Shown: positions 1-64,000 of the stretch, piece by piece
Position numbering within the stretch: the stretch's first letter is position 1
How the letters are laid out: the number at the start of each line of letters is the position of its first letter
NCBI RefSeq assembly: GCF_000317085.1
Contig: NC_019702.1
Coordinates: 1,208,394 to 1,272,393 of the forward strand
Direction: 5' to 3'
From: Synechococcus sp. PCC 7502
GTDB taxonomy: Bacteria; Cyanobacteriota; Cyanobacteriia; Pseudanabaenales; Pseudanabaenaceae
DNA: 64,000 nucleotides
The notes under the pieces: generated by a model
Database searches by the model: none
The model's input: only the letters and a program-made list of their open reading frames with translations
What the model was told of the DNA's origin: nothing
Made by a program: the position numbers and the translations under genes

Positions 1-1312
1 CCTGTGCTTTGTGCAAGTCTATATAGGTTGCCTGTGCTACTGGATCGGAAGTGTAAAATACTTGATTTTGATGTTGTTCTTTATTGCGTTCTAGGTAGTT
101 CTGGAGCGTAGTATAGTTGCCATATTCGCTCTTTGCTTCTGAATCAATAAAGGTCGTAGGATAAACTAGAATTTCCTTCACTTGGCTATAGAACTTATCA
201 CTATTCATTGCCCCGAACTTCATAAATAGGCTAATATCCTGCCAGCATTTAAGGAACTCTTCCCTTTGGTCAGCATATAAATTACTGAGGTGATCACCAA
301 CTTTTTTGGCAATATAATCTTGAATTTTTCTGACTTTGCGATCGCCCTGCAAGAAGCTCCGAGACACATTTAAGGGAATATCAGAACTATCAATTACGCC
401 TCTAAGGGGTAGCAAGAACTTAGGAATAACTTCTTCACAATTGTCACTAATAAAGACCTGATTACAAAAAAGCTTGATCTGTCCTTTGTTGGGATCAATA
501 TCAGCCTTGAGTTTAGGGAAATAGAGAATACCTTTGATGATAAAAGGATAGTCAGTATTTAGATGAATCCAAAACAGAGGGTCTTCTTGGAAAGGATAAA
601 GATAACGATAGAATTCCAGATAATCTTCTTTAGTTAAAGAACTAGGAGACTGATTCCACAAGGCTGTCTGCTTATTAACAACTTCATCATTGAGCTTAAT
701 CGGAACAGGAATAAAATCACAATAGTTGCGAATAATCCGCCTCAGTTCAAATACTTCTAAAAACTCCTCCGCATCTTCCTGCAATTTCAGAGTTATAGTC
801 GTGCCTACGGTAGTGCGATCGCTCCGACTCAAAGTAAAGGCTGTAGAACCATCACAGAACCAATGCACCGCTTCAGCCCCATCTTTGTAGGACAAAGTAT
901 CAATTTCCACTTGGGCTGCTACCATGAAAGCAGAATAGAAACCTAAACCGAAGTGTCCAATAATCTGCTGCTGGCTATCGTTAGAGGTATTCGTATATTT
1001 TTGAATGAATTCTTCAGCACTGGAAAAAGCCACCTGGTTAATATACTTTTTCACCTCATCGGCGGTCATACCAATACCATTATCAGTTACGGTGATAATT
1101 TTCTTTTCCTTATCAACGGTAATGCTAATTTCTGGGGCTGGAACTTCTGCAGTTGTCTCCCCAGCATAGGCGACCATCTTCAGTTTGCTAGTAGCATCAA
1201 CCCCATTGGAAATTAATTCCCTTAAAAAAATATCTCTCTCTGAGTAAAGAGCCTTCTTGATAATGGGAAAGATATTTTCGGTATGAATGCTAATCGTTCC
1301 CTGTTCAAGCAT
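1..1312 (-). CDS. htpG: Molecular chaperone HtpG (Hsp90), N-terminal part, truncated at window edge
   Basis: Cytosolic ATP-dependent Hsp90-family chaperone. About 437 codons are visible, read leftward from an ATG at 1310-1312; the 3' third lies outside the window (bacterial HtpG is about 620-660 residues). The N-terminal GHKL ATPase is clear: the helix SERDIFLRELISNGVDA with the ATP-binding Glu/Asn, DNGIGM, and the glycine-rich lid motif GHFGLGFYSAFMVA. The middle domain follows with the conserved segment VFISDNCEEVIPKFL and the RGVIDSSDIPLNVSRS stretch typical of Hsp90. The usual 'ISNAVDA' reads 'ISNGVDA', a conservative change. Identification is from family motifs seen directly; stress regulation is usual for the family but no element was recognised here. 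Confidence 0.97.
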   Translation of the reverse strand, partial: MLEQGTISIHTENIFPIIKKALYSERDIFLRELISNGVDATSKLKMVAYAGETTAEVPAPEISITVDKEKKIITVTDNGIGMTADEVKKYINQVAFSSAEEFIQKYTNTSNDSQQQIIGHFGLGFYSAFMVAAQVEIDTLSYKDGAEAVHWFCDGSTAFTLSRSDRTTVGTTITLKLQEDAEEFLEVFELRRIIRNYCDFIPVPIKLNDEVVNKQTALWNQSPSSLTKEDYLEFYRYLYPFQEDPLFWIHLNTDYPFIIKGILYFPKLKADIDPNKGQIKLFCNQVFISDNCEEVIPKFLLPLRGVIDSSDIPLNVSRSFLQGDRKVRKIQDYIAKKVGDHLSNLYADQREEFLKCWQDISLFMKFGAMNSDKFYSQVKEILVYPTTFIDSEAKSEYGNYTTLQNYLERNKEQHQNQVFYTSDPVAQATYIDLHKAQ

Positions 1313-1435
1313 AGTCTGTGTCTCCTGATCTTTCGTTAAAGAGTTTAGTAATGTGCCGATTATACGATCGCACTACCATGCACTTAAGGTGGGTTATCCG
1401 TAATTTATCCAGACTTTAGACTTACTTTGGCAAAT

Positions 1436-1810
1436 TCAATTGGGTAAAGAAATTAAAACTAAACCTACACAAATCAAAACTGTACTAACCCATCTCACCT
1501 TTGTCACCTTTTCCTTTAGTACAAACTTTGTCCCCAGCATATTTACGGGTTCAGTCAGAGCCGTAGCAGGTAAAGCAAAACTTAAATCTGCCCAACTTAA
1601 CAGAGCAATAAACATAAAAAAAGTAATTGCCATGCACACTATGCCCAGTCTTAACAGAGGATTGCTTAATACTTTTATGACAGTTTTCCAGACTTCTTGG
1701 GGATTTAAGCTAGAAACTGCACCCACCTGTTTCATCCCTTGGGTCAAGTATAAATTGCCAGCAGAATCCGCCAGAACCAAAACTATTAATGCCAGCCATG
1801 TTTTAATCAA
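1436..1810 (-). CDS. Small EamA/DMT-like four-helix membrane protein
   Basis: A 124-residue, very hydrophobic protein with four predicted membrane segments (about residues 5-25, 53-73, 76-96 and 104-122), the size and layout of a half-size drug/metabolite transporter of the EamA/SMR type. The TALTEPVNMLGTKFVLKEKV loop before the last helix matches the 'P...E.....G..F..E' pattern of EamA proteins. The only initiation codon that fits is TTG at 1808-1810, preceded by AAGGA about ten bases upstream and by an in-frame stop six codons before; no in-frame ATG lies near the amino end. Substrate unknown. The opposite-strand frame is a shadow. Confidence 0.72.
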   Translation of the reverse strand: MIKTWLALIVLVLADSAGNLYLTQGMKQVGAVSSLNPQEVWKTVIKVLSNPLLRLGIVCMAITFFMFIALLSWADLSFALPATALTEPVNMLGTKFVLKEKVTKVRWVSTVLICVGLVLISLPN

Positions 1811-2214
1811 ACTAATCCTGATTCCTTAAATTTACTTGTTAATGCGTTTTTTGAAAGAGATCGGAGAAAAAGGGGCGTAGGGCGAAGCCCCACCTTGGTT
1901 TTAGCATTTTATCTGTGCCACATTTAACTGAAAATTGCAATACTTAAATACAAATATTTCTGCTGATAAATCATAATATTATCCTCCGAGAAATACTTAA
2001 TTAATTTAAGCAGTCCAGCGATTTGAACAATTTGATCGATTTAATAAAATACGTCTACAAAATACGCCAATGATAAAAGATGCTTTAAGCCCAAATTTAA
2101 GCTTAATTTAAACCTCTAGCTCCATGTTGGTATTAATGTTAAGTAGAAGCTAAGGCAAGATTGCGGTAATATTGCCAGAGATCATGAATTTTAGCTAGGT
2201 CTTACACGAATTTT
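1811..2214. other. Intergenic region with one copy of a 52-bp repeat
   Basis: About 400 bases without a convincing gene between the EamA-like gene and the FKBP gene, both transcribed away from it. It holds one copy of a repeated element (1871-1922) described separately; the rest is AT-rich and shows no tRNA, no strong hairpin-plus-T-run and no obvious conserved ORF. Confidence 0.5.
1871..1922. repeat. 52-bp intergenic repeat, copy 1
   Basis: By eye 45 of 52 positions match 49078-49129. The core GGGCGAAGCCCC is self-complementary at its edges (GGGC / GCCC around GAA) and is followed by TTTTAGCATTTTA in both copies. Both copies are intergenic. This looks like a small dispersed palindromic repeat or a MITE remnant rather than coding DNA. 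Confidence 0.6.
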
Positions 2215-2712
2215 ATGAAAGAAATCCTCATCAGCTTTAGCATTACTGCTGTGGCTGTTTTGGTTTTGGTAATAGCACAATTTACTACCAACTCCATGCC
2301 CGCAGCGATCGCCGCAACTACCCCAAATGATACACAATCCGTACAAATCGCTATGACTCCTCCTAATTCTGAGACTGTTACAACTCCCTCTGGACTGAAA
2401 TATCAAGAAATTACCATTGGCACTGGGGCTATCCCTAAGCAGGGTAATAAGGTCACAGTTCATTACATTGGCACATTGGAGAATGGCACTAAATTTGATA
2501 GCTCCCGCGATCGCAATCGCCCCTTTGACTTTAATCTTGGCGTGGGACAGGTAATCAAAGGCTGGGATGAAGGACTATCAACTATGCGAGTTGGCGGTCG
2601 GAGAATTTTAATTATTCCTCCAGAGCTTGGTTATGGTGCTAGGGGTGCGGGCGGCGTAATTCCACCTAATGCCACTTTAATTTTTGATGTGGAACTTTTG
2701 AAGGTTTCTTAG
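2215..2712 (+). CDS. FKBP-type peptidyl-prolyl cis-trans isomerase, exported
   Basis: Catalyses cis-trans isomerisation of Xaa-Pro bonds during folding. The 165-residue product has an N-terminal hydrophobic segment (about 5-25, signal peptide or anchor, possible cleavage near AAIA) and a low-complexity linker, then one FKBP domain from about residue 57 (VTTPSGLKYQEITIGTG) to the end. Visible FKBP hallmarks are VTVHYIGTLENGTKFDSS, FNLGVGQVIKGWDEGL, RILIIPPELGYG and PPNATLIFDVELL. The targeting segment suggests action in the periplasm or thylakoid lumen (inference). Single-gene unit: a strong intrinsic terminator follows at 2748-2786. Isomerase family assignment is secure; its clients are unknown. 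Confidence 0.95.
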   Translation: MKEILISFSITAVAVLVLVIAQFTTNSMPAAIAATTPNDTQSVQIAMTPPNSETVTTPSGLKYQEITIGTGAIPKQGNKVTVHYIGTLENGTKFDSSRDRNRPFDFNLGVGQVIKGWDEGLSTMRVGGRRILIIPPELGYGARGAGGVIPPNATLIFDVELLKVS

Positions 2713-2747
2713 CATTGAACAAGCTACCTCTTTAATATCACCTTTAT

Positions 2748-2786
2748 CCCCTTATGTTATGCCTCGAGCTAATGTAGGGGGTTTTT
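2748..2786 (+). terminator. Intrinsic terminator after the FKBP gene
   Basis: A 12-pair stem (2748-2759 with 2770-2781, including three G-T pairs) closes a ten-base loop and is followed directly by five T residues at 2782-2786. It sits 36 bases past the FKBP stop codon and before the convergent P-loop kinase gene. Confidence 0.8.
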
Positions 2787-2827
2787 ATTATCCACATTTT
2801 TTTGATATTTTCTTGTGATTTAGATTT

Positions 2828-3316
2828 TTAAAGTAAAGCATCATCAAATTTACCTTCTTCTTTGATCATTAAATAATCAAAACCTTCCCTTAAGCTGGGC
2901 GATCGGTGCATCAGAGTTTTATACATTTCCATAATTATATTCTCGGGAACGGGATTAGTTCTATGTTCATTACGCTCTAGGCAAATCCACAACGGTACAT
3001 TCAACCAAATGCCTGTGATTGATGTAAACCCAATATTTTTACTGAGGGTAATAATTTCTTGACGATAGTGAGAGCGATAGTTGGTAGCGTCATAAATTAC
3101 AGATTTCTGCTCCTGATAGGATTCCTGAAATTGCAGCTTGATCTGAGCATAGATTTCTGTCCAATTTCCTTGAATATTACTAGAGCCATAGAGTTCACAT
3201 CGAATTAGATCGGGAGAAACCACGGTGATCGGAGTAGCAGAGCTTTGGACTAGGTTACTGACAAAACTAGATTTACCACTGCCGGGAATACCAATCAGGA
3301 TAATTACTCTAGGCAT
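2828..3316 (-). CDS. AAA_33-type P-loop kinase/ATPase (polynucleotide-kinase-like)
   Basis: A 162-residue protein starting with a beta strand and Walker A motif (GIPGSGKSS, residues 8-16). It has the SPDLIRCELYG, YDATNY and WLNVPLWICLERNEHR segments typical of the AAA_33 / zeta-toxin-like / T4 polynucleotide-kinase 5'-kinase fold, where the YDATN element corresponds to the Walker B region and R-rich lid follows. It probably phosphorylates a nucleotide or RNA end, but no substrate can be read from the sequence. It lies 29 bases downstream of the REC-GGDEF-EAL gene on the same strand and is probably its last operon member; there is no partner antitoxin gene beside it. Confidence 0.85.
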   Translation of the reverse strand: MPRVIILIGIPGSGKSSFVSNLVQSSATPITVVSPDLIRCELYGSSNIQGNWTEIYAQIKLQFQESYQEQKSVIYDATNYRSHYRQEIITLSKNIGFTSITGIWLNVPLWICLERNEHRTNPVPENIIMEMYKTLMHRSPSLREGFDYLMIKEEGKFDDALL

Positions 3317-3345
3317 AAATACATAAATGAGAATCTAGATATATT

Positions 3346-5088
3346 TTACAGGTGATAAATCTTAGTAATTTCCGATGCTGGTAAGGGCTTAGAGAATAGA
3401 TAACCCTGTCCAAACTGACAACCAAGTTTTTGCAGGTATTCAAGTTGTTGAGTTGTTTCTATACCTTCGGCAATTACCGCTAAACCCAATTGATTACTCA
3501 GGGCAATAATAATTTCCGTAACATGATAACCAGAATCCTGCAATTCAATTTGATTGACAAAGGAGCGATCTATTTTCAAGTTATCCAAGGGAAACCGATG
3601 TAAATAGCTAAGTGAAGAATAGCCTGTGCCAAAGTCATCAATACTGATTTGAATATGTCTAGCTCGTATTTCTTTAGTCAGGGCGATCGCCATTTCCGCA
3701 TTATCCATGATCGCACTTTCCGTAATTTCCAACTTGAGATGCTTGGGATTAATTCCAGTTTCTTGTAAGACCTGGTCAATATCAGCTAGTAAAGTCGGAG
3801 AAGCAAACTGCCGCACCGATAAATTTACACTCATGGTTAACTCTGTCCAACCTTGGAGTTGCCATACTCGGAGTTGCTGACAGGCTTGCTTTAGTACCAT
3901 CATGCCCACAGGTACAATCAGCCCTGTTTCCTCCATGCAGGGGATAAATTCTACGGGTGAAACCATACCTCGATGGGAATTTTGCCAACGCACTAAAGCC
4001 TCAAAGCCTGATAGTTTTTGAGTGTGCAGATCAATAATTGGCTGGTAGTAGAGAATGAATTCCTGTTGCTCTAAGGCTCTTTGCAGATCATGTTCTAGTG
4101 CCAACCGATTGATCATAGCTAGGTGCATAGTCCGATCGAAGATTTGATAGTTATCTTTGCCCTTTAACTTGGCTTGATACATGGCGGTATCGGCATCTTG
4201 TAGAAGTTCCACGGGATCACGATCAATCTCATTACCTAAGGCTATGCCAATGGAAACGTTAGTGTAAACTTCACAATCGGCAACGATAAACGGTGGGTGA
4301 AAGCTCTGCAAAACTTTATGGATAAATGGCTCTAGTTCATTGTCAATGTGAGATAGCAAAAAACAAAATTCATCTTCTCCCATACGAGCTAGTAAATCTT
4401 GGGGGCGGAGATGTTGCTGTAAACGGTGGGCGATCGCTACTAATAATTGATCACCAACAGTATGCCCAAAGGAACCATTCACCAACTTAAATTGATTACA
4501 ATCGAGATACATCAAGGCAAAGGATGATTCTCCAGTACTTAAAATTTCACTTAATCTTTGTAGTAAAAACCTACGACTGGGTAAGTTAGTTAAGGCATCT
4601 TGGAAAATCATTGCCTGTAACTGGGCTGTGCGTTCCTGTACAGTTGCCTCGAGGCGGGTATTAAAAGTAGCTAATTGCTGATATTGCTGGCGAATGCGTA
4701 ACATCGATCGCACCCTAGCAGTTAACTCTAAACGATTGACAGGTTTACTAATAAAGTCATCGGCACCTGCGGCTAAACATTGAGCAAGGTCTTTTTTGGT
4801 GGTTAGAGCCGTAACCATAATGATGGGGAGTGCTTCATATTTAGGTATAGCTTTCAGATACTTACAAACCTCTATGCCATCCATACCCGGCATCATCACA
4901 TCTAGCAAGATCAGATCGGGATTAAATGTATCTATGCCAGCGATCGCCTCTTGCCCATTGGCAGCATAATGTAAGCTATAGTCATGATCACCTAAAAATG
5001 CTTCAATCACGTCAAAGTTATTAGGTTCATCATCAACCACTAAAATTGAATAGGTAAGCGAATGGGAATTTGAGAAGGTATCTATCAT
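3346..5088 (-). CDS. Response regulator with GGDEF and EAL domains (c-di-GMP turnover)
   Basis: A 580-residue cytosolic two-component output protein. Receiver domain about 14-135 with the acidic pair at D19/D20, phospho-acceptor D63 ([11 protein letters not shown]) and K in ISKPVN; then a coiled coil (about 135-160), a GGDEF domain (about 160-320) and an EAL domain (about 330-575). The GGDEF signature reads MGEDEF (second Gly is Glu) with RPQD five residues before it at the inhibitory I-site position. The EAL half keeps [44 protein letters not shown] and AEGIET, so phosphodiesterase activity is likely intact. The gene follows the HPt-bearing hybrid kinase by 65 bases, making it the natural phosphorelay target (inference). 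Confidence 0.95.
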
Positions 5089-5153
5089 GGCTTTCTGATT
5101 ACTAGTCCCAAATCATAACAATCTATAATTGTAATCTGGTTTTAGGCTACTTC

Positions 5154-7523
5154 CTATGTCGGTGAACTTTCGAGAGCAGATTGATCTAGGTAATTTTGTA
5201 AATAGGCTATAAGTGAGGGCAAGAGTTCCTCAACCTTTGTCATGAGAATATCAACTTGATCTAATTGGCGTTGACGACCTGCAACTTCCATGGCAAAACA
5301 AGCATCTGCAAAGGCGATCGCTCCCAACATTCTGCTACTGCCCTTTAAGTTATGGGCGTTATATTCTATTTGGTCTGCATCTTTATCTAAGGTAGCTTGA
5401 CGCAGGTTTTTGAGCAAATTCGGAGATTCGTCTGTAAGGAAGATCGTGATCATGCGTTTGGGTAAGTTCAGTGAAACTTTGGCAATCTCATTGAGGGCAT
5501 TCTCATCAAATTCAGTATTAACTTCAGCCGTGGTTTGGGGCGTGGCAATTTCCTTAGGAACATTTCCCCATCGCTCTAGGATTCTTTGTAAGGTATCAAA
5601 AAATATGGGCTTAGTAATATAGTCATCCATGCCCGCATCCAAACACATTTCTCGATCGCCCTGCATGGCACTAGCAGTCATCGCAATTAAAGTCGGTCGA
5701 GACGGATGAGTTGATATTTCTACCCATTGGTTGACAATATAGGTGGCAGTTTCTAAACCATTCATCACTGGCATCTGCACATCTAGGAATACCAGATCAT
5801 AGGTATCAGTTTTAAGTGCGGCAATTGCTTCGGCTCCGTTATTGACAACGGTGGGAGCGTAGCCCATTTTTCCTAGCATTGCTAAAACTAGCTCCTGATT
5901 AATCAGATTATCTTCGGCAATTAGGATATTGAGTGGCATTTTAGTTGCCAGATTTGTATTGAGGGGATGAGTTTGCCGCAGCATATTTCTACCTTCAAAC
6001 GGCGTAATCGCTTGGGGAATTTCAGTGGTAATGACGGCAGGTAAAACGAAGGAAAAGGTAGAACCTTCATTAATCACACTTTCCGCCCAAATTCTGCCGC
6101 CCATCATCCGCACAAGCTTTTGACAAATTGCCAGCCCTAATCCTGTGCCGCCATACTTACGCGCTGTGGAGATTGATGCTTGGGTAAATGGTTGAAATAG
6201 CTTTTCTAATTGGGCAGGAGTTAACCCAATACCTGAATCTTGCACTTTAAATAGAAGTTCCAGTCCATTTTCTGTGTCTGGGGATAGGGATACAGATAAA
6301 CGCACTACACCTGCGGGGGTAAACTTAACGGCATTATTAGCCAGATTCAGTAAGATTTGGCGGAGACGAATGGCATCTCCAATGATATAAGTCGGCGTGC
6401 TTGCATCAACCTCACAACTTAACTCAATGCCTTTTTCTTGAGCTTGTTTAGCCAGAAGTGAACAGGTATCAGCCACGATCGCGTGGACATCAAGGGGTAT
6501 ATGCTCTAGTAAAAGCTTTCCTGATTCCAATTTGGAGAAATCGAGGATGTCATTAATTACAGTTAAGAGAATTTCGCCGCTAGTTTGAATAGATTGGACA
6601 AATCTTTGTTGATCCTGTTCTAGGGGGGTAGTTGATAAAAGCTCTGTCATACCTAGGACACCATTAATCGGAGTGCGGATTTCATGGCTCATCATTGCCA
6701 AAAAGTCAGACTTGATCCTTAGGGCAGATTCGGCTTCTTCCTTTGCCTCTTGGAGGGCTTTTTCTTCTAGTTTGCGATCGGTAATGTCTCGAAATCGCCA
6801 CACAAAGCCCCAAAACTTACCATTGGGTGAAGTAACAGGACTACTAAAGTATTCATAGATCAGGTCATCGGTTTCTAGCTCTCCGTAACTGACTTGATCG
6901 GGGGAATCATAGGTATCTTCCAGAATTGTAGAGAGTTTTTCAGGAAATTTGGCTTCATGTAACAAAGGCAGTAACAGTAAATCCTGTGCTTCAAGTTCTT
7001 TAGCAATGGGATGAATACCCCACATATCACAGATTTTTTTGTTGTATGCCACTAACTGCCCCTGTTCATTGGCAGCAATTACCCCTTCTAAAGTTGCCTC
7101 CAGTTGAGCAAGAATCAGAGCATTGGCACGTTCTAGGCGGTTTTGTTGTTCTCGAATCCGTAGCATTGACTTAACTCTTGCTCTAAACTCCAGAGAATTT
7201 AGAGGCTTGCTAATAAAGTCAGTAGCCCCTGCATTCAGGCATTTGGCTAAATCTTCTTTGGAATTTAAAGCAGTTACCATTACGATTGGAATTGCTTTCC
7301 ACTCAGGTAGAGTTCTAATGACTTTGCAGACTTCTATGCCGTCCATGTTGGGCATCATCACATCTAGTAAAATCAAATCAGGTTGGAATACCTCCAGAGA
7401 GGCGATCGCAATTTCTCCACTTTCGGCGTAATGCAACTGGTAGTTTTGATCACTTAAAAGAGTCTCTATTACATCAAAATTATCGGCTTCGTCGTCAATG
7501 ATTAAGATAGATGCTAGATTCAT
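5154..7523 (-). CDS. Hybrid histidine kinase REC-PAS-HisKA-HATPase-REC-HPt
   Basis: A 789-residue soluble kinase. Domain order: receiver 1-125 (D54 in ILLDVMMP), PAS about 135-250, coiled coil, HisKA with the H-box MMSHEIRTP (H280), HATPase_c ([27 protein letters not shown]), second receiver (about 540-665, [11 protein letters not shown]) and a C-terminal HPt domain with AHNLKGSS (H724). It is the only kinase of the island with its own HPt, so it could pass phosphate from the receivers of neighbouring kinases to the REC-GGDEF-EAL protein encoded next (inference). The ATG is preceded by a strong AGGAGG that overlaps the stop codon of the upstream kinase (11 bases apart), implying translational coupling. 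Confidence 0.96.
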
Positions 7524-7530
7524 TACTTAT

Positions 7531-7536
7531 CCTCCT
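7531..7536 (-). promoter_or_regulatory. Strong ribosome-binding site overlapping an upstream stop codon
   Basis: AGGAGG on the minus strand lies seven bases before the ATG of the REC-PAS-kinase-HPt gene and overlaps the TAG stop of the CBS-GAF-PAS kinase, so ribosomes ending one gene are placed to start the next. Confidence 0.7.
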
Positions 7537-10465
7537 AAGAAACTCCTAAAACTTGTTGTATAGAGCTTACCAATTGCTTTAGCTTAACAGGTTTAGCCAA
7601 ATAATCACTAGCTCCTGCGGTGAGACAACGCTCCCGATCATCGGGCATTGCTAGGGCTGTCAGGGCAATAATTGGTATCTTAGTTAAGTCGGGATCGAGC
7701 CGAATCAGTTTAATAGCTTCTAGTCCATCCATGACTGGCATTTGAATATCCATCAAAATTATGTCTGGATGATGGGCTTTTGCCATGGCGATCGCTTCTT
7801 TACCATTCTGAGCCAAGATCATCCGATAACCCTTGGCACTCAAATAACTAGAGACAGTTATAGTATTGGCATCATTATCATCAGCTATGAGGATCAAAGG
7901 GGATAGTTGTTTATATTCAGCGTCTGGTAAATCCGTTACTAAGTTTTTTAGGGGTTGATCAAGAGGTTGATCAGAGGCGATCGCTTTAGAAATGCTATCA
8001 GAAACTATGGGCAGATCAATCGTAAAGCAGCTACCTATGCCTAATTCACTGGTCAAACCTACCTTGCCACCATGCAACTCCACCATTTGTTTAACCAGAG
8101 CCAGTCCCAAACCTGTGCCTGTGTACTGACGATTTAAGGCACTATCAATTTGGACAAAAGGCTGAAATAACTTTTTAATATTGTCTGAAGAAATCCCAAT
8201 CCCTGTATCAGCGATCGCAAAGTGGAGCCAATTTTGCTGCTGAGAAACTTCTAAAGAAATCCGTCCACCCTCTGGCGTAAATTTCATGGCATTATTCAAC
8301 AAATTAATCAATACCTGCCGCATCCGTCGCTCATCTAGCATTTGCTCAGGTAAATCTTGGGGTACTTTAATCTCTAACTGAATTCGCTTATTCAGAGATT
8401 GCTGTTTAATAAATGCCAGACTAGATTGGCATAGGGTCGAAATATTAGTGGGAGCAAAATCTAGTTCAATCTGTCCTGATTCAATTTTAGCGACATCAAG
8501 AATATCATTAATTAACGCCAACAGGTGACTGCTACTACGTTCCACTGTTTGCAACGCTTTCATCTGCCGCTCATTTACAGAACCAAAGACTTCATCTTGC
8601 AATCCTTCGGTCATACCTAAAATGGCATTGAGGGGGGTACGAAGTTCATGGCTCATATTGGCTAAAAACTCATCCTTTAAGCGGGTGGCACGAGAGAGTT
8701 CTTGGTTAGTTAGTTGCAGTTGCATTTCCGTTTGTTTGCGATCGCTAATATCCAGAGCCGTGCCAAACAGATAACTTATTTCCCCCGCCGCATTACGTCT
8801 GGGATTACCCTGAGCAAAGATATAACCAGTGGAACCATCGCCCCTAATAATCTGTAAATCGACTTCATAGGACTCACCAAATTTAATAGCATGGGTAATT
8901 AAATCATCTAAAGTATGCCAATCAGGAGGATGAAAGTATTTACTGATCTCCTCGTAGGTAAGCTCAATTTCCTCTGGATTAAGCTTAAAGATGCGATAAA
9001 GCTCAGGTGACCATGAAACCGTTTGGGTGAACACATCAAATTCCCAACTGCCGACATGGGCAATTTTCTGAGCCTCTGCTAAATCCATTTGAGTTTTTAG
9101 TAACTTTGCCTCAGCTTGTTGGCGTTCGGTAATATCGTGGATAGATATCAAATATGCAGGTTCTTGATCCCATGTAATTGGCACAACTTGAAACTCACTT
9201 TCGCCAATTTTGCCATCATGGGAGAAATAGGTAATTTCAAATTGATTATGCACAATGTTGGGTACGCCAATAAGTATCCCCTTCAATTGCTGAACCTCTA
9301 TCCCAAAGATTCTACTCGCCGATGGATTTGCAAAAACTATACGCCCTTCTTGGTTGGCAATTAAAATTCCTTCCGAGATATTAGAAACAATCAAATCTAA
9401 GCGGTTCTCACTGTTTTGTAGGGCAGTAGTCCGTTTTACGATTTTGCTTTCTAGTTCTTGATTGAGACGCTGCAATTGCATCATTGTACTTGATTGCTGA
9501 ATGGCAATTCCAATATGCGTAGCCAAGTTTTGCAGTAGTGATATGGTTAATCCTTCCCAGTGGCGAACTTTGGCACATTCTTGTGCTGCTAATAATCCCC
9601 AAAGCTGATCGCCATTCAAGATCGGTACAACAATAATTGCTTTCACTTCAATCTGAATCAGAAAATCTCTATGACACTCAGTTAGGTTCCCTTGATAAAT
9701 ATTATCTGTGACCTGAATGCGTCCATTTTTATAAGGCTCCACCATATGCTCTTGAAAGTGTGGATCAGTGATGGTTCTGTCTAGGAGTGAACTCCATTGA
9801 GGTACAACCGATTCGGCAACAATGATGCCACTCCAGTCGGGTTCAAAACGGTAGGCAATTACTCGATCGGTTTGCAGAAACTGCCGAATTTCTTGAACTG
9901 TGGTATCGAGAATAATCTGTAAGTCTAATGAAGTTTGAATGCGATTAGCGATCGCTGTTAATAATGATTCGGATTGCATCTTTTCCCTATGATTATTGAT
10001 CTCTGTGAAATCAATAATTGGCAATAGATCATTTAAAGTAAAAAGCCCAATCGGATAATTATGCTCATCTACAAGTGGCAAATAACTAATGTGATGTTGG
10101 CGTAACAAATTCAGAGGCGTAAAAGCATCTTCAACTTCTGATTTTCGTAATGTAATCACAGGTTGAGTCATCACCTCGGCAACCTTAATTTCATTACGAA
10201 TTTCCTTACCGCCTGAGTTTATGACCATTAATCGCAATAGATCAGACTGAGTTAAAATTCCTACAATTTGAGCATCAGCAATTACCAAAACACATAAGTG
10301 ACCATTTCTAGGCGATTTTATCCTTTCTCCTGATTGCCCAGAATTATGCTCATGGGTTTGCTTAATTAACTCTAATACATCACCGAGACAAGACTCCGCA
10401 CTAATAATTAGCAGATCTTGAGCGATCGCCTGCGCTAGTATCGAGGCACTAAAGGTTTTGGTCAC
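7535..10465 (-). CDS. CBS-GAF-PAS-PAS hybrid histidine kinase, candidate cyanobacteriochrome
   Basis: A 976-residue kinase: two CBS domains (about 10-90 and 95-150), a GAF domain (about 168-325), two PAS domains (about 352-450 and 460-578), HisKA (NMSHELRTP, H606), HATPase_c and a C-terminal receiver (about 855-976, LMDIQMPVMDG). The GAF domain has the cyanobacteriochrome pattern: YRFEPDWSG, DIY-type segment NIYQGNLTECHRDFL with C264-H265, then IIVVPIL, LWGLL and IAIQQ. C264 is at the bilin-attachment position; the DXCF site reads DPHF (no second Cys). The start is GTG at 10463-10465, as no early in-frame ATG exists. No membrane segments. It diverges from kaiC2 across 151 bases, so the two may share a regulatory region. 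Confidence 0.95.
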   Translation of the reverse strand: MTKTFSASILAQAIAQDLLIISAESCLGDVLELIKQTHEHNSGQSGERIKSPRNGHLCVLVIADAQIVGILTQSDLLRLMVINSGGKEIRNEIKVAEVMTQPVITLRKSEVEDAFTPLNLLRQHHISYLPLVDEHNYPIGLFTLNDLLPIIDFTEINNHREKMQSESLLTAIANRIQTSLDLQIILDTTVQEIRQFLQTDRVIAYRFEPDWSGIIVAESVVPQWSSLLDRTITDPHFQEHMVEPYKNGRIQVTDNIYQGNLTECHRDFLIQIEVKAIIVVPILNGDQLWGLLAAQECAKVRHWEGLTISLLQNLATHIGIAIQQSSTMMQLQRLNQELESKIVKRTTALQNSENRLDLIVSNISEGILIANQEGRIVFANPSASRIFGIEVQQLKGILIGVPNIVHNQFEITYFSHDGKIGESEFQVVPITWDQEPAYLISIHDITERQQAEAKLLKTQMDLAEAQKIAHVGSWEFDVFTQTVSWSPELYRIFKLNPEEIELTYEEISKYFHPPDWHTLDDLITHAIKFGESYEVDLQIIRGDGSTGYIFAQGNPRRNAAGEISYLFGTALDISDRKQTEMQLQLTNQELSRATRLKDEFLANMSHELRTPLNAILGMTEGLQDEVFGSVNERQMKALQTVERSSSHLLALINDILDVAKIESGQIELDFAPTNISTLCQSSLAFIKQQSLNKRIQLEIKVPQDLPEQMLDERRMRQVLINLLNNAMKFTPEGGRISLEVSQQQNWLHFAIADTGIGISSDNIKKLFQPFVQIDSALNRQYTGTGLGLALVKQMVELHGGKVGLTSELGIGSCFTIDLPIVSDSISKAIASDQPLDQPLKNLVTDLPDAEYKQLSPLILIADDNDANTITVSSYLSAKGYRMILAQNGKEAIAMAKAHHPDIILMDIQMPVMDGLEAIKLIRLDPDLTKIPIIALTALAMPDDRERCLTAGASDYLAKPVKLKQLVSSIQQVLGVS

Positions 10466-10550
10466 GGGAGGTTACGAAGGTTAACTAATAGCTACCCACT
10501 TAGGCAATATCACGTCTATTATCTCTTACGACTAAAAGAGAAACATAACT

Positions 10551-10580
10551 TTGACATAATTAAGCAACAATAATTAGGAT
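10551..10580 (+). promoter_or_regulatory. Sigma-70-type promoter for kaiC2-kaiB2
   Basis: TTGACA at 10551-10556 and TAGGAT at 10575-10580 are separated by 18 bases, 37 bases before the kaiC2 ATG. The -35 box is perfect and the -10 box matches 4 of 6. It lies in the gap between divergent genes, where a promoter is expected. Confidence 0.55.
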
Positions 10581-10616
10581 AGATTCCAAGATTATGGTGA
10601 CACCAAATCGAGTTTT

Positions 10617-12314
10617 ATGCTCAAAATAATTAATAATCTCAAACCGCAATTACCCAAATGCCTGACGGGGATTCATGGACTAGATGAAATTACGGGTGGC
10701 GGACTACCACAAGGGCGACCAACTTTAGTCTGTGGTTCTGCTGGTTGTGGCAAGACCCTGCTAGGAGTTGAGTTCTTGGTACATGGAGCCGTGGATTATG
10801 GTGAAGCGGGTGTGCTAATGACCTTTGAAGAGACAGCCGAGGAAATTACCCAAAACGTGGCTTCCTTAGGATGGGAGCTTGATCAGCTAGTAACCGATGG
10901 CAAGCTCATTATTGACCATGTTTATATTAATCCTCTGGGAATAGAAGAAACAGGTGAATACGATCTTGAAGGCTTATTTATCAGACTTGGTAGTGCGATC
11001 GCCGAAATTGGAGCAAAGCGGGTAGTTCTGGATACAATTGAGGTCTTATTCGCAGGTTTGCATAATACCAATATCGTACGGGCGGAGATCAGGCGTTTAT
11101 TTGGATGGTTAAAACAACAGGGTGTAACTGCAATTATTACAGGTGAACGGGGAGAAAATACCTTAACTCGCCAGGGATTGGAAGAATATGTCTCAGATTG
11201 CGTGATTCGGCTGGAGCAGCGAACTGTTGCAGAAATTAGCACCCGTTATTTACAAATATTTAAATATCGAGGGACTAGGCATGGAGTTAATGAATACCCG
11301 TTTTTAATTGAGGAAAATGGTATTTTTGTCGCCCCGATTACCTCACTAAAGCTAGACCATGATATTTCGACAGAACAGATTTCCACAGGAATCCCTCGCC
11401 TTGATACGATGCTAGACGGTGGTGGCTATTATCGGGGCAGCAGCATTTTAGTAACGGGAATGGCAGGTACAGGTAAAACTACCTTAGCTGGTTATTTTGC
11501 CTCCTCAACTTGCGATCGCGGTGAACGCTGTTTATATTTAGCAACTGAAGAAGCTCCTCAACAAATCTTGAGAAACCAACGTTCCATTGGATTAGACTTA
11601 AACCATTATATCGACAGTGGATTACTGCGACTAGAAGCAGTCCGCCCCACTGCCTATGGATTGGAAATGCGCTTAATCAAAATCCTTGCTTGGGTAAATG
11701 AATTTCAGCCGACCGCCGTTGTCATCGATCCCATGAGTAATCTTGCGACCACTGAAACCCATAACCAAACTAAAAACTTTCTGATGCGCCTGATCGATCT
11801 GTTTAAGGCTCAACAAATTACAGTTTTTTTTACTAATCTGCTTCAGTCTGGGAATTTGGGGGAATCTATCGAAGTTAATATCTCCTCGCTCATGGATACT
11901 TGGTTAGAACTCCGTACCATAGAAACCAATGGAGAGCGTAATCGCACTTTGAGCATTCTCAAATCCCGTGGCATGAATCATTCCAACCAAGTACGGGAAT
12001 TTCTGGTCACCAGTGAAGGAGTGGAGTTGGTAGATGTTTATCTAGGGGCGCATGGTTTCCTGACGGGGACAGCCCGAGCCGCTCAACAGGCACAGGAAAA
12101 GTCAGATAAATTAAGCCAACAGCAAGAGTTTGAGCGTAAAAAACGGCGATTTGATTATCAGCAAGCATTTATCCGCGCCCAGATCGCTGCCCTTGAAGTT
12201 CAGTTAGCAACGGAACGGGAAGAATTAGATATGTCGAATCGTCAGGAGAAGGTAAATCAACAGATTTTATTTGATGATCGCGATAGTATGGCAGAACTAC
12301 GCAATGCTGACTAA
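10617..12314 (+). CDS. kaiC2: KaiC-family ATPase, KaiC2-like
   Basis: RecA-type double-domain ATPase of the circadian KaiC family, 565 residues. Domain CI has Walker A GSAGCGKT (40-47) and the catalytic pair E71-E72; CII has GMAGTGKT (281-288) and E311-E312. At the autophosphorylation site of clock KaiC (S431/T432) this protein has S423-S424 in NISSLMDTW, the Ser-Ser form I associate with KaiC2 rather than the clock Ser-Thr form. The tail after about residue 485 is a long charged, Gln-rich coiled coil (about 80 residues) in place of the short KaiA-binding tail, and there is no kaiA here. kaiB2 follows after 40 bases in the same operon. Function outside the core oscillator is probable but not shown. 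The first ATG in frame is used. Confidence 0.93.
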   Translation: MLKIINNLKPQLPKCLTGIHGLDEITGGGLPQGRPTLVCGSAGCGKTLLGVEFLVHGAVDYGEAGVLMTFEETAEEITQNVASLGWELDQLVTDGKLIIDHVYINPLGIEETGEYDLEGLFIRLGSAIAEIGAKRVVLDTIEVLFAGLHNTNIVRAEIRRLFGWLKQQGVTAIITGERGENTLTRQGLEEYVSDCVIRLEQRTVAEISTRYLQIFKYRGTRHGVNEYPFLIEENGIFVAPITSLKLDHDISTEQISTGIPRLDTMLDGGGYYRGSSILVTGMAGTGKTTLAGYFASSTCDRGERCLYLATEEAPQQILRNQRSIGLDLNHYIDSGLLRLEAVRPTAYGLEMRLIKILAWVNEFQPTAVVIDPMSNLATTETHNQTKNFLMRLIDLFKAQQITVFFTNLLQSGNLGESIEVNISSLMDTWLELRTIETNGERNRTLSILKSRGMNHSNQVREFLVTSEGVELVDVYLGAHGFLTGTARAAQQAQEKSDKLSQQQEFERKKRRFDYQQAFIRAQIAALEVQLATEREELDMSNRQEKVNQQILFDDRDSMAELRNAD

Positions 12315-12354
12315 AGTGATAGAAGCTAAATTTGAGATGGAGATAGCGAGGTAA

Positions 12355-12675
12355 ATGTCTACTAATTCACTGGATGAGCTTAATTTATCTGAACATGAAA
12401 TGTGGGAACTGCGACTATATGTGGCGGGAAAATCAGCTAAGTCACTTTTAGCGATCGCCAATTTGCAAAAAATCTGTGATGAGTTCCTAGATGGACAATA
12501 TCGGATTGAAGTAATTGATTTAATTGAGCATCCGCATATTGCCAGAAAAGATCAAATTATTGCCGTGCCAACTTTAATTAAAAAATTACCTCTACCCTTT
12601 AAACAAATTATTGGTGATTTGTCCAATCAAGAAAAGGTTTTAGTGGGACTAGAGTTAAAGAAAGTGACTAATTAG
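12355..12675 (+). CDS. kaiB2: KaiB-family thioredoxin-fold protein, KaiB2-like
   Basis: A 106-residue KaiB homologue, close to the family's usual size. It has the diagnostic strands [47 protein letters not shown] and EKVLVGLEL seen in clock KaiB. KaiB binds the CI ring of KaiC by switching fold; by analogy this one should bind the KaiC2 encoded just upstream (inference). The ATG is preceded by GAGG five bases before it. The extra N-terminal segment (about 15 residues before the first strand) is a little longer than in clock KaiB. The gene converges on a kinase gene from the other strand, with a decayed receiver fragment overlapping its stop. Confidence 0.93.
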
Positions 12676-12749
12676 CAAATCCACAGCATTGATTTTTTAA
12701 TAAATTTGAAGATGCTTTTTAAGGTATCTAAAAATATGGGCTTAATATC
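12672..12749 (-). pseudogene. Remnant of a receiver-domain C-terminus
   Basis: Read leftward from 12749 the frame gives DIKPIFLDTLKSIFKFI followed by eight residues and a stop. This matches the end of the second receiver of the 789-residue kinase ([17 protein letters not shown]) including the receiver's conserved Lys-Pro. The DNA at 12718-12748 is visibly similar to 5588-5616. It follows directly on the stop of the 1269-residue kinase and has no start codon, so it is the tail of a deleted paralogous kinase. Confidence 0.6.
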
Positions 12750-12752
12750 CGC

Positions 12753-15700
12753 CTAAGAAACTGCTAAAACTGCTTGGATAGTGCTTACCAATTGCTTTAA
12801 CTTAACAGGTTTAGCCAAATAATCATTAGCTCCTGCGGTGAGACAACGCTCCCGATCGCCGGGCATTGTTAGGGCTGTTAAAGCAATAATATGTATATCT
12901 AATTTAAGGTCTTCACGAATGTGCTTAATTGCTTCGATGCCATCCATACCCGGCATTTGAATATCCATCAAAATTAGATCAGGGGTTTCGGTTTGCACCA
13001 GAGCGATCGCTTCTTCGCCATTTTTTGCCACAGTAATGCGATAGCCCTTTGCTTTGAGGTAACTGGTAAAGGTACTGATATTTGCCTCATTATCTTCTAC
13101 TAGCAGGATCAGGGCTTTGTTGTCTGAGGAGCTTAATTCTGAAGTGGTGGTTAATTTATCTTCTACGATCGCTTCAGGTGAGATGGCAAAATTAAGATCA
13201 TAGGGTAGATCGATTGTAAAGCGGCTTCCCACACCTAGTTCGCTAGTTAGTCCTACAGTGCCATCGTGGAGTTCGACAATACGTTTAACGAGTGCAAGCC
13301 CCAAACCAGTTCCTTCATATTGTCGATTTAAGGCACTATCAATTTGAATAAAGGGCTGAAACAGTTTTTTAATATTCTCTGGTGAAATCCCAATACCTGT
13401 ATCGATTACAGCAATGTGTAAAAATTGTGGCGATGCGGAATCTGTAGTGGATATGGGGGGAAGTTGTTTAACTTCTAGGGTGATGCGTCCTCCCTCTGGG
13501 GTGAATTTCACGGCATTGTTAAGCAGGTTGATCAACACCTGACGGATACGGCGCTCATCCACTAGCAGGTCGGGTAGATTCAGTTGGATTTTAATCTCTA
13601 GCTGGATGCCTTTTTTTAGTGCCTGTTGTTTGACGAAGGCAAGACTAGATTGACAGAGTAGAGATACAGAGCAGAGGTTACGGTCTAGTACCATCTGACC
13701 AGATTCGATTTTGGCGATATCGAGGATGTCGTTGATCAACTCCAGTAGATGATTACTGCTACGTTCTACGGTTTGTAATGCTTTGATTTGCCGCTCATTT
13801 ACAGAACCAAAGACTTGCTCTTGTAAACCTTCTGTCATGCCCAAGATCGCATTGAGAGGAGTGCGGAGTTCGTGGCTCATGTTAGCTAAAAACTCATCCT
13901 TGAGGCGGGTGGCACGGGCAAGTTCTTCGTTAATGGTTGAGAGTTCTTCATTACTGCTGGTGAGTTTTATTTCAGTTTCCCGCCTTATCAACAGTTCAGA
14001 CTGAATTTGCTGGTGTAGGCTGGCTTGTTGAATGGCGATCGCCAACTGGCTCGCAATTTGTTTCAGTAAATTAATTTCCCAGTCTTGCCACTGGCGTGGA
14101 AAATCACATTGATGAACGCTCAGAAATCCCCAGAGAGTTTGATGCTGAATAATTGGAACTACAACTGCGGCTTTGACTTGGATTTTGGCAAAGAATTCAC
14201 GCACGCTCGGTAAGACTGACTGGTTATCATTTTCGCGATCGCAAAAGGTAAATACTGCTCCTTGGACATAGTAATCGTATCTGTCTTGGGTAATAACGCT
14301 TTCAGGAAATTCGATATTGAGAATTTTGAGCCAATTTGGCAAAACAGTTTCGGTAATAGCAGACGCTGCTCCATTTGGAGCCAAACGATAGATCAACACT
14401 CGATCTGACTGTAAAACCTGACGAATTTCCTTAATAGTGTCATTAAGAATCTCTTCTAAGTTTAAAGACGATCGCACCCGTTCTATAATCAATCCTAATA
14501 GGCGTTTATGTTCGGCTTGGTGTTTTAATCTAGCTTCAGTTTGGCGGCGAGTGGTGACATCTTGAGTTATCCCTACTAAACCAATAATCTGACCTTCCGA
14601 GTCTCGCAGGGGGGCTTTGTGAGTTTCTAACCATCTCTGTTCACCATTAGGTAAGGTTAGGGTTTCCTCGATTACTAATCTGGGTTCAGCAGATTCCATA
14701 ACACGCTGATCGTCGGCACGATAGGCGATCGCTTCGGCTTCCAAAAATGAAAGATCAAAATCAGTTTTGCCAATAATTTCGGTTGTTGAGGACAAACCTA
14801 GGATTGCAGCAAGTTGCTGATTGCATCCTAAATAGACAGACTCTCGATTCTTCCAAAATAACGAGAGTGGAATAGTATCAATTATGGTTTGAATAAACTG
14901 TTGAGATTCTCGCAAAGACTTCTCAATCTGTTTGCGATCGCTAATATCACGCACAAAAAAGACTACTTCATCATGGTTGCATGGAGCAACGCGCACTTCC
15001 TCGTGACGGAGTTTGCCCTCAATCCAAACCTCTTGTTCGTAGCTCTGCACGGTTTGAGTGGCAAGGGCTTGCTGCAGAGCCGCATATTTAGTTTCTGAAT
15101 GAGTTGGGACAATATCTGCTGGCAAAGCCTCATATATACTTTTGCCCATCGCTTGATCAGGATCAACCAGATTTTTACCTTGAGGTGATGTGAGGAAATC
15201 CAAATATTGACCATCACGGTTAACTCGAAATACCAAATCGGGTAAGGCTAATAAAGTGGCACGGGCGCGTTCTTCGCTGTGTTGTAGGGCTTCTTGGATG
15301 GCTTTGCGATCGCTAATATCCATGACAATTCCAAATAATCCGATCACCTGCCCTGACGCATCCCAGATCGGTTCTGCCTTGGCAAAAGTATGCACAGAGG
15401 AACCATCGGCTCGAATAACTTGGAAGTCTGCTTCATAGGGTTCACCCTGAATTGCTCTATCTACAAAATCAGTGACACGCTTTCGTTCATCCAATGGATA
15501 ATATTGGAGCATTTCTTCATAGGTGGGTTCAGGCTGATTAGGGTCGAGACCAAAAATCTTAAAAACTTCAGCAGACCAAATCAGTTTCTGGTTTAGGAGG
15601 TCTAGGTTCCAATCACCAAGACGGGCAATCTGTTGTGCCTCCCGCAAACGGGATTCACTCCGTTGCAAAGCGGCAGTACGTCTCTCCACTCTGCGTTCAA

Positions 15701-16562
15701 GATTTTGGTTGAGTTTATGTAAGGCTGCTTCTGCCTGTTTGCGATCGCCAATATCCCGCACAATAGCCAAAACTTCTTGGTCATTAATTGCGAGTATCCT
15801 GACTTCTTCGTAAACTACACGATCCTGCTTGAGAAAGCTGTGTTCATAGACTTGCAGTTCACCTGTGGCGATCGCCTGCCCGATAATTTGTAGCTGGTTT
15901 TGGAGCAAATCTGGTGGTAGAACTTCGGAAATATGATTGACAATTGGCAGAAAATCCCCAGTTTCAATTCCTGGATTGATGTAAGCCAAGCAAGAGCCAT
16001 CTCGCTGAAGTCGTAGCAACAAATCTGGAATCGCCTCCAGCATAGTGCGATTAGTTAGTTCGCTAGCTTGTAAGGCAGCAGTCCGTTGTTTCACTTTCGC
16101 TTCTAAGTCTTTGTTGAGTTGCAAGAGGTTCATTTCGGCTTGTTTACGCACGATCTCAACTAAGGAGTCTTTGTCTAGTAGCCCCACGATGCGATCTTGA
16201 TCATCTAGGATGGGCAAATGCCGAATCCGATTCTGCTGCAATAGCTCCAAGACATTAGTGATGTCCGTAAGCGCAGATTCATGGAGAGTAGTAACTGGAT
16301 GGCTCATCACCGTCTGAATTGGCAACTGGTTTAGGGGGATGGGCTGGGTGCAAATGCGGACAATATCTCGTTCGGTCAGAATGCCAATCAAGCCTGCTCT
16401 TTCAGGTTGTATACTTTCCACCACTAGCACATAGTTTGAACCAGTTTCACCCATCATAGCGATCGCTACCATAACTGTCGTATCTGCTGTCACCACCGAA
16501 GGATTACGGTCGATCGCAGACAGTAAATCGTTGGGGATGGGGGGATTTGAAGTACTCATCAT
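12753..16562 (-). CDS. CBS-PAS4-GAF hybrid histidine kinase
   Basis: A 1269-residue soluble kinase. Order: CBS pair (about 10-140), four PAS domains (about 165-275, 305-420, 425-545 and 553-673, each ending in a D-ISDRK-type motif and joined by coiled coils), GAF (about 690-848), HisKA (NMSHELRTP, H897), HATPase_c ([31 protein letters not shown]) and a receiver (about 1150-1269, LMDIQMPGMDG). Its GAF has PRQW and IAIQQ like cyanobacteriochromes but SVREFF where the bilin Cys-His would be, so it should not attach a bilin. It starts 11 bases after the 1760-residue kinase with AGAAGAG before the ATG, so the two are co-translated. Its receiver is nearly identical at DNA level to that of the neighbour. 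Confidence 0.95.
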   Translation of the reverse strand: MMSTSNPPIPNDLLSAIDRNPSVVTADTTVMVAIAMMGETGSNYVLVVESIQPERAGLIGILTERDIVRICTQPIPLNQLPIQTVMSHPVTTLHESALTDITNVLELLQQNRIRHLPILDDQDRIVGLLDKDSLVEIVRKQAEMNLLQLNKDLEAKVKQRTAALQASELTNRTMLEAIPDLLLRLQRDGSCLAYINPGIETGDFLPIVNHISEVLPPDLLQNQLQIIGQAIATGELQVYEHSFLKQDRVVYEEVRILAINDQEVLAIVRDIGDRKQAEAALHKLNQNLERRVERRTAALQRSESRLREAQQIARLGDWNLDLLNQKLIWSAEVFKIFGLDPNQPEPTYEEMLQYYPLDERKRVTDFVDRAIQGEPYEADFQVIRADGSSVHTFAKAEPIWDASGQVIGLFGIVMDISDRKAIQEALQHSEERARATLLALPDLVFRVNRDGQYLDFLTSPQGKNLVDPDQAMGKSIYEALPADIVPTHSETKYAALQQALATQTVQSYEQEVWIEGKLRHEEVRVAPCNHDEVVFFVRDISDRKQIEKSLRESQQFIQTIIDTIPLSLFWKNRESVYLGCNQQLAAILGLSSTTEIIGKTDFDLSFLEAEAIAYRADDQRVMESAEPRLVIEETLTLPNGEQRWLETHKAPLRDSEGQIIGLVGITQDVTTRRQTEARLKHQAEHKRLLGLIIERVRSSLNLEEILNDTIKEIRQVLQSDRVLIYRLAPNGAASAITETVLPNWLKILNIEFPESVITQDRYDYYVQGAVFTFCDRENDNQSVLPSVREFFAKIQVKAAVVVPIIQHQTLWGFLSVHQCDFPRQWQDWEINLLKQIASQLAIAIQQASLHQQIQSELLIRRETEIKLTSSNEELSTINEELARATRLKDEFLANMSHELRTPLNAILGMTEGLQEQVFGSVNERQIKALQTVERSSNHLLELINDILDIAKIESGQMVLDRNLCSVSLLCQSSLAFVKQQALKKGIQLEIKIQLNLPDLLVDERRIRQVLINLLNNAVKFTPEGGRITLEVKQLPPISTTDSASPQFLHIAVIDTGIGISPENIKKLFQPFIQIDSALNRQYEGTGLGLALVKRIVELHDGTVGLTSELGVGSRFTIDLPYDLNFAISPEAIVEDKLTTTSELSSSDNKALILLVEDNEANISTFTSYLKAKGYRITVAKNGEEAIALVQTETPDLILMDIQMPGMDGIEAIKHIREDLKLDIHIIALTALTMPGDRERCLTAGANDYLAKPVKLKQLVSTIQAVLAVS

Positions 16563-16573
16563 AGATATCTCTT

Positions 16574-19500
16574 CTAATGGGTTAACAGAGTTTGAATCAT
16601 CTGAGTTAGTTCTTTTAGTTTGACAGGCTTGGCAAGATAGTCATTTGCTCCTGCTTCTAAGCATCTTTCCCGATCGCCGGGCATTGTTAGGGCTGTTAAG
16701 GCAATGATATGTATATCTACTAATTTAAGGTCTTCACGAATGTGCTTAATTGCTTCTAGTCCATCCATAACTGGCATTTGAATATCCATCAAAATTAGAT
16801 CGGGGGTTTCGGCTTGAACCAGAGAGATCGCTTCTTCGCCATTTTTTGCCACAGTAATGCGATAACCCTTCGCCTTGAGATAACTGGTAAAGGTACTGAT
16901 ATTTGCCTCGTTATCTTCTGCTAATAGGATTAGGGGTTGTTTGATGGGCTGATTATTTTCTGGAATATTTTGTTGATTATTTAACGGACTTTGCCCGTGA
17001 GGTAGTTCAAATTGATCAGAAACTTGATCCAGTTCATAATTCGCTTCATCCGTAACTATTGGCACTCGAACTATTGGTGCTGGATAGGGAAGATCGATGG
17101 TGAAACAACTGCCTACCCCCAACTCACTGGTAAGACCAACTTTGCCACCGTGCATTTCCACAATGCGTTTGACGAGCGAAAGTCCTAATCCTGTACCTGC
17201 GTACTGACGATTGAGCGCACTATCAATTTGTACAAAAGGCTGAAATAGTTTACTAATATTTTCGGAGGCAATGCCAATGCCTGTATCGCTCACAGCAATG
17301 CGAAGAGAATCCCGCACTTCCACACTTCCCTCTTGGGGGGGAATTCCTAATTCCTGCTCGGCTAAGGTTTTATATACTCTAACTTTTGTAATCCCTTGTA
17401 AGGGTGACTGGCTAGGTTTAATGATCAGTTTTTTACAACTGGCTTTAAGGGTAATACGTCCACCTTTAGGGGTAAACTTCACAGCGTTATTAAGTAAATT
17501 AATTAACACCTGACGGATACGCCGTTCATCTATAACTAAATCAGGTAGATTGGGTGGCACGATCATTTCCACTTGAATGCCTTTTTTTTGTGCCTGTTGT
17601 TTGATAAATACCAAACTGGAATTACACAGAGGAGCGATCGCTGTGGGGGTGCAGTCGAGTTCAATTTGTCCCGATTCAATTTTGGCAACATCAAGGATAT
17701 CGTTAATTAGCTCTAGTAAATGGGAAGCACTACGTTCAATGGTTTGCAGAGCCTTAATTTGGCGATCGCTCACATTCCCAAAAATTTGTTCTTGCAGTCC
17801 TTCAGTCATCCCCAAAATCGCATTAAGCGGAGTTCGCAGTTCGTGACTCATATTGGCGAGAAATTCATCCTTCAGTCGGGTGGCACGGGCGAGCTCATCA
17901 TTGGAAGCTGCTAATTGTTGGTTGCGCTCGGTGAGTTGTTGTTCTGCTAGTTGTCGTTCCGTGAGTTGTTGTTGTACCTGTTGGAATAAATCGGCTTGCT
18001 GAATGGCGATCGCTAACTGGTTCGCAAGCTGCTGGGTAAAATCAATTTCAGGCTGCTGCCATTTGCGTGTGGATGCACATTGATGAATGCACAATAAACC
18101 CCACAGTTGATCCGCAGAAAGTAAGGGAACTACCAGATTAGAACGCACCTGAAACTTTGCTAAAATATCGACATGGCATTCTCTTTGCCCATTTTCGTAG
18201 ATATCCTCAGCGACATAATATCTGCCTTTTGCATAGAGAGAAGCATAATTTTCACCAAAGGTGTGATCATGAACTCGCTCGGCAAGAACGGAGGGAAAGC
18301 CATCTACAACTGATTCCGCCACAAATTCACCATCATCAAAACCAGATTCAGGGTAAAACTTAAAGACTCCCACTCGATTTGCCCCCAAAACATGGCGAAT
18401 TTCTAAACAAGCAGTATCAAAAATCGTCTGTAGATTGAGGGATTTGCGAATGCGTTGGGTCACTTCCCGTAGGAGTTTTTCACGGTTTGCCTGTTGATGA
18501 ATAATCTGCTCGGCTTGCCTGCGATCGGTAACATCTCGAAAAATAGCACGGGTTGCCACAGGTACCCCATCCTTCATCCGACAGTTAATACTACCTTCAG
18601 CAATTACTTCCTGCTGAGTTTTGGTTAAAAATACCAACTCGACCCAATCAACTTTGGTGAGGATACCCGCTTGCATTTGTCTCAAAATTTCCCGATATGG
18701 CATCTGAGAGTGGGAATGTAGCACATCAAAAATTGTAAGTTTAACCACTTCTGCTTTTGAGTAACCTAGGGTTTCCCGCCAAGCTTGGTTAACGTATTCA
18801 AACCTACCATCGGGCAGAAAAACACTCTGAATTAAATCATTGGCATTATCAAAGAAATCATTTAACTGATTTTCTCGCTCAAATAGTTGGGCTGTGCGCT
18901 GTGCCACCCGTTTTTCTAACTCGGTATTTAGTTCTTGTAGCTGTAGTTCATAGTGGATAAGATCAGTAATATCTTGGACAGTACCCCTTGTCAAAATTGG
19001 GCTGCCATCTTCAGCATAAATAGTTTCTGCCTGTTCTTGGACATACTTAACCTGTCCATTTGCCAATAGGATACGGTGCCTAATCATGTATGGAGTGCGA
19101 TTGCGAACGGAGTTATTAAATGCTTGAGCAACTGCCTCACGATCCTCTGGATGCACAGCATTTTGGAATACCTGAAGGGTAAGTTCAGTTAGTCCCCCCT
19201 CGGTACTCTTGGTGTTTGGGGTGATCTCAAATATCCGATAAACTTCATCTGACCAATACAGATTCCCATTACTAAAATTCTGCTCCCAGTTGCCGATACG
19301 GGCAATCCTCTGTGCCTCTTGCAGGCGATCGGACAGCAGTTCAAGTTGTTGTTGATCGTAAGCTCGCTCTTGGGCATCAGCAATGGTTTGCCCCATCACG
19401 CCCAGTAATCTAATACTTTCTTGACCCCAAGTATTCACCTCACCAAAGGTGGCAAATCCGATCGCCCCAGTCACAACTGATTTTCGTACTAACGGCACCA

Positions 19501-21856
19501 TCAAAATTGATCTGAGGTTTAACTGTTGCCAATTAGCTTGATCGATCGCTGCTGCTGGAGGTAAATCATTGACATCATGGATATATACAGTCTCCCTTGC
19601 CATAATCAAAGGACTACTCCACGGGAATAATATCCAACTGGGAATATTTTGGGCGACACCAATTTGGGCGGGGTACCCAGCTTTAACCCATTCATTGGTC
19701 ATGCTTGTGGTACGGCTGATCTCGTCATAGGCAAAAATGTAGCAGGTATCAACTTGGGTAACTTCACCAATGAGATCGAGGGTATGTTGAATTTCGGCAT
19801 TGAGGTCATTAGGGCTGACATCCACAAATCGACCAATAATTTCGGCAATTAAGCGGTTAAAATCTCGTTGAATTTGGAGAGCCTGTTCTGAAGCTTTGCG
19901 ATCGCTAATATCAGTAATTGTGCCTAAAAACCCATTAATTTTCCCATTACTATCCACTTCAGCAACGATCTGTCCATAGACCCAAACCACTGCCCCCTCT
20001 GGACTTAGATAACGATACTCCAACTTAAAAGGACGATTTTCCGCTACAGCTTTTTGACGTTCTAGGGCAACTCGCTCCCGATCATCAGGGTGTAATGCCT
20101 GTTGTAATTGATCTCCTAAGATTGCTTCTAAAGGAATTCCGGCAATTTCGCACCAACGTTGATTGGCATAAATACATAGTCCAGAGACATCCGTTCGGAA
20201 AATTCCCACTGGCGATGCCGCGACTAAAGAGGCATACTGCTGTTTACTGTGACGTAACCACTCTTCCGTTTGTTGGCGTTCAATTAATTCCTGCTGTAAT
20301 TGTTCGTAGGTAGTGGCTTGTTGCAGGGCGATCGCTAATTGAAATGATAATAATTCTAATAACTCTATTTCTTCAGGTTGCCAGTTTCGAGCAAATTCAC
20401 TTTCCGTGGCATTGAGTAATCCCCACAGTTGATCACCACACAAAAGCGGAACTATCATCTTGGCACGGGTATGGAGGCGGATTAATAATTCCCGATGACA
20501 ATCTGTCATTTCAATCGCATAAATATCGGGGACAACTCGAATATGCCCTTGGCGATAAATTTCTGACCAATCTTGCTGAAAACAACTATCTTGAATACGT
20601 TCACCGATTAGAGATATTTCCGAGTTCGTAGATTCAGCCACAATTAACATCTCGCCATTAGCTTCACACCGAAAAATATTAGTGCGATCGCAACCTAAAA
20701 CTTGGCGGACTTGTTCTACGGTCGTATCCAAAATTGATTGAAGGCTTAAGGATGAGCGAATTTCTGCGGCAATTTTTGCCAGTAATTGATCCCGTTCTAA
20801 CTTTACCTTTAGTGTATTTGTGCGCCTCTCTATCTCCTGCTCTAGCTCAAGTGTGCGCTTTTCTAAAAGCTCAATTTTTTCAACTTCCAATCGTATTAAT
20901 TTCTGCTCTAGGACTTCAGCTAATTTATATAGCTCCAAGGGGTTAAGTGCCTGTAGTAGATTGCTCTCAGTTACAATTCCCAATAATTCACCTTGGCTTC
21001 CAGTCACTGCCAAACGGCGGATGCGCTTATCCTGCATGATTTGATGCACAGCCCACAAAGACTCCTGGGGCGATATCGCAAATACTGGCGTACTCATGAC
21101 CGATTGCACAGGACAATTTACCCAATCTAAGCTCAGTGCCTGAAACTGCACAATATCTCGCTCGGTAACGATGCCCACGGGAATTTTTAGAGATTCTCTT
21201 TCCTTAATCAAAACAATGCAACTGACTTCCTGCTCTGTCATTAAAGCGGCGATCGCTAAAATTGAAACATCATCTTTGCTATAAATTACCTCCGTGGTCA
21301 TAACTTCATTCACCAGGCGCAACCGCAAAAGGTCAATGGGATGGGAGGTTTGGCGTAAGCTTTCTTGGGTTAATAAACCAGCCAAATGATCATCATCGTC
21401 AAGCATAGGTAAATGGCGAATTTGATGCTGTTGAAATAAACTTACGGCTGATAATAAATCTGTGAATTTAGACTCCTGTAAACTAATTACAGGATGAGAC
21501 ATCAGATTGGAAATCGGTACCCGTAAATCCTGCTGCTGCCCAATTAGCCTTACTACATCTCGTTCCGTCAGAATACCAACTAAACGCTTATGCTCGACAA
21601 CGATAATGCAACTAGATTTAGCTCTGCTTATACTCTCATGTAAATTCTCTAGAGGAAAATCAATAAATTCTTTTGAAGCTTCTGCATAACTAATTAACAC
21701 TCCACTCATCTGGGCGATCGCCTCAATTGCCAAAGTATGCGGTGACACAACCAAGGGATCACGAATAATCGCCGTCTGCCGTTGGGCGAAAGTAAGAGCA
21801 TTGGAACGATTAAGCATAGGTTTATTAAAGCTTGGGTTTGATCTTATCTGCCACAC
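16574..21856 (-). CDS. Very large CBS4-GAF3-PAS3 hybrid histidine kinase, candidate cyanobacteriochrome
   Basis: A 1760-residue kinase. Order: four CBS domains (about 31-105, 112-170, 183-240, 247-305), coiled coil, GAF1 (about 355-515), PAS1 (540-655), GAF2 (665-830), PAS2 (845-965), PAS3 (995-1113), GAF3 (1125-1290), HisKA (NMSHELRTP, H1338), HATPase_c and a receiver at the end. GAF1 carries both a DXCF motif (D423-S-C425-F) and TDCH (C453-H454), the two-cysteine arrangement of DXCF cyanobacteriochromes. GAF3 carries RECHVDIL (C1227-H1228) with DHTF at the DXCF site. GAF2 lacks these residues. An extra segment of about 40 residues sits inside the HATPase domain. Start is GTG at 21854-21856; an ATG at residue 14 is equally possible. 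Confidence 0.94.
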   Translation of the reverse strand: MWQIRSNPSFNKPMLNRSNALTFAQRQTAIIRDPLVVSPHTLAIEAIAQMSGVLISYAEASKEFIDFPLENLHESISRAKSSCIIVVEHKRLVGILTERDVVRLIGQQQDLRVPISNLMSHPVISLQESKFTDLLSAVSLFQQHQIRHLPMLDDDDHLAGLLTQESLRQTSHPIDLLRLRLVNEVMTTEVIYSKDDVSILAIAALMTEQEVSCIVLIKERESLKIPVGIVTERDIVQFQALSLDWVNCPVQSVMSTPVFAISPQESLWAVHQIMQDKRIRRLAVTGSQGELLGIVTESNLLQALNPLELYKLAEVLEQKLIRLEVEKIELLEKRTLELEQEIERRTNTLKVKLERDQLLAKIAAEIRSSLSLQSILDTTVEQVRQVLGCDRTNIFRCEANGEMLIVAESTNSEISLIGERIQDSCFQQDWSEIYRQGHIRVVPDIYAIEMTDCHRELLIRLHTRAKMIVPLLCGDQLWGLLNATESEFARNWQPEEIELLELLSFQLAIALQQATTYEQLQQELIERQQTEEWLRHSKQQYASLVAASPVGIFRTDVSGLCIYANQRWCEIAGIPLEAILGDQLQQALHPDDRERVALERQKAVAENRPFKLEYRYLSPEGAVVWVYGQIVAEVDSNGKINGFLGTITDISDRKASEQALQIQRDFNRLIAEIIGRFVDVSPNDLNAEIQHTLDLIGEVTQVDTCYIFAYDEISRTTSMTNEWVKAGYPAQIGVAQNIPSWILFPWSSPLIMARETVYIHDVNDLPPAAAIDQANWQQLNLRSILMVPLVRKSVVTGAIGFATFGEVNTWGQESIRLLGVMGQTIADAQERAYDQQQLELLSDRLQEAQRIARIGNWEQNFSNGNLYWSDEVYRIFEITPNTKSTEGGLTELTLQVFQNAVHPEDREAVAQAFNNSVRNRTPYMIRHRILLANGQVKYVQEQAETIYAEDGSPILTRGTVQDITDLIHYELQLQELNTELEKRVAQRTAQLFERENQLNDFFDNANDLIQSVFLPDGRFEYVNQAWRETLGYSKAEVVKLTIFDVLHSHSQMPYREILRQMQAGILTKVDWVELVFLTKTQQEVIAEGSINCRMKDGVPVATRAIFRDVTDRRQAEQIIHQQANREKLLREVTQRIRKSLNLQTIFDTACLEIRHVLGANRVGVFKFYPESGFDDGEFVAESVVDGFPSVLAERVHDHTFGENYASLYAKGRYYVAEDIYENGQRECHVDILAKFQVRSNLVVPLLSADQLWGLLCIHQCASTRKWQQPEIDFTQQLANQLAIAIQQADLFQQVQQQLTERQLAEQQLTERNQQLAASNDELARATRLKDEFLANMSHELRTPLNAILGMTEGLQEQIFGNVSDRQIKALQTIERSASHLLELINDILDVAKIESGQIELDCTPTAIAPLCNSSLVFIKQQAQKKGIQVEMIVPPNLPDLVIDERRIRQVLINLLNNAVKFTPKGGRITLKASCKKLIIKPSQSPLQGITKVRVYKTLAEQELGIPPQEGSVEVRDSLRIAVSDTGIGIASENISKLFQPFVQIDSALNRQYAGTGLGLSLVKRIVEMHGGKVGLTSELGVGSCFTIDLPYPAPIVRVPIVTDEANYELDQVSDQFELPHGQSPLNNQQNIPENNQPIKQPLILLAEDNEANISTFTSYLKAKGYRITVAKNGEEAISLVQAETPDLILMDIQMPVMDGLEAIKHIREDLKLVDIHIIALTALTMPGDRERCLEAGANDYLAKPVKLKELTQMIQTLLTH

Positions 21857-22011
21857 TCTGTATAAGCGACTCCACCAAGACTTAGGAATAAAAGCTAACT
21901 ACTAAATAGCTAAGTAGTAATATTTAATGATTCCAAAAACTATAGTTTTATGCTACCTATGATTGTCCATGATTAAACAATAATTTAGTTGTTAATTTAA
22001 TTCAAGAAATA

Positions 22012-22227
22012 TTAAACAGCCCCGCCCATACTGTCGATAAATGTGTCAATCAAAGACTTAATCTTGTTGGATATGCGATCGAAGGTTGCCTTGCGTTCTA
22101 ATTTTGAGAGCAGAAAAACTAAAACCCACTCCAGAGCTTCTTCCCTTTCTATTTTTAGATTATTTATGTTTGCCCACTTACTGAACTTACGGCTGAACTT
22201 ACGAAGGAATAAAATACTAATCGCCAT
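22012..22227 (-). CDS. Possible small protein overlapping the lepA stop
   Basis: A 71-residue frame whose ATG overlaps the last 11 bases of lepA, the usual sign of translational coupling. The product is basic at the start ([12 protein letters not shown]) and amphipathic later ([20 protein letters not shown]), without recognisable motifs. The opposite-strand frame of similar length shows that chance is a real alternative. I do not recognise a family. Confidence 0.33.
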
Positions 22228-24028
22228 TTAATTGCAAAATCGCCATGAACGCCTCTTGGGGAACATCCACAACCCCAATTGATTTCATCCGTTTCTTTCC
22301 TTCCTTTTGTTTCTCTAAGAGTTTTTTCTTTCGAGATACATCACCGCCGTAACACTTACTTAACACATTTTTTCGCATCGCAGGAATATTCTCACGGGCA
22401 AGGATTTTTGTGCCGATCGCTGCTTGGACAGGAATTTGGAACTGGTGACGGGGAATTAATTCCTTGAGCTTAGAAACTAAATTTTTACCTAAATGATAAG
22501 CCTTTTCACGGTGAGCAATACAGGCAAGGGCATCGACGGGTTCTTCATTCACTAGAATATCGACTTTGACTAGATCATTCTCCCGATAGCCAATCACCTC
22601 GTATTCCATACTGGCATAGCCTTTAGTGCGGGACTTCATTTGATCAAAAAAGTCAGTCACAATTTCTGCCAAAGGAACTTCGTAGGTCAAGGTAGCTCGA
22701 TCTTTGGTGATATATTTCATGTCGATATAATTACCTCGTCGGGTTTCACATAGCTCCATCAGCGTACCGATATAGTGTTGGGGAGTCATAATATCCAGTC
22801 GGACGTATGGTTCTTCAATTTTTGTCCGTTCCTGAGGGTTAGGCAGTTCGCTGGGATTATCAATTAACACCACTTCACCCTTAATTTTTGTCACCCGATA
22901 GATCACTGAAGGAGCGGTCACAATTAAATCCAGATTATATTCTCGCTCCAGTCGCTCTTGGACAATTTCCATGTGCAGTAATCCCAAAAAGCCACAACGG
23001 AAGCCGAATCCCATTGCACTGGAGCTTTCTGGTTCATAATTTAAGGCGGCATCATTAAGTTTGAGTTTTTCCAATGCTTCCCTAAGGTCTTCAAACTGAT
23101 CGGCATCGGTGGGGAACATACCGCAAAATACCATAGGCTTTGCTTCAATGTAGCCCGGTAATGCTTCTGGCGCAGGATTTAGTCCAGAGGTAATAGTATC
23201 GCCAACTCTGGCATGTTCTACGGATTTAATGGCGGCGGCTAAATATCCTACTTCTCCCGCATGGAGTGATTCCACTTGAATTTGATTTGGTGCCAAGACT
23301 CCCAGTTCATCAATTACATATTCTTGCCCTGATGCCATGAAGCGCACTCGATCGCCCCTGTTAACTGTGCCATCCATGACCCGAAAATAGACAACAACGC
23401 CGCGGTAAGCATCATAATAACTATCAAAAATTAGCGATCGCAAAGGTTGATCAACGGTATCTTTGGGGGCGGGTACTTTTTTAACAATTTCCTCTAAAAT
23501 TTCAGGAACGCCAATTCCCGCTTTAGCAGAAGCTCTAACCGCTTCGGAACAATCTAAGCCAATTAATTCTTCGATTTCCGTAGCAATGCGTTCTGGTTCA
23601 GCACTAGGGAGATCAATTTTATTTAATACGGGAATAATTTCCAGATTATTCTCTAAAGCCAAATAAACATTCGCTAATGTCTGAGCCTCTACGCCCTGGG
23701 AAGCATCCACTACCAGTAAAGCCCCTTCACAGGCAGCCAAACTTCGAGATACCTCGTAAGAAAAATCCACATGCCCCGGAGTATCAATTAAATTCAAAAC
23801 GTAAGCTAAGCCATCTTGGGCTGTGTAATCCATCCGTGCCGCTTGGAGTTTAATCGTAATTCCCCGTTCCCTTTCTAAGTCCATGTTGTCCAGAAATTGT
23901 TCTTTCATCTCCCGTGACTTTACGGTACCTGTAGCTTGCAATAAGCGATCGGCAAGGGTAGATTTCCCATGATCGATGTGGGCAATGATCGAAAAGTTAC
24001 GAATTCGAGATACGGGAACGTCAGTCAT
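22217..24028 (-). CDS. lepA: Elongation factor 4 (LepA), ribosome back-translocation GTPase
   Basis: Translational GTPase that acts on stalled or mistranslocated ribosomes. The 603-residue length is normal for the family. The G domain shows [10 protein letters not shown] (G1), RGITIK (G2), DTPGHVDF (G3) and NKIDLP (G4); later the EF4-specific region ([29 protein letters not shown]) and the C-terminal domain with the lysine-rich [18 protein letters not shown] segment that contacts tRNA. ATG at 24026-24028. It is separated from ribBA by about 100 bases on the same strand. Assignment is secure. Confidence 0.97.
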
Positions 24029-24132
24029 AGCTTAATTGTTTCTATCGGGGCATATACTTTTTCCCATATTAACCTCTAAACCTGACAATAAAGCGATCGC
24101 TCTCGAGCTAGTAAGAGGCTGATTAGATTGCT

Positions 24133-25350
24133 CTAAAATTTTTCCAAGGGGATAAAATGCCCCAATTTTTCTGCTTTTGTTTCTAAATAGCGTGAATTAT
24201 ACTCATTAGTTTCAATTAGCAAAGGTAACCGCTCGACAATTTGGATGTCAAAGCCTTTCAAACCAGAAATTTTGCGGGGATTATTAGTGACTAGGCGCAT
24301 TTTTTTGACCCCTAAATTATGGAGAATTTGAGCGCCAACGCCATAGGTACGCAGATCGGGAGCAAACCCTAGTTTTTCGTTTGCCTCGACGGTATCTAGA
24401 CCTGCATCTTGGAGATTATAGGCTTTAATTTTATTGATCAGCCCGATCCCTCTGCCCTCTTGGCGCAGATAAACTACAATCCCTGAACCTGCATATTCAA
24501 TCATCTTTAAGGCACTTTGTAGTTGTCCCCGACAGTCACAGCGCAGGGAACCTAGGGCATCTCCCGTTAAGCATTCAGAATGGACTCGCACCAGCACTTC
24601 TTCGTCTTTAAATCGGCTTTTATCGCCCTTAACGATCGCTAAATGTTCAGTGTTATCCAAACTATTACGATAGGCATACACCGTGAAATTGCCAAACTGG
24701 GTGGGTAATTCAGCCACGGATTCCAGATGGACAAACTGCTCATGGGCTAATCGGTAACTAATTAGATCGGCGATACTAATAAGCTTGAGGTTATGTTTTT
24801 TGGCATATTCCACCAATTCGGGTAACCTTGCCATGGAACCATCATCATTTTGAATTTCACAGATTACACCTGCGGGATATAGACCAGCAATTTCTGCTAA
24901 ATCCACAGCCGCTTCCGTATGTCCAGCCCGTTTTAGGACTCCACCAGTGCGCGATCGCAACGGGAAAATATGCCCCGGACGCTTAAACTCATTGGGCTTG
25001 GCGTGGGGGTGAATTGCTAGTTGAATAGTATTGGAGCGATCTTCAGCAGAAATACCTGTGGAGGTACTCATAGCATCAATACTCACAGTAAAGGCGGTTT
25101 GATTATTGTCGGTATTGCGATCAACCATCAGAGGAAGTTCTAATTGATCGAGGCGATCGCCCTGCATTGCCAAACAAATTAAACCTCTGGCGTGAACTGC
25201 CATGAAGTTGACCATTTCTGGAGTTGCAAACTGGGCTGCCCCGATTAAATCTCCCTCGTTTTCACGGTTCTCATCATCAACTACCACAATTAAATGACCT
25301 GACTTTAGGGCGTGCAGTGCATCAGGAATTGAATCAAACTGGAATTCCAT
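24133..25350 (-). CDS. ribBA: Bifunctional 3,4-dihydroxy-2-butanone-4-phosphate synthase / GTP cyclohydrolase II
   Basis: Two entry enzymes of riboflavin synthesis in one 405-residue chain. The N-terminal half (1-205) is RibB: DDENRENEGD with the catalytic acidic cluster, STSTGISAEDR and RPGHIFPLRSR...GHTEAAVDL. The C-terminal half (206-405) is RibA: the zinc site CLTGDALGSLRCDC, VVYLRQEGRGIGL and LRTYGVGAQIL, with the NNPRK motif near the end. Both active sites look complete. The gap to the upstream glycosyltransferase gene is only 90 bases and holds no FMN riboswitch-like structure that I could see. Cytosolic. Confidence 0.97.
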   Translation of the reverse strand: MEFQFDSIPDALHALKSGHLIVVVDDENRENEGDLIGAAQFATPEMVNFMAVHARGLICLAMQGDRLDQLELPLMVDRNTDNNQTAFTVSIDAMSTSTGISAEDRSNTIQLAIHPHAKPNEFKRPGHIFPLRSRTGGVLKRAGHTEAAVDLAEIAGLYPAGVICEIQNDDGSMARLPELVEYAKKHNLKLISIADLISYRLAHEQFVHLESVAELPTQFGNFTVYAYRNSLDNTEHLAIVKGDKSRFKDEEVLVRVHSECLTGDALGSLRCDCRGQLQSALKMIEYAGSGIVVYLRQEGRGIGLINKIKAYNLQDAGLDTVEANEKLGFAPDLRTYGVGAQILHNLGVKKMRLVTNNPRKISGLKGFDIQIVERLPLLIETNEYNSRYLETKAEKLGHFIPLEKF

Positions 25351-25440
25351 GGAAGATTTTAAACTTTTGTAACATTAATAACCCTATTCTACGTTACCCT
25401 GAGTTGTTCAGCTTTTTTGCAAGCCAAATTCGCGAACTGG

Positions 25441-26613
25441 TTAATCATTTAGATCATCATTTAGAACCAGTTTGCCTGAATCCGATAGCTTTAATCTGCG
25501 TCCCCGCCAGTTCATGCTATTACTAAACCAGCTATACAACCATATCCCAAAGCTGAGTAAATCCCGAATAGGCACCAACCACAGAAATTTTGATGCGGTT
25601 CGATCTTTGAGTCCCCATACTGCCACTACCCAAGCTAAAATCATCCGACTTATCCAAGCGATCGCTAGTCCTACCCACCCCCACCCAGAACCGCCGGAGA
25701 TCAATAAAAATATTAGACTAGTGGCAATACCTTGGGTAAAAAACAAGCCTAAATAGCCCCAAGGACGAGATACCTTAGTGCAGTATGCCCAGCGCAGTTG
25801 CCGATCTAGCAATTCGGGAAAATTATTGGTTGAGATGAAGTGATCGATAATGTAATGAGACAAAACAACTTTGTAGCCCAATTGCGATGTTAGATAACCA
25901 ATTTGATAGTCATCTGCTAAATAAGCCGCAATCGCCTCAAAACCGCCAATTTCCGCTAGAACAGTTTTCTTGATGGCAATAGTTGTACCTAGGGCAAACT
26001 TAATTCCTTCCAATTGATTCGCAACCAAAACGCTAGATAGATAATCTGTGGAAATTCCTACTGCCTCAAGGGTTGCCACCCATCCATTCATAATTGGGCG
26101 GTATAAGCAAGTTACAGCCCCTACCCTAGGATCAGCTAAAGGTTGGACTAAGGTTTGCAGATATTCTGGATCAACCCTAACATCACTATCTGCTAATACT
26201 AAAGTTTCATACTTTGCCATAGGTAGAGCATTTGCCAGATTGCTAATTTTATAATTTGTCCCAATCAGGCGATCGTTTTGAACCAATTCAATATCAAGGT
26301 GAGGAAAATCAACGGAAGGAAAGTCATGGATAATCTGCTTAACTACGGCAATAACTGGATCATTAGGGTCACTGACGGCAAAGATGAGTTGATACTTAGG
26401 ATAATTTTGGGTGCAAAATGAGGCAAAATTCAGGTAAATTTCAGGGTCTAACCCACATACTGGTTTCAAAATTGTAATTGGGGGCAGATAATCCAATTTT
26501 TGAATAAGAGCGTATTTACCGTAAGGATTTTTAAAAAAAGCGATCGCTGCGTAGATACCATAACAGGCATAAACCGTGGCGGGTAAGCAAAAAATCAAGC
26601 CTAAAAAGTCCAT
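25441..26613 (-). CDS. hpnI: Ceramide-glucosyltransferase-like glycosyltransferase (HpnI-like, GT21)
   Basis: Membrane glycosyltransferase of the GT2/GT21 fold, about 390 residues. An N-terminal membrane segment precedes the catalytic domain with LKPVCGLDPE, LADSDVRVDP (DXD-like), LADDYQIGY and RQLRWAY (QXXRW-type), then three C-terminal membrane segments. This pattern matches HpnI, which adds N-acetylglucosamine to bacteriohopanetetrol, and its ceramide glucosyltransferase relatives. The likely start is the ATG at 26611-26613; a TTG six codons upstream (26631) is also open. It diverges from a squalene/phytoene-synthase-like gene, which would fit isoprenoid lipid work, but the substrate is inferred only. 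Confidence 0.85.
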   Translation of the reverse strand: MDFLGLIFCLPATVYACYGIYAAIAFFKNPYGKYALIQKLDYLPPITILKPVCGLDPEIYLNFASFCTQNYPKYQLIFAVSDPNDPVIAVVKQIIHDFPSVDFPHLDIELVQNDRLIGTNYKISNLANALPMAKYETLVLADSDVRVDPEYLQTLVQPLADPRVGAVTCLYRPIMNGWVATLEAVGISTDYLSSVLVANQLEGIKFALGTTIAIKKTVLAEIGGFEAIAAYLADDYQIGYLTSQLGYKVVLSHYIIDHFISTNNFPELLDRQLRWAYCTKVSRPWGYLGLFFTQGIATSLIFLLISGGSGWGWVGLAIAWISRMILAWVVAVWGLKDRTASKFLWLVPIRDLLSFGIWLYSWFSNSMNWRGRRLKLSDSGKLVLNDDLND

Positions 26614-26757
26614 CACCCTAAAATAACTCAATAAAAATTCAATTTTGCAAGAAATGTACTATTCTAAATCGACAAAACCACTTAAAATTAGGCGGATTGA
26701 ATGAGATATTTCAGTCTCTCGGTTTATTTAGTGGGAGCACCATAGAGGAGTGAGCCA

Positions 26758-27570
26758 ATGAATTTACGTAAAGATGCCCTAGAAGTTCTTAAAGAAACCA
26801 GTCGCACTTTCTACATTCCAATTAGTAGATTACCCAGTGGTTTACAGGAAGCAGTTACTTCTGCCTATCTGTGTATGAGAGCAATTGATGAAATTGAGGA
26901 TCACCCCAGTTTAGATAATGCCATTAAATCTGATCTATTGCAGAAAGTTAGTATAGTTTTGCAATCGGGCAGAGATAGTTTCGCTCTCAATGCCTTTGCT
27001 AATGCCTTAAGTACCCATGATCATGTTTTGCCAGAGGTTTCGCTCCGCATTGGCGAATGGGCAATGATGGCTCCTGCGTCGATCGCCCCTAGGGTTTGGG
27101 ATGCTACGGCAGCAATGTCTGATCGGATGGCATACTGGGCAAATCGTAACTGGCAAATCCATTCTGAAATCGACCTTGATGGTTACACCTTCAGTGTGGC
27201 TGGGGCTGTGGGCTTACTGCTATCTGATCTGTGGGCTTGGTATGACGGTACTCAAACTAATCGGATTCAGGCGATCGGTTATGGTCGAGGCTTACAAACC
27301 GTCAATATCCTTCGTAACCGTTCCGAAGACCTTTTACGGGGTGCAGACTTAGTTCCCGATGGTTGGAATAAAGAAGACCTGATTGACTATGCACGTCGTA
27401 ATTTGGCACTGGGGGATATTTATACTAAGGCACTGCCACGGGGACCAGTTTTAGACTTTTGTCAAATTCCCCTAACTTTGGCACATGCTACCTTAGAAGC
27501 GATCGCCCACGGTGCAGACAAACTCACAAGGTCTAATGTCATGGCATTAATTGAACGAGTATGCAGCTAA
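26758..27570 (+). CDS. Squalene/phytoene synthase family protein
   Basis: A 270-residue all-helical isoprenyl synthase homologue. The first Asp-rich motif is present (DEIED, D44 and D48, after YLCMRAI), as is the early RTFYIPI pattern of head-to-head prenyl synthases. The second motif, usually NILRD..ED, reads NILRNRSED (N187 where Asp is usual). The family joins two C15 or C20 prenyl diphosphates head to head; whether this member makes squalene, phytoene or something else cannot be told. It is shorter than crtB products (about 300 or more residues). A GGAG-type RBS (AGGAG) lies about eight bases before the ATG. Divergent neighbour: HpnI-like gene. Confidence 0.82.
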   Translation: MNLRKDALEVLKETSRTFYIPISRLPSGLQEAVTSAYLCMRAIDEIEDHPSLDNAIKSDLLQKVSIVLQSGRDSFALNAFANALSTHDHVLPEVSLRIGEWAMMAPASIAPRVWDATAAMSDRMAYWANRNWQIHSEIDLDGYTFSVAGAVGLLLSDLWAWYDGTQTNRIQAIGYGRGLQTVNILRNRSEDLLRGADLVPDGWNKEDLIDYARRNLALGDIYTKALPRGPVLDFCQIPLTLAHATLEAIAHGADKLTRSNVMALIERVCS

Positions 27571-27642
27571 ATATGGTCGTACTCAAATATGTGTAGTATG
27601 TTGATGTGCCAAGGCTTTATCCTTTATCGTCTAAAACTAACT

Positions 27643-27673
27643 ACCTGTAACACTTGCCAGAAGTTTTACAGGT
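27643..27673 (+). terminator. Strong hairpin between the prenyl-synthase-like and Rieske genes
   Basis: ACCTGTAA (27643-27650) pairs with TTACAGGT (27666-27673), and ACTT with AAGT inside it, separated by one mismatch, with a five-base loop. A T-rich run (CTTTTTAT) starts about ten bases later rather than immediately, so it may be a terminator or an RNA-processing element. Confidence 0.5.
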
Positions 27674-27715
27674 TTATCCACACTTTTTATAGTACTACTC
27701 TAAGTATATTTACCA

Positions 27716-28828
27716 ATGAATGTCTATTCTCAATCTGCAAAATTGCAATCAGTTAATAATAATCTCAGTAAATCAGCCACACGATCCAAGGTTAACCAAG
27801 AAAGTGCGGACATCCGTAAAATTGGACTTAATCCTAATTTTTGGTATCCCTTAGCTCGCTCAAAAAACTTGCGCATAGGGAAGCCTTTGGCGGTTACCTT
27901 TGCAGGTGAACCAATTATGCTTGTCCGTCCTGAAAAGGGTGATTTATTTGCCCTTGAAGATCGTTGTGCCCATCGCCAAATCCCACTTCATCTCGGAGTA
28001 GTAAGAGGAGAACGGGTGCAATGTCATTACCACTGTTGGACGTATGATCGTCAGGGATCATGCGTTAATATTCCCTATTTAGATGGGCAAAAACATCTTC
28101 CCAATGGGGTACATAGTTATCCAGTACGAGAAGCCTATGGACTGATCTTTGTCTATACTGGTGATCTCAATGCTTCTGGGTTTTCCCAGTTTCCGGAAGT
28201 CCAAACTTTTGCTAATCCCAAGTATAAAACTCGTATCCTTGATCGTTCTATTTCCTGTCATTACTCGTTTATGCATGAAAATTTGATGGACATGAATCAT
28301 CAGTTTCTGCACCGTAGTTTAATGGGATTAATTCGTACTACATTGCTAGATATTCGAGCTAAAGATGGCTGGGTAGAAGCAGATTATACGTTCTCACGCT
28401 TGGCAGGTAAGCAGTCTCTTGGGGAAAAGTTTATAATTGGCAGTCGCAAAATTGAGACCGATGAGATTGATAAAATGACGATCCGCACAGGCTATCCCTA
28501 TCAAACTCTTAAATTTTGGATGGCAGGGAGTAGTGAACCAGCTTTAGATTTATGGAATTGCTATGTGCCCACAGATCGTGAACAAAGACAAAATCAGACT
28601 TATGGACTATTGATGATTGCTAAACCAAGCATTACCATGCTGATTCACTTGCTTTGGCCATTTATTGTGGCTTTTACCAATGGTATTTTTGCTCAAGATC
28701 AAGAAATTGTCGAGGTTGAGCAACGAGCATTTGATCAACAGGGCGCAGATTGGAATCATGAAATTTCTCCAGCAATTTTGCAGCTCAGAAAGCTTCTAAT
28801 TCATGCGGGTGTTCCTTTAAATTTTTAG
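27716..28828 (+). CDS. Rieske [2Fe-2S] non-haem iron oxygenase
   Basis: A 370-residue oxygenase alpha-subunit-type protein. The Rieske domain shows C84-x-H86 and C103-x2-H106 (CAHRQIPLHLG, CHYHCW), and the catalytic domain has NLMDMNHQFLH, matching the N-x2-D-x2-H-x3-H iron site. The C-terminal part is moderately hydrophobic (ITMLIHLLWPFIVAFTNG), as in chloroplast/cyanobacterial PaO-TIC55-like oxygenases that work on pigments or lipids. It needs a ferredoxin or similar electron donor (family knowledge). It stands alone, 145 bases after the prenyl-synthase-like gene with a hairpin in between, so co-transcription is doubtful. Substrate unknown. Confidence 0.9.
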   Translation: MNVYSQSAKLQSVNNNLSKSATRSKVNQESADIRKIGLNPNFWYPLARSKNLRIGKPLAVTFAGEPIMLVRPEKGDLFALEDRCAHRQIPLHLGVVRGERVQCHYHCWTYDRQGSCVNIPYLDGQKHLPNGVHSYPVREAYGLIFVYTGDLNASGFSQFPEVQTFANPKYKTRILDRSISCHYSFMHENLMDMNHQFLHRSLMGLIRTTLLDIRAKDGWVEADYTFSRLAGKQSLGEKFIIGSRKIETDEIDKMTIRTGYPYQTLKFWMAGSSEPALDLWNCYVPTDREQRQNQTYGLLMIAKPSITMLIHLLWPFIVAFTNGIFAQDQEIVEVEQRAFDQQGADWNHEISPAILQLRKLLIHAGVPLNF

Positions 28829-28964
28829 CCTTAATAATATCCATTTGCCCTACTTTTAGGGGCATAAATTTCTATAAAATTATTAACCAAGCTTAGAGAA
28901 AAACTTACAGATTGGTTTTAGCTTTTTGATTTCTTTTTGCTTAAACCCAAACTAGGTTAATAAT

Positions 28965-29086
28965 AGGAGTTACGCACTCAAATTTGCCCAGTACTTATAG
29001 ACGGAAGTTTGAGGGCTGTGCCCTAAATTGGGGCTTTACTCCAAACCCCTTTGGATCCAAGATTTCTTTTATGTTGTGTAAGCCCT
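28965..29086. mobile_element. MITE-like 122-bp element with IS701-like ends
   Basis: The left end AGGAGTTACGCA matches 11 of 12 bases of the right terminal repeat of the IS701 element at 44070-45135 (AGGACTTACGCA), and the right end read inward is AGGGCTTACACA. The inside holds two small GC-rich hairpins and no ORF. No convincing target duplication is visible. It fits a non-autonomous derivative that an IS701-type transposase could move. Confidence 0.45.
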
Positions 29087-29124
29087 GAATAAGCCTTGAC
29101 TAAATTTATAAGTAGTTCAGGGAT

Positions 29125-29634
29125 TTACTTTTGAGCAAGCTTGGCTATATCCATGTGTTCATACTTCTCAAAGGGTTGATGAATCCAAGGACTATCAGGA
29201 AGATAATCCACATAAAAATCTGGGACATATATACTTACTGCCTTATACCAAATTACCGCTGTTCTGATCTCAGACACATCATAATGCTCATGCTCATTCA
29301 GCCAAACTATGGTCTGCCCTAATGTCATACCCGAATCAACTAAATCATCTACCAACAGCACCTTATCCCCAAGGGTGGGAGTAGTCATGGAAATAGATTT
29401 AGCAAAGGTAAGCCTAGGACGACGCACCTTATCATCATAGGAGCTAGCAGAAAGAATAGCGAGAGGTTTATTAAATATGCGGGAAAAAATATCACCGACT
29501 CGTAAGCCACCTCTGGCTAAACATAGAATTTGATTAAATTCCCAACCAGAACGATAAATTTTAACTGCTAACTGCTCAATTTTTTCGTCATACTCTGCCC
29601 AAGAGAGATAAATATCGGATTGAGTATCTGACAT
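29125..29634 (-). CDS. Purine-type phosphoribosyltransferase
   Basis: A 169-residue type I phosphoribosyltransferase. The PRPP loop VLLVDDLVDSGMTL is perfect, with CLARGGLRVGDIFS as the PPi loop and SSYDDKVRR as the flexible loop. The C-terminal hood (PDFYVDYLPDSPWIHQPFEKYEH) resembles xanthine/hypoxanthine-guanine PRTases of the Gpt/HGPRT-like group, so salvage of a purine base is most likely; the exact base is not decidable. It follows the TIGR02450 gene by about 70 bases on the same strand. Cytosolic. Confidence 0.92.
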   Translation of the reverse strand: MSDTQSDIYLSWAEYDEKIEQLAVKIYRSGWEFNQILCLARGGLRVGDIFSRIFNKPLAILSASSYDDKVRRPRLTFAKSISMTTPTLGDKVLLVDDLVDSGMTLGQTIVWLNEHEHYDVSEIRTAVIWYKAVSIYVPDFYVDYLPDSPWIHQPFEKYEHMDIAKLAQK

Positions 29635-29704
29635 AGGAAATAGTATAAGAAATAAAATAAATCTTGGCTTTGGATTTCAGTCTTAAATACTTTATCAGGA
29701 AAAG

Positions 29705-29950
29705 TTAAATTATTTCCGTAGTCCTTTCCGTTAAAGCAATCCAACCCGGTTGCCACAGGTTACGATCTTTTAAGGCTTTAGCATTTAGCCAAAACCGCAC
29801 CGATTGATCACAAGTTGCCTTAAGTTCAGCGAAGACCATATTTTTTTCATTCTGGCGATTAGTTACAATAAAGTGCCGCCAGCCGAAGGTATCTTGTCTG
29901 GCAGTCCACTTGGAGCCAACTAGATAAGGGAATTTTTGTTTTTTGGGCAT
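29705..29950 (-). CDS. TIGR02450 family Trp-rich protein
   Basis: An 81-residue protein with five tryptophans placed as in the small TIGR02450 (DUF2389) family: KWTA near residue 15, GWRHF, a variable loop, ELKATCDQSVRFWLNAK and NLWQPGWIAL. The family is common in cyanobacteria and gammaproteobacteria and has no known function. It precedes the phosphoribosyltransferase gene on the same strand. ATG at 29948-29950. Confidence 0.85.
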   Translation of the reverse strand: MPKKQKFPYLVGSKWTARQDTFGWRHFIVTNRQNEKNMVFAELKATCDQSVRFWLNAKALKDRNLWQPGWIALTERTTEII

Positions 29951-30022
29951 TAATTTGGAGATTTATTATTGATATTTAAGATTAATCAACAAAGCACTAG
30001 AATTTAGTTGTAGCATAAGCCT

Positions 30023-30661
30023 ATGTACTTTGAACCTGCTTACAATCGTTTACCCCTTGCCCCAATTGGTAAAAGAATTGGCAGCTTTGCGTTGGACTTT
30101 TTTGGCTGTGCTTTTATCGGCAAGCTTGGGGAATCTTTACTAGGGATCAATGAGCAGTCTGGTTGGGGTTTAGTTGTGTTTGCCCTAGTCTGGGGTGGCG
30201 ATCGCGTTTTATTTGCAGGCAATAACCAAGGACAAAGTTTGGGACGGTGGTTACTGAGTCTTAAAACCGTGGATATGCAGTACGGTAAATCCTCAGGAAT
30301 AGCTGAGCTATTTAAGCGGGAACTGGTTGTCTATCCATTTTTGGCATTTGTATTGGCTGCCTCCAAGTCTCCAACTTCTTTGGCATTATTTGCGGTTTTA
30401 CCTTTAGTCATTGATGCTGCCTTTGCGATCGCTGACAGTCGAAAAATGCAAACTTTACATGATAAGTTAGGTAAAACCATTGTGATTGAGACCCGCCGAG
30501 GTTTTCAAGTTGATCAAAAGCTATCTAAATTATTTAGGCAACTGAGTAAAATGCCCCGCCCTAGTTTTCCTAAACGGAATGTTTCCGAGGGCAATTTTGA
30601 TGATTACTTTAATCCCCGTCCACCTAAATCTTTTAAACGTCGACCTCGAAGACGGGAATAA
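30023..30661 (+). CDS. RDD family membrane protein
   Basis: A 212-residue protein with the RDD domain: residues LAPIGKRIGSFALDFF near the N-terminus (R..S..LD in place of RDD), three hydrophobic segments (about 22-42, 48-66 and 92-135) and the LHDKLGKTIVIE motif (D-K after the last helix). The basic tail (PKSFKRRPRRRE) is cytosolic. Some RDD proteins are sodium/proton antiporters, but the role here is not known. Convergent with ridA. Confidence 0.87.
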   Translation: MYFEPAYNRLPLAPIGKRIGSFALDFFGCAFIGKLGESLLGINEQSGWGLVVFALVWGGDRVLFAGNNQGQSLGRWLLSLKTVDMQYGKSSGIAELFKRELVVYPFLAFVLAASKSPTSLALFAVLPLVIDAAFAIADSRKMQTLHDKLGKTIVIETRRGFQVDQKLSKLFRQLSKMPRPSFPKRNVSEGNFDDYFNPRPPKSFKRRPRRRE

Positions 30662-30682
30662 GTAGAAGTCTAAACAACAAAA

Positions 30683-31072
30683 CTAGACAGCAACAATACA
30701 CTCAATTTCCACAGCCACATTTAACGGTAATCTTGCCACTTGTACACAGGAACGAGCAGGGGCTGGATCAAGAAAATACTGACCATATACGGCATTCATC
30801 GCCGCAAAATCTGCCATATCCGCCAAAAATACCGTGGTTTTAATCACATCCTTAAATTCAGCCCCCGATGCAGTTAATACAGCTTTGATATTTTGTAAAA
30901 CCCGTTCAGTTTGGATAGTAATGTCACCAGTTTCTACCTTACCTGTATGGGGATTTAGGGGAATTTGTCCCGCCAAGTAGATCAATTTAGAATTAGCAGG
31001 TATGACGATCGCTTGATTATAGGGACCAACGGGTAAGGGTGCTTCGGCAGTGCGGATAACTTGAAAACTCAT
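30683..31072 (-). CDS. ridA: RidA family reactive-intermediate deaminase
   Basis: A 129-residue cytosolic trimer-forming enzyme that hydrolyses reactive enamines/imines from PLP-enzyme reactions to 2-keto acids. Diagnostic segments are PLPVGPYNQAI, LAGQIPLNPHTG, NIKAVLTASGA and APARSCVQVARLPLNVAVEIECIA-type ending, with the catalytic Arg in PARS. Length is typical. ATG at 31070-31072; 26 bases downstream of the gene for the 427-residue membrane protein on the same strand, likely one operon with it and the HEAT-repeat gene. Confidence 0.95.
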   Translation of the reverse strand: MSFQVIRTAEAPLPVGPYNQAIVIPANSKLIYLAGQIPLNPHTGKVETGDITIQTERVLQNIKAVLTASGAEFKDVIKTTVFLADMADFAAMNAVYGQYFLDPAPARSCVQVARLPLNVAVEIECIVAV

Positions 31073-31097
31073 GAATTAACCTAGTAAATTTAGTAAA

Positions 31098-32381
31098 TTA
31101 TGGATTAGGAGGTTGCTTAAACATTTTGGCGTAATCTTGGTCATTTAGATCAGTTTCTGTGGTGTATGCCAAATTATCCGTACCAATTACCTCGGGGGCG
31201 ATCGCAAACTGTTGGGCAAGTTCTAGCTTTTGTTTGATCTGTGGATTTAATTGTTTTAAAACATCAGCCCGTTCAGAGCGTTGACGATTCCTTTTGATAA
31301 TCTTGCTATTTATGCCCTTAAGCACAAAATATCTAACCGTGGGGATGGTTAAAAATAAAATGGCATAACCCAATAATAGGTAATAGGAGCCAGCTATAAT
31401 TCCCAAAAAGTCACTTAGCTCTGTACCGCCCAGTTGCCCCAGTAAAGAACCCAGAAATAAAGCTGAGCCTAAATAAAATACACCTAGGGCGATCGCTAAG
31501 GTAATTTTGCCTGCCCCTGCTTTACTAAATTGCCATATTTTTTCCTGTAGAAAACTATTACTAGGATTAGATTTAGAGCGATCGGCAGCCACTTTTTGTA
31601 GGTCGGGAAAACTATAGGCAAGGGTACCAATTTCCGTAACTTGGGGCAGTCCATTAAATTTGGTTAGCACGGGGATCATATAGTCTTCAAAACCCTCTTG
31701 AGTATCTGCAATCTCATCTAGGTAAGGAGCCACTTGTTCAGCTATGACTACGCCTTGGTGACTGCGGATCAACGCAGAAATCTCTTGACTCCGCCGTTCT
31801 TCCAGATCATAGTTAGGGTTTCCATCTCCAAATAAAAACGAAAAAATACTTTCGAGGAAGCCCATATTCGAGTCGTTTGCTTTGGATTTAATCCGATCTG
31901 GATGTTCGTAGTAGCTGGGCGCGAATATATTACCGAAATCAATCCAGAAGAAATTAGGAATAAAGTTGAACCCACCATCCCGATCATCAGACCTCCGATT
32001 ATCATTATCACTACTCCGACTTTGGAGGGCAATTACCGCCAAGACTATACCAATTACGACGATCGCAATGGAAACCACTAATAAAATCCCAAAGGAAATT
32101 CTAATTAAATAAAATACCCATTTCCAAACTTGTCCTAACCATGCTTGCAGTCTCAGCTTAAAATTACGACTCCATAAAATTTGCCGCACTTGGGGCGAGA
32201 ACACATAGACAATTTCCCCAGTTTCCGAGACTTGGAGATTACCACTGGTTTGCGTAGCTAGGGCTAATAGTTCCCTCTGCGCTAAATTTACATCTAAGCC
32301 AGATTGGGCAGCAACGTCACCTATAGTTACTCGATAGTTTAATTTTTCTACGGCTGTAATTACGGAAAATTGAGAACTCAT
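31098..32381 (-). CDS. Conserved membrane protein of unknown function
   Basis: A 427-residue protein not assigned to a known function. The first ~70 residues look like a winged-helix-type module (ITAVEKLNYRVTIGDVAAQSGLDVNLAQRELLALA). A hydrophobic hairpin or single helix follows (about 88-120), then an acidic/Asn-rich loop with several Phe and Trp, an EISALIRSHQGVVIAEQVAPYLDE segment, and two or three more membrane helices (about 288-350). The tail is soluble. Such proteins are conserved in cyanobacteria and chloroplasts as far as I recall. It lies nine bases after the HEAT-repeat gene and before ridA on the same strand. Confidence 0.8.
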   Translation of the reverse strand: MSSQFSVITAVEKLNYRVTIGDVAAQSGLDVNLAQRELLALATQTSGNLQVSETGEIVYVFSPQVRQILWSRNFKLRLQAWLGQVWKWVFYLIRISFGILLVVSIAIVVIGIVLAVIALQSRSSDNDNRRSDDRDGGFNFIPNFFWIDFGNIFAPSYYEHPDRIKSKANDSNMGFLESIFSFLFGDGNPNYDLEERRSQEISALIRSHQGVVIAEQVAPYLDEIADTQEGFEDYMIPVLTKFNGLPQVTEIGTLAYSFPDLQKVAADRSKSNPSNSFLQEKIWQFSKAGAGKITLAIALGVFYLGSALFLGSLLGQLGGTELSDFLGIIAGSYYLLLGYAILFLTIPTVRYFVLKGINSKIIKRNRQRSERADVLKQLNPQIKQKLELAQQFAIAPEVIGTDNLAYTTETDLNDQDYAKMFKQPPNP

Positions 32382-32390
32382 AAGCTTTGA

Positions 32391-33560
32391 TTACTGGAGG
32401 ATCGTATAGTCGGCGTAGTTATCGAGTTCATTTTCGTTATGGTTAATAGTCGGAACTAAATACTGGGGAACGTTTATAGATTGGGTAAAGGTCTTTAAGA
32501 TTTCTTGAGCTTGAGGATGATTAATCCTGCGCAAGGCACGCATTGCTGAATTACGAACCGAGCGATCGCCATCTTTGAGCATCATCGCTAGGGGATGAAT
32601 ACACTCAACAGAGCCAATTTCACCGAGAGCCGCCGCCGCATTACACCGCACATGGGGAAACTCATCATTATATAAGACATCGATTAATAAGGGTACAGAT
32701 TGATCTATAGCCATTTGCCCTAAGGTACGAGCAGCAACGGTTCTAGTATCGCTAGACGGACTCTTCAGCATTTCTGACAGGGCGGGGATGCAGGGACTAC
32801 CAATATTTTTGAGGGCTTGAGCAGCTTGAGATTGCACACTGAGATCGACATCAGTTAACCTTGCAGCAAGGGCAGTGCAGGCTAGGGGTGAGCGTATTTG
32901 TCCTAAAGCCCAAGCTGCTTCTAGTCTTACGGTTCTTACGGGATCGCCTAGGGCATTAATCAGGGCAGGAACGGCTAGGGGCGAGTTGATCTGTCCTAAG
33001 GAATGGGCGGCATGGATACGGACTAGTTCTTCCCCCCGTTTAAGAATATCCACCAGAGGTGAAACCGCACTTAAACCACCACGAGCTAGGGCTTTAGCCA
33101 CAGATGCCTGAACTTGTACAGACTTGTGATTCAGCATTTTCACTAGCCACCGTATTGCTTCCATTGTTCCCATACAGCCAAGGGCAGTAGCAGCGTGGGA
33201 ATAGAGTTGGCGATCAGGGTTACCCAATGCTTCAACTAGGTTAGGAATTGCTTGCGGTGACTGCATATATCCTAAAGCTAAAGCGGCTTTCTTAGCGATC
33301 GCTAGATCATCTCCATCTAAACGGGCAATTAAATCAGGGATGATATTATGCTTGGATTTAATTAATTTGCGTAGAGCCTGTGAATATTGGTCAGAACGAG
33401 TAGCAGCATCAAATTCCGCCAAAATCGCTGCCACCCCACCTACATCTGGAGCAGACTTTTGCCATTTATATTCAGACTCAGAGTTAATATTATAGTCTGA
33501 CAGTCTAGGTGGCTCTGGCTTATGACTAGCCTCTATTTTACTTTTGCCTGAGTCTTCCAT
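32391..33560 (-). CDS. HEAT-repeat (PBS-lyase type) protein
   Basis: A 389-residue protein made almost entirely of about nine 31-residue HEAT-like repeats with the pattern 'AIPNLVEALGNPD...VR..AA.ALG.IG' (for example AVPALINALGDPVRTVRLEAAWALGQI and CIHPLAMMLKDGDRSVRNSAMRALRRI). The N-terminal 40 residues are polar and the last 35 fall outside the repeats. Related repeats occur in bilin lyases CpcE/F and in scaffold proteins; no phycobiliprotein gene is near, so lyase function is not supported. Probably an adaptor for the membrane protein encoded nine bases downstream (inference). Confidence 0.9.
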   Translation of the reverse strand: MEDSGKSKIEASHKPEPPRLSDYNINSESEYKWQKSAPDVGGVAAILAEFDAATRSDQYSQALRKLIKSKHNIIPDLIARLDGDDLAIAKKAALALGYMQSPQAIPNLVEALGNPDRQLYSHAATALGCMGTMEAIRWLVKMLNHKSVQVQASVAKALARGGLSAVSPLVDILKRGEELVRIHAAHSLGQINSPLAVPALINALGDPVRTVRLEAAWALGQIRSPLACTALAARLTDVDLSVQSQAAQALKNIGSPCIPALSEMLKSPSSDTRTVAARTLGQMAIDQSVPLLIDVLYNDEFPHVRCNAAAALGEIGSVECIHPLAMMLKDGDRSVRNSAMRALRRINHPQAQEILKTFTQSINVPQYLVPTINHNENELDNYADYTILQ

Positions 33561-33853
33561 AACTGCTTAATTTTTAGTATGGGGAGAGATATAGGGAGAC
33601 AATCAATACTAACTATCATACCCAAAACTAAAATAACTAATGCGAATTAAATACATATATTTTTTAGTCTCTTTTTTCTGATCTCTTTCTGAATCTCTTT
33701 AAAAATAATGACGAAAGAGCTATGCCTCAAAAATCTAGATGTTAATGCCAATTTTGCTATTTTTGCTATTCCGCAATTGTGAACCGAGTTTCAACCAAAA
33801 CCAACTCATGAATTTTTAATTTTTGTTAATTCTATTAACCTTGATTTAAGATT

Positions 33854-35494
33854 GTGAAGTTATTAGTAGTTATTAAATGTAATCCCTATATGCACTCAAA
33901 AACTGGGGAATTAATACCGTCGAAGTTTCTACTGATTTTATTAATTGTGGCGATCGCTTTGGGGATTTGCCTGAGATTTTTGGCACTAGACCATAAGTTA
34001 TATTGGCATGACGAAGTTTATACATCATTCCGTGCGGCTGGGTTTACAAGTCAAGAAATAAATCGAGCAATTTTTACCGATCAAATTACCTCACCGCAGT
34101 CAATCCTTAAATTTCAGGAATTAAAGCCCAATAGCTCTGCCCTAGATACTATTTTCTCGCTTGCGATCGAAGACCCCCAGCATCCGCCGTTGTATTATTT
34201 AGCCTCTCGCCTATGGATGCAAATATTTGGTAGTAGTACGGTGTCGATGCGATCGCTAGCCGCCCTCATTAGCCTGATTGGTTTACCATTAATCTATGGG
34301 TTGGCATGGGAATTATTTAAATCTCGGACGATCGCCTTAATTGCTGTAATATTTCTAGTCTTATCTCCCTTTGATGTTTTATTTGCCCAGATTGCCCGTC
34401 AATATAGCTTATTGTGTGTAATTAGCCTTGCCAGCAGTTTGTGTTTTTTAAGAGCCGCACGAATAGACTCTAAGCACAGTTGGATCATTTATTCCCTAGT
34501 AAGCGTCATTGGACTATATACCCATCCTTTTTTTGGCTTTACCTTAGTTGGGCATGGCACATACCTCCTAATTTTGAAATTAACCTACTTAAAGTTAGAT
34601 CAAGATTCTCTCCCTATTAAAAGATACTTGCAGGCGATCGCCCTAGCAGCCTTAATTTATTTACCTTGGATCTGCGTCATGGTATTCAACTACCAAAGGG
34701 TATCGGCTACGACCAATTGGGTAACAGGGGCAGCAGATTGGCTATTTTATATTCGCACTTGGTTACTCAGTTTTACCTGTCTATATTTCGATCTGGACTG
34801 GGGATTTGATAATGTCTGGACATATGTACCACGCTTACTAATTTTTATCCTGATGGTGGCAGGAATTTATTTAATTTATCGCCGTACTGAACGCCAAACA
34901 TTCATATTTATCCTTACCGCAATAGTCGTACCATTTGCACTTTTACTGCTTCCAGACTTGATCTTAGGAGGACGACGCAGTACTGTGACTCGTTATTTAA
35001 TTGGTAGTTACGCTGGGTTACAACTAGCGATCGCTTATTTAGTCGGCATTACCTTACAACACAGGCAAATTGTAGGACAAATTTTGGGACGGAGTTTGAT
35101 AGTTCTATTGGCAGCCTGTAGCATTGCTTCCTGTATAGTCAGTAATAGTACTGATACATGGTGGACTAATATTCCCAGTTATTTTAATGGTATAACTGCA
35201 AAAATTGTTAACTCTAAACCTGCCCCACTATTAATTACAGATGCAGAAAATGGAATCAATTTAGCCGATATTATTTCCATATCTCATTTACTGAGCGATC
35301 GCCCAAAACTCTTGCTCTTAAGTCATTCCCAGCTACCCAAATTACCTGATATTTTTAGTGATTACATGGTATTTCGTCCATCAAGTCAATTAAGGCAAGC
35401 GATCGGGGATAAAAACTTAGAAAGCATTCCAGATACTGGCGGCGAGTTATGGCGACTGAAACTGAGAGATAATCGGTTAGTTTTCCCAGCTTAA
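33854..35494 (+). CDS. Glycosyltransferase family 39-like membrane protein
   Basis: A 546-residue polytopic protein with about ten to twelve membrane segments. The first outside loop has the acidic signature YWHDEVYTSF typical of GT-C enzymes of the GT39/ArnT group, which move a sugar from a polyprenyl phosphate to a lipid or protein on the outer membrane face. A long loop with QHPPLYYL-type motif (DPQHPPLYYLASRLWMQIFG) follows, as in ArnT-like proteins. The start used is GTG at 33854; an ATG 12 codons later (33890) would also give a full first helix. Acceptor unknown. Single gene. Confidence 0.88.
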   Translation: MKLLVVIKCNPYMHSKTGELIPSKFLLILLIVAIALGICLRFLALDHKLYWHDEVYTSFRAAGFTSQEINRAIFTDQITSPQSILKFQELKPNSSALDTIFSLAIEDPQHPPLYYLASRLWMQIFGSSTVSMRSLAALISLIGLPLIYGLAWELFKSRTIALIAVIFLVLSPFDVLFAQIARQYSLLCVISLASSLCFLRAARIDSKHSWIIYSLVSVIGLYTHPFFGFTLVGHGTYLLILKLTYLKLDQDSLPIKRYLQAIALAALIYLPWICVMVFNYQRVSATTNWVTGAADWLFYIRTWLLSFTCLYFDLDWGFDNVWTYVPRLLIFILMVAGIYLIYRRTERQTFIFILTAIVVPFALLLLPDLILGGRRSTVTRYLIGSYAGLQLAIAYLVGITLQHRQIVGQILGRSLIVLLAACSIASCIVSNSTDTWWTNIPSYFNGITAKIVNSKPAPLLITDAENGINLADIISISHLLSDRPKLLLLSHSQLPKLPDIFSDYMVFRPSSQLRQAIGDKNLESIPDTGGELWRLKLRDNRLVFPA

Positions 35495-35647
35495 AATAGT
35501 GCCATAAAAATATTAAGTAGGTGTACTCAGGCAAAGTTAATACTTTTAGGCGTACAACCAACTATGAAAAAGAGTACATAGAAACTTTTCCATATACTCC
35601 AATTACTTATATTTTTAGATAATTTTTAGGTGATTTTCAAATAACCT

Positions 35648-36898
35648 TTAGACAAGCCATTCGGGAACTGCTTCCTCCTTGGTGTTTGTCCGACGCTCTA
35701 GGGTTTGACGCTCAAACTTCAGATGAATAGACCGATTTTGTTCACCATCCGCAGCAAGGGCGAAGATAGGATAATCGATAATGCCATCTTGGAACGACAT
35801 GTGGTGACGGAAAGTACCATCATCATTAAGCTTAATGGGGCGACCACCAATGGTAACAGTTGCATCTGGTTCAGTGGCACCATAGACAATTAATTCAGCA
35901 TCAGCCACAAGCCAAAACTGCCGAGGACGAACGCCCACCCCTAGTAAAGCGGCTCCAGACATACCCACGCCAGAGGCGGTTAAGCCAGATATACCTGCAC
36001 CACTCCACAAACCTACTCCAGAGGGAAATACATAGGAACTCAAAGACTCAAAGCCTAGACCAGCACCCGACTGTTGTTGAGAACCATACAGTGAACCAGC
36101 AATACGTTGCTCTTCTGCGGATTGGGCAAGGTTAAATATTTGATCATAGATGGGGGCAGGTTCTTGAGTAGGGGATTCTTGGGTAAAGGATTTTTGCTCA
36201 GGGGTAATCAAATTAAATAGGGTTTCACCGACTAAATTTTGTTCCCAAGGCACGGTAATGAAGTGATCCTCAATCCAGTCCGTAGGATAAACAGGTGGGA
36301 TATTTACTGGCACTGACCGAGAAAGCACTAGCCAACGTCCGTCAGCACATCTATAGCCAATTTCGACCACATAACTGCGATCGCTCACAGGTACAGGTAA
36401 ATACCATTCCCTTGCTAATTCATCACAGGGATATTCTTGGATACTGTGGGGATACTGATAGTCAAGATTTAGATTAGTCGAATCATACAAGCGCAAAGCT
36501 AATTGCTGACCACCTTGCAGACGCTTCTGCTCCTTTTCAGAGTTAGGAATATCCCAATAAACATAAGCCCACTGGGGATCACGGGGCAAAAGGACGATTC
36601 TACTTTCACCATAGCCATCGGGAATTGTTCTTTCTTGAATAGTGGTGAGATCGGTAGGAGAAATTTCCTGTTCACCTAGATCAAACTTAGTTGCTTCTAC
36701 AATTTCTTTTGCATCTGTCATATTTTTATCCAAATTACGATTCAATCTGTTAAAAGACCCCTTGCTTTGGGCAACTTGAATTGCCTCTAAAAGCTGAGAT
36801 TTACGCATTCGACTGTAACGGAAAATTTCAAATTCGGCAGCGACCTTACGCAGTTGACGCAAAGTCATCTCTTCAACTGGTGGACGTTCTTTTGCCAT
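35648..36898 (-). CDS. DUF4912 domain protein with Rho-N-like N-terminus
   Basis: A 416-residue protein. Residues 8-45 (EEMTLRQLRKVAAEFEIFRYSRMRKSQLLEAI) form a SAP/Rho-N-like helical nucleic-acid-binding module. Residues about 90-215 are the DUF4912 domain (RIVLLPRDPQWAYVYWDIP, LALRLYD, REWYLPVPVSDRSYVVEIGY). A Gly/Ser-rich low-complexity stretch (about 275-325) separates it from a small beta domain near the end (ELIVYGATEPDATVTIGGRPI) resembling an Ig-like fold. Widely conserved in cyanobacteria; function unknown. ATG preceded by GGAGG. Single gene. Confidence 0.87.
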   Translation of the reverse strand: MAKERPPVEEMTLRQLRKVAAEFEIFRYSRMRKSQLLEAIQVAQSKGSFNRLNRNLDKNMTDAKEIVEATKFDLGEQEISPTDLTTIQERTIPDGYGESRIVLLPRDPQWAYVYWDIPNSEKEQKRLQGGQQLALRLYDSTNLNLDYQYPHSIQEYPCDELAREWYLPVPVSDRSYVVEIGYRCADGRWLVLSRSVPVNIPPVYPTDWIEDHFITVPWEQNLVGETLFNLITPEQKSFTQESPTQEPAPIYDQIFNLAQSAEEQRIAGSLYGSQQQSGAGLGFESLSSYVFPSGVGLWSGAGISGLTASGVGMSGAALLGVGVRPRQFWLVADAELIVYGATEPDATVTIGGRPIKLNDDGTFRHHMSFQDGIIDYPIFALAADGEQNRSIHLKFERQTLERRTNTKEEAVPEWLV

Positions 36899-37351
36899 TT
36901 TTTACCTCCGATGATAGATGGTGATCCCAATGAAAGTATTACTAATACATAGTAGTCATTTATACTGGCACATTGCCTAATATCCTTGGGACTAAGGCTT
37001 TTAGGGAATCACCTAAATTTGTTGAGATTAACTTAACAAATCTACTTAACAACTCTATTGTTGACAAATTACCACTGATCGTCAATGGTTTCGGGATCAT
37101 TTTTTCTGTGAATTTTAGGCAGGTTTTAACTATTGCCTAGTAGTAAATGCTTAGTGCTAGGTGCTTAAAATATATATCTAGCGAGAGATTTGATAATTAT
37201 ACTCACTAATTCAATCATGCCCAATAACGATCCCCAGCGATTATAAAATGTCAGAATTCCATAACATTGTAAAAAAAACTTATCAAAGGAGTTCGTAATC
37301 TTTTAAGATTAAGGTTGAAAAATAAAATAAAAAATATACAAAAAATAAAGT
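36899..37351. other. 453-bp intergenic region upstream of psb27
   Basis: No ORF or RNA gene recognised. A TTGACA lies near 37058 without a good -10 box, and a short direct repeat (TGCTTA/GTGCTA/GGTGCTTA) is found near 37147-37170. The last 60 bases are very A-rich, leading to the psb27 ATG. It probably holds the promoters of the two divergent genes. Confidence 0.4.
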
Positions 37352-37834
37352 ATGACAAAAAATTCAATCTCATTTTTCTCTAGCCTTACTACCCGATTAA
37401 TCGCACTGGCTTTAGTAGCAGTAATATTTTGGGTTGGTGGTAATGCTGATGCGGCTTTAATTGGTTCAGGGCAGAAAGTTACTACAAATAAAGAAATCTT
37501 AGAAAAGGCTAATGCGGGGATGACGGGCAACTATGTGGAAGATACTAAGGCTGTAGTTAAGAGCCTACGATATGCTGTGGGTTTAGACCCTAAAGACCCC
37601 AATAAAATTGCTGCTCAAACCGATGCCCGTTACAAAATTAATGCCTATGCCTCTCGTTATCGGAGGGATTCAGAAAAATTGGGCTTGACTTCTTTTACGA
37701 CTTTACGCACAGCCTTGAATGCTTTAGCTAGTTACTATAATGGCACTACTAAGCGTTCTGTTCCCCCTAAGGTGCGCGATCGCGTGATTTTAGAACTAGA
37801 TCGAGTTGATATTGCCTTAGAACAAGGGCGTTAA
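37352..37834 (+). CDS. psb27: Photosystem II assembly protein Psb27
   Basis: Lumenal factor that binds CP43 during photosystem II assembly and repair. The 160-residue product has a hydrophobic signal segment (about 10-31) and then the four-helix Psb27 domain with hallmarks GNYVEDTKAVVKSLRYAVGL, INAYASRYRRDSEKLGLTSFTTLRTALNALASYY and PPKVRDRVILELDRVDIALEQGR. Most cyanobacterial Psb27 proteins are lipoproteins with a Cys after the signal; here the cleavage zone (GGNADAALIGSG) has no Cys, and about 20 extra residues precede GNY. So it is probably released into the lumen by ordinary signal peptidase (inference). Confidence 0.93.
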   Translation: MTKNSISFFSSLTTRLIALALVAVIFWVGGNADAALIGSGQKVTTNKEILEKANAGMTGNYVEDTKAVVKSLRYAVGLDPKDPNKIAAQTDARYKINAYASRYRRDSEKLGLTSFTTLRTALNALASYYNGTTKRSVPPKVRDRVILELDRVDIALEQGR

Positions 37835-37845
37835 ACCCGTTTTTA

Positions 37846-38469
37846 TTAGAAGGACTGAGGGTTAATTTCCACTTTATGTCCAGCAAATTTTAGGCTATAG
37901 CCAAGTGCCTGTAACATTTCTCGCAATAGAGGTAAACTTAAACCCAAAACATTTGTATGGCAGCCTTCTAGCCCTTCTATTAAAAAGCCTCCTAAGCCTT
38001 CCAAGGTACAACAACCTGCACAATTTAGAGGTTCACCCGTATCTATATAGCTTTCAATTTCGGCATCCGTAGCATTAGCAAAACCTACAGTGGTGATGCC
38101 ATAGCGAGTGAGAGTGCGGTGGTTTTTAATGTCGATTAAACAATGTCCCGTATATAGTTCACCTTGATTGCCCCGCATTTTCTCCCACATAGCGATCGCC
38201 CGTTCTTTATAAATCGGCTTACCAAAAATCTCACCATCAACCACCATCACGGAGTCACAACCTAAAATTAATGCCTCTTGATCTTGAAATCGAGATTGAA
38301 CTGCCTCAGCCTTGGACTTTGCTAAAATTTGCACTAATTCTATGGGATCGGTAGTTGTGATTTGATCCTCATCAAAATTGCTCACAGCTACAAAGGGATC
38401 AATACCTGCTTGAATTAGAATGGCACGGCGGGCAGGAGAAGCAGAGGCAAGGACAAAAAGAGGAGACAT
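37846..38469 (-). CDS. maf: Maf family nucleoside-triphosphate pyrophosphatase
   Basis: A 207-residue house-cleaning enzyme that hydrolyses non-canonical or surplus dNTP/NTP to NMP. The family signature is clear: LASASPARRAIL, ALILGCDSVMVVDGEIFGKP, the KMRGNQGELYTGH segment, and YIDTGEP...CTLEGLGGFLIEGLEG. It follows the topoisomerase gene by about 40 bases on the same strand and could be co-transcribed. Convergent with psb27, only 11 bases between the stop codons. Confidence 0.93.
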   Translation of the reverse strand: MSPLFVLASASPARRAILIQAGIDPFVAVSNFDEDQITTTDPIELVQILAKSKAEAVQSRFQDQEALILGCDSVMVVDGEIFGKPIYKERAIAMWEKMRGNQGELYTGHCLIDIKNHRTLTRYGITTVGFANATDAEIESYIDTGEPLNCAGCCTLEGLGGFLIEGLEGCHTNVLGLSLPLLREMLQALGYSLKFAGHKVEINPQSF

Positions 38470-38509
38470 TTGTTGATAATTTAAGAATATTTGAGAATAA
38501 AGATAAGTG

Positions 38510-41023
38510 CTAATTATAGATTTTTACAGAATGTAGTCGGCTAATCTCTAGCTCTGGAATCTTTAAACCTGAACTATTACAAGGCTCTAGGGGAATTCTC
38601 ACTAATTCGAGTTCCACAATTTTCTCTCCAATTTTAGATTGATGATCGTCTCTACTAATACCTAAATGAATATGTGCCTGATTTGGCAAAATCGGAGCGA
38701 TCGCCGCTAATGAATCTTCTTTATTCTTAAACATAATTGACTGAGAGCCAATACTTGCCCGTGATGACAGCCGAATATCTTGGGCTTTTAGGCGTTTGGC
38801 ATAACCTTGGGCGGTAATTAGTAATAATTCTAAATCTGTTGCCAAGGGTATTACTCCAATTAGGGTTTCTGAGTTTCTTAGACGTAGTGCCATTGTTCCC
38901 ATTGCCGATCGCCCTAGGATTGAGACTTGAGATTCATCGGTATTCATTCTTAAAATTCTACCCGTGGAAGTAGCGACCGCAATTTGTTGATCGAGGCTGA
39001 CAATTCCTCCCCAAAATAGTTGATCCTGTTCTCCCAGTTTGATCGTGATTAAGCCCCTGCTACTAATTCCCCCTAATTCAGATAGGGATAGACGTTTAAT
39101 TTTTGCTTCGGCTGTGACTAAAACTATACTGGCTTCGGGCTGGCGATCCCAAACAAAATGAGATACTACTGGTTCAGCAGAGTCTGGTAAAAGTCTAATT
39201 AATGGCGTACCTTTGGGTTTACCTTTAGGAATATCGGCGATCGCCACGGGGAAAGCTTTACCACTATTGGTTAAAACAATTAAATCTTGATCGGTACTGG
39301 TATGGTAGTCGGCAATTACGATGTCATCAGCAGAAGAATTAGCACTTGAACTACCATTCTTACTTTTTGGCTCTAAACGCTTAATGTAGCCTTTTTGCGT
39401 TAGTTGGATTAATGCTGGTTGTGGAGGTTCAACTGGAGTAATTTCTGGAAGTTTAGGATCGGGATTAGCTGGAGAAATCTGACCATTACTGATCCCATTA
39501 CTTAAACTCAAAAGGCGAGTACGGCGATTATCACCATGTTTTTTCTTGAGTTGGCGTAGTTCTTTTTTAATATTTTTGAGGAGTTCACGGCGATCGCCCA
39601 AGTAAACTTCTAAACTGGCAATTTGGGTTTTTAGTTCAGTCATTTCCGCTTGTAATCCCGATTGCTCCATTGCTGTGATTCTGCGTAAGGGCATAGATAA
39701 AATTGCCTCTGCCTGAACTACAGAGAAATTAAATTGTGCTTGTAATTCGGTTTTAGCGATCGCATTGGTGGCAGCAAACCTCAGTAGACTAATTAGAGCA
39801 TCTAAATTTTCAATGGCACTAACTAAGCCTTCGACTAAATGTAATCTTGACTGTGCTTCTTGCAATTCATGGCGATAGCGACGAGTTAGGGTTTCCTCCC
39901 GAAAAGCTAAAAATTCTTCTAAAAGTTGCCGTAAAGTTAGCTGCTTAGGCATAGAACCACATAGAGCCAACATACTACCGCCAAAGTTTGATTGCAAAGC
40001 GGTTTGGCGATATAACTGCTCTAAAACTCCATCGGCAGTGACATCTTTTTTTAATTCCAGTACCACCCGCATTCCCGTGCGATCACTTTCATCCCTTAGA
40101 TCATCAATACCTTCGATTTTGCCGTGATTGACTAGTTCGGCAATTTTCTCAATCCATGCTGATTTATTCACCTGAAATGGTAACTCTGTAACTATTATGG
40201 CTTGGCGCGATCGCTTATTTTTACCAATAACTGTCTCTAAACTATGCACTCCCCGCACGGTAATGCTGCCTCGCCCTGTGCTATAAAGCTCTCGAACTCC
40301 AGTATTTTCGACAATAATGCCACCCGTGGGAAAATCTGGCGCAGGAATTAACTCGAACAGTTTTTCATCCTCTAGATCGGGGCGATCGATTAGGGCAATC
40401 ATGCCATCTACCACTTCCGCTAAATTATGGGGTGGAATATTAGTTGCCATCCCTACGGCAATCCCCGAAGCTCCATTTAATAAGAGCATGGGTAACTGAG
40501 CGGGTAAAACCGTTGGCTCCATTTGGGAACCGTCAAAGTTGGGGGCAAAATCAATGACAGCCTCATTAATATCACTGAGTAACACTTCATTGCCAATGGG
40601 AGCTAATCGACACTCGGTATAGCGCATAGCCGCCGCAGGATCATTATCTACGGAACCAAAATTGCCATGCCCCCCCAAAAGGGGATAGCGGCTGGAAAAA
40701 TCCTGTACTAAGCGCACTAGGGCATCATAGACCGACTGATCGCCGTGAGGATGATATTTACCTAATACATCACCAACCACACGGGCAGATTTCCGATAGG
40801 GACGTTCGGGTACTAGACCAAGTTCGTGCATCGCAAAAATAATCCGACGATGGACAGGTTTTAAGCCATCCCGCACATCAGGTAAGGCACGACCCACAAT
40901 GACGCTCATGGCATATTCTAAGTAGGACTGCTGCATTTCTGTATGCAAAGAAACGCTGATTACCCGACCTGCCGATGGTTCTGGTGATGTCAAAAAATTT
41001 AACTGCTGTCCCCGATTTGTCAT
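38510..41023 (-). CDS. Type IIA DNA topoisomerase subunit A (GyrA/ParC type)
   Basis: An 837-residue DNA-cleaving subunit that works with a GyrB/ParE partner. The breakage-reunion domain has [35 protein letters not shown] and the catalytic tyrosine Y135 in [10 protein letters not shown]. The C-terminal domain (about 540-837) has the six blade-like repeats, but the GyrA box (QRRGGKG type) expected in the first blade is missing: after GYIKRLEP comes a Ser/Asn-rich insert. Without that box DNA wrapping and negative supercoiling are usually lost, so I regard it as the second, ParC-like A subunit that cyanobacteria carry rather than true GyrA. Start ATG at 41021-41023. Confidence 0.9.
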
Positions 41024-41643
41024 AAAAAAATGCTGGATCGCTCGATCACTAAAAACGTACTAGAAGCCCATAGTAGCTGCGATCGCAAAAGTCGAATTAG
41101 ATTTTTTTAAATTTTCCCTGATTTTCTTTACTTTTTTGTATTTTTGGTCTGTATTTTGGGCAGCCTATCATCTTCAAGAGATTGGGAAATGTCAAATCCA
41201 AGCAAAATATTTACCAAATGACAGAGATGAGGATGAACCAACTGAACCTAAAGTTATTAACGATCTGCGTAAACAGATTCTTAATTATTTTACTGCTGTT
41301 ATGCAGAAGGGAGAGAGGATTTTTGAAGTTGAGATAAGCTAGCTCTAATCGCATTAAAGTATAGTTTTGCCTTAAGCGCAAAATGATTAAGCCCAGAGTT
41401 GATAGAAATAGGCTCCAACTTAACAAATACATAGAAACATTGAGTATTAAATCAAGACGAGTAGGAGATTTATACTCTCCTAACAAATTCCAAATTTAGA
41501 ATGTAAATTTACGAATTCGCTTACCATTTTGCTTACTACAAACTTGTAGAAACTCCAATTGACGGTACAATTTAGCAGTCTAATGACATATATTTCCAAG
41601 ATTTTTTTTAAGATTTTCAAGAATTCTTCAAGGATTAAGTAGC
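41024..41643. other. 620-bp region upstream of carA with two doubtful overlapping frames
   Basis: Only low-quality frames are seen: a plus-strand 68-residue frame (41136-41342) with a plausible charged C-terminus (DLRKQILNYFTAVMQKGERIF) and a minus-strand 91-residue hydrophobic frame (41211-41486) overlapping it. Neither has a good RBS or a recognised family. A TTGACG at about 41558 with weak downstream -10 candidates could be the carA promoter. Confidence 0.35.
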
Positions 41644-42801
41644 ATGAACAAACAGTCTGCAATTCTAGTTTTAGCCGATGGCAGCATTTACAAGGGTTTT
41701 GCCTTTGGAGCAACAGGTACAGCCATTGGAGAAGTAGTCTTTAATACTGGCATGACAGGTTATCAAGAAGTCCTCACCGATCCTAGTTATGCGGGGCAAA
41801 TTGTTACTTTCACCTATCCCGAACTCGGTAATACTGGCATAAATTTAGATGACGAAGAATCCGATCATCCTCAAGTCAAAGGCGCGATCGCCCGCAATAT
41901 TACTTATACCCCTAGCAATTGGCGTTCCCGTCAGTCTCTGCATGATTACTTAAAGGCACATGACGTTGTAGCGATTGGAGGTATTGATACCCGTGCTTTA
42001 ACTCGAAAACTGCGATCGCTAGGGGCTATGAATGGTGGCATTTCCACAGAAATTTTAGACCCAGAAATATTACTAGCTCAGGTCAAAGCTGCTCCATCAA
42101 TGCAAGGCTTAAATTTAGCACAAACTGTGACAACGCCTAGAATCTATGAATGGAAAGAGGCAACACCAACTGCTTGGGAATTTATCGAGCCTTCTGACCC
42201 TTTAACTGCACCCTTAACTGTGGTAGCGATCGACTTTGGGGTAAAACGTAATATCCTGCGCCGTTTAGTCAGCTATGGTTGCCGTGTCATAGTTGTTCCC
42301 GCCGATACCCCCGTGGAGAAAATTTTAGAGTTTAATCCCGATGGTATTTTCCTATCCAATGGACCTGGCGATCCCTCTGCGGTAACTGGTGGCATTGAAA
42401 CTGCTAAAGCCCTGCTAGGATTAAATAAGCCAATTTTTGGGATTTGTCTAGGGCATCAAATTTTGGGGTTATCCTTGGGTGGAGATGCTTTCAAGCTAAA
42501 ATTTGGACATCGAGGCTTGAATCAACCTGCTCAAAATCAATTGGAGTCTAGCGATCGCCGTGTGGAAATTACCAGTCAAAATCATGGATTTGCTCTCAAT
42601 GGAGACTCTTTAGCCGATTCTGAAGCTGAAATTACTCATATTAATCTTAATGATCGTACCGTAGCTGGATTAAAGCATAAAACCCTACCAATTTTTTCCG
42701 TGCAGTATCACCCTGAAGCCAGTCCAGGTCCCCACGATGCCGATTATTTATTTGCTGATTTTGTCAAATCTATGGCAGATGCAAGAGCAGTGAAGGCTTA
42801 A
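41644..42801 (+). CDS. carA: Carbamoyl-phosphate synthase small (glutaminase) subunit
   Basis: Supplies ammonia from glutamine to the CarB subunit for arginine and pyrimidine synthesis. 385 residues, normal length. N-terminal CPSase domain: [40 protein letters not shown]. The C-terminal class I glutaminase has LSNGPGDPS, the nucleophile in [12 protein letters not shown], the QNHGFAL segment, and the His-x-Glu pair in [14 protein letters not shown] preceded by AAGGA (AAGGATTAAGTAGCATG). carB is not in the window. Single gene, convergent with the peroxiredoxin gene. Confidence 0.97.
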
Positions 42802-42811
42802 AAATCCTCGC

Positions 42812-42835
42812 AAAAAAGGGTATGCCTTCATACCC
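42812..42835 (-). terminator. Intrinsic terminator of the peroxiredoxin gene
   Basis: On the minus strand GGGTATG pairs with CATACCC (42818-42824 with 42829-42835) around a four-base loop and is followed at once by six T residues (42812-42817 read as A on the plus strand). It lies 30 bases past the peroxiredoxin stop and also between it and carA; the hairpin could serve both. Confidence 0.82.
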
Positions 42836-42864
42836 CCATGTTTATATTTAAACTATTCCAAAAT

Positions 42865-43503
42865 TTATTTGTTAGGCTGAGGAGTCATGCGTAAATAAGG
42901 TTTCAAAGCCGTATAACCTTTAGGGAATTTAGCTTTAATTTCTTCAGGGTCTTGAATTGAAGGCACAATTACGCAATCACCACCATCTGTCCAATTTACA
43001 GGAGTAGCCACGCTATAGTCATCTGTTAGCTGTAAAGAATCAATTACTCGCAGAATTTCGGCAAAGTTCCGTCCAGTACTGGCGGGATAGGTTAAAGTCA
43101 AGCGTAGTTTTTTGTTGGGGTCAATAATAAACACTGATCTAACGGTCAAAGTATTATTAGCATTGGGGTGAATCATGTCATACAGGTCAGATACCTTGCG
43201 ATCGGGATCAGCCAAAATTGGAAAGTTCAGTTTTGAACCTTGGGTTTCTTCAATGTCACCAACCCATCCTTTATGAGATTCTATGTCGTCAACACTGAGA
43301 GCGATCGCCTTAACATTACGAGCATCAAATTCTGGCTTAAGTCTAGCAACTTCTCCTAATTCAGTTGTGCAAACGGGAGTAAAGTCCTTAGGGTGTGAAA
43401 ATAAAATTGCCCACTGATCACCGATCCACTCATGGAAGTTAATTACGCCATCAGTAGAGTCTTGAGTAAAGTCTGGGACAACATCACCTAAACGAAGTGT
43501 CAT
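42865..43503 (-). CDS. 1-Cys peroxiredoxin (Prx6 type)
   Basis: A 212-residue thiol peroxidase reducing H2O2 and alkyl hydroperoxides. The peroxidatic cysteine C45 is in FSHPKDFTPVCTTELGEVA, with the catalytic Thr/Pro of the PxxxT/SxxC motif. The Prx6-type C-terminal half shows NFPILADPDRKVSDLYDMI, VFIIDPNKKLRLTLTYPASTGRNFAEILRVIDSLQ and NWTDGGDCVIVPSI. The Cys in GDCV is at the position seen in other Prx6 proteins and is not a resolving residue. ATG at 43501-43503. Cytosolic, single gene with its own terminator. Confidence 0.95.
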   Translation of the reverse strand: MTLRLGDVVPDFTQDSTDGVINFHEWIGDQWAILFSHPKDFTPVCTTELGEVARLKPEFDARNVKAIALSVDDIESHKGWVGDIEETQGSKLNFPILADPDRKVSDLYDMIHPNANNTLTVRSVFIIDPNKKLRLTLTYPASTGRNFAEILRVIDSLQLTDDYSVATPVNWTDGGDCVIVPSIQDPEEIKAKFPKGYTALKPYLRMTPQPNK

Positions 43504-43608
43504 ATATCGGTATTCCTAGAGTAGTAGTGTAGATTCTGATCATATCTTAAAAATGGTTCAAATTCTTGACTATTAAGCATGTTTAAAGAATTTAGAATTT
43601 TAACCCCA

Positions 43609-43637
43609 TTGACATTACTTACTAGTTAAAGGATATT
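43609..43637 (+). promoter_or_regulatory. Promoter of tRNA-Leu
   Basis: TTGACA (43609-43614) and GATATT (43632-43637) are spaced by 17 bases, 26 bases before the tRNA 5' end. The -35 box is perfect and the -10 matches 4 of 6. Confidence 0.55.
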
Positions 43638-43663
43638 TATAGATCGCAACTAAGTTTGCACCT

Positions 43664-43745
43664 GCGGATCTGGCGGAATTGGTAGACGCGCATGTTTCAG
43701 GTACATGTGCCGCAAGGCTTGGGGGTTCAAGTCCCCCGTTCCGCA
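43664..43745 (+). tRNA. tRNA-Leu (CAG)
   Basis: An 82-base class II tRNA. Acceptor arm GCGGATC with GTTCCGC and discriminator A at 43745, D-arm GCGGAATTGGTAGACGC, anticodon stem CATGT/ACATG with loop TTCAGGT (anticodon CAG, reading CUG), a variable arm TGCC-GCAA-GGCT, and a T-arm GGGGG/CCCCC with loop TTCAAGT. CCA is not encoded. There is a T-T mismatch at acceptor pair 6-67. A truncated integrase begins 150 bases downstream. Confidence 0.95.
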
Positions 43746-43895
43746 TATACTCTATCTTTGCCTTCAATCGCTTGCTATATATGAGCCTTGAGGGTTTTTA
43801 CTTTATAGACACGATCATGGTTAATTAGACCAAATCAACCAAAATTAGTCCAGAATCTAGTCCAAAAAATAGGCACAGAGTTAATAGTTGACACC

Positions 43896-44069
43896 ATGTT
43901 GCGCCATTATGAGCGTATATATAAATCAATAAATGAGGCAAATCTTAGACTTAGAGCTTTGCGAATTACAATTGAGCGTCGCGGAGACCGCTTTGCTTTG
44001 AGAACAATTTTGCCACCCAAGCCCAAAAGCAAACAAGATAAATGGACTCAACAACGAATTAGCCTTAAT
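43896..44069 (+). pseudogene. N-terminal remnant of a tyrosine integrase
   Basis: The first ~57 codons of an integrase: NEANLRLRALRITIERRG and ALRTILPPKPKSKQ correspond to QANHNFKLAGVGLQIEVRG and YLRGILPPKPDSAR at the start of the intact recombinase at 52774-53916. The similarity stops exactly where the IS701 terminal repeat begins (44070), and the frame then runs to a stop within the IS. The catalytic domain is absent. Position just downstream of tRNA-Leu is the usual place for an integrase of a tRNA-targeted element. Confidence 0.75.
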
Positions 44070-45135
44070 AGGACTTAGGCAAGATTCATAGGAATAGAAG
44101 GATTTATGAGTTGAGATTTTAAATAATTACAAACATAAGTTGATGGATAGCTTTACCAACATGAAAAGCTAAACGCTTGAGCTGATTCCATACCAGCATG
44201 GCACAAGCAATATGATTACGTTGAATTCTGGACTTACGGCATTGGCAAGCCTCAACACCAGTCAATTGTTTGAATTCATGATGAAATTCCTCAATCTTCC
44301 ACCTGAGGTCGCAAATAGCTAGTACTTCAGGGGTGTAGTCTTGAGTTAAGTCGTTGGTCACGACAAATTCTGTCCTGCTTGGAGAAACAGTGACCCAGAA
44401 TAGGTTCCCCTTCTTATCTTTGGGGAATTTATTGATTTTGACCAATTTTCCCTGCAACAGTTCCTGTTCAGACCAATCCAATTGGTCAATCCGTTTATAT
44501 TTTTCCACTCCACCAGAATCATCGACCAGACGGTTCGATTTTAGTGGACAGTAATAAATTTTACCGATATTATCAATTTCTGCCATCAACCGTTGTGTAG
44601 CATACCAACTATCCATCAGCACCGTCTGAAATGGTAATTGTTTGATATTGATCAACCCTTTAAGCATATCGGACACATGATCTAATTTACTCTTGCCATC
44701 ACCATTTGGGTCATAAACCCGATAGTCTACTACCCAAAATTCTTGCCGTTTGACATTTACATACACACAGTTTACCAGTCTGATTCCATGTGCGTTGCCA
44801 CTGTATTCTCTTTGTGCCATCTCAATCTGCTTGGCATGACGTTTATCTAATACTGTGTCGTCAAACAGTATGTACATATACTCGGCTTCGTCTGACACAA
44901 TTGTTAATTTCACATTCTGCCATAGTAATCTCGGTGTTAATCTCTGGGATGCCAAATATCGGTTGATCTTGTCATGGCTATGTCCTTCTATATGTTCTGC
45001 TAAATTCGTGATTGTGTAGTTTATCTGACTACTTAGCAAGTACTGACAATAATCTAGGGTAGTAAACTTTTTTGACATTGCTCTCCCTCAAATCATTCTT
45101 CCTTTTTAACTCATTTCCTCTTTTGCGTAAGTCCT
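44070..45135 (-). mobile_element. IS701-family insertion sequence
   Basis: A 1066-bp element bounded by imperfect inverted repeats AGGACTTAGGCAAG (left) and, read inward from the right end, AGGACTTACGCAAA. It holds one transposase gene on the minus strand. The flanks (integrase fragment on the left, TATA plus IS5 or IS630 sequence on the right) show no matching target duplication, so an adjacent deletion or recombination followed insertion. Confidence 0.85.
44119..45078 (-). CDS. IS701-family transposase
   Basis: A 319-residue DDE transposase that fits the IS701 family as I know it. Visible catalytic neighbourhood: YILFDDTVLDKRHAKQ (first Asp), FQTVLMDSWYAT (second Asp) and the WKIEEFHHEFKQLTGVEACQCRK segment (Glu of the Y-(2)-R-(3)-E-(6)-K type motif, here R-W-K-I-E-E-F-H). 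The N-terminal ~60 residues are helical and would bind the ends. The frame is intact, ATG at 45076-45078, so the element may still be active. It could also act on the MITE-like element at 28965-29086 (inference). Confidence 0.9.
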   Translation of the reverse strand: MSKKFTTLDYCQYLLSSQINYTITNLAEHIEGHSHDKINRYLASQRLTPRLLWQNVKLTIVSDEAEYMYILFDDTVLDKRHAKQIEMAQREYSGNAHGIRLVNCVYVNVKRQEFWVVDYRVYDPNGDGKSKLDHVSDMLKGLINIKQLPFQTVLMDSWYATQRLMAEIDNIGKIYYCPLKSNRLVDDSGGVEKYKRIDQLDWSEQELLQGKLVKINKFPKDKKGNLFWVTVSPSRTEFVVTNDLTQDYTPEVLAICDLRWKIEEFHHEFKQLTGVEACQCRKSRIQRNHIACAMLVWNQLKRLAFHVGKAIHQLMFVII

Positions 45136-45138
45136 ATA

Positions 45139-46012
45139 GAGCCTGTTTCATATCTCATGAGTAGCAATTCTTTTTAGCATCAAGCGAATAAAGCAAAGAT
45201 TGAGTTTAGCTGTAGGATTAAAAAGAGTTCTCTCAAAGTTCTTAACTAAGATTTTGCATCTTTCAACCCAATTACCCACCTTGTCGGCACAACTACAAAC
45301 CCAGACAGACCTTTTTCTGCCTGCTTTTGCTTTGATACCTTAGGAGAAATTTCAAACCTAATCTTAGTCATAATCTCAGGATAAACCTTCTGTAAATCAG
45401 TCGTCAATTTTTCGATATGATAACCACTATCCAGCAATATCGTAGTTAGGGTAATGTCATCTGGCTTCGATTTGAAGTAATCAATGTTAAACGTTAACAT
45501 CTCAATCAGTCCTTGGTCATCTGATACATTTGCTCTTGTTAAATACCCAGAGTGTCAACGGCTAAATGTCTTTTGATCCCGTTAGTTGCTTTGTAGGAGC
45601 AGAAGCCCTTGGATTCTATACTTGCATTACAGGTATTTTTCACTGCTTGTGAGTCAATGATGATTAAAGTTGTCCATTTTGATTTTTTTTGACTGTTCAC
45701 GGGCTGTTGCATGCAAAGCTTCCATAATCGCAGTAAATGTACCTGTATCTTTCCACTCCTTGTAGTATCGATACACTGTAGAGAATGGTGGTAAGTCTCG
45801 GGGCATATCTCGCCAATTACAACCGTTTTTGAGTTGGTAGAGTATGCCGTCTAAAATTTGTCTTTTTGTCCAAGTTGGCGGTCTAGTTTGCTTTTTCTTT
45901 GGGAGCAATGGTTCTATAATTTCCCATTCTTTATCTGTTAGGCTACTTGAGTATGGATTTAGCATTTTCTAAGTATCATACATCTTGCTCATAATAGATA
46001 TGAAACAGGCTC
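45139..46012 (-). mobile_element. IS5-family insertion sequence, copy A (defective)
   Basis: Bounded by GAGCCTGTTTCATATCT and its inverse, flanked on both sides by TATA (45135-45138 region and 46013-46016), so the 4-bp target duplication is intact. At 874 bp it is 32 bp shorter than the copy at 49347-50252, exactly accounted for by two 16-bp deletions in the transposase. Confidence 0.88.
45148..45965 (-). pseudogene. IS5-family transposase, inactivated
   Basis: The 103-codon first frame (45654-45965, SLTDKEWEIIEPLLPKKKQTRPPTW) is intact, but the catalytic second part has two 16-bp deletions compared with the copy at 49394-50243: one near 45551 (removing DNA that encodes part of GFPFFTYL) and one near 45266 (between short TTG repeats), where WVIERSNAWVE becomes WVIGLKDAKS and a stop. 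The element can only move if transposase comes from another copy. Confidence 0.88.
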
Positions 46013-47072
46013 TATACAAATTAGAGATCAGCGAAAGTGAAGAAGAGCTAAAACATATGCTGAGAGTGCAAAAGACCGCATCAGATAAAGAAAGAATTCA
46101 GATGCTGTATCTGTTAAAAACAAAACAAGCAAGCACAATCCAGACAGCATCGACAATACTGGGACGGCATCGAGTTACATTGCAAGATTGGTTAGGGAAT
46201 TATCGCAAAGGGGGAATAGTAGGACTATTAGGACATAAACCTAGAACAGGGCGAAAACAGAGTATTCCACAATGGGCGCAGAAAGCATTGATAAAAAAGC
46301 TGGAAGAAGCAGAAGGCTTTGAAAGTTATGGGCAGATCTGCCAATGGTTAGAGAACCAATTAGGAATCAAATCAAACTATAAAACTGTGCATCATCTAGT
46401 CCGATATCGGCTGAAAGCCAGACCGAAAGTGACACGTCCAGTCAGCGCAGGAAAGTCAGAAGAGCAAGTAGAAGCATATAAAAAAACCTTGCCAGTATTA
46501 TAAGCATGATTGCTTGGTTCGGCATTAATATAATCGGACTAAATGGCAAAGTGAGATTCTTTTGTCAAGATGAAACACGAATTGGGTTAAAGACAATTAG
46601 TGGAAGGAAGATCACAGCAAGAGGAGTCAAACCCAAAGGTAAAGTTCAGTGGCAGTTTAAGGCAACTTACCTCTATCGAATTGTAGAACCATCAACAGGG
46701 GAAAGCTTTTTCTATGAATTTACTCACCTTAATAGTGAATGCTTCCAAGTATTTCTGAACTTAGTAAGCGCATATTTTCAAGGTGACATCATCGTTATGC
46801 AAGTGGATCAAGCAGGAGCACACAGAGCAAAACGGTTAAAGATTCCTAAAAATATTATTTTGCTATTTCAGCCTGCCCATGCACCTGAGACTAATCCCAT
46901 TGAAAGAGTGTGGCAGCATTTCAAATTAGGGTTGAGGTGGAAACTGCCAAAAGATCTTGACCAGTTGCGTGCATTAATGCGGGAAAGGTTAGAAGTTATG
47001 ACTCAGGAGGTAATTGCTTCGATTGTTGGGTGGGATTATATTTTAGAGGCTTTATCTGTAGCTCGTATTTAA
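46000..47072 (+). CDS. IS630-family transposase, two frames joined by -1 frameshift, 5' end replaced
   Basis: The first frame (to 46503) has the N-terminal helix-turn-helix part (KTASDKERIQMLYLLKTKQ, GRHRVTLQDWLGNYRKGGIVGLL). The second (46506-47072) has the DDE domain: CQDETRIGLKTI, MQVDQAGAHRAK and FQPAHAPETNPIERVWQHFK. An A7 run at 46480-46486 allows a -1 shift that passes through ...ISMIAWFG into the second frame, giving one ~357-residue protein as is usual for IS630. The first residues MKQAL come from the IS5 copy A terminal repeat; family similarity seems to start at YKLEISESEEEL, so the native start codon has been lost. Confidence 0.8.
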
Positions 47073-47083
47073 CGATTTGGTAT
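46017..47083 (+). mobile_element. IS630-family element, left end truncated
   Basis: The right end lies at ...TTTGGTAT followed by the TA at 47084-47085, which is the preserved TA target site inside an IS5 sequence (compare GTTAGGCTACTTG in copy A). The left terminal repeat is absent; the element begins abruptly next to the IS5 copy A boundary, and before that insertion lay against the IS701 right end. Confidence 0.7.
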
Positions 47084-47157
47084 TAGGCTACTTGAGTATG
47101 GATTTAGCATTTTCTAAGCATCATACATCTTGCTCATAATAGATATGAAACAGGCTC
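47084..47157 (-). mobile_element. 74-bp remnant of a third IS5 copy
   Basis: Matches 45939-46012 (the transposase start and terminal repeat of copy A) at all but one or two positions, ending in CAGGCTC. The IS630 element had inserted at the TA of this copy; the remaining ~800 bp on the other side is gone. Confidence 0.85.
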
Positions 47158-47646
47158 TATAACAAATAGCACATTGTCGATAAACGGTTGGTAAAGATTG
47201 CCATAACCCCAAGGCTGTTTCTTGGTCTCGACTACCAACAAACACTCCAACAATTTCTCTAGTATTTCGGTCAATTGCTAACCAAATCCATACCTTACAT
47301 TTTTTATCCCCTACAAATGACCATAGTTCATCGCATTCAATGGTCAGGCGTGCTTTTTTTTAGGGATTACCTTAACTTGCGGTTCTACACTTATAGACTT
47401 ACCATTTACATAACTCTGTAACCACTGTAATGACACCTTGGCAACACGCTTAATCCCTCGCATGGATATACGTTCTAGCAGCAGATTATCGACTAATTTA
47501 ATTGTGGATTCAGCTATTGGCTGGTTTTTGGGATTAATCACAAATTGACGATTACACTTTTTACATTTGTAGTTTTGTTTTTTGTGACGGGTTATGCCAT
47601 TCTTAACTATCTGGTCACTTTCACAGTAAGGACATTTTACTTCCAT
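47158..47646 (-). pseudogene. IS1-family transposase InsA-InsB, 3' truncated
   Basis: InsA (47344-47646, 100 codons) has the zinc-finger pair CPYCESDQIVKNG and CKKCNRQF followed by a helix-turn-helix. An A8 run near its end allows the -1 shift typical of IS1 into InsB: RLTIECDELWSFVGDKKCKVWIWLAIDRNTREIVGVFVGSR is in frame and continues to LPTVYRQCAIC, where the IS5 remnant cuts it off. About two thirds of InsB, with the last catalytic residue, is missing. Confidence 0.85.
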
Positions 47647-47705
47647 AGTTACTTCTGTTTTGTTTTACCCCTTTTTTTATCTATCATGCCCTCTTGATCA
47701 CTACC
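47158..47705 (-). mobile_element. IS1-family element, truncated at its insB end
   Basis: The outer end GGTAGTGATC (read on the minus strand from 47705) resembles IS1 termini and lies two bases from the cysteine desulfurase stop. The other end is cut by the IS5 remnant. It contains insA and the first part of insB. Confidence 0.8.
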
Positions 47706-47707
47706 AC

Positions 47708-48868
47708 TTATTGAATGGGTTGTCTCAAAGCTTTAACCGTAGCCATAAAATGCTGAACAACTTGGCTAATTTCAGATGCCGTATTAAACCGCCCAATGCC
47801 AAAACGGATAGAAGCATAAGCTAAAGCTTCCGATCGCCCTAAAGCAGTCAAAACATGGGAAGGGGATTTTTTCGCCGAAGAGCAAGCGGAACCGGAAGAT
47901 ACTGCCATGATTGGCTGTAATCCCAGTAATAAGGCATTACCATCAACCCCGCTTACACTAACATTCAGATTTCCTGCTAGGCGTTGAGTCGGATGACCAT
48001 TCAAATAAATTCCGTCTAGGCAACTAATTTTTTGCCACAGTTGATCCCGCAAGGATTCTATAAATTTTTGCTCTGTAGTTAAAGATTCTAGGGCGATCGC
48101 CACTGCTTTTCCTAAACCCACAATTTGGGGTGTATAAAGAGTACCTGATCTCATGCCCCGTTCATGTCCACCGCCATGGAGTTGAGGCGCAATATTTACC
48201 CTAGGATTTTTTCTCCTGACATATAAAGCTCCAATGCCTTTGGGTGCATAGACTTTATGCCCAGTGATTGACATTAAATCAATATTCATGGTTTGGACAT
48301 TTATATCTATCTTGGCGATCGCCTGTGCTGCATCGGTATGAAATAAGACCTGATGGGATTTGCAAATTTCACCAATTTTCTCTAGGGGTTGAATTACACC
48401 AATTTCATTATTTGCTGCCATGATCGAGACCAAAACTGTATCAGGGCGAATAGCTTGCTCTAGAAGACTTAAATCTACTATGCCATCTGTTTCTACGGGT
48501 AAGTAAGTTACATCAAACACCAATGATTCTAAATATTTACAGGGATCGAGAATGGCATTATGCTCGGTTGCCAGGGTGATTAAATGCCTGCCCTTACTTA
48601 AATATGCCTCTGCCACACCTTTAATTGCCAAATTATTTGCCTCGGTGGCTCCACTGGTAAAAATAATTTCTTCAGGACTTGCGCCAATAGCCTCTGCTAG
48701 AATTTCCCGTGCCTGCTTAACTGCCCCTTCTGCCTCCCAGCCATAGATATGTGTAGTGCTGGCAGGATTGCCAAAATATTCAGTAAAGTAGGGCAACATT
48801 GCCTCCAATACACGGGGATCAACGGGAGTGGTGGAGTGATGATCGAGATAAATTGGTCTTTGGAGCAT
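47708..48868 (-). CDS. iscS: Cysteine desulfurase (IscS/NifS family)
   Basis: PLP enzyme that takes sulfur from cysteine for Fe-S clusters and thiolated tRNA. 386 residues. Seen: YLDHHSTTPVDPRV at the N-terminus, TSGATEANNLAI, HTDAAQA, the PLP lysine in SITGHKVYAPKGIGALY, and the persulfide cysteine in SSGSACSSAKKSPSHVL (long-loop, class I type). The ATG at 48866-48868 and all motifs are intact despite an IS1 inserted two bases past the stop codon. No other isc genes adjoin; an IscA/ErpA-type gene is found at 59.7 kb. Confidence 0.95.
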   Translation of the reverse strand: MLQRPIYLDHHSTTPVDPRVLEAMLPYFTEYFGNPASTTHIYGWEAEGAVKQAREILAEAIGASPEEIIFTSGATEANNLAIKGVAEAYLSKGRHLITLATEHNAILDPCKYLESLVFDVTYLPVETDGIVDLSLLEQAIRPDTVLVSIMAANNEIGVIQPLEKIGEICKSHQVLFHTDAAQAIAKIDINVQTMNIDLMSITGHKVYAPKGIGALYVRRKNPRVNIAPQLHGGGHERGMRSGTLYTPQIVGLGKAVAIALESLTTEQKFIESLRDQLWQKISCLDGIYLNGHPTQRLAGNLNVSVSGVDGNALLLGLQPIMAVSSGSACSSAKKSPSHVLTALGRSEALAYASIRFGIGRFNTASEISQVVQHFMATVKALRQPIQ

Positions 48869-49175
48869 TTTGCATAATTGGGAATAAACTAATTGGAAAA
48901 TGAAGTCTACAAAGTGATTAAAGCCATAAATGACTCATGCTATGCTAGCAATTATCAAGTAATACAGTAGGTCAAATCCCTAGACTCCTTGAGTACATCA
49001 GTAAGACCATTAGAAGAAATAGTCAGAAAACTATCACCCTAGTTACAGCAGTTTTGTATCAAACCCGCCACAAAAAAAGGGTCGCAGGGCGAAGCCCCGC
49101 CTTGCTTTTAGCATTTTAGCTGTATCACAACTGATCAAAATTTGCTGTAAAACTAGACTATAACTATGAAGTTAT
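48869..49175. other. 307-bp intergenic region with a repeat copy
   Basis: Upstream of the cysteine desulfurase gene. It contains the second copy of the 52-bp repeat (49078-49129). No ORF, RNA gene or clear regulatory site was recognised in the remainder. Confidence 0.4.
49078..49129. repeat. 52-bp intergenic repeat, copy 2
   Basis: Same orientation and about 87% identical by eye to 1871-1922, with GGGCGAAGCCCC and TTTTAGCATTTTA in common. Confidence 0.6.
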
Positions 49176-49346
49176 TTAAGCATCTCTTAAAGCTGCACCA
49201 GCTATATTTATTGCTTCCAAAAAATCACTCAGAGGGAATTTCAATTCCGACAAAAAATCTGGAATAATATATTCTGAATATATATCTATTTCCATTGCAT
49301 CAATACCTTTATCTTTATTGATTTGTGCAACCTGTTGTCCCATATA

Positions 49347-50252
49347 GAGCCTGTTTCATATCTATTATGAGCAAGATGTATGATACTTAGAAAATGCTAA
49401 ATCCATACTCAAGTAGCCTAACAGATAAAGAATGGGAAATTATAGAACCATTGCTCCCAAAGAAAAAGCAAACTAGACCGCCAACATGGACAAAAAGACA
49501 AATTTTAGACGGCATACTCTACCAACTCAAAAACGGTTGTAATTGGCGAGATATGCCCCGAGACTTACCACCATTCTCTACAGTGTATCGATACTACAAG
49601 GAGTGGAAAGATACAGGTACATTTACTGCGATTATGGAAGCTTTGCATTCAACAGCCCGTGAACAGTCAAAAAAAATCAAAATGGACAACTTTAATCATC
49701 ATTGACTCACAAGCAGTGAAAAATACTTGTAATGCAAGTATAGAATCCAAGGGCTTCTGCTCCTACAAAGCAACTAACGGGATCAAAAGACATTTAGCCG
49801 TTGACATACTGGGATTTCCTTTTTTCACCTATTTAACAAGAGCAAATGTATCAGATGACCAAGGACTGATTGAGATGTTAACGTTTAACATTGATTACTT
49901 CAAATCGAAGCCAGATGACATTACCCTAACTACGATATTGCTGGATAGTGGTTATCATATCGAAAAATTGACGACTGATTTACAGAAGGTTTATCCTGAG
50001 ATTATGACTAAGATTAGGTTTGAAATTTCTCCTAAGGTATCAAAGCAACAGAAGGCAGAAAAAGGTCTGTCTGGGTTTGTAGTTGTGCCGACAAGGTGGG
50101 TAATTGAAAGGTCAAATGCTTGGGTTGAAAGATGCAAAATCTTAGTTAAGAACTTTGAGAGAACTCTCGTTAATGCTACAGCTAAACTCAATCTTTGCTT
50201 TATTCGTTTGATGCTAAAAAGAATTGCTACTCATGAGATATGAAACAGGCTC
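49347..50252 (+). mobile_element. IS5-family insertion sequence, copy C (full length)
   Basis: 906 bp from GAGCCTGTTTCATATCT to its inverse, flanked by TATA on both sides (49343-49346 and 50253-50256). It has the full two-frame transposase and interrupts a small gene. Confidence 0.9.
49394..50243 (+). CDS. IS5-family transposase, two overlapping frames
   Basis: OrfA (49394-49705) has the helix-turn-helix-like DUF4096-type part SLTDKEWEIIEPLLPKK, RQILDGILYQLKNGCNWRDMP and FSTVYRYYKEW. OrfB (49659-50243) has the DDE domain: IIIDSQAVKNT (first Asp), LLDSGYHIEKL (second Asp) and RWVIERSNAWVERCKILVKNFER (catalytic Glu). The frames overlap at an A8 run (about 49669-49676), where transcript slippage or a frameshift would fuse them (about 280 residues). 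No disabling change seen, so it may be the active copy supplying transposase to copy A. Confidence 0.88.
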
Positions 50253-50551
50253 TATATTGAATTTCAATAGTCATTCCATTGTATTTAAGGTCACTAAGAT
50301 AAATAATTTCAAAACCAGAATCTAGTTTTATAGACATTCTGAACCTCTTAGTCTAGAAATGTAACGTCATCAAGTTCACTTGTCTCAAAGTTATACATAT
50401 TTTTTATTTGTTTTGTAAAATTTCAAAAGTTAGCTAATTTTTAGGCAATCATTGAAAATTTAGTATGCAACTTCTCCCTTTCGGGTTAAGAATTCTAAAT
50501 CATCTTATTTTCACCCAATAAGACTATCTCTAATTTTTTGTCTCTACGGGT

Positions 50552-51943
50552 TTAGTTCTGGATACTTGAAGGTTGAATTAATTTCTCTAAGGCAGTTTGG
50601 AGTTCGGCGGTTACGGTTGCCACACATTCTTTAGCATTTGCCCGACTGGATTGATATTTAGGAAAGTAATTACTGACAATAATGGGATCGCCTATGGATA
50701 TATAACAGGATCGATCGCCAAGGTAGGGAAATTTACCAAAGGGTTGATTTTTAATCCGACTAAGCGATCGCCAAATTAGGAGTAATATCTCGGCAAATCT
50801 GGTGGGGCTGGGATGGGATTGCACATAGTTTCCCGTAATTGCCATTAAGCTTTCTGCCATTCTCAAATGCCAATGACTCATATTCGCTTCCTTTGCCAGT
50901 TGATTTGCAAATCCTTTCTCTAAAACGGAAAGCCTATCAAGATCAGAGCGAAAAATTCGATCCCATCCCGCTTGCTCTAGTCTTCTGGATCGGTCTATGA
51001 TTGTACCTTTGCTTTTAATCCCAAAGTTAGCTTCAGCCACACCGAGAATTTGATCTAGTAGTTTTTGCAGGCGATCGCCAAATTCTGGATTTCCTGATTC
51101 CGAGCTTTGATTATTTTCCTGCTTAATATCTAGCCTAAGATAGCTTGGATAAAACTGCTGATAGTGCTTATGGACAAATTCTAATAAATATTCACCCAGT
51201 GCGTATAGTCTTGAATACCTCTCTTCGGATTGAATTGACGGCTTCTCTAATCCACATTCCTGTTCTAAATGAGTTAAAAGGTGATCAATTTTGACCCACG
51301 GATTGCCTAAATACTGATACTGAATGCCCACGGGTAAAATCACCACCTGTTCCTGTCGTCCTGCGGCGGCTAAATCTTCACAACCCCAAAATCCCATCTG
51401 GGCTACCCCCGGTTCAAGGGCAGATACCATTTCACTATGCCCATTGGTACCACCTTCGGGCGAGATGGCGATCGGATATTCTCCTTCGAGAAAAAATTTA
51501 CGGATAGTCTGCAAGCCTTGGCGATCGAGCTTCCCCCGATAGATGGGAATCCCCCCTGTGCGAGGATAAAGATAAGCGACAATTTCACCCGCCCATAAAG
51601 GAATACCGCGATCATAGACATAGTAGGCTGAAAAGTTCTTAATTTTATTAATACCCGAAGTTGCTTGGGGTAGCGCGTATGCCAATAGATGAAACATGGC
51701 AAACTGATCATCGATAGTAGGATGGCGAAATGCCAAAATATACCTGACTTTACCTGCCTTAAATTCTGTAGTGGTTTGAATTAACTGCTCTAAGTTAGAA
51801 ACCTCAATTTTTGCAACTTTACATTGATAACGTAGCCAATAGGGTAAAAGCGATCGCAGTCCTAGTAAAAGCCAATTATTTATCCTTGGAGCCAAAAACT
51901 CCATATCCGGTTGTACTTGATCTAAGGACTTGGGCATAATCAA
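50552..51943 (-). CDS. Lysophospholipid acyltransferase family protein
   Basis: A 463-residue protein with a PlsC-type acyltransferase domain. The HX4D catalytic motif is in FRHPTIDDQFAMF, followed by YDRGIPLWAG, the IYRGKLDRQGLQTI segment (acceptor site) and FLEGEYPIAISPEGGTNGHSE (the EG-T motif). The length exceeds the ~250 residues of PlsC; the C-terminal ~200 residues are helical and of unknown role. It probably acylates a glycerolipid, perhaps at the membrane surface, but lacks obvious membrane segments. Single gene, start ATG at 51941-51943. Confidence 0.86.
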   Translation of the reverse strand: MIMPKSLDQVQPDMEFLAPRINNWLLLGLRSLLPYWLRYQCKVAKIEVSNLEQLIQTTTEFKAGKVRYILAFRHPTIDDQFAMFHLLAYALPQATSGINKIKNFSAYYVYDRGIPLWAGEIVAYLYPRTGGIPIYRGKLDRQGLQTIRKFFLEGEYPIAISPEGGTNGHSEMVSALEPGVAQMGFWGCEDLAAAGRQEQVVILPVGIQYQYLGNPWVKIDHLLTHLEQECGLEKPSIQSEERYSRLYALGEYLLEFVHKHYQQFYPSYLRLDIKQENNQSSESGNPEFGDRLQKLLDQILGVAEANFGIKSKGTIIDRSRRLEQAGWDRIFRSDLDRLSVLEKGFANQLAKEANMSHWHLRMAESLMAITGNYVQSHPSPTRFAEILLLIWRSLSRIKNQPFGKFPYLGDRSCYISIGDPIIVSNYFPKYQSSRANAKECVATVTAELQTALEKLIQPSSIQN

Positions 51944-52131
51944 TCACTGTATATGTTTGATTATCCTAGAGCAAAATCAGTAGAAATATCTCTCTGGAAA
52001 ATCTAGTTCAAAATCTAGGTGTATAATTTGATGCAACTTAACAACTCAGCTAAAACTTAGCATCCAAACCTAACTTCTGAAAGCACTTTACAATCAACCC
52101 CAATTGAAAAGCAAAATGAAAGAGTAAAAAG

Positions 52132-52734
52132 ATGGAAAAAGATGAACTTGTAAAACGCTATAGAGAGGGAGAAAGAGAATTTGCGATCGCCGATTTTAGT
52201 GCGAAAGACCTCAGCCATATTGATCTGAGTGGTACTGATCTGGGGGGAGCAAATATGACTGGATGCAGTCTGAAAGGCGCAAATCTATCAAATTTCACGA
52301 ATTTAAGCGGCGCAGATTTGCGGTTTGCTAATCTCAGTGGTGCCAACCTGCGAGATGCTGATCTAAGTGGAGCAGACTTGCGTAAAGCTAACTTAACCAA
52401 TGCTGATCTTAGGCACGCAGAACTACGAGGCACTGATTTTAGGTGGGCAAATTTAGCAGGAGCGAAGCTAGGGCAGACAGATTTAGAAGATGCTGACTTT
52501 ACCGAAGCGGACTTAACAGGAGCAGATTTAACGGGGGCGAGTTTACAAAATACCGAACTTTTGAAGGCTAACCTGCGGAGAGCCAACCTCATGGAAACTG
52601 ATTTAACCACGGCAAACCTCACTGAATCTGATTTAACCGATGCCCAAACCTATGGTTCCCGCCGACCCAAATTAAGTGGTGACGAAAACATCACCTTTAT
52701 TGATGGTACTAAGCAAAAACCAGCCTGGTGGTAG
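52132..52734 (+). CDS. Pentapeptide-repeat protein
   Basis: A 200-residue protein composed from about residue 20 to 175 of tandem A(D/N)LXX pentapeptides (for example ADLRFANLSGANLRDADLSG), forming a right-handed four-sided beta helix. No signal peptide or membrane segment. The tail (PKLSGDENITFIDGTKQKPAWW) is the short C-terminal cap seen in other cyanobacterial members. Function of the family in cyanobacteria is mostly unknown. ATG preceded by AGA-type RBS. It precedes the recombinase gene by 39 bases on the same strand. Confidence 0.93.
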   Translation: MEKDELVKRYREGEREFAIADFSAKDLSHIDLSGTDLGGANMTGCSLKGANLSNFTNLSGADLRFANLSGANLRDADLSGADLRKANLTNADLRHAELRGTDFRWANLAGAKLGQTDLEDADFTEADLTGADLTGASLQNTELLKANLRRANLMETDLTTANLTESDLTDAQTYGSRRPKLSGDENITFIDGTKQKPAWW

Positions 52735-52773
52735 GCTCAAATTCATTACAGTTAATAAAAACTAATAAAATTA

Positions 52774-53916
52774 ATGGAATTTGCAGAATATCTAATTCAA
52801 GCCAACCATAACTTCAAACTGGCTGGTGTGGGTTTACAGATTGAAGTGAGGGGTGAAAAACTTTATTTAAGAGGGATCCTTCCACCTAAACCAGATAGCG
52901 CCAGACTTCGTCCCCATCAACAACGACTTAATCTCCATGAAACTGCGAACTTGGCGGGGCTAAAACGGGCGGTGACGCAAACAAAACTGATCTGCGCTCA
53001 ATTAATTCAAGGTACTTTTCAATGGCAGCACCACACTGAATTCTTTTCCCCTTTTCACTCCCACGGCTCTTCTTTGATCGATGCTATACCAAGATTTGAA
53101 CAACACTTTTGGACAACTAGAAGTTCTAAAAACCCCGCCTCAGTCCAAACCACATGGCAAACTGCCTACGCTCCATACTTAGCCAAATTGCGAGCGATCG
53201 CCCAGCATAATTCCGTATTAAGTGATAGCGAACTGATCTACCAAGCGATTTTATCTACTACCCCCGATACCAGATCAAGGCAAATTTGCTGTACCACTTT
53301 TAAAAGCCTTGCGAAATTTGTGGGACTAACCCTACCCTTCGATCTGCAAAAATTGAGTGGCAAGTATAGCTATAAATCCCTCAAACCCAGAGAGCTACCC
53401 GATGACGAAACTATTCTTCAGTCCTACCACCTAATTCCTAATCCCCAGTGGCAATTTGTCTATGGAGTCATGGCTACCTTTGGACTGAGAAATCATGAGG
53501 TTTTTTTCTGTGATTACAGCACCCTTTCTCAACAACTCCGCAACCAACAAGCTACCGTCAGAGTCCAAGCATCAACTAAAACAGGCATCCACGAGGTTTG
53601 GGCATTTCCGCCAGAATGGATTGATCGGTTTGATCTAAGAGCAGAGAACTTGCCGCCCCTCAATCGAGATTTGACTAAAACCTCTTTGCAAAAAATCGGA
53701 CAGCAGGTGACAAGGCAATTTCAACGCTATAAAATCCCCTTTTCTCCCTATAATCTCCGCCATGCTTGGGCAGTTAGGACTATTCATTATGGGCTTCCCG
53801 ATGCGATCGCTGCTCAAATGATGGGACATTCCATAGCTATTCATACGCAAACCTATCACCGTTGGATTAGTCGCCGTGATCAACAACAGGCAGTGGATGC
53901 AGCTTTAAGCCATTAA
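52774..53916 (+). CDS. Tyrosine recombinase / site-specific integrase
   Basis: A 380-residue integrase-type recombinase. N-terminal AP2-like arm domain (EFAEYLIQANHNFKLAGVGLQIEVRG), a core-binding domain (about 105-190) and a catalytic domain with the first Arg in GLRNHEVF, the Y-x-x-R variant of box II (PYNLRHAWAVR), GHS and the nucleophile Tyr in HTQTYHRW. All needed residues seem present, with Tyr in place of the first His of HxxR. No tRNA or att-like repeat adjoins it, so it seems a resident chromosomal recombinase; similar proteins are common in cyanobacteria. It is related to the truncated integrase near tRNA-Leu. Confidence 0.9.
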   Translation: MEFAEYLIQANHNFKLAGVGLQIEVRGEKLYLRGILPPKPDSARLRPHQQRLNLHETANLAGLKRAVTQTKLICAQLIQGTFQWQHHTEFFSPFHSHGSSLIDAIPRFEQHFWTTRSSKNPASVQTTWQTAYAPYLAKLRAIAQHNSVLSDSELIYQAILSTTPDTRSRQICCTTFKSLAKFVGLTLPFDLQKLSGKYSYKSLKPRELPDDETILQSYHLIPNPQWQFVYGVMATFGLRNHEVFFCDYSTLSQQLRNQQATVRVQASTKTGIHEVWAFPPEWIDRFDLRAENLPPLNRDLTKTSLQKIGQQVTRQFQRYKIPFSPYNLRHAWAVRTIHYGLPDAIAAQMMGHSIAIHTQTYHRWISRRDQQQAVDAALSH

Positions 53917-53949
53917 CTGTGCTTCAATTATGATTTCAATCGTGAAAAG

Positions 53950-55179
53950 GTGACCATAACACAAGCATTAGTTACAGCTATTGAATCAATCAACCCATCT
54001 AACTTTGCAAGCCCTTTAACTTTACTGAATATGCTCCACAATCACAATAAACCGATCCATGCTGAAGAATTAAACGAAGAGGATGAGTACGAGGACTTTG
54101 AATATACATACCATGAGCCGGGTAGCCCACCGGGAACTTTAGTAATTGATGAAGATTCCACAATTCCCAATATATTTTTAATTGATTACAACGCTGATAG
54201 TGCTGTTGGGATTCAGCTTGCTACTCCAGAAGAATGCGTTCCCTATTTAGATTCTCAATCAGTTTCTTGGGTTGATGTGCAAGGGCTGGGCTCGGAAGCG
54301 GTTTTACAAAGATTAGGAACTGTTTTTAGTTTACATCCCCTAGTTTTGGAAGATGTGGTAAATGTCCCCCAAAGACCGAAGGTGGAAGAATATGCCGATC
54401 AGCAGTTGATTATTGCCCAAATGGTATCTTTAAAGCCCGATGGCAAAGGATTTGTCAATGAGCAGGTTAGTTTTGTATTAGGAAAAAATTATCTGTTAAC
54501 AGTACAAGAGGAACCAGAATCTGATACCTTTGAACCAGTGAGACAGCGTATTCATAATAATAGGGGCAATATTCGCCAACAGGGTGCAGATTATCTGCTT
54601 TATGCTCTGTTTGATACGGTAATTGATGGGTTTTTCCCAGTGCTAGAAGATTATGGCGAACGGCTAGAAGAACTTGAAGATGAAGTGGTGGAGCATCCTA
54701 GTCAAGCAACTTTGGATAAGATTCACAAAATTAAAAGGGAACTGTTACTCCTACGTCGGGCAATTTGGCCCCAGAGAGATGCCATTAATGCCTTAATTAG
54801 AGATGGTAGTAATTTGATTAGTCCTCCGATTTATATCTATCTGCGGGATTGTTATGACCATGCGGTGCAGATTATTGATATGGTGGAAACCTACCGAGAA
54901 CTGGCTTCTAACTTAATGGATGTCTATTTATCTTCCATTAGTAATCGCATGAATGAGGTGATGAAGGTTTTAACCGTGATTTCCACGATTTTTATTCCTT
55001 TGACTTTTATTGTGGGCGTATATGGCATGAACTTTGATACGGCAGTGGTTGGTAATATGCCCGAACTGAAAATACCCTATGGTTATACCTATTGTTGGGT
55101 GGGAATGTTAGCGATCGCCCTATCCTTACTTTTCTATTTCTGGCGCAGAGGCTGGCTATTTAGCTCTAATCTCAAATAA
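53950..55179 (+). CDS. corA: CorA family magnesium/divalent-cation transporter
   Basis: A 409-residue pentameric channel subunit of the inner membrane. The N-terminal soluble alpha/beta domain includes LGTVFSLHPLVLEDVVNVPQRPKVEEY, typical for CorA; a long helical stalk (about 225-345) precedes the two C-terminal membrane helices, the first of which ends in the selectivity motif YGMNFD. An acidic stretch (EELNEEDEYEDFEYTYHE, about 36-53) precedes the usual domain. Start is GTG at 53950; an ATG 27 codons later is a possible alternative. It follows the recombinase gene after 33 bases on the same strand. Confidence 0.93.
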   Translation: MTITQALVTAIESINPSNFASPLTLLNMLHNHNKPIHAEELNEEDEYEDFEYTYHEPGSPPGTLVIDEDSTIPNIFLIDYNADSAVGIQLATPEECVPYLDSQSVSWVDVQGLGSEAVLQRLGTVFSLHPLVLEDVVNVPQRPKVEEYADQQLIIAQMVSLKPDGKGFVNEQVSFVLGKNYLLTVQEEPESDTFEPVRQRIHNNRGNIRQQGADYLLYALFDTVIDGFFPVLEDYGERLEELEDEVVEHPSQATLDKIHKIKRELLLLRRAIWPQRDAINALIRDGSNLISPPIYIYLRDCYDHAVQIIDMVETYRELASNLMDVYLSSISNRMNEVMKVLTVISTIFIPLTFIVGVYGMNFDTAVVGNMPELKIPYGYTYCWVGMLAIALSLLFYFWRRGWLFSSNLK

Positions 55180-55240
55180 ATCTTAAACTTTGGTCTGATT
55201 CTGGTACCAAGCATTAAAATGGAGAGGCTTGTGACCAACT

Positions 55241-58200
55241 GTGCTTATGAATTCCGATCTGTCTTATCTTTATAGGAGCGATTTTAACAGCCATGATTGG
55301 TATCAATATATTGCTGAAACTGTAGCTGAAGGAATTTGGATTGTTAATCAGGATGTCGAAATTACCTTTGTTAATCAGAAACTAGCAAAACTTTTGGGCT
55401 ATTCCTCGGATGAAATGTTGGGAAAGTCTCTGTTTGGCTTTATGGATATGGAGGCAATGGCGATCGCCGACCAAGAATTTCAACGCAGATTGGAAGCGAG
55501 TCCCGCCGAGATTAGAAGCGAGTATGATTTTAAGTTTGTTTGTAAAGATGGCAGAGGTTTATGGGCGATCGTAATTACTAAACCTCTATTTGAACAAATT
55601 GATCAAACCTCTAGCTATATTGGCTCCCTTGGTATGATCACTAATGTCACACGGCGCAGACAAGGCGAAGAAATAATTAGAGAACGGGAGGAATATTATC
55701 GACTTTTGGCAGAAAATTCTACAGATATGGTTTCCTGTCATGGGGCAGATACCACTTTTGTTTATGTCTCCAGTATGTGCTTGAGTTTAACTGGCTATGG
55801 GGCAACGGAATTACTAAACCGCCGAATTTTAGACTTTATTCATCCTGAAGATCAGCTTAAGGTGCAATTGGCGCATAGGGTGACCCTAAAACATATTGGC
55901 ATGGTTAACCGTATAACCTTTCGCTTTGCCCAGAAAAATGGCAACTATATCTGGCTAGAAATGACAAAGAGAGGATTCGTAGAGTCAGGCGAAATCAAGG
56001 TAATCTGCTCATCCCGTGACATTCAGCAACGCAAAGAAACTGAACAGGCATTGGAAACAACTAATTCTCGCTTAAATTTAGCATTGTCAACCAGTGCGAT
56101 CGGAACTTGGGAGTGGGATGTTTTATCTGGGGAAGTGATTTGTTCTGAGCGTACCAAGGAAATATTTGGATATGAATTAAATGAAACTAAGCAAAACTAT
56201 TTGACTTTTAAGAATTTTATGCGATCTGTGCATCGAGACGATCGCTATTATGTAAGGACTGCCTTCAGCCATGCTTTGCGCTATCATACCAATTATCAAG
56301 TTGAGTTTAGAGTTATCAAAAATGACGGTAAGTTAATTTGGATTGATGGCAGGGGGCAGGTGTATTGTGATCGTAGTAATCAGCTAATATTGGTAATCGG
56401 AGTGGCAATTGATATTACTAAGCGCAAGGAAACGGAGCAAGAAATTAAGCGTCAACTGCAAAAGGAATTATTACTCCGCCAGATTACTGAACAGATTCGC
56501 TTTAAGTTTGATCTCAGTCAGATTTTTGACACTACGGTAAAACAACTAGGCGAAGTATTTAATGTTAGCCGTTGTTTAGTGCATACCTTTGAGTTTGAGC
56601 CTGAACCCTTAATTCGGGTTGTGGATGAGTATGTGCAATCGGGCTATGATCCAATATTGGGTAGTGTAATTCCCCTTAAAAATAATCCCCATGCCACTGA
56701 AGTTATGAGTTCAGATCGGGCATTGGCGATCAATGATGTTTTTAATGATCCAAGCTTAAGTAATCACAATGATTTTTGCCGAGAAATTAATTTAAAGTCA
56801 GTGTTAGTGGCACGCACTTCCTATCAAGGAAAACCCAATGGCATGATTTGTTTACACCAGTGCGATCGCTTTAGACATTGGACAGAGGAAGAAGTAGAGC
56901 TATTAGAGGCAGTAGCGGCACCCGTGGGAATTGCGATCGCCCAGGCACAAATGCTGGAAACCGAAAAATCACAAAAACTCCAACTCACAGCCCAGAACCA
57001 GAGTTTACAAGAATCCCAACAGGCAGCAGAGTCAGCTAATCAGGCAAAAAGTGAATTCTTGGCAATGATGAGTCATGAAATTCGGACTCCCATGAATGCC
57101 GTAATTGGCATTACGGAATTACTCTTAAATTCAGACCTAAGTGAACAGGATAAAGAACATTTGGAGATGATCCGTCTGGGGGGGCAATCTTTAATCACAA
57201 TTATTAATGATATTCTTGATTTTTCTAAAATTGAATCCAATAAGCTGGAACTAGAGGAAAATCCCCTTAATCTTTACGAGTGCATTACTAATGTTGTGGA
57301 ATTGCTAAAACCCGCAGCGATCACCAAGTCTCTAAATTTAATTTTGGATATTGATCCCCAAGTGCCAACCATAATTAATGGAGATAGCACCCGAATTAAG
57401 CAAATTTTAACTAACCTGCTCAGTAATGCCATTAAATTTACCCAAGTGGGGGAAGTAAAAATAACGGTAACTGCCACGCAGATTTTAGGGCAGAAAAATT
57501 TATATGAAATTCTATTCACAATCAAAGATACAGGTATAGGTATTCCTAGCCACCTAATGCCTCGCCTATTTAAACCCTTTAGCCAAGTTGATGCCTCTAC
57601 CACACGACAGCATGGCGGTACTGGACTGGGTTTAGCAATTAGTAAAAAACTTTGCGAAATGATGGGGGGGAAAATGTGGGTACTCAGTCGTAGTTTAGAG
57701 GATATAAGCACTGATCTAAGCACGATTGAATGTCTAGCAGGAGATACGCCCGATCATTTTCTACCCATGTGTCCTTTAGAGGTTGGATCAACTTTTCAGT
57801 TTACCCTTGGGGCAGCTTCTCTATCTAGCCTGAAATCTGCGCCTATGTCACAATTGTTATCAACTCAGGTAAATTTTATCGATCCACCCTTAGCAGCAAG
57901 CCTGCCCCTCAATATTCTGCTGGTTGAAGATAATGTGGTTAATCAGAAGGTGGCAATCAGAATCTTAAAACGGATGGGATACAGTGCTGATCTCGCTGAA
58001 AATGGCTTAGAGGCGATCGCTACTCTGCAAAAATCTAGCTATGATGTCGTATTTATGGATATTCAAATGCCAGAGATGGACGGACTAGCGGCAACTAAGG
58101 AAATTAGAAAACTGTGGAAGTCAGCTACTTCTCCTTACATTATTGCTATGACTGCCAATGCCATGATCGGCGATCGCGAGATATGTCTGGATGCGGGCAT

Positions 58201-58270
58201 GAATGATTATGTAAGTAAGCCCATATCTATTGAAAAGATTGGTAATGCTCTAGCGCAAATCCATTTATAA
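55241..58270 (+). CDS. PAS3-GAF hybrid histidine kinase
   Basis: A 1009-residue soluble sensor kinase: three PAS domains (about 20-140, 150-265 and 275-395), a GAF domain (about 405-565) without a bilin Cys-His motif, HisKA (MMSHEIRTP), HATPase_c ([29 protein letters not shown]) and a C-terminal receiver (about 885-1005, FMDIQMPEMDG). No HPt, no DNA-binding output. The HisKA (MMSHEIRTP) and terminal receiver resemble those of the 789-residue kinase more than the CBS kinases. The start given is GTG; ATG two codons later (55247) is equally plausible. Signal unknown. Confidence 0.94.
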   Translation: MLMNSDLSYLYRSDFNSHDWYQYIAETVAEGIWIVNQDVEITFVNQKLAKLLGYSSDEMLGKSLFGFMDMEAMAIADQEFQRRLEASPAEIRSEYDFKFVCKDGRGLWAIVITKPLFEQIDQTSSYIGSLGMITNVTRRRQGEEIIREREEYYRLLAENSTDMVSCHGADTTFVYVSSMCLSLTGYGATELLNRRILDFIHPEDQLKVQLAHRVTLKHIGMVNRITFRFAQKNGNYIWLEMTKRGFVESGEIKVICSSRDIQQRKETEQALETTNSRLNLALSTSAIGTWEWDVLSGEVICSERTKEIFGYELNETKQNYLTFKNFMRSVHRDDRYYVRTAFSHALRYHTNYQVEFRVIKNDGKLIWIDGRGQVYCDRSNQLILVIGVAIDITKRKETEQEIKRQLQKELLLRQITEQIRFKFDLSQIFDTTVKQLGEVFNVSRCLVHTFEFEPEPLIRVVDEYVQSGYDPILGSVIPLKNNPHATEVMSSDRALAINDVFNDPSLSNHNDFCREINLKSVLVARTSYQGKPNGMICLHQCDRFRHWTEEEVELLEAVAAPVGIAIAQAQMLETEKSQKLQLTAQNQSLQESQQAAESANQAKSEFLAMMSHEIRTPMNAVIGITELLLNSDLSEQDKEHLEMIRLGGQSLITIINDILDFSKIESNKLELEENPLNLYECITNVVELLKPAAITKSLNLILDIDPQVPTIINGDSTRIKQILTNLLSNAIKFTQVGEVKITVTATQILGQKNLYEILFTIKDTGIGIPSHLMPRLFKPFSQVDASTTRQHGGTGLGLAISKKLCEMMGGKMWVLSRSLEDISTDLSTIECLAGDTPDHFLPMCPLEVGSTFQFTLGAASLSSLKSAPMSQLLSTQVNFIDPPLAASLPLNILLVEDNVVNQKVAIRILKRMGYSADLAENGLEAIATLQKSSYDVVFMDIQMPEMDGLAATKEIRKLWKSATSPYIIAMTANAMIGDREICLDAGMNDYVSKPISIEKIGNALAQIHL

Positions 58271-58273
58271 GAA

Positions 58274-59254
58274 CTAATTACTAACAAACTTACCTGAAAT
58301 TGCTTGATTAATATCATTTTCATCCACTAACCAATACAAAGCATCAAATTGATAGGGTTCGCTGGGGATACCACCTAAAGACTCAGTGTGAATTTGCTCA
58401 GATTTAAGACTAATACTAAAAAGAGCGATCGCCATAATTTCATCATTACTTAAATTTGTGTCAGTATGTTTTTGGATAACACTAATTAATTCTGGAAGCC
58501 TAATTAAGGTCAGAGGATTAGCCATTTTAGCTTTTAGTGCCTGTAACAACATTTGCTGCCGTTTAATCCTGCCAATATCTCCTAACTCATCGTGACGAAA
58601 CCGAATAAAGCCTTCAGCTTGCTTCCCATTTAGGGTTTGCAGTCCAGGTTGTAAGTCTATGGTGAGCTTTTGGGTTTTATCCTCATATTTCATAGACTTA
58701 GGTACATCTATGTCCACGCCGCCGATCGCATCAATAACTTCATCTAATCCAGAGCTATCTACCCTGATATAACGATCAATTTTTACCCCATTTAATTTTT
58801 GTTGGACTGTGGAAATAGCTAATTTTGCGCCCCCATAAACATTGGCAGCATTGATTTTGGCATAGCCATAGTTGGGAATCCTCACCCTCGTATCCCTAGG
58901 AATTGACAGGATATTAGTGCGGCGATCGCTATTGTCAAACCTGACCAGCAGCATCGTATCACTCCGACTATTAAAACCATCAGCCCCATCAATACCCATG
59001 ATTAGAACTTGGTAAGGCTGAGTAAGTTTATGCCCCAAACCTTCAGCAAATACCTCTTGGGGATTTCTACCTGAAACTAATCCACCCCAATCAAAATTTT
59101 GCAATGGGACAATCTGCGCCAAGCCAATACCCAACCCAACGGCGGTCAGAGTTGTCAGACCTATAAAAATCTTACCGAGAGAAATTACACGAAAAATTAA
59201 AGGGCGCGATCGCAATTTAGATAACCTAGAAATTTTGTCGTTATTATCATCCAC
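58274..59254 (-). CDS. LytR-CpsA-Psr (LCP) family cell-envelope phosphotransferase
   Basis: A 326-residue membrane-anchored protein with one N-terminal helix (about 29-50) and an LCP domain from about residue 85: MGIDGADGFNSRSDTMLLVRF, SIPRDTRVRIP, GYAKINAANVYGG, DRYIRVDSSGLDEVIDAIGGVDIDV, FIRFRHDELGDIGRIKRQQMLLQAL. The Arg and Asp residues that hold pyrophosphate-linked polyprenyl substrate are in place. LCP proteins move polyprenyl-linked glycopolymers to the cell wall. Convergent with the 1009-residue kinase, three bases between stops. ATG at 59252-59254. Confidence 0.94.
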   Translation of the reverse strand: MDDNNDKISRLSKLRSRPLIFRVISLGKIFIGLTTLTAVGLGIGLAQIVPLQNFDWGGLVSGRNPQEVFAEGLGHKLTQPYQVLIMGIDGADGFNSRSDTMLLVRFDNSDRRTNILSIPRDTRVRIPNYGYAKINAANVYGGAKLAISTVQQKLNGVKIDRYIRVDSSGLDEVIDAIGGVDIDVPKSMKYEDKTQKLTIDLQPGLQTLNGKQAEGFIRFRHDELGDIGRIKRQQMLLQALKAKMANPLTLIRLPELISVIQKHTDTNLSNDEIMAIALFSISLKSEQIHTESLGGIPSEPYQFDALYWLVDENDINQAISGKFVSN

Positions 59255-59716
59255 TATTGTTAAATAATTTGGTTAGCAAGCTTGATAGTTCAAAACTAAT
59301 TTTTCTAAACCCTAGCGGTAAAAGTAAGGAAATTTCCAGAACAGATATAATGTGAAGTGTAAATTACTAATCTTAAAATATCTTAAAACTATGAGTTGCC
59401 CAAAGCGATCGCTCCTATATACAGCCATCAAAAGCCACAGAGACTTCCATTTCAAAACAGGTTTAATTTCTGATAAGGTTGTCCGCCTATTTGGAGTCCA
59501 TAAATGTCCCCTAACAAGTCCTTTATATAAACTGGCAAAAGTTGCAGGATATGCCAATGTCGCCGCCGCTAGTATTGCCCTCGTAGTTCTAGAATAGTTT
59601 TGATAACGATTAATTAAATTGATCAGGATTTAAGGGGTGGGATTAAGTCTCGCCTCTATAATTAAATATCTAAAGACTAAAAAAGATTAAAGATAAGTAG
59701 CCCCAAACATAGACCT
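59255..59716. other. 462-bp region with a doubtful small frame
   Basis: A plus-strand frame 59352-59597 (81 codons, or 68 from the second Met) ends in a hydrophobic stretch (NVAAASIALVVLE) and contains a HIP1 site. It has no recognised family or strong RBS, and an overlapping minus-strand frame of equal length exists. The remainder is AT-rich leader of the IscA-type gene. Confidence 0.3.
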
Positions 59717-60070
59717 ATGATTACCCTTACTGATTCAGCGATCGCCAGAGTTAAAAACCTCCAAAATCAACGTGGTACCACTGCCCCTTTGCGTGTAGGA
59801 ATTAAACAAGGTGGATGTTCTGGTCTTTCCTACATGATGGATTTTCCCCAAGAACTAGAAGCTCAAGATCAGGAATATGACTGCAACGGCGTTAAAATTG
59901 TGATCAATAATACCTATCTTCCTCAATTGCAAGGCATGGAGCTAGACTATACCGAAGACCTCATGGGCGGTGGATTTCGTTTTCGTAACCCAAATGCTAG
60001 TAAGTCCTGTAGCTGTGGTACCTCTTTTGCTACTCCCAAGGAAATTGGCGCACCTGTAGCTTGTAGTTAA
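59717..60070 (+). CDS. IscA/ErpA/HesB-type iron-sulfur cluster assembly protein
   Basis: A 117-residue A-type carrier that receives or delivers Fe-S clusters. The three conserved cysteines are C34 (GGCSGLSY) and C98/C100 (KSCSCGTSF), and the family segments LRVGIKQGGCSGL and DYTEDLMGGGFRFRNPNA are in place. The tail (ATPKEIGAPVACS) adds a further Cys. In the ErpA/IscA/SufA group the exact member cannot be settled. It stands alone, 12 kb from the cysteine desulfurase gene. Cytosolic. Confidence 0.94.
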   Translation: MITLTDSAIARVKNLQNQRGTTAPLRVGIKQGGCSGLSYMMDFPQELEAQDQEYDCNGVKIVINNTYLPQLQGMELDYTEDLMGGGFRFRNPNASKSCSCGTSFATPKEIGAPVACS

Positions 60071-60213
60071 ATCACTTTCAAAAATCTAACTTAAAAATCT
60101 AAGTTGAAACCCTAACTCGTCAGGAGACTCGGGCTATGCTTACACTAAAAAATAACCCAAGCCTGAGCCTGAGTTTGATTAGTTATTTTGATGGAGTTAT
60201 GAACTTAATTAAA

Positions 60214-60753
60214 CTACTTTTTCTTTATTAACTTACCACTCAGCTTTTTCGCCACCAGCACCCCACCTAAAACACCCAAACCTAACACTGGATTAAACTC
60301 AAAGGGAACAGCCGCAGCGATCGGGGTAAAAGTTGTTTGACCAGAAATTGTGAACCAACTAGCAGGTGGAACATTAGAAGTAAGCGCTGCAGAAAACCCA
60401 CCATATCCACCAAAAAAGAGTGGGTTGGTGAAACCTGAATCAGAGTAAAAGGCACTAGCGAAGGTAACATTACCCCCTGCATCTACGGTAAAACCAGATC
60501 CTGCATTAAAATTATTAAAAACAGTACCTTCAAGCAGACCAGTGGGTGTATTAGTCACCGTAGCCGTAATACCTGGACCTGGGTTACTCCCAATTACTAG
60601 TCCACTAATCGTCCCTTTTACCACGTATGGATTGGCACCCGCTGGTCCAAATGTAGGTGTAAACGACCAATTAAACGCCAGAGCATGGACAGGGGCAGCA
60701 ACAAAAACAGTACCAACGGTTAAAGCAGAAGCAGTCAAAAAAGATTTGAGCAT
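60214..60753 (-). CDS. PFE-CTERM/PEP-CTERM-type secreted protein
   Basis: A 179-residue exported protein: signal peptide (MLKSFLTASALTVGTVFVAAPVHA, residues 1-24), a Gly/Ala/Thr/Phe-rich middle without Cys, and a C-terminal sorting tail of PFEFNP, a membrane segment (VLGLGVLGGVLVAKK) and basic residues KLIKKK. This resembles the cyanobacterial PFE-CTERM variant of PEP-CTERM, which is thought to be processed by an exosortase-like enzyme. The mature part (VKGTISGLVIG..TVFNNFNAGSGF) resembles other cyanobacterial CTERM proteins of unknown role. No sortase gene in the window. Confidence 0.85.
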   Translation of the reverse strand: MLKSFLTASALTVGTVFVAAPVHALAFNWSFTPTFGPAGANPYVVKGTISGLVIGSNPGPGITATVTNTPTGLLEGTVFNNFNAGSGFTVDAGGNVTFASAFYSDSGFTNPLFFGGYGGFSAALTSNVPPASWFTISGQTTFTPIAAAVPFEFNPVLGLGVLGGVLVAKKLSGKLIKKK

Positions 60754-60971
60754 AGAGTTTAATCCAAAGTCTAACTAACTCTACTCCTCCCCATTTATTC
60801 CTGTCAAGTGCTTACTACATCTGAGTTTTAGATGTTTTTAAGGTCAAATTTTATGATTTCAAAACCGTTTTGGATTTAGCAGAAATAGAAAGATAGCCTT
60901 AATTAATACCGAGCTTTAATTCCATAAGGCTTACAATCATCTACAGTGGAGAGTTAATAAATCTACAAACT

Positions 60972-62993
60972 ATGGACTTCGCATATCAATACGCTTGGCT
61001 AGTACCTGTACTGCCTCTGACCGCCGCTTTTATTATTGGCACTGGGCTAATTACCTTCAACAAAAAAACCAACAAACTCCGTCAGTCTTCATCAATTCTG
61101 AGTGTTTCAGCGATCGGTGCAGCGATGGTGATTGCCTTTGGCATTTTGTGGAGTCAAATTCAGGGACATGAACCTTATCTGTGGACATTTGAATGGGCAA
61201 GTGCTGGCAGTTTTCACCTGAGTATGGGCATCATTATCGACCAGTTAACCGCCCTAATGCTGGTAATCGTGACTACGGTATCTTTTCTGGTACAAATTTA
61301 TACCGATGGCTACATGGCACATGATCCAAGCTATCCCAGATTTTATGCCTACCTGAGCTTGTTTAGTTTTTCCATGCTAGGGCTAGTGATCAGTCCAAAC
61401 ATAGTCCAAATTTATATCTTCTGGGAATTAGTGGGGATGTGTTCCTACCTGCTAATTGGCTTTTGGTACGATCGCAAAGGGGCAGCCGATGCTTGTCAAA
61501 AGGCATTTGTCGTTAACCGTGTCGGTGACTTTGGCTTGCTTTTAGGAATTTTAGGTTTATATTGGGCAACAGGTTCCTTTGGCTTTGAAGAAATTGGGGC
61601 GCAATTAAAGGCTTTAGTAGAATCAGGTGCTATTAGTAGCTTCTTGGCAGGACTATTGGCAATTTTAGTATTTCTTGGACCTGCGGCAAAATCAGCCCAG
61701 TTTCCTCTGCATGTGTGGCTACCCGATGCGATGGAAGGACCGACCCCAATATCCGCTCTGATTCATGCGGCGACGATGGTGGCTGCTGGGGTATTTTTAG
61801 TAGCACGGATGTTCCCTGTATTTGAGCATTTACCCTTTGTCATGAATGCGATCGCATGGACTGGAGCATTTACGGCATTTTTAGGGGCAACGATCGCTAT
61901 TACCCAAAACGATATTAAAAAGGGATTAGCTTACTCAACTATTTCCCAACTGGGCTACATGGTAATGGCAATGGGCGTAGGAGCATACAGTGCAGGGATT
62001 TTTCACCTCATGACCCATGCTTACTTTAAGGCAATGATGTTCTTAGGCTCTGGCTCCGTAATTCATGGCATGGAAGAAGTGGTAGGACATAACCCCTTTG
62101 TTGCCCAAGATATGCGGTTGATGGGTGGTTTACGCAAGTATATGCCGATTACCTCTGTCACTTTTTTAATTGGGACTTTAGCGATTTCGGGTGTACCTCC
62201 GTTTGCAGGGTTTTGGTCAAAGGATGAAATTCTCGCTTCAGCGTTCACTGCGAATCCAGCTCTATGGTTCATTGGTTGGCTCACGGCGGGGATCACTGCA
62301 TTTTATATGTTTCGGATGTATTTCAGTACCTTTGAAGGGGAATTTAAAGGCACAAATGCTGCCCTAATTGCTCAAGTTAAAGCTGAGAATACGCCTAAGG
62401 GAATTGTGGTGGAGGGAGACTTTGGACACCATGCCCATAAACCCCATGAATCTCCTCTATCAATGACTTTTCCGTTGATGGCATTGGCAGTGCCTTCAAT
62501 TTTAGTCGGGCTTGTTGGTACTCCCTTTGCCAATTACTTTGAAGCTTTTATCCATGCACCGGGTGAAGTTGTGAAAGCGGTAGAAGGTTTTGAGGCTTTA
62601 CCTAAAGAGGAAATGACAGAGTTTTTGATTATGGGTGGTTCTAGCGTTGGTATTGGCTTAATCGGCATTAGTTTGGCAATCTTGATGTACTTACAAGGTA
62701 AAATTTCGGCGGCGGCGATCGCTAAGTCAATTCAGCCTTTATACCTGTTTTCTAAAAATAAATGGTACATCGATGAAATCTATGATGCGGTATTTGTGCA
62801 GGGTTCCCGCCGCCTTGCCCGTCAGGTCTTAGAAGTAGATTCCAAGGTTGTGGATGGGGCTGTAAACCTTGCTGGGTTTGTGACGCTATTAACAGGTGAA
62901 TCTTTAAAATACTTTGAGAACGGTAAAACTCAGTTCTATGCTCTAGTTATTTTTATTGGCGTGCTGGGGCTGGTAATTGCCTCTAGTGTTTAG
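60972..62993 (+). CDS. ndhF: NAD(P)H-quinone oxidoreductase subunit 5 (NdhF)
   Basis: Proton-pumping membrane subunit of cyanobacterial NDH-1. 673 residues with about 15 membrane helices. The Proton_antipo_N region shows FHLSMGIIIDQLTALMLVIVT and the core antiporter-like domain has FWELVGMCSYLLIGFW, the Lys in PAAKSAQFPLHVWLPDAMEGPTPISALIHAATMVAAGV, and the FHLMTHAYFKAMMFLGSGSVIH motif. The long C-terminal helix region includes KNKWYIDEIYD. The form fits NdhF1 of the respiratory/cyclic complex rather than the CO2-uptake NdhF3/4, on general similarity only. An ndhD partner would be expected beyond but is not seen downstream here. Confidence 0.95.
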   Translation: MDFAYQYAWLVPVLPLTAAFIIGTGLITFNKKTNKLRQSSSILSVSAIGAAMVIAFGILWSQIQGHEPYLWTFEWASAGSFHLSMGIIIDQLTALMLVIVTTVSFLVQIYTDGYMAHDPSYPRFYAYLSLFSFSMLGLVISPNIVQIYIFWELVGMCSYLLIGFWYDRKGAADACQKAFVVNRVGDFGLLLGILGLYWATGSFGFEEIGAQLKALVESGAISSFLAGLLAILVFLGPAAKSAQFPLHVWLPDAMEGPTPISALIHAATMVAAGVFLVARMFPVFEHLPFVMNAIAWTGAFTAFLGATIAITQNDIKKGLAYSTISQLGYMVMAMGVGAYSAGIFHLMTHAYFKAMMFLGSGSVIHGMEEVVGHNPFVAQDMRLMGGLRKYMPITSVTFLIGTLAISGVPPFAGFWSKDEILASAFTANPALWFIGWLTAGITAFYMFRMYFSTFEGEFKGTNAALIAQVKAENTPKGIVVEGDFGHHAHKPHESPLSMTFPLMALAVPSILVGLVGTPFANYFEAFIHAPGEVVKAVEGFEALPKEEMTEFLIMGGSSVGIGLIGISLAILMYLQGKISAAAIAKSIQPLYLFSKNKWYIDEIYDAVFVQGSRRLARQVLEVDSKVVDGAVNLAGFVTLLTGESLKYFENGKTQFYALVIFIGVLGLVIASSV

Positions 62994-63029
62994 AATTAAT
63001 TTCTAGGCTGGATGTGAAAAATAGAATCG

Positions 63030-63057
63030 GGAGGGCAATGCTCTCCTTTTTATTTTT
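63030..63057 (+). terminator. Intrinsic terminator after ndhF
   Basis: GGAGGGC pairs with GCTCTCC (63030-63036 with 63040-63046, one G-T pair) around a three-base loop, followed by TTTTTATTTTTTT. It lies 37 bases past the ndhF stop. Confidence 0.78.
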
Positions 63058-63087
63058 TTACTTGTTTATTAATTTAAATCAAAAATC

Positions 63088-63852
63088 ATGGCATTTACCA
63101 TTGCTCAAATTACAGATACCCATCTTGTGCCGTATTCTGGTTCACATTTGTATGGATTTCCTACCGATCGCTCCTTAGCAGCAGTTTTAGCAGAGGTTAA
63201 ACGGTTAGCTCCCGATTATTTATTATTTACAGGTGATCTGGCAGATGCGGGAGAATATTCGGCATACGAAAAGTTAGTTGAATTAGTCACTCCTCTAAAT
63301 ATTCCTAGTGTGTGGATCGGTGGCAACCATGACCTAATCGATCGCTTGGAAGTAACGCTTAGTCAACCACCTTTTGATCCCCGTAAATCATTAGAACTAG
63401 GAGGATGGCGGATCATTTTACTTAGTTCTGTAATTACTGATAAATGCACAGCCCAAGGAGAATTAGGCACCCAAGCCCTCGAATGGTTAAAATCTGAATT
63501 GCAAACCTATTCCGATCAACCCACATTAATTGCTTTGCATCATCATCCTGTTCCTTCTGGACTGGAAAAAATGGATGCTTTGGGATTACAGTCTCCCGAA
63601 AATTTCTTTAAGGCGATCGCCCCGTTTGATCAAGTTCGATTAGTTGTATTTGGGCATATTCACCACGATCTACATCACATTCAAGATCAAGTTAATTACT
63701 ATGGTTGTCCTTCTACCTGTGTACAGTTTATAAACCCAAATTTAGAAACTGCTGAGAACCCAGAACTTAAATTGCCCGGCTTTCGTTTACTTTCACTATT
63801 CCTAGATGGAACTTTTGAAACCCAGATTCATCGGATAAAATTCACAAGTTAA
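63088..63852 (+). CDS. CpdA-like metallophosphoesterase (cyclic-nucleotide phosphodiesterase type)
   Basis: A 254-residue calcineurin-like phosphoesterase. The full metal-binding set is visible: DTHLVP (D-x-H) at the start, GDLADAGEY, GGNHDLID, ALHHHPVPS and FGHIHHDLHH. The order and the absence of extra domains match the CpdA/class III phosphodiesterase group, which hydrolyses cAMP or other phosphodiesters. The actual substrate is not known. No signal peptide, so cytosolic. ATG at 63088-63090 preceded by only a weak RBS. Single gene. Confidence 0.92.
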   Translation: MAFTIAQITDTHLVPYSGSHLYGFPTDRSLAAVLAEVKRLAPDYLLFTGDLADAGEYSAYEKLVELVTPLNIPSVWIGGNHDLIDRLEVTLSQPPFDPRKSLELGGWRIILLSSVITDKCTAQGELGTQALEWLKSELQTYSDQPTLIALHHHPVPSGLEKMDALGLQSPENFFKAIAPFDQVRLVVFGHIHHDLHHIQDQVNYYGCPSTCVQFINPNLETAENPELKLPGFRLLSLFLDGTFETQIHRIKFTS

Positions 63853-63931
63853 ACTGCTCTTAAATTAATCAGGAAACTTGACAGGTATGATGATGTTGCA
63901 ACAAAAAGGATAAATTACAGCTTAAACAGCA

Positions 63932-64000
63932 ATGACTAAATCTATCCAACGACATTACTGGATTATTGGCTTAAGTTTTTTACTGGCGTTGCTTGTATTT
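63932..64000 (+). CDS. Start of an unidentified membrane-anchored protein, cut by the window end
   Basis: The frame opens with MTKSIQRHYWIIGLSFLLAL and runs to the window edge (23 codons). A basic N-terminus and a hydrophobic helix suggest a membrane anchor or signal sequence. Start ATG is 79 bases after the phosphodiesterase stop. Not enough is visible to name a family. Confidence 0.45.
   Translation, partial: MTKSIQRHYWIIGLSFLLALLVF

Follow-up and report, generated by a model that had tools for sequence, protein, structure and literature searches.

Light-sensor-like and clock-linked signalling genes of Synechococcus sp. PCC 7502 form a cluster that probably ends in a c-di-GMP-degrading enzyme

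Several described systems resemble parts of the locus analysed here. In Xanthomonas, RpfC, a hybrid kinase with the domain order HK-REC-HPt, is paired with RpfG, a REC-HD-GYP phosphodiesterase (PMC3749722). CC3396 of Caulobacter carries a GEDEF domain that is inactive as a DGC, binds GTP, and activates the EAL phosphodiesterase of the same protein (PMC4823724). Gene clusters in which kaiC and kaiB are followed by a histidine kinase or a GGDEF/EAL protein were described in a 2011 survey, “except for cyanobacteria” (PMC3164672), and the KaiC2-KaiB2 pair of Rhodobacter, represented in the PDB by 8dba, has been described as an hourglass (PMC11372060).

The locus lies in Synechococcus sp. PCC 7502, within a 64-kb stretch of DNA that was analysed as a whole and is called the window here (Table 1). 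Genes for KaiC and KaiB on the plus strand sit between a minus-strand operon, which encodes a 976-aa hybrid kinase, a 789-aa kinase, and a 580-aa REC-GGDEF-EAL response regulator (referred to as the enzyme), and the genes of 2 further CBS kinases of 1269 and 1760 aa. Within the operon, gaps of 11 bp and 65 bp separate the 789-aa kinase gene from the genes before and after it, respectively. A 162-aa ORF (2828-3316, minus strand) with a P-loop-like start, GIPGSGKS, lies 29 bp past the enzyme gene in the same direction; no counterpart of it was found in the scanned loci of relatives.

The first-pass annotation of this DNA had described the 789-aa protein as a kinase with an HPt at H724, the next gene as encoding a D63 receiver, a GGDEF, and an EAL domain, and the CBS kinases as ending in receivers and lacking an HPt, all of which was borne out. 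In the open reading frame of the 789-aa kinase, Pfam finds 2 REC domains, HisKA, HATPase, and Hpt (PF01627, 43.6 bits against a cut-off of 24.6), with PAS_4 below its cut-off, and the phosphorylatable His724 lies in the HPt motif AHNLKGSS. The 580-aa frame yields its 3 domains in Pfam and has an aspartate at residue 63. Each of the 3 CBS kinases (976, 1269, and 1760 aa) has a terminal REC with its aspartate (Asp906, Asp1200, and Asp1691, respectively) and lysine in place, and neither Pfam nor the domain scan detected an HPt in any of them. The further claim, that the HPt and the c-di-GMP enzyme are single, holds within the window, where the domain scan found 1 HPt, 1 GGDEF, and 1 EAL, but not genome-wide: Pfam gives 9 Hpt matches and 13 GGDEF matches in the whole genome, the former including one in an apparently stand-alone 122-aa frame and two in one frame. 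The HPt is therefore single in the window only, and the idea that the organism as a whole has just one was rejected. Two features went unmentioned in the annotation: a further hybrid kinase at 55241-58270 on the plus strand and the degeneracy of the GGDEF motif, which reads GEDEF.

Table 1. Coordinates of the signalling genes and domains in the window.
Feature	Position	Strand	Basis or details
976-aa hybrid kinase CBS-GAF-PAS-HK-REC	7535..10465	-	His606, REC Asp906; Pfam and residue check
789-aa kinase REC(D54)-PAS-HisKA(H280)-HATPase-REC(D581)-HPt(H724)	5154..7523	-	ORF, Pfam, residues
HPt domain, residues 691-776 of the 789-aa kinase, H724 codon 5352-5354	5196..5453	-	Pfam Hpt, E 3.6e-11
REC1, N-terminal receiver of the 789-aa kinase	7173..7508	-	Subfamily is that of the GGDEF-EAL receiver
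580-aa REC-GGDEF-EAL response regulator	3346..5088	-	ORF and Pfam
Receiver domain of the REC-GGDEF-EAL protein, D63 codon 4900-4902	4711..5046	-	Pfam
GGDEF domain, degenerate GEDEF motif at 4366-4380, RxxD I-site	4153..4602	-	Pfam and residues
EAL domain, E363 N422 E454 D484 D485 K505 E541 all present	3385..4089	-	Ortholog alignment
KaiC2-type KaiC of 565 aa with S423 S424, two Walker A motifs and a C-terminal extension	10617..12314	+	Pfam, PDB
KaiB homolog, 106 aa	12355..12675	+	Pfam KaiB, E 1.7e-25
1269-aa hybrid kinase CBS-PAS-GAF-HK-REC, without HPt	12753..16562	-	Pfam and domain scan
1760-aa hybrid kinase CBS-GAF-PAS-HK-REC, without HPt; two GAFs with CH motif (C453, C1227)	16574..21856	-	Domain and pattern scan
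1009-aa hybrid kinase PAS-GAF-HK-REC, without HPt	55241-58270	+	In the window, distant from the kinase island

Compared with RpfC/RpfG as described, the 789-aa kinase and the enzyme are alike in that adjacent genes encode a hybrid kinase with a REC and a C-terminal HPt and a REC-linked c-di-GMP phosphodiesterase as the presumed output. They differ in that the window has an EAL and a degenerate GGDEF domain where RpfG has HD-GYP, that the window kinase has an extra N-terminal REC, and that the cluster also holds hybrid kinases and kai genes. While an HK-REC-HPt kinase does adjoin a REC-phosphodiesterase, the output is GGDEF-EAL; as HD-GYP is absent, the system is not a member of the RpfG family, and the likeness extends only to how it may work.

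The probable direction of the output can be read from the conservation of the enzyme across 59 distinct orthologs. Seven EAL residues that were checked, which we take to be the catalytic set, are identical in all 59, and so are D63 and K115 of the receiver. An unaltered GGDEF motif occurs in 14 of the 59, and the second position is Glu in 35 and Gly in 20; the 17 members from the window’s family divide into 8 with GGDEF, 8 with GEDEF, and 1 with another motif. In the window enzyme, GEDEF occupies residues 237-241, the RxxD I-site is kept, and the nucleotide-contact residues D196, K201, N204, and D213 are present; D196, N204, and D213 are presumably GTP-contacting, with roles as in PleD. The enzyme resembles CC3396, as that protein is described, in its GEDEF motif, with predicted nucleotide contacts kept, and its complete EAL site, and differs from it in having a receiver before GGDEF-EAL. 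Given the invariant EAL set, the degenerate GGDEF, and the precedent of CC3396, phosphodiesterase is likely the conserved activity, and its tuning by GTP through the GEDEF domain is likely by analogy. The first-pass annotation had the output “change” c-di-GMP, which is better put as “lower”, breakdown being the likely outcome. A bifunctional or cyclase output was rejected as first choice, as the EAL is invariant while the GGDEF drifts. Some residual cyclase activity may nonetheless persist, since nearly half of the family orthologs (8/17) have GGDEF and the I-site is present in the window.

Of 388 genomes in the class, 51, that of PCC 7502 among them, carry an ortholog of the enzyme (E<=1e-200). 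The neighbourhood set comprised the 59 distinct orthologs, including the window, loci found earlier, and locus L001, and was split by genome handle into 17 loci in the window’s family and 42 elsewhere. Upstream runs were defined as codirectional genes with gaps under 400 bp, and the domain profiles with which relatives were scanned were derived from the sequences of the window and the loci. All 3 control HPts from the PCC 7502 genome were detected by the HPt profile, one of them weakly, so that a divergent HPt in relatives could be missed. In 42 of the 59 loci, the gene immediately upstream of the enzyme encodes a codirectional hybrid HK-REC kinase without an HPt (40, plus two with other domain counts); the other immediate neighbours are REC-HK (6), an HPt kinase (3), a divergent hybrid kinase (5), another gene (1), or a contig end (2). 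Outside the family, 29 of 42 loci have a hybrid HK-REC kinase as the immediately upstream gene in the same direction, several with 4-bp overlaps. An HPt kinase anywhere in the upstream run was found in 13 of the 59 loci, all of them in the window’s family (13/17), and the scan with our own profiles found none in the 42 loci outside it. What recurs widely is the pair of REC-GGDEF-EAL and an adjacent hybrid HK-REC kinase that has no HPt. With the HPt kinase confined to operons of one family, the HPt is a family-specific branch and not an obligatory meeting point, and the HPt kinase as partner of the enzyme everywhere was rejected. At 5 loci of family f13 (L192, L194, L196, L197, and L202), the genes of the enzyme and a CBS-PAS-HK hybrid kinase point away from each other instead of sharing an operon; in four of these five, the hybrid kinase has two receivers. 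With moderate confidence, we read the system as a multi-input His-Asp module, its conserved core being a hybrid kinase and REC-GGDEF-EAL, with the HPt kinase as a family addition.

Within the family, HPt kinase and enzyme are genuinely paired. A search of 57 other genomes found orthologs of the 789-aa kinase (67-71%) in 12, all within the window’s family, and the same 12 of 34 family relatives carry an enzyme ortholog (at least 72%), while the other 22 have neither at that level (Fisher p 1.8e-9, a statistic that ignores relatedness). In most relatives, a REC-HK gene (domains assigned by Pfam on four REC-HK proteins) and a CBS hybrid kinase stand between the two; in 2 family genomes (G020 and G022), HPt kinase and enzyme are on separate contigs, each cluster near a contig end. 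All 15 distinct kinase orthologs keep D54, H280, D581, and H724. An HPt is a classical requirement of hybrid kinases whose C-terminal domain is a REC, and this need, the strict co-inheritance and adjacency, and the invariance of H724 all favour H724 as an obligatory junction, with phosphate passing from the CBS-kinase receivers to H724 and on to D63. The first-pass annotation had similarly proposed a branched relay in which clock and light inputs meet at the HPt. However, kinase and enzyme stay together outside the family where no HPt kinase is in the run, the genome holds further HPts, and among the domains of the kinase the HPt is the most variable (over the 15 orthologs, its identity to the window sequence averages 55%, against 59% for the linker, 63% for the PAS, and 75-89% for the REC and kinase domains). 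We therefore consider an obligatory junction improbable. A branched relay is consistent with the co-inheritance, the shared operon, and the invariant phosphosites in the family, as well as with the Kai genes and cyanobacteriochrome-like GAF discussed below, and c-di-GMP is a plausible outlet of the island; what did not stand is the necessity of the HPt. That inputs have to meet at H724 finds no support beyond the family, and within it this is just one route among several.

In a tree of receivers, those of the enzyme, REC1, and the REC-HK protein group together (94/90 support), with stray rows outside the group (some of L121, L123, and L206); the tree, based on 112 columns with long branches, is poorly resolved. 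The 3 kinds of receiver are on average 64-73% identical and have a common helix-1 segment, NFDVIE, whereas mean identity to this group is 30-39% for REC2 and for the receivers at the C-terminus of the hybrids. In a test for concerted evolution at the same locus, enzyme receiver and REC1 are no more alike than shuffled pairs (p 0.15), and the other two receiver pairs gave weak signals (p 0.02 and 0.01). The common subfamily suggests a common phosphate donor, and as REC1 belongs to the subfamily of the enzyme’s receiver, both would probably take phosphate from the same donor or donors. Alternatively, the HisKA of the hybrid kinase could phosphorylate D63 directly, with the C-terminal REC competing or acting as a phosphate sink and the 789-aa kinase serving mainly its own output. 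That a hybrid kinase without an HPt beside the enzyme is the commonest arrangement speaks for such a direct pair, as does the NFDVIE segment of the enzyme receiver, which is unchanged with or without an HPt kinase at the locus. The enzyme receiver shows little resemblance, however, to the C-terminal receivers that the hybrids carry (37% identity on average at the same locus), and unlinked HPt proteins could serve instead. We regard direct phosphorylation by the hybrid kinase as improbable.

Candidate inputs to the multi-input module are found among the neighbouring genes. The GAF domain of the 976-aa kinase matches PDB 6oap (E 1.7e-45), which we take to be a cyanobacteriochrome, and aligns with its TECH motif, presumably the one that holds the chromophore cysteine, at Cys264 (codon 9674-9676). 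By this relation to solved CBCR GAFs and by its cysteine, the GAF is cyanobacteriochrome-like, with putative chromophore binding. Two further GAFs of the 1760-aa kinase have a Cys-His motif, by pattern only.

The KaiC of the window is, by its residues, KaiC2-type. Two serines at the phosphorylation sites (PMC5520375) and an extended C-terminus as in Rhodobacter KaiC (PMC11372060) are given as marks of this subgroup; the window protein has S423-S424 in ISSLMD, and its best PDB match is 8dba (E 1.5e-178), aligned through residue 562 and with it the C-terminal extension. The Rhodobacter hourglass, as described, thus holds the closest KaiC in the PDB, but the window genome differs in having a second kaiBC locus, of canonical type, near C3:1118 kb, and timing is a putative function of the window pair.

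G015, which belongs to another genus, has an island of ~49 kb with the same layout as the window: kinases, reversed KaiB-KaiC, kinases, HPt kinase, and the enzyme last. This region (contig 259, 9-58 kb; L227, L242, and L111) encodes nearly all kinases or receivers, on one strand except for KaiB-KaiC. The kai island is contiguous with the HPt/enzyme operon in the window and in G015 only. The two are apart in G016, whose kai island contains neither the HPt kinase nor the enzyme up to its end, and likewise in G019 and G293, where the HPt-kinase operon is away from the kai island; a second copy of the enzyme lies ~16 kb from KaiC in G293. In G004, G282, and G008, contig ends cut off the view of this linkage. 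A kinase-rich island of mere neighbours, with no dedicated pathway and separate partners elsewhere, would fit this unlinking and the large kinase clusters common in relatives, but is very unlikely in the face of the conserved order, short gaps, and strict co-occurrence.

Of 28 KaiC2-type loci (window excluded), 10 have a GGDEF gene no more than 8 kb away, where 1.8 would be expected (binomial p 6e-6); counted by family, such a gene is present in 6 of 10, with 1.6 expected (p 0.0018), the expected counts being derived from each genome’s GGDEF density with rounded genome sizes. The same distance holds a GGDEF gene in 1 of 20 canonical kai loci. The GGDEF neighbours of KaiC2-type loci are not orthologs of the window enzyme (30-43% identity where measured). 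KaiC2-KaiB(-KaiB) units often adjoin a PAS kinase and a REC-(PAS)-GGDEF-EAL or REC-GGDEF gene (L246, L250, L251, L252, L256, L257, and others). The co-occurrence of KaiC2 with the HPt kinase (p 0.014) is not relied on, as the KaiC search may not span all 34 family genomes. This enrichment for GGDEF neighbours makes a link between clock homologs and c-di-GMP in cyanobacteria plausible. The window resembles the clusters of the 2011 survey in bringing kaiC/kaiB, kinases, and a c-di-GMP protein into one neighbourhood; the survey excepted cyanobacteria, whereas the window is cyanobacterial and KaiC2-type (PMC3164672). As the pattern had already been reported, the cyanobacterial cases extend it; outside cyanobacteria, such a link is not new in kind. 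In the open-licence literature, we found no paper joining KaiC2 with c-di-GMP and none on a phosphorelay between hybrid histidine kinases and GGDEF-EAL response regulators in cyanobacteria, which is not proof of absence.

In the multi-input module that we favour, the core would be a sensor-HK-REC hybrid kinase paired with the REC-GGDEF-EAL response regulator. We infer that phosphorylation of D63 most likely controls the EAL phosphodiesterase, and that the GEDEF domain, instead of synthesising c-di-GMP, most likely tunes the EAL by binding GTP. In this cyanobacterial family alone, the 789-aa kinase would be added to the core, its H724 HPt giving a second, relayed route to D63 similar to that of RpfC/RpfG. 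The CBS/cyanobacteriochrome kinases would supply light or metabolic input, and KaiC2-KaiB2, antiparallel within the island, could add timing or energy-state input.

The role of KaiC2-type proteins in cyanobacteria is described as unclear (PMC5520375, PMC11372060), and a 2026 paper states that c-di-GMP alters the Synechococcus elongatus clock via unidentified factors (PMC13001216). A bolder reading, which we put forward tentatively and think unlikely as it stands, is that a cyanobacterial KaiC2-KaiB2 timer acts via histidine kinases on c-di-GMP enzymes and, in the window, gates a GTP-tuned phosphodiesterase together with cyanobacteriochrome kinases. If true, it would amount to a light- and energy-state-dependent c-di-GMP switch that operates apart from the canonical clock’s SasA-RpaA output. 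The cluster of light-sensor-like and clock-linked signalling genes probably ends in a c-di-GMP-degrading enzyme, and the recurrent neighbourhood of KaiC2, kinases, and c-di-GMP proteins offers concrete candidates for the connection between clock and c-di-GMP.
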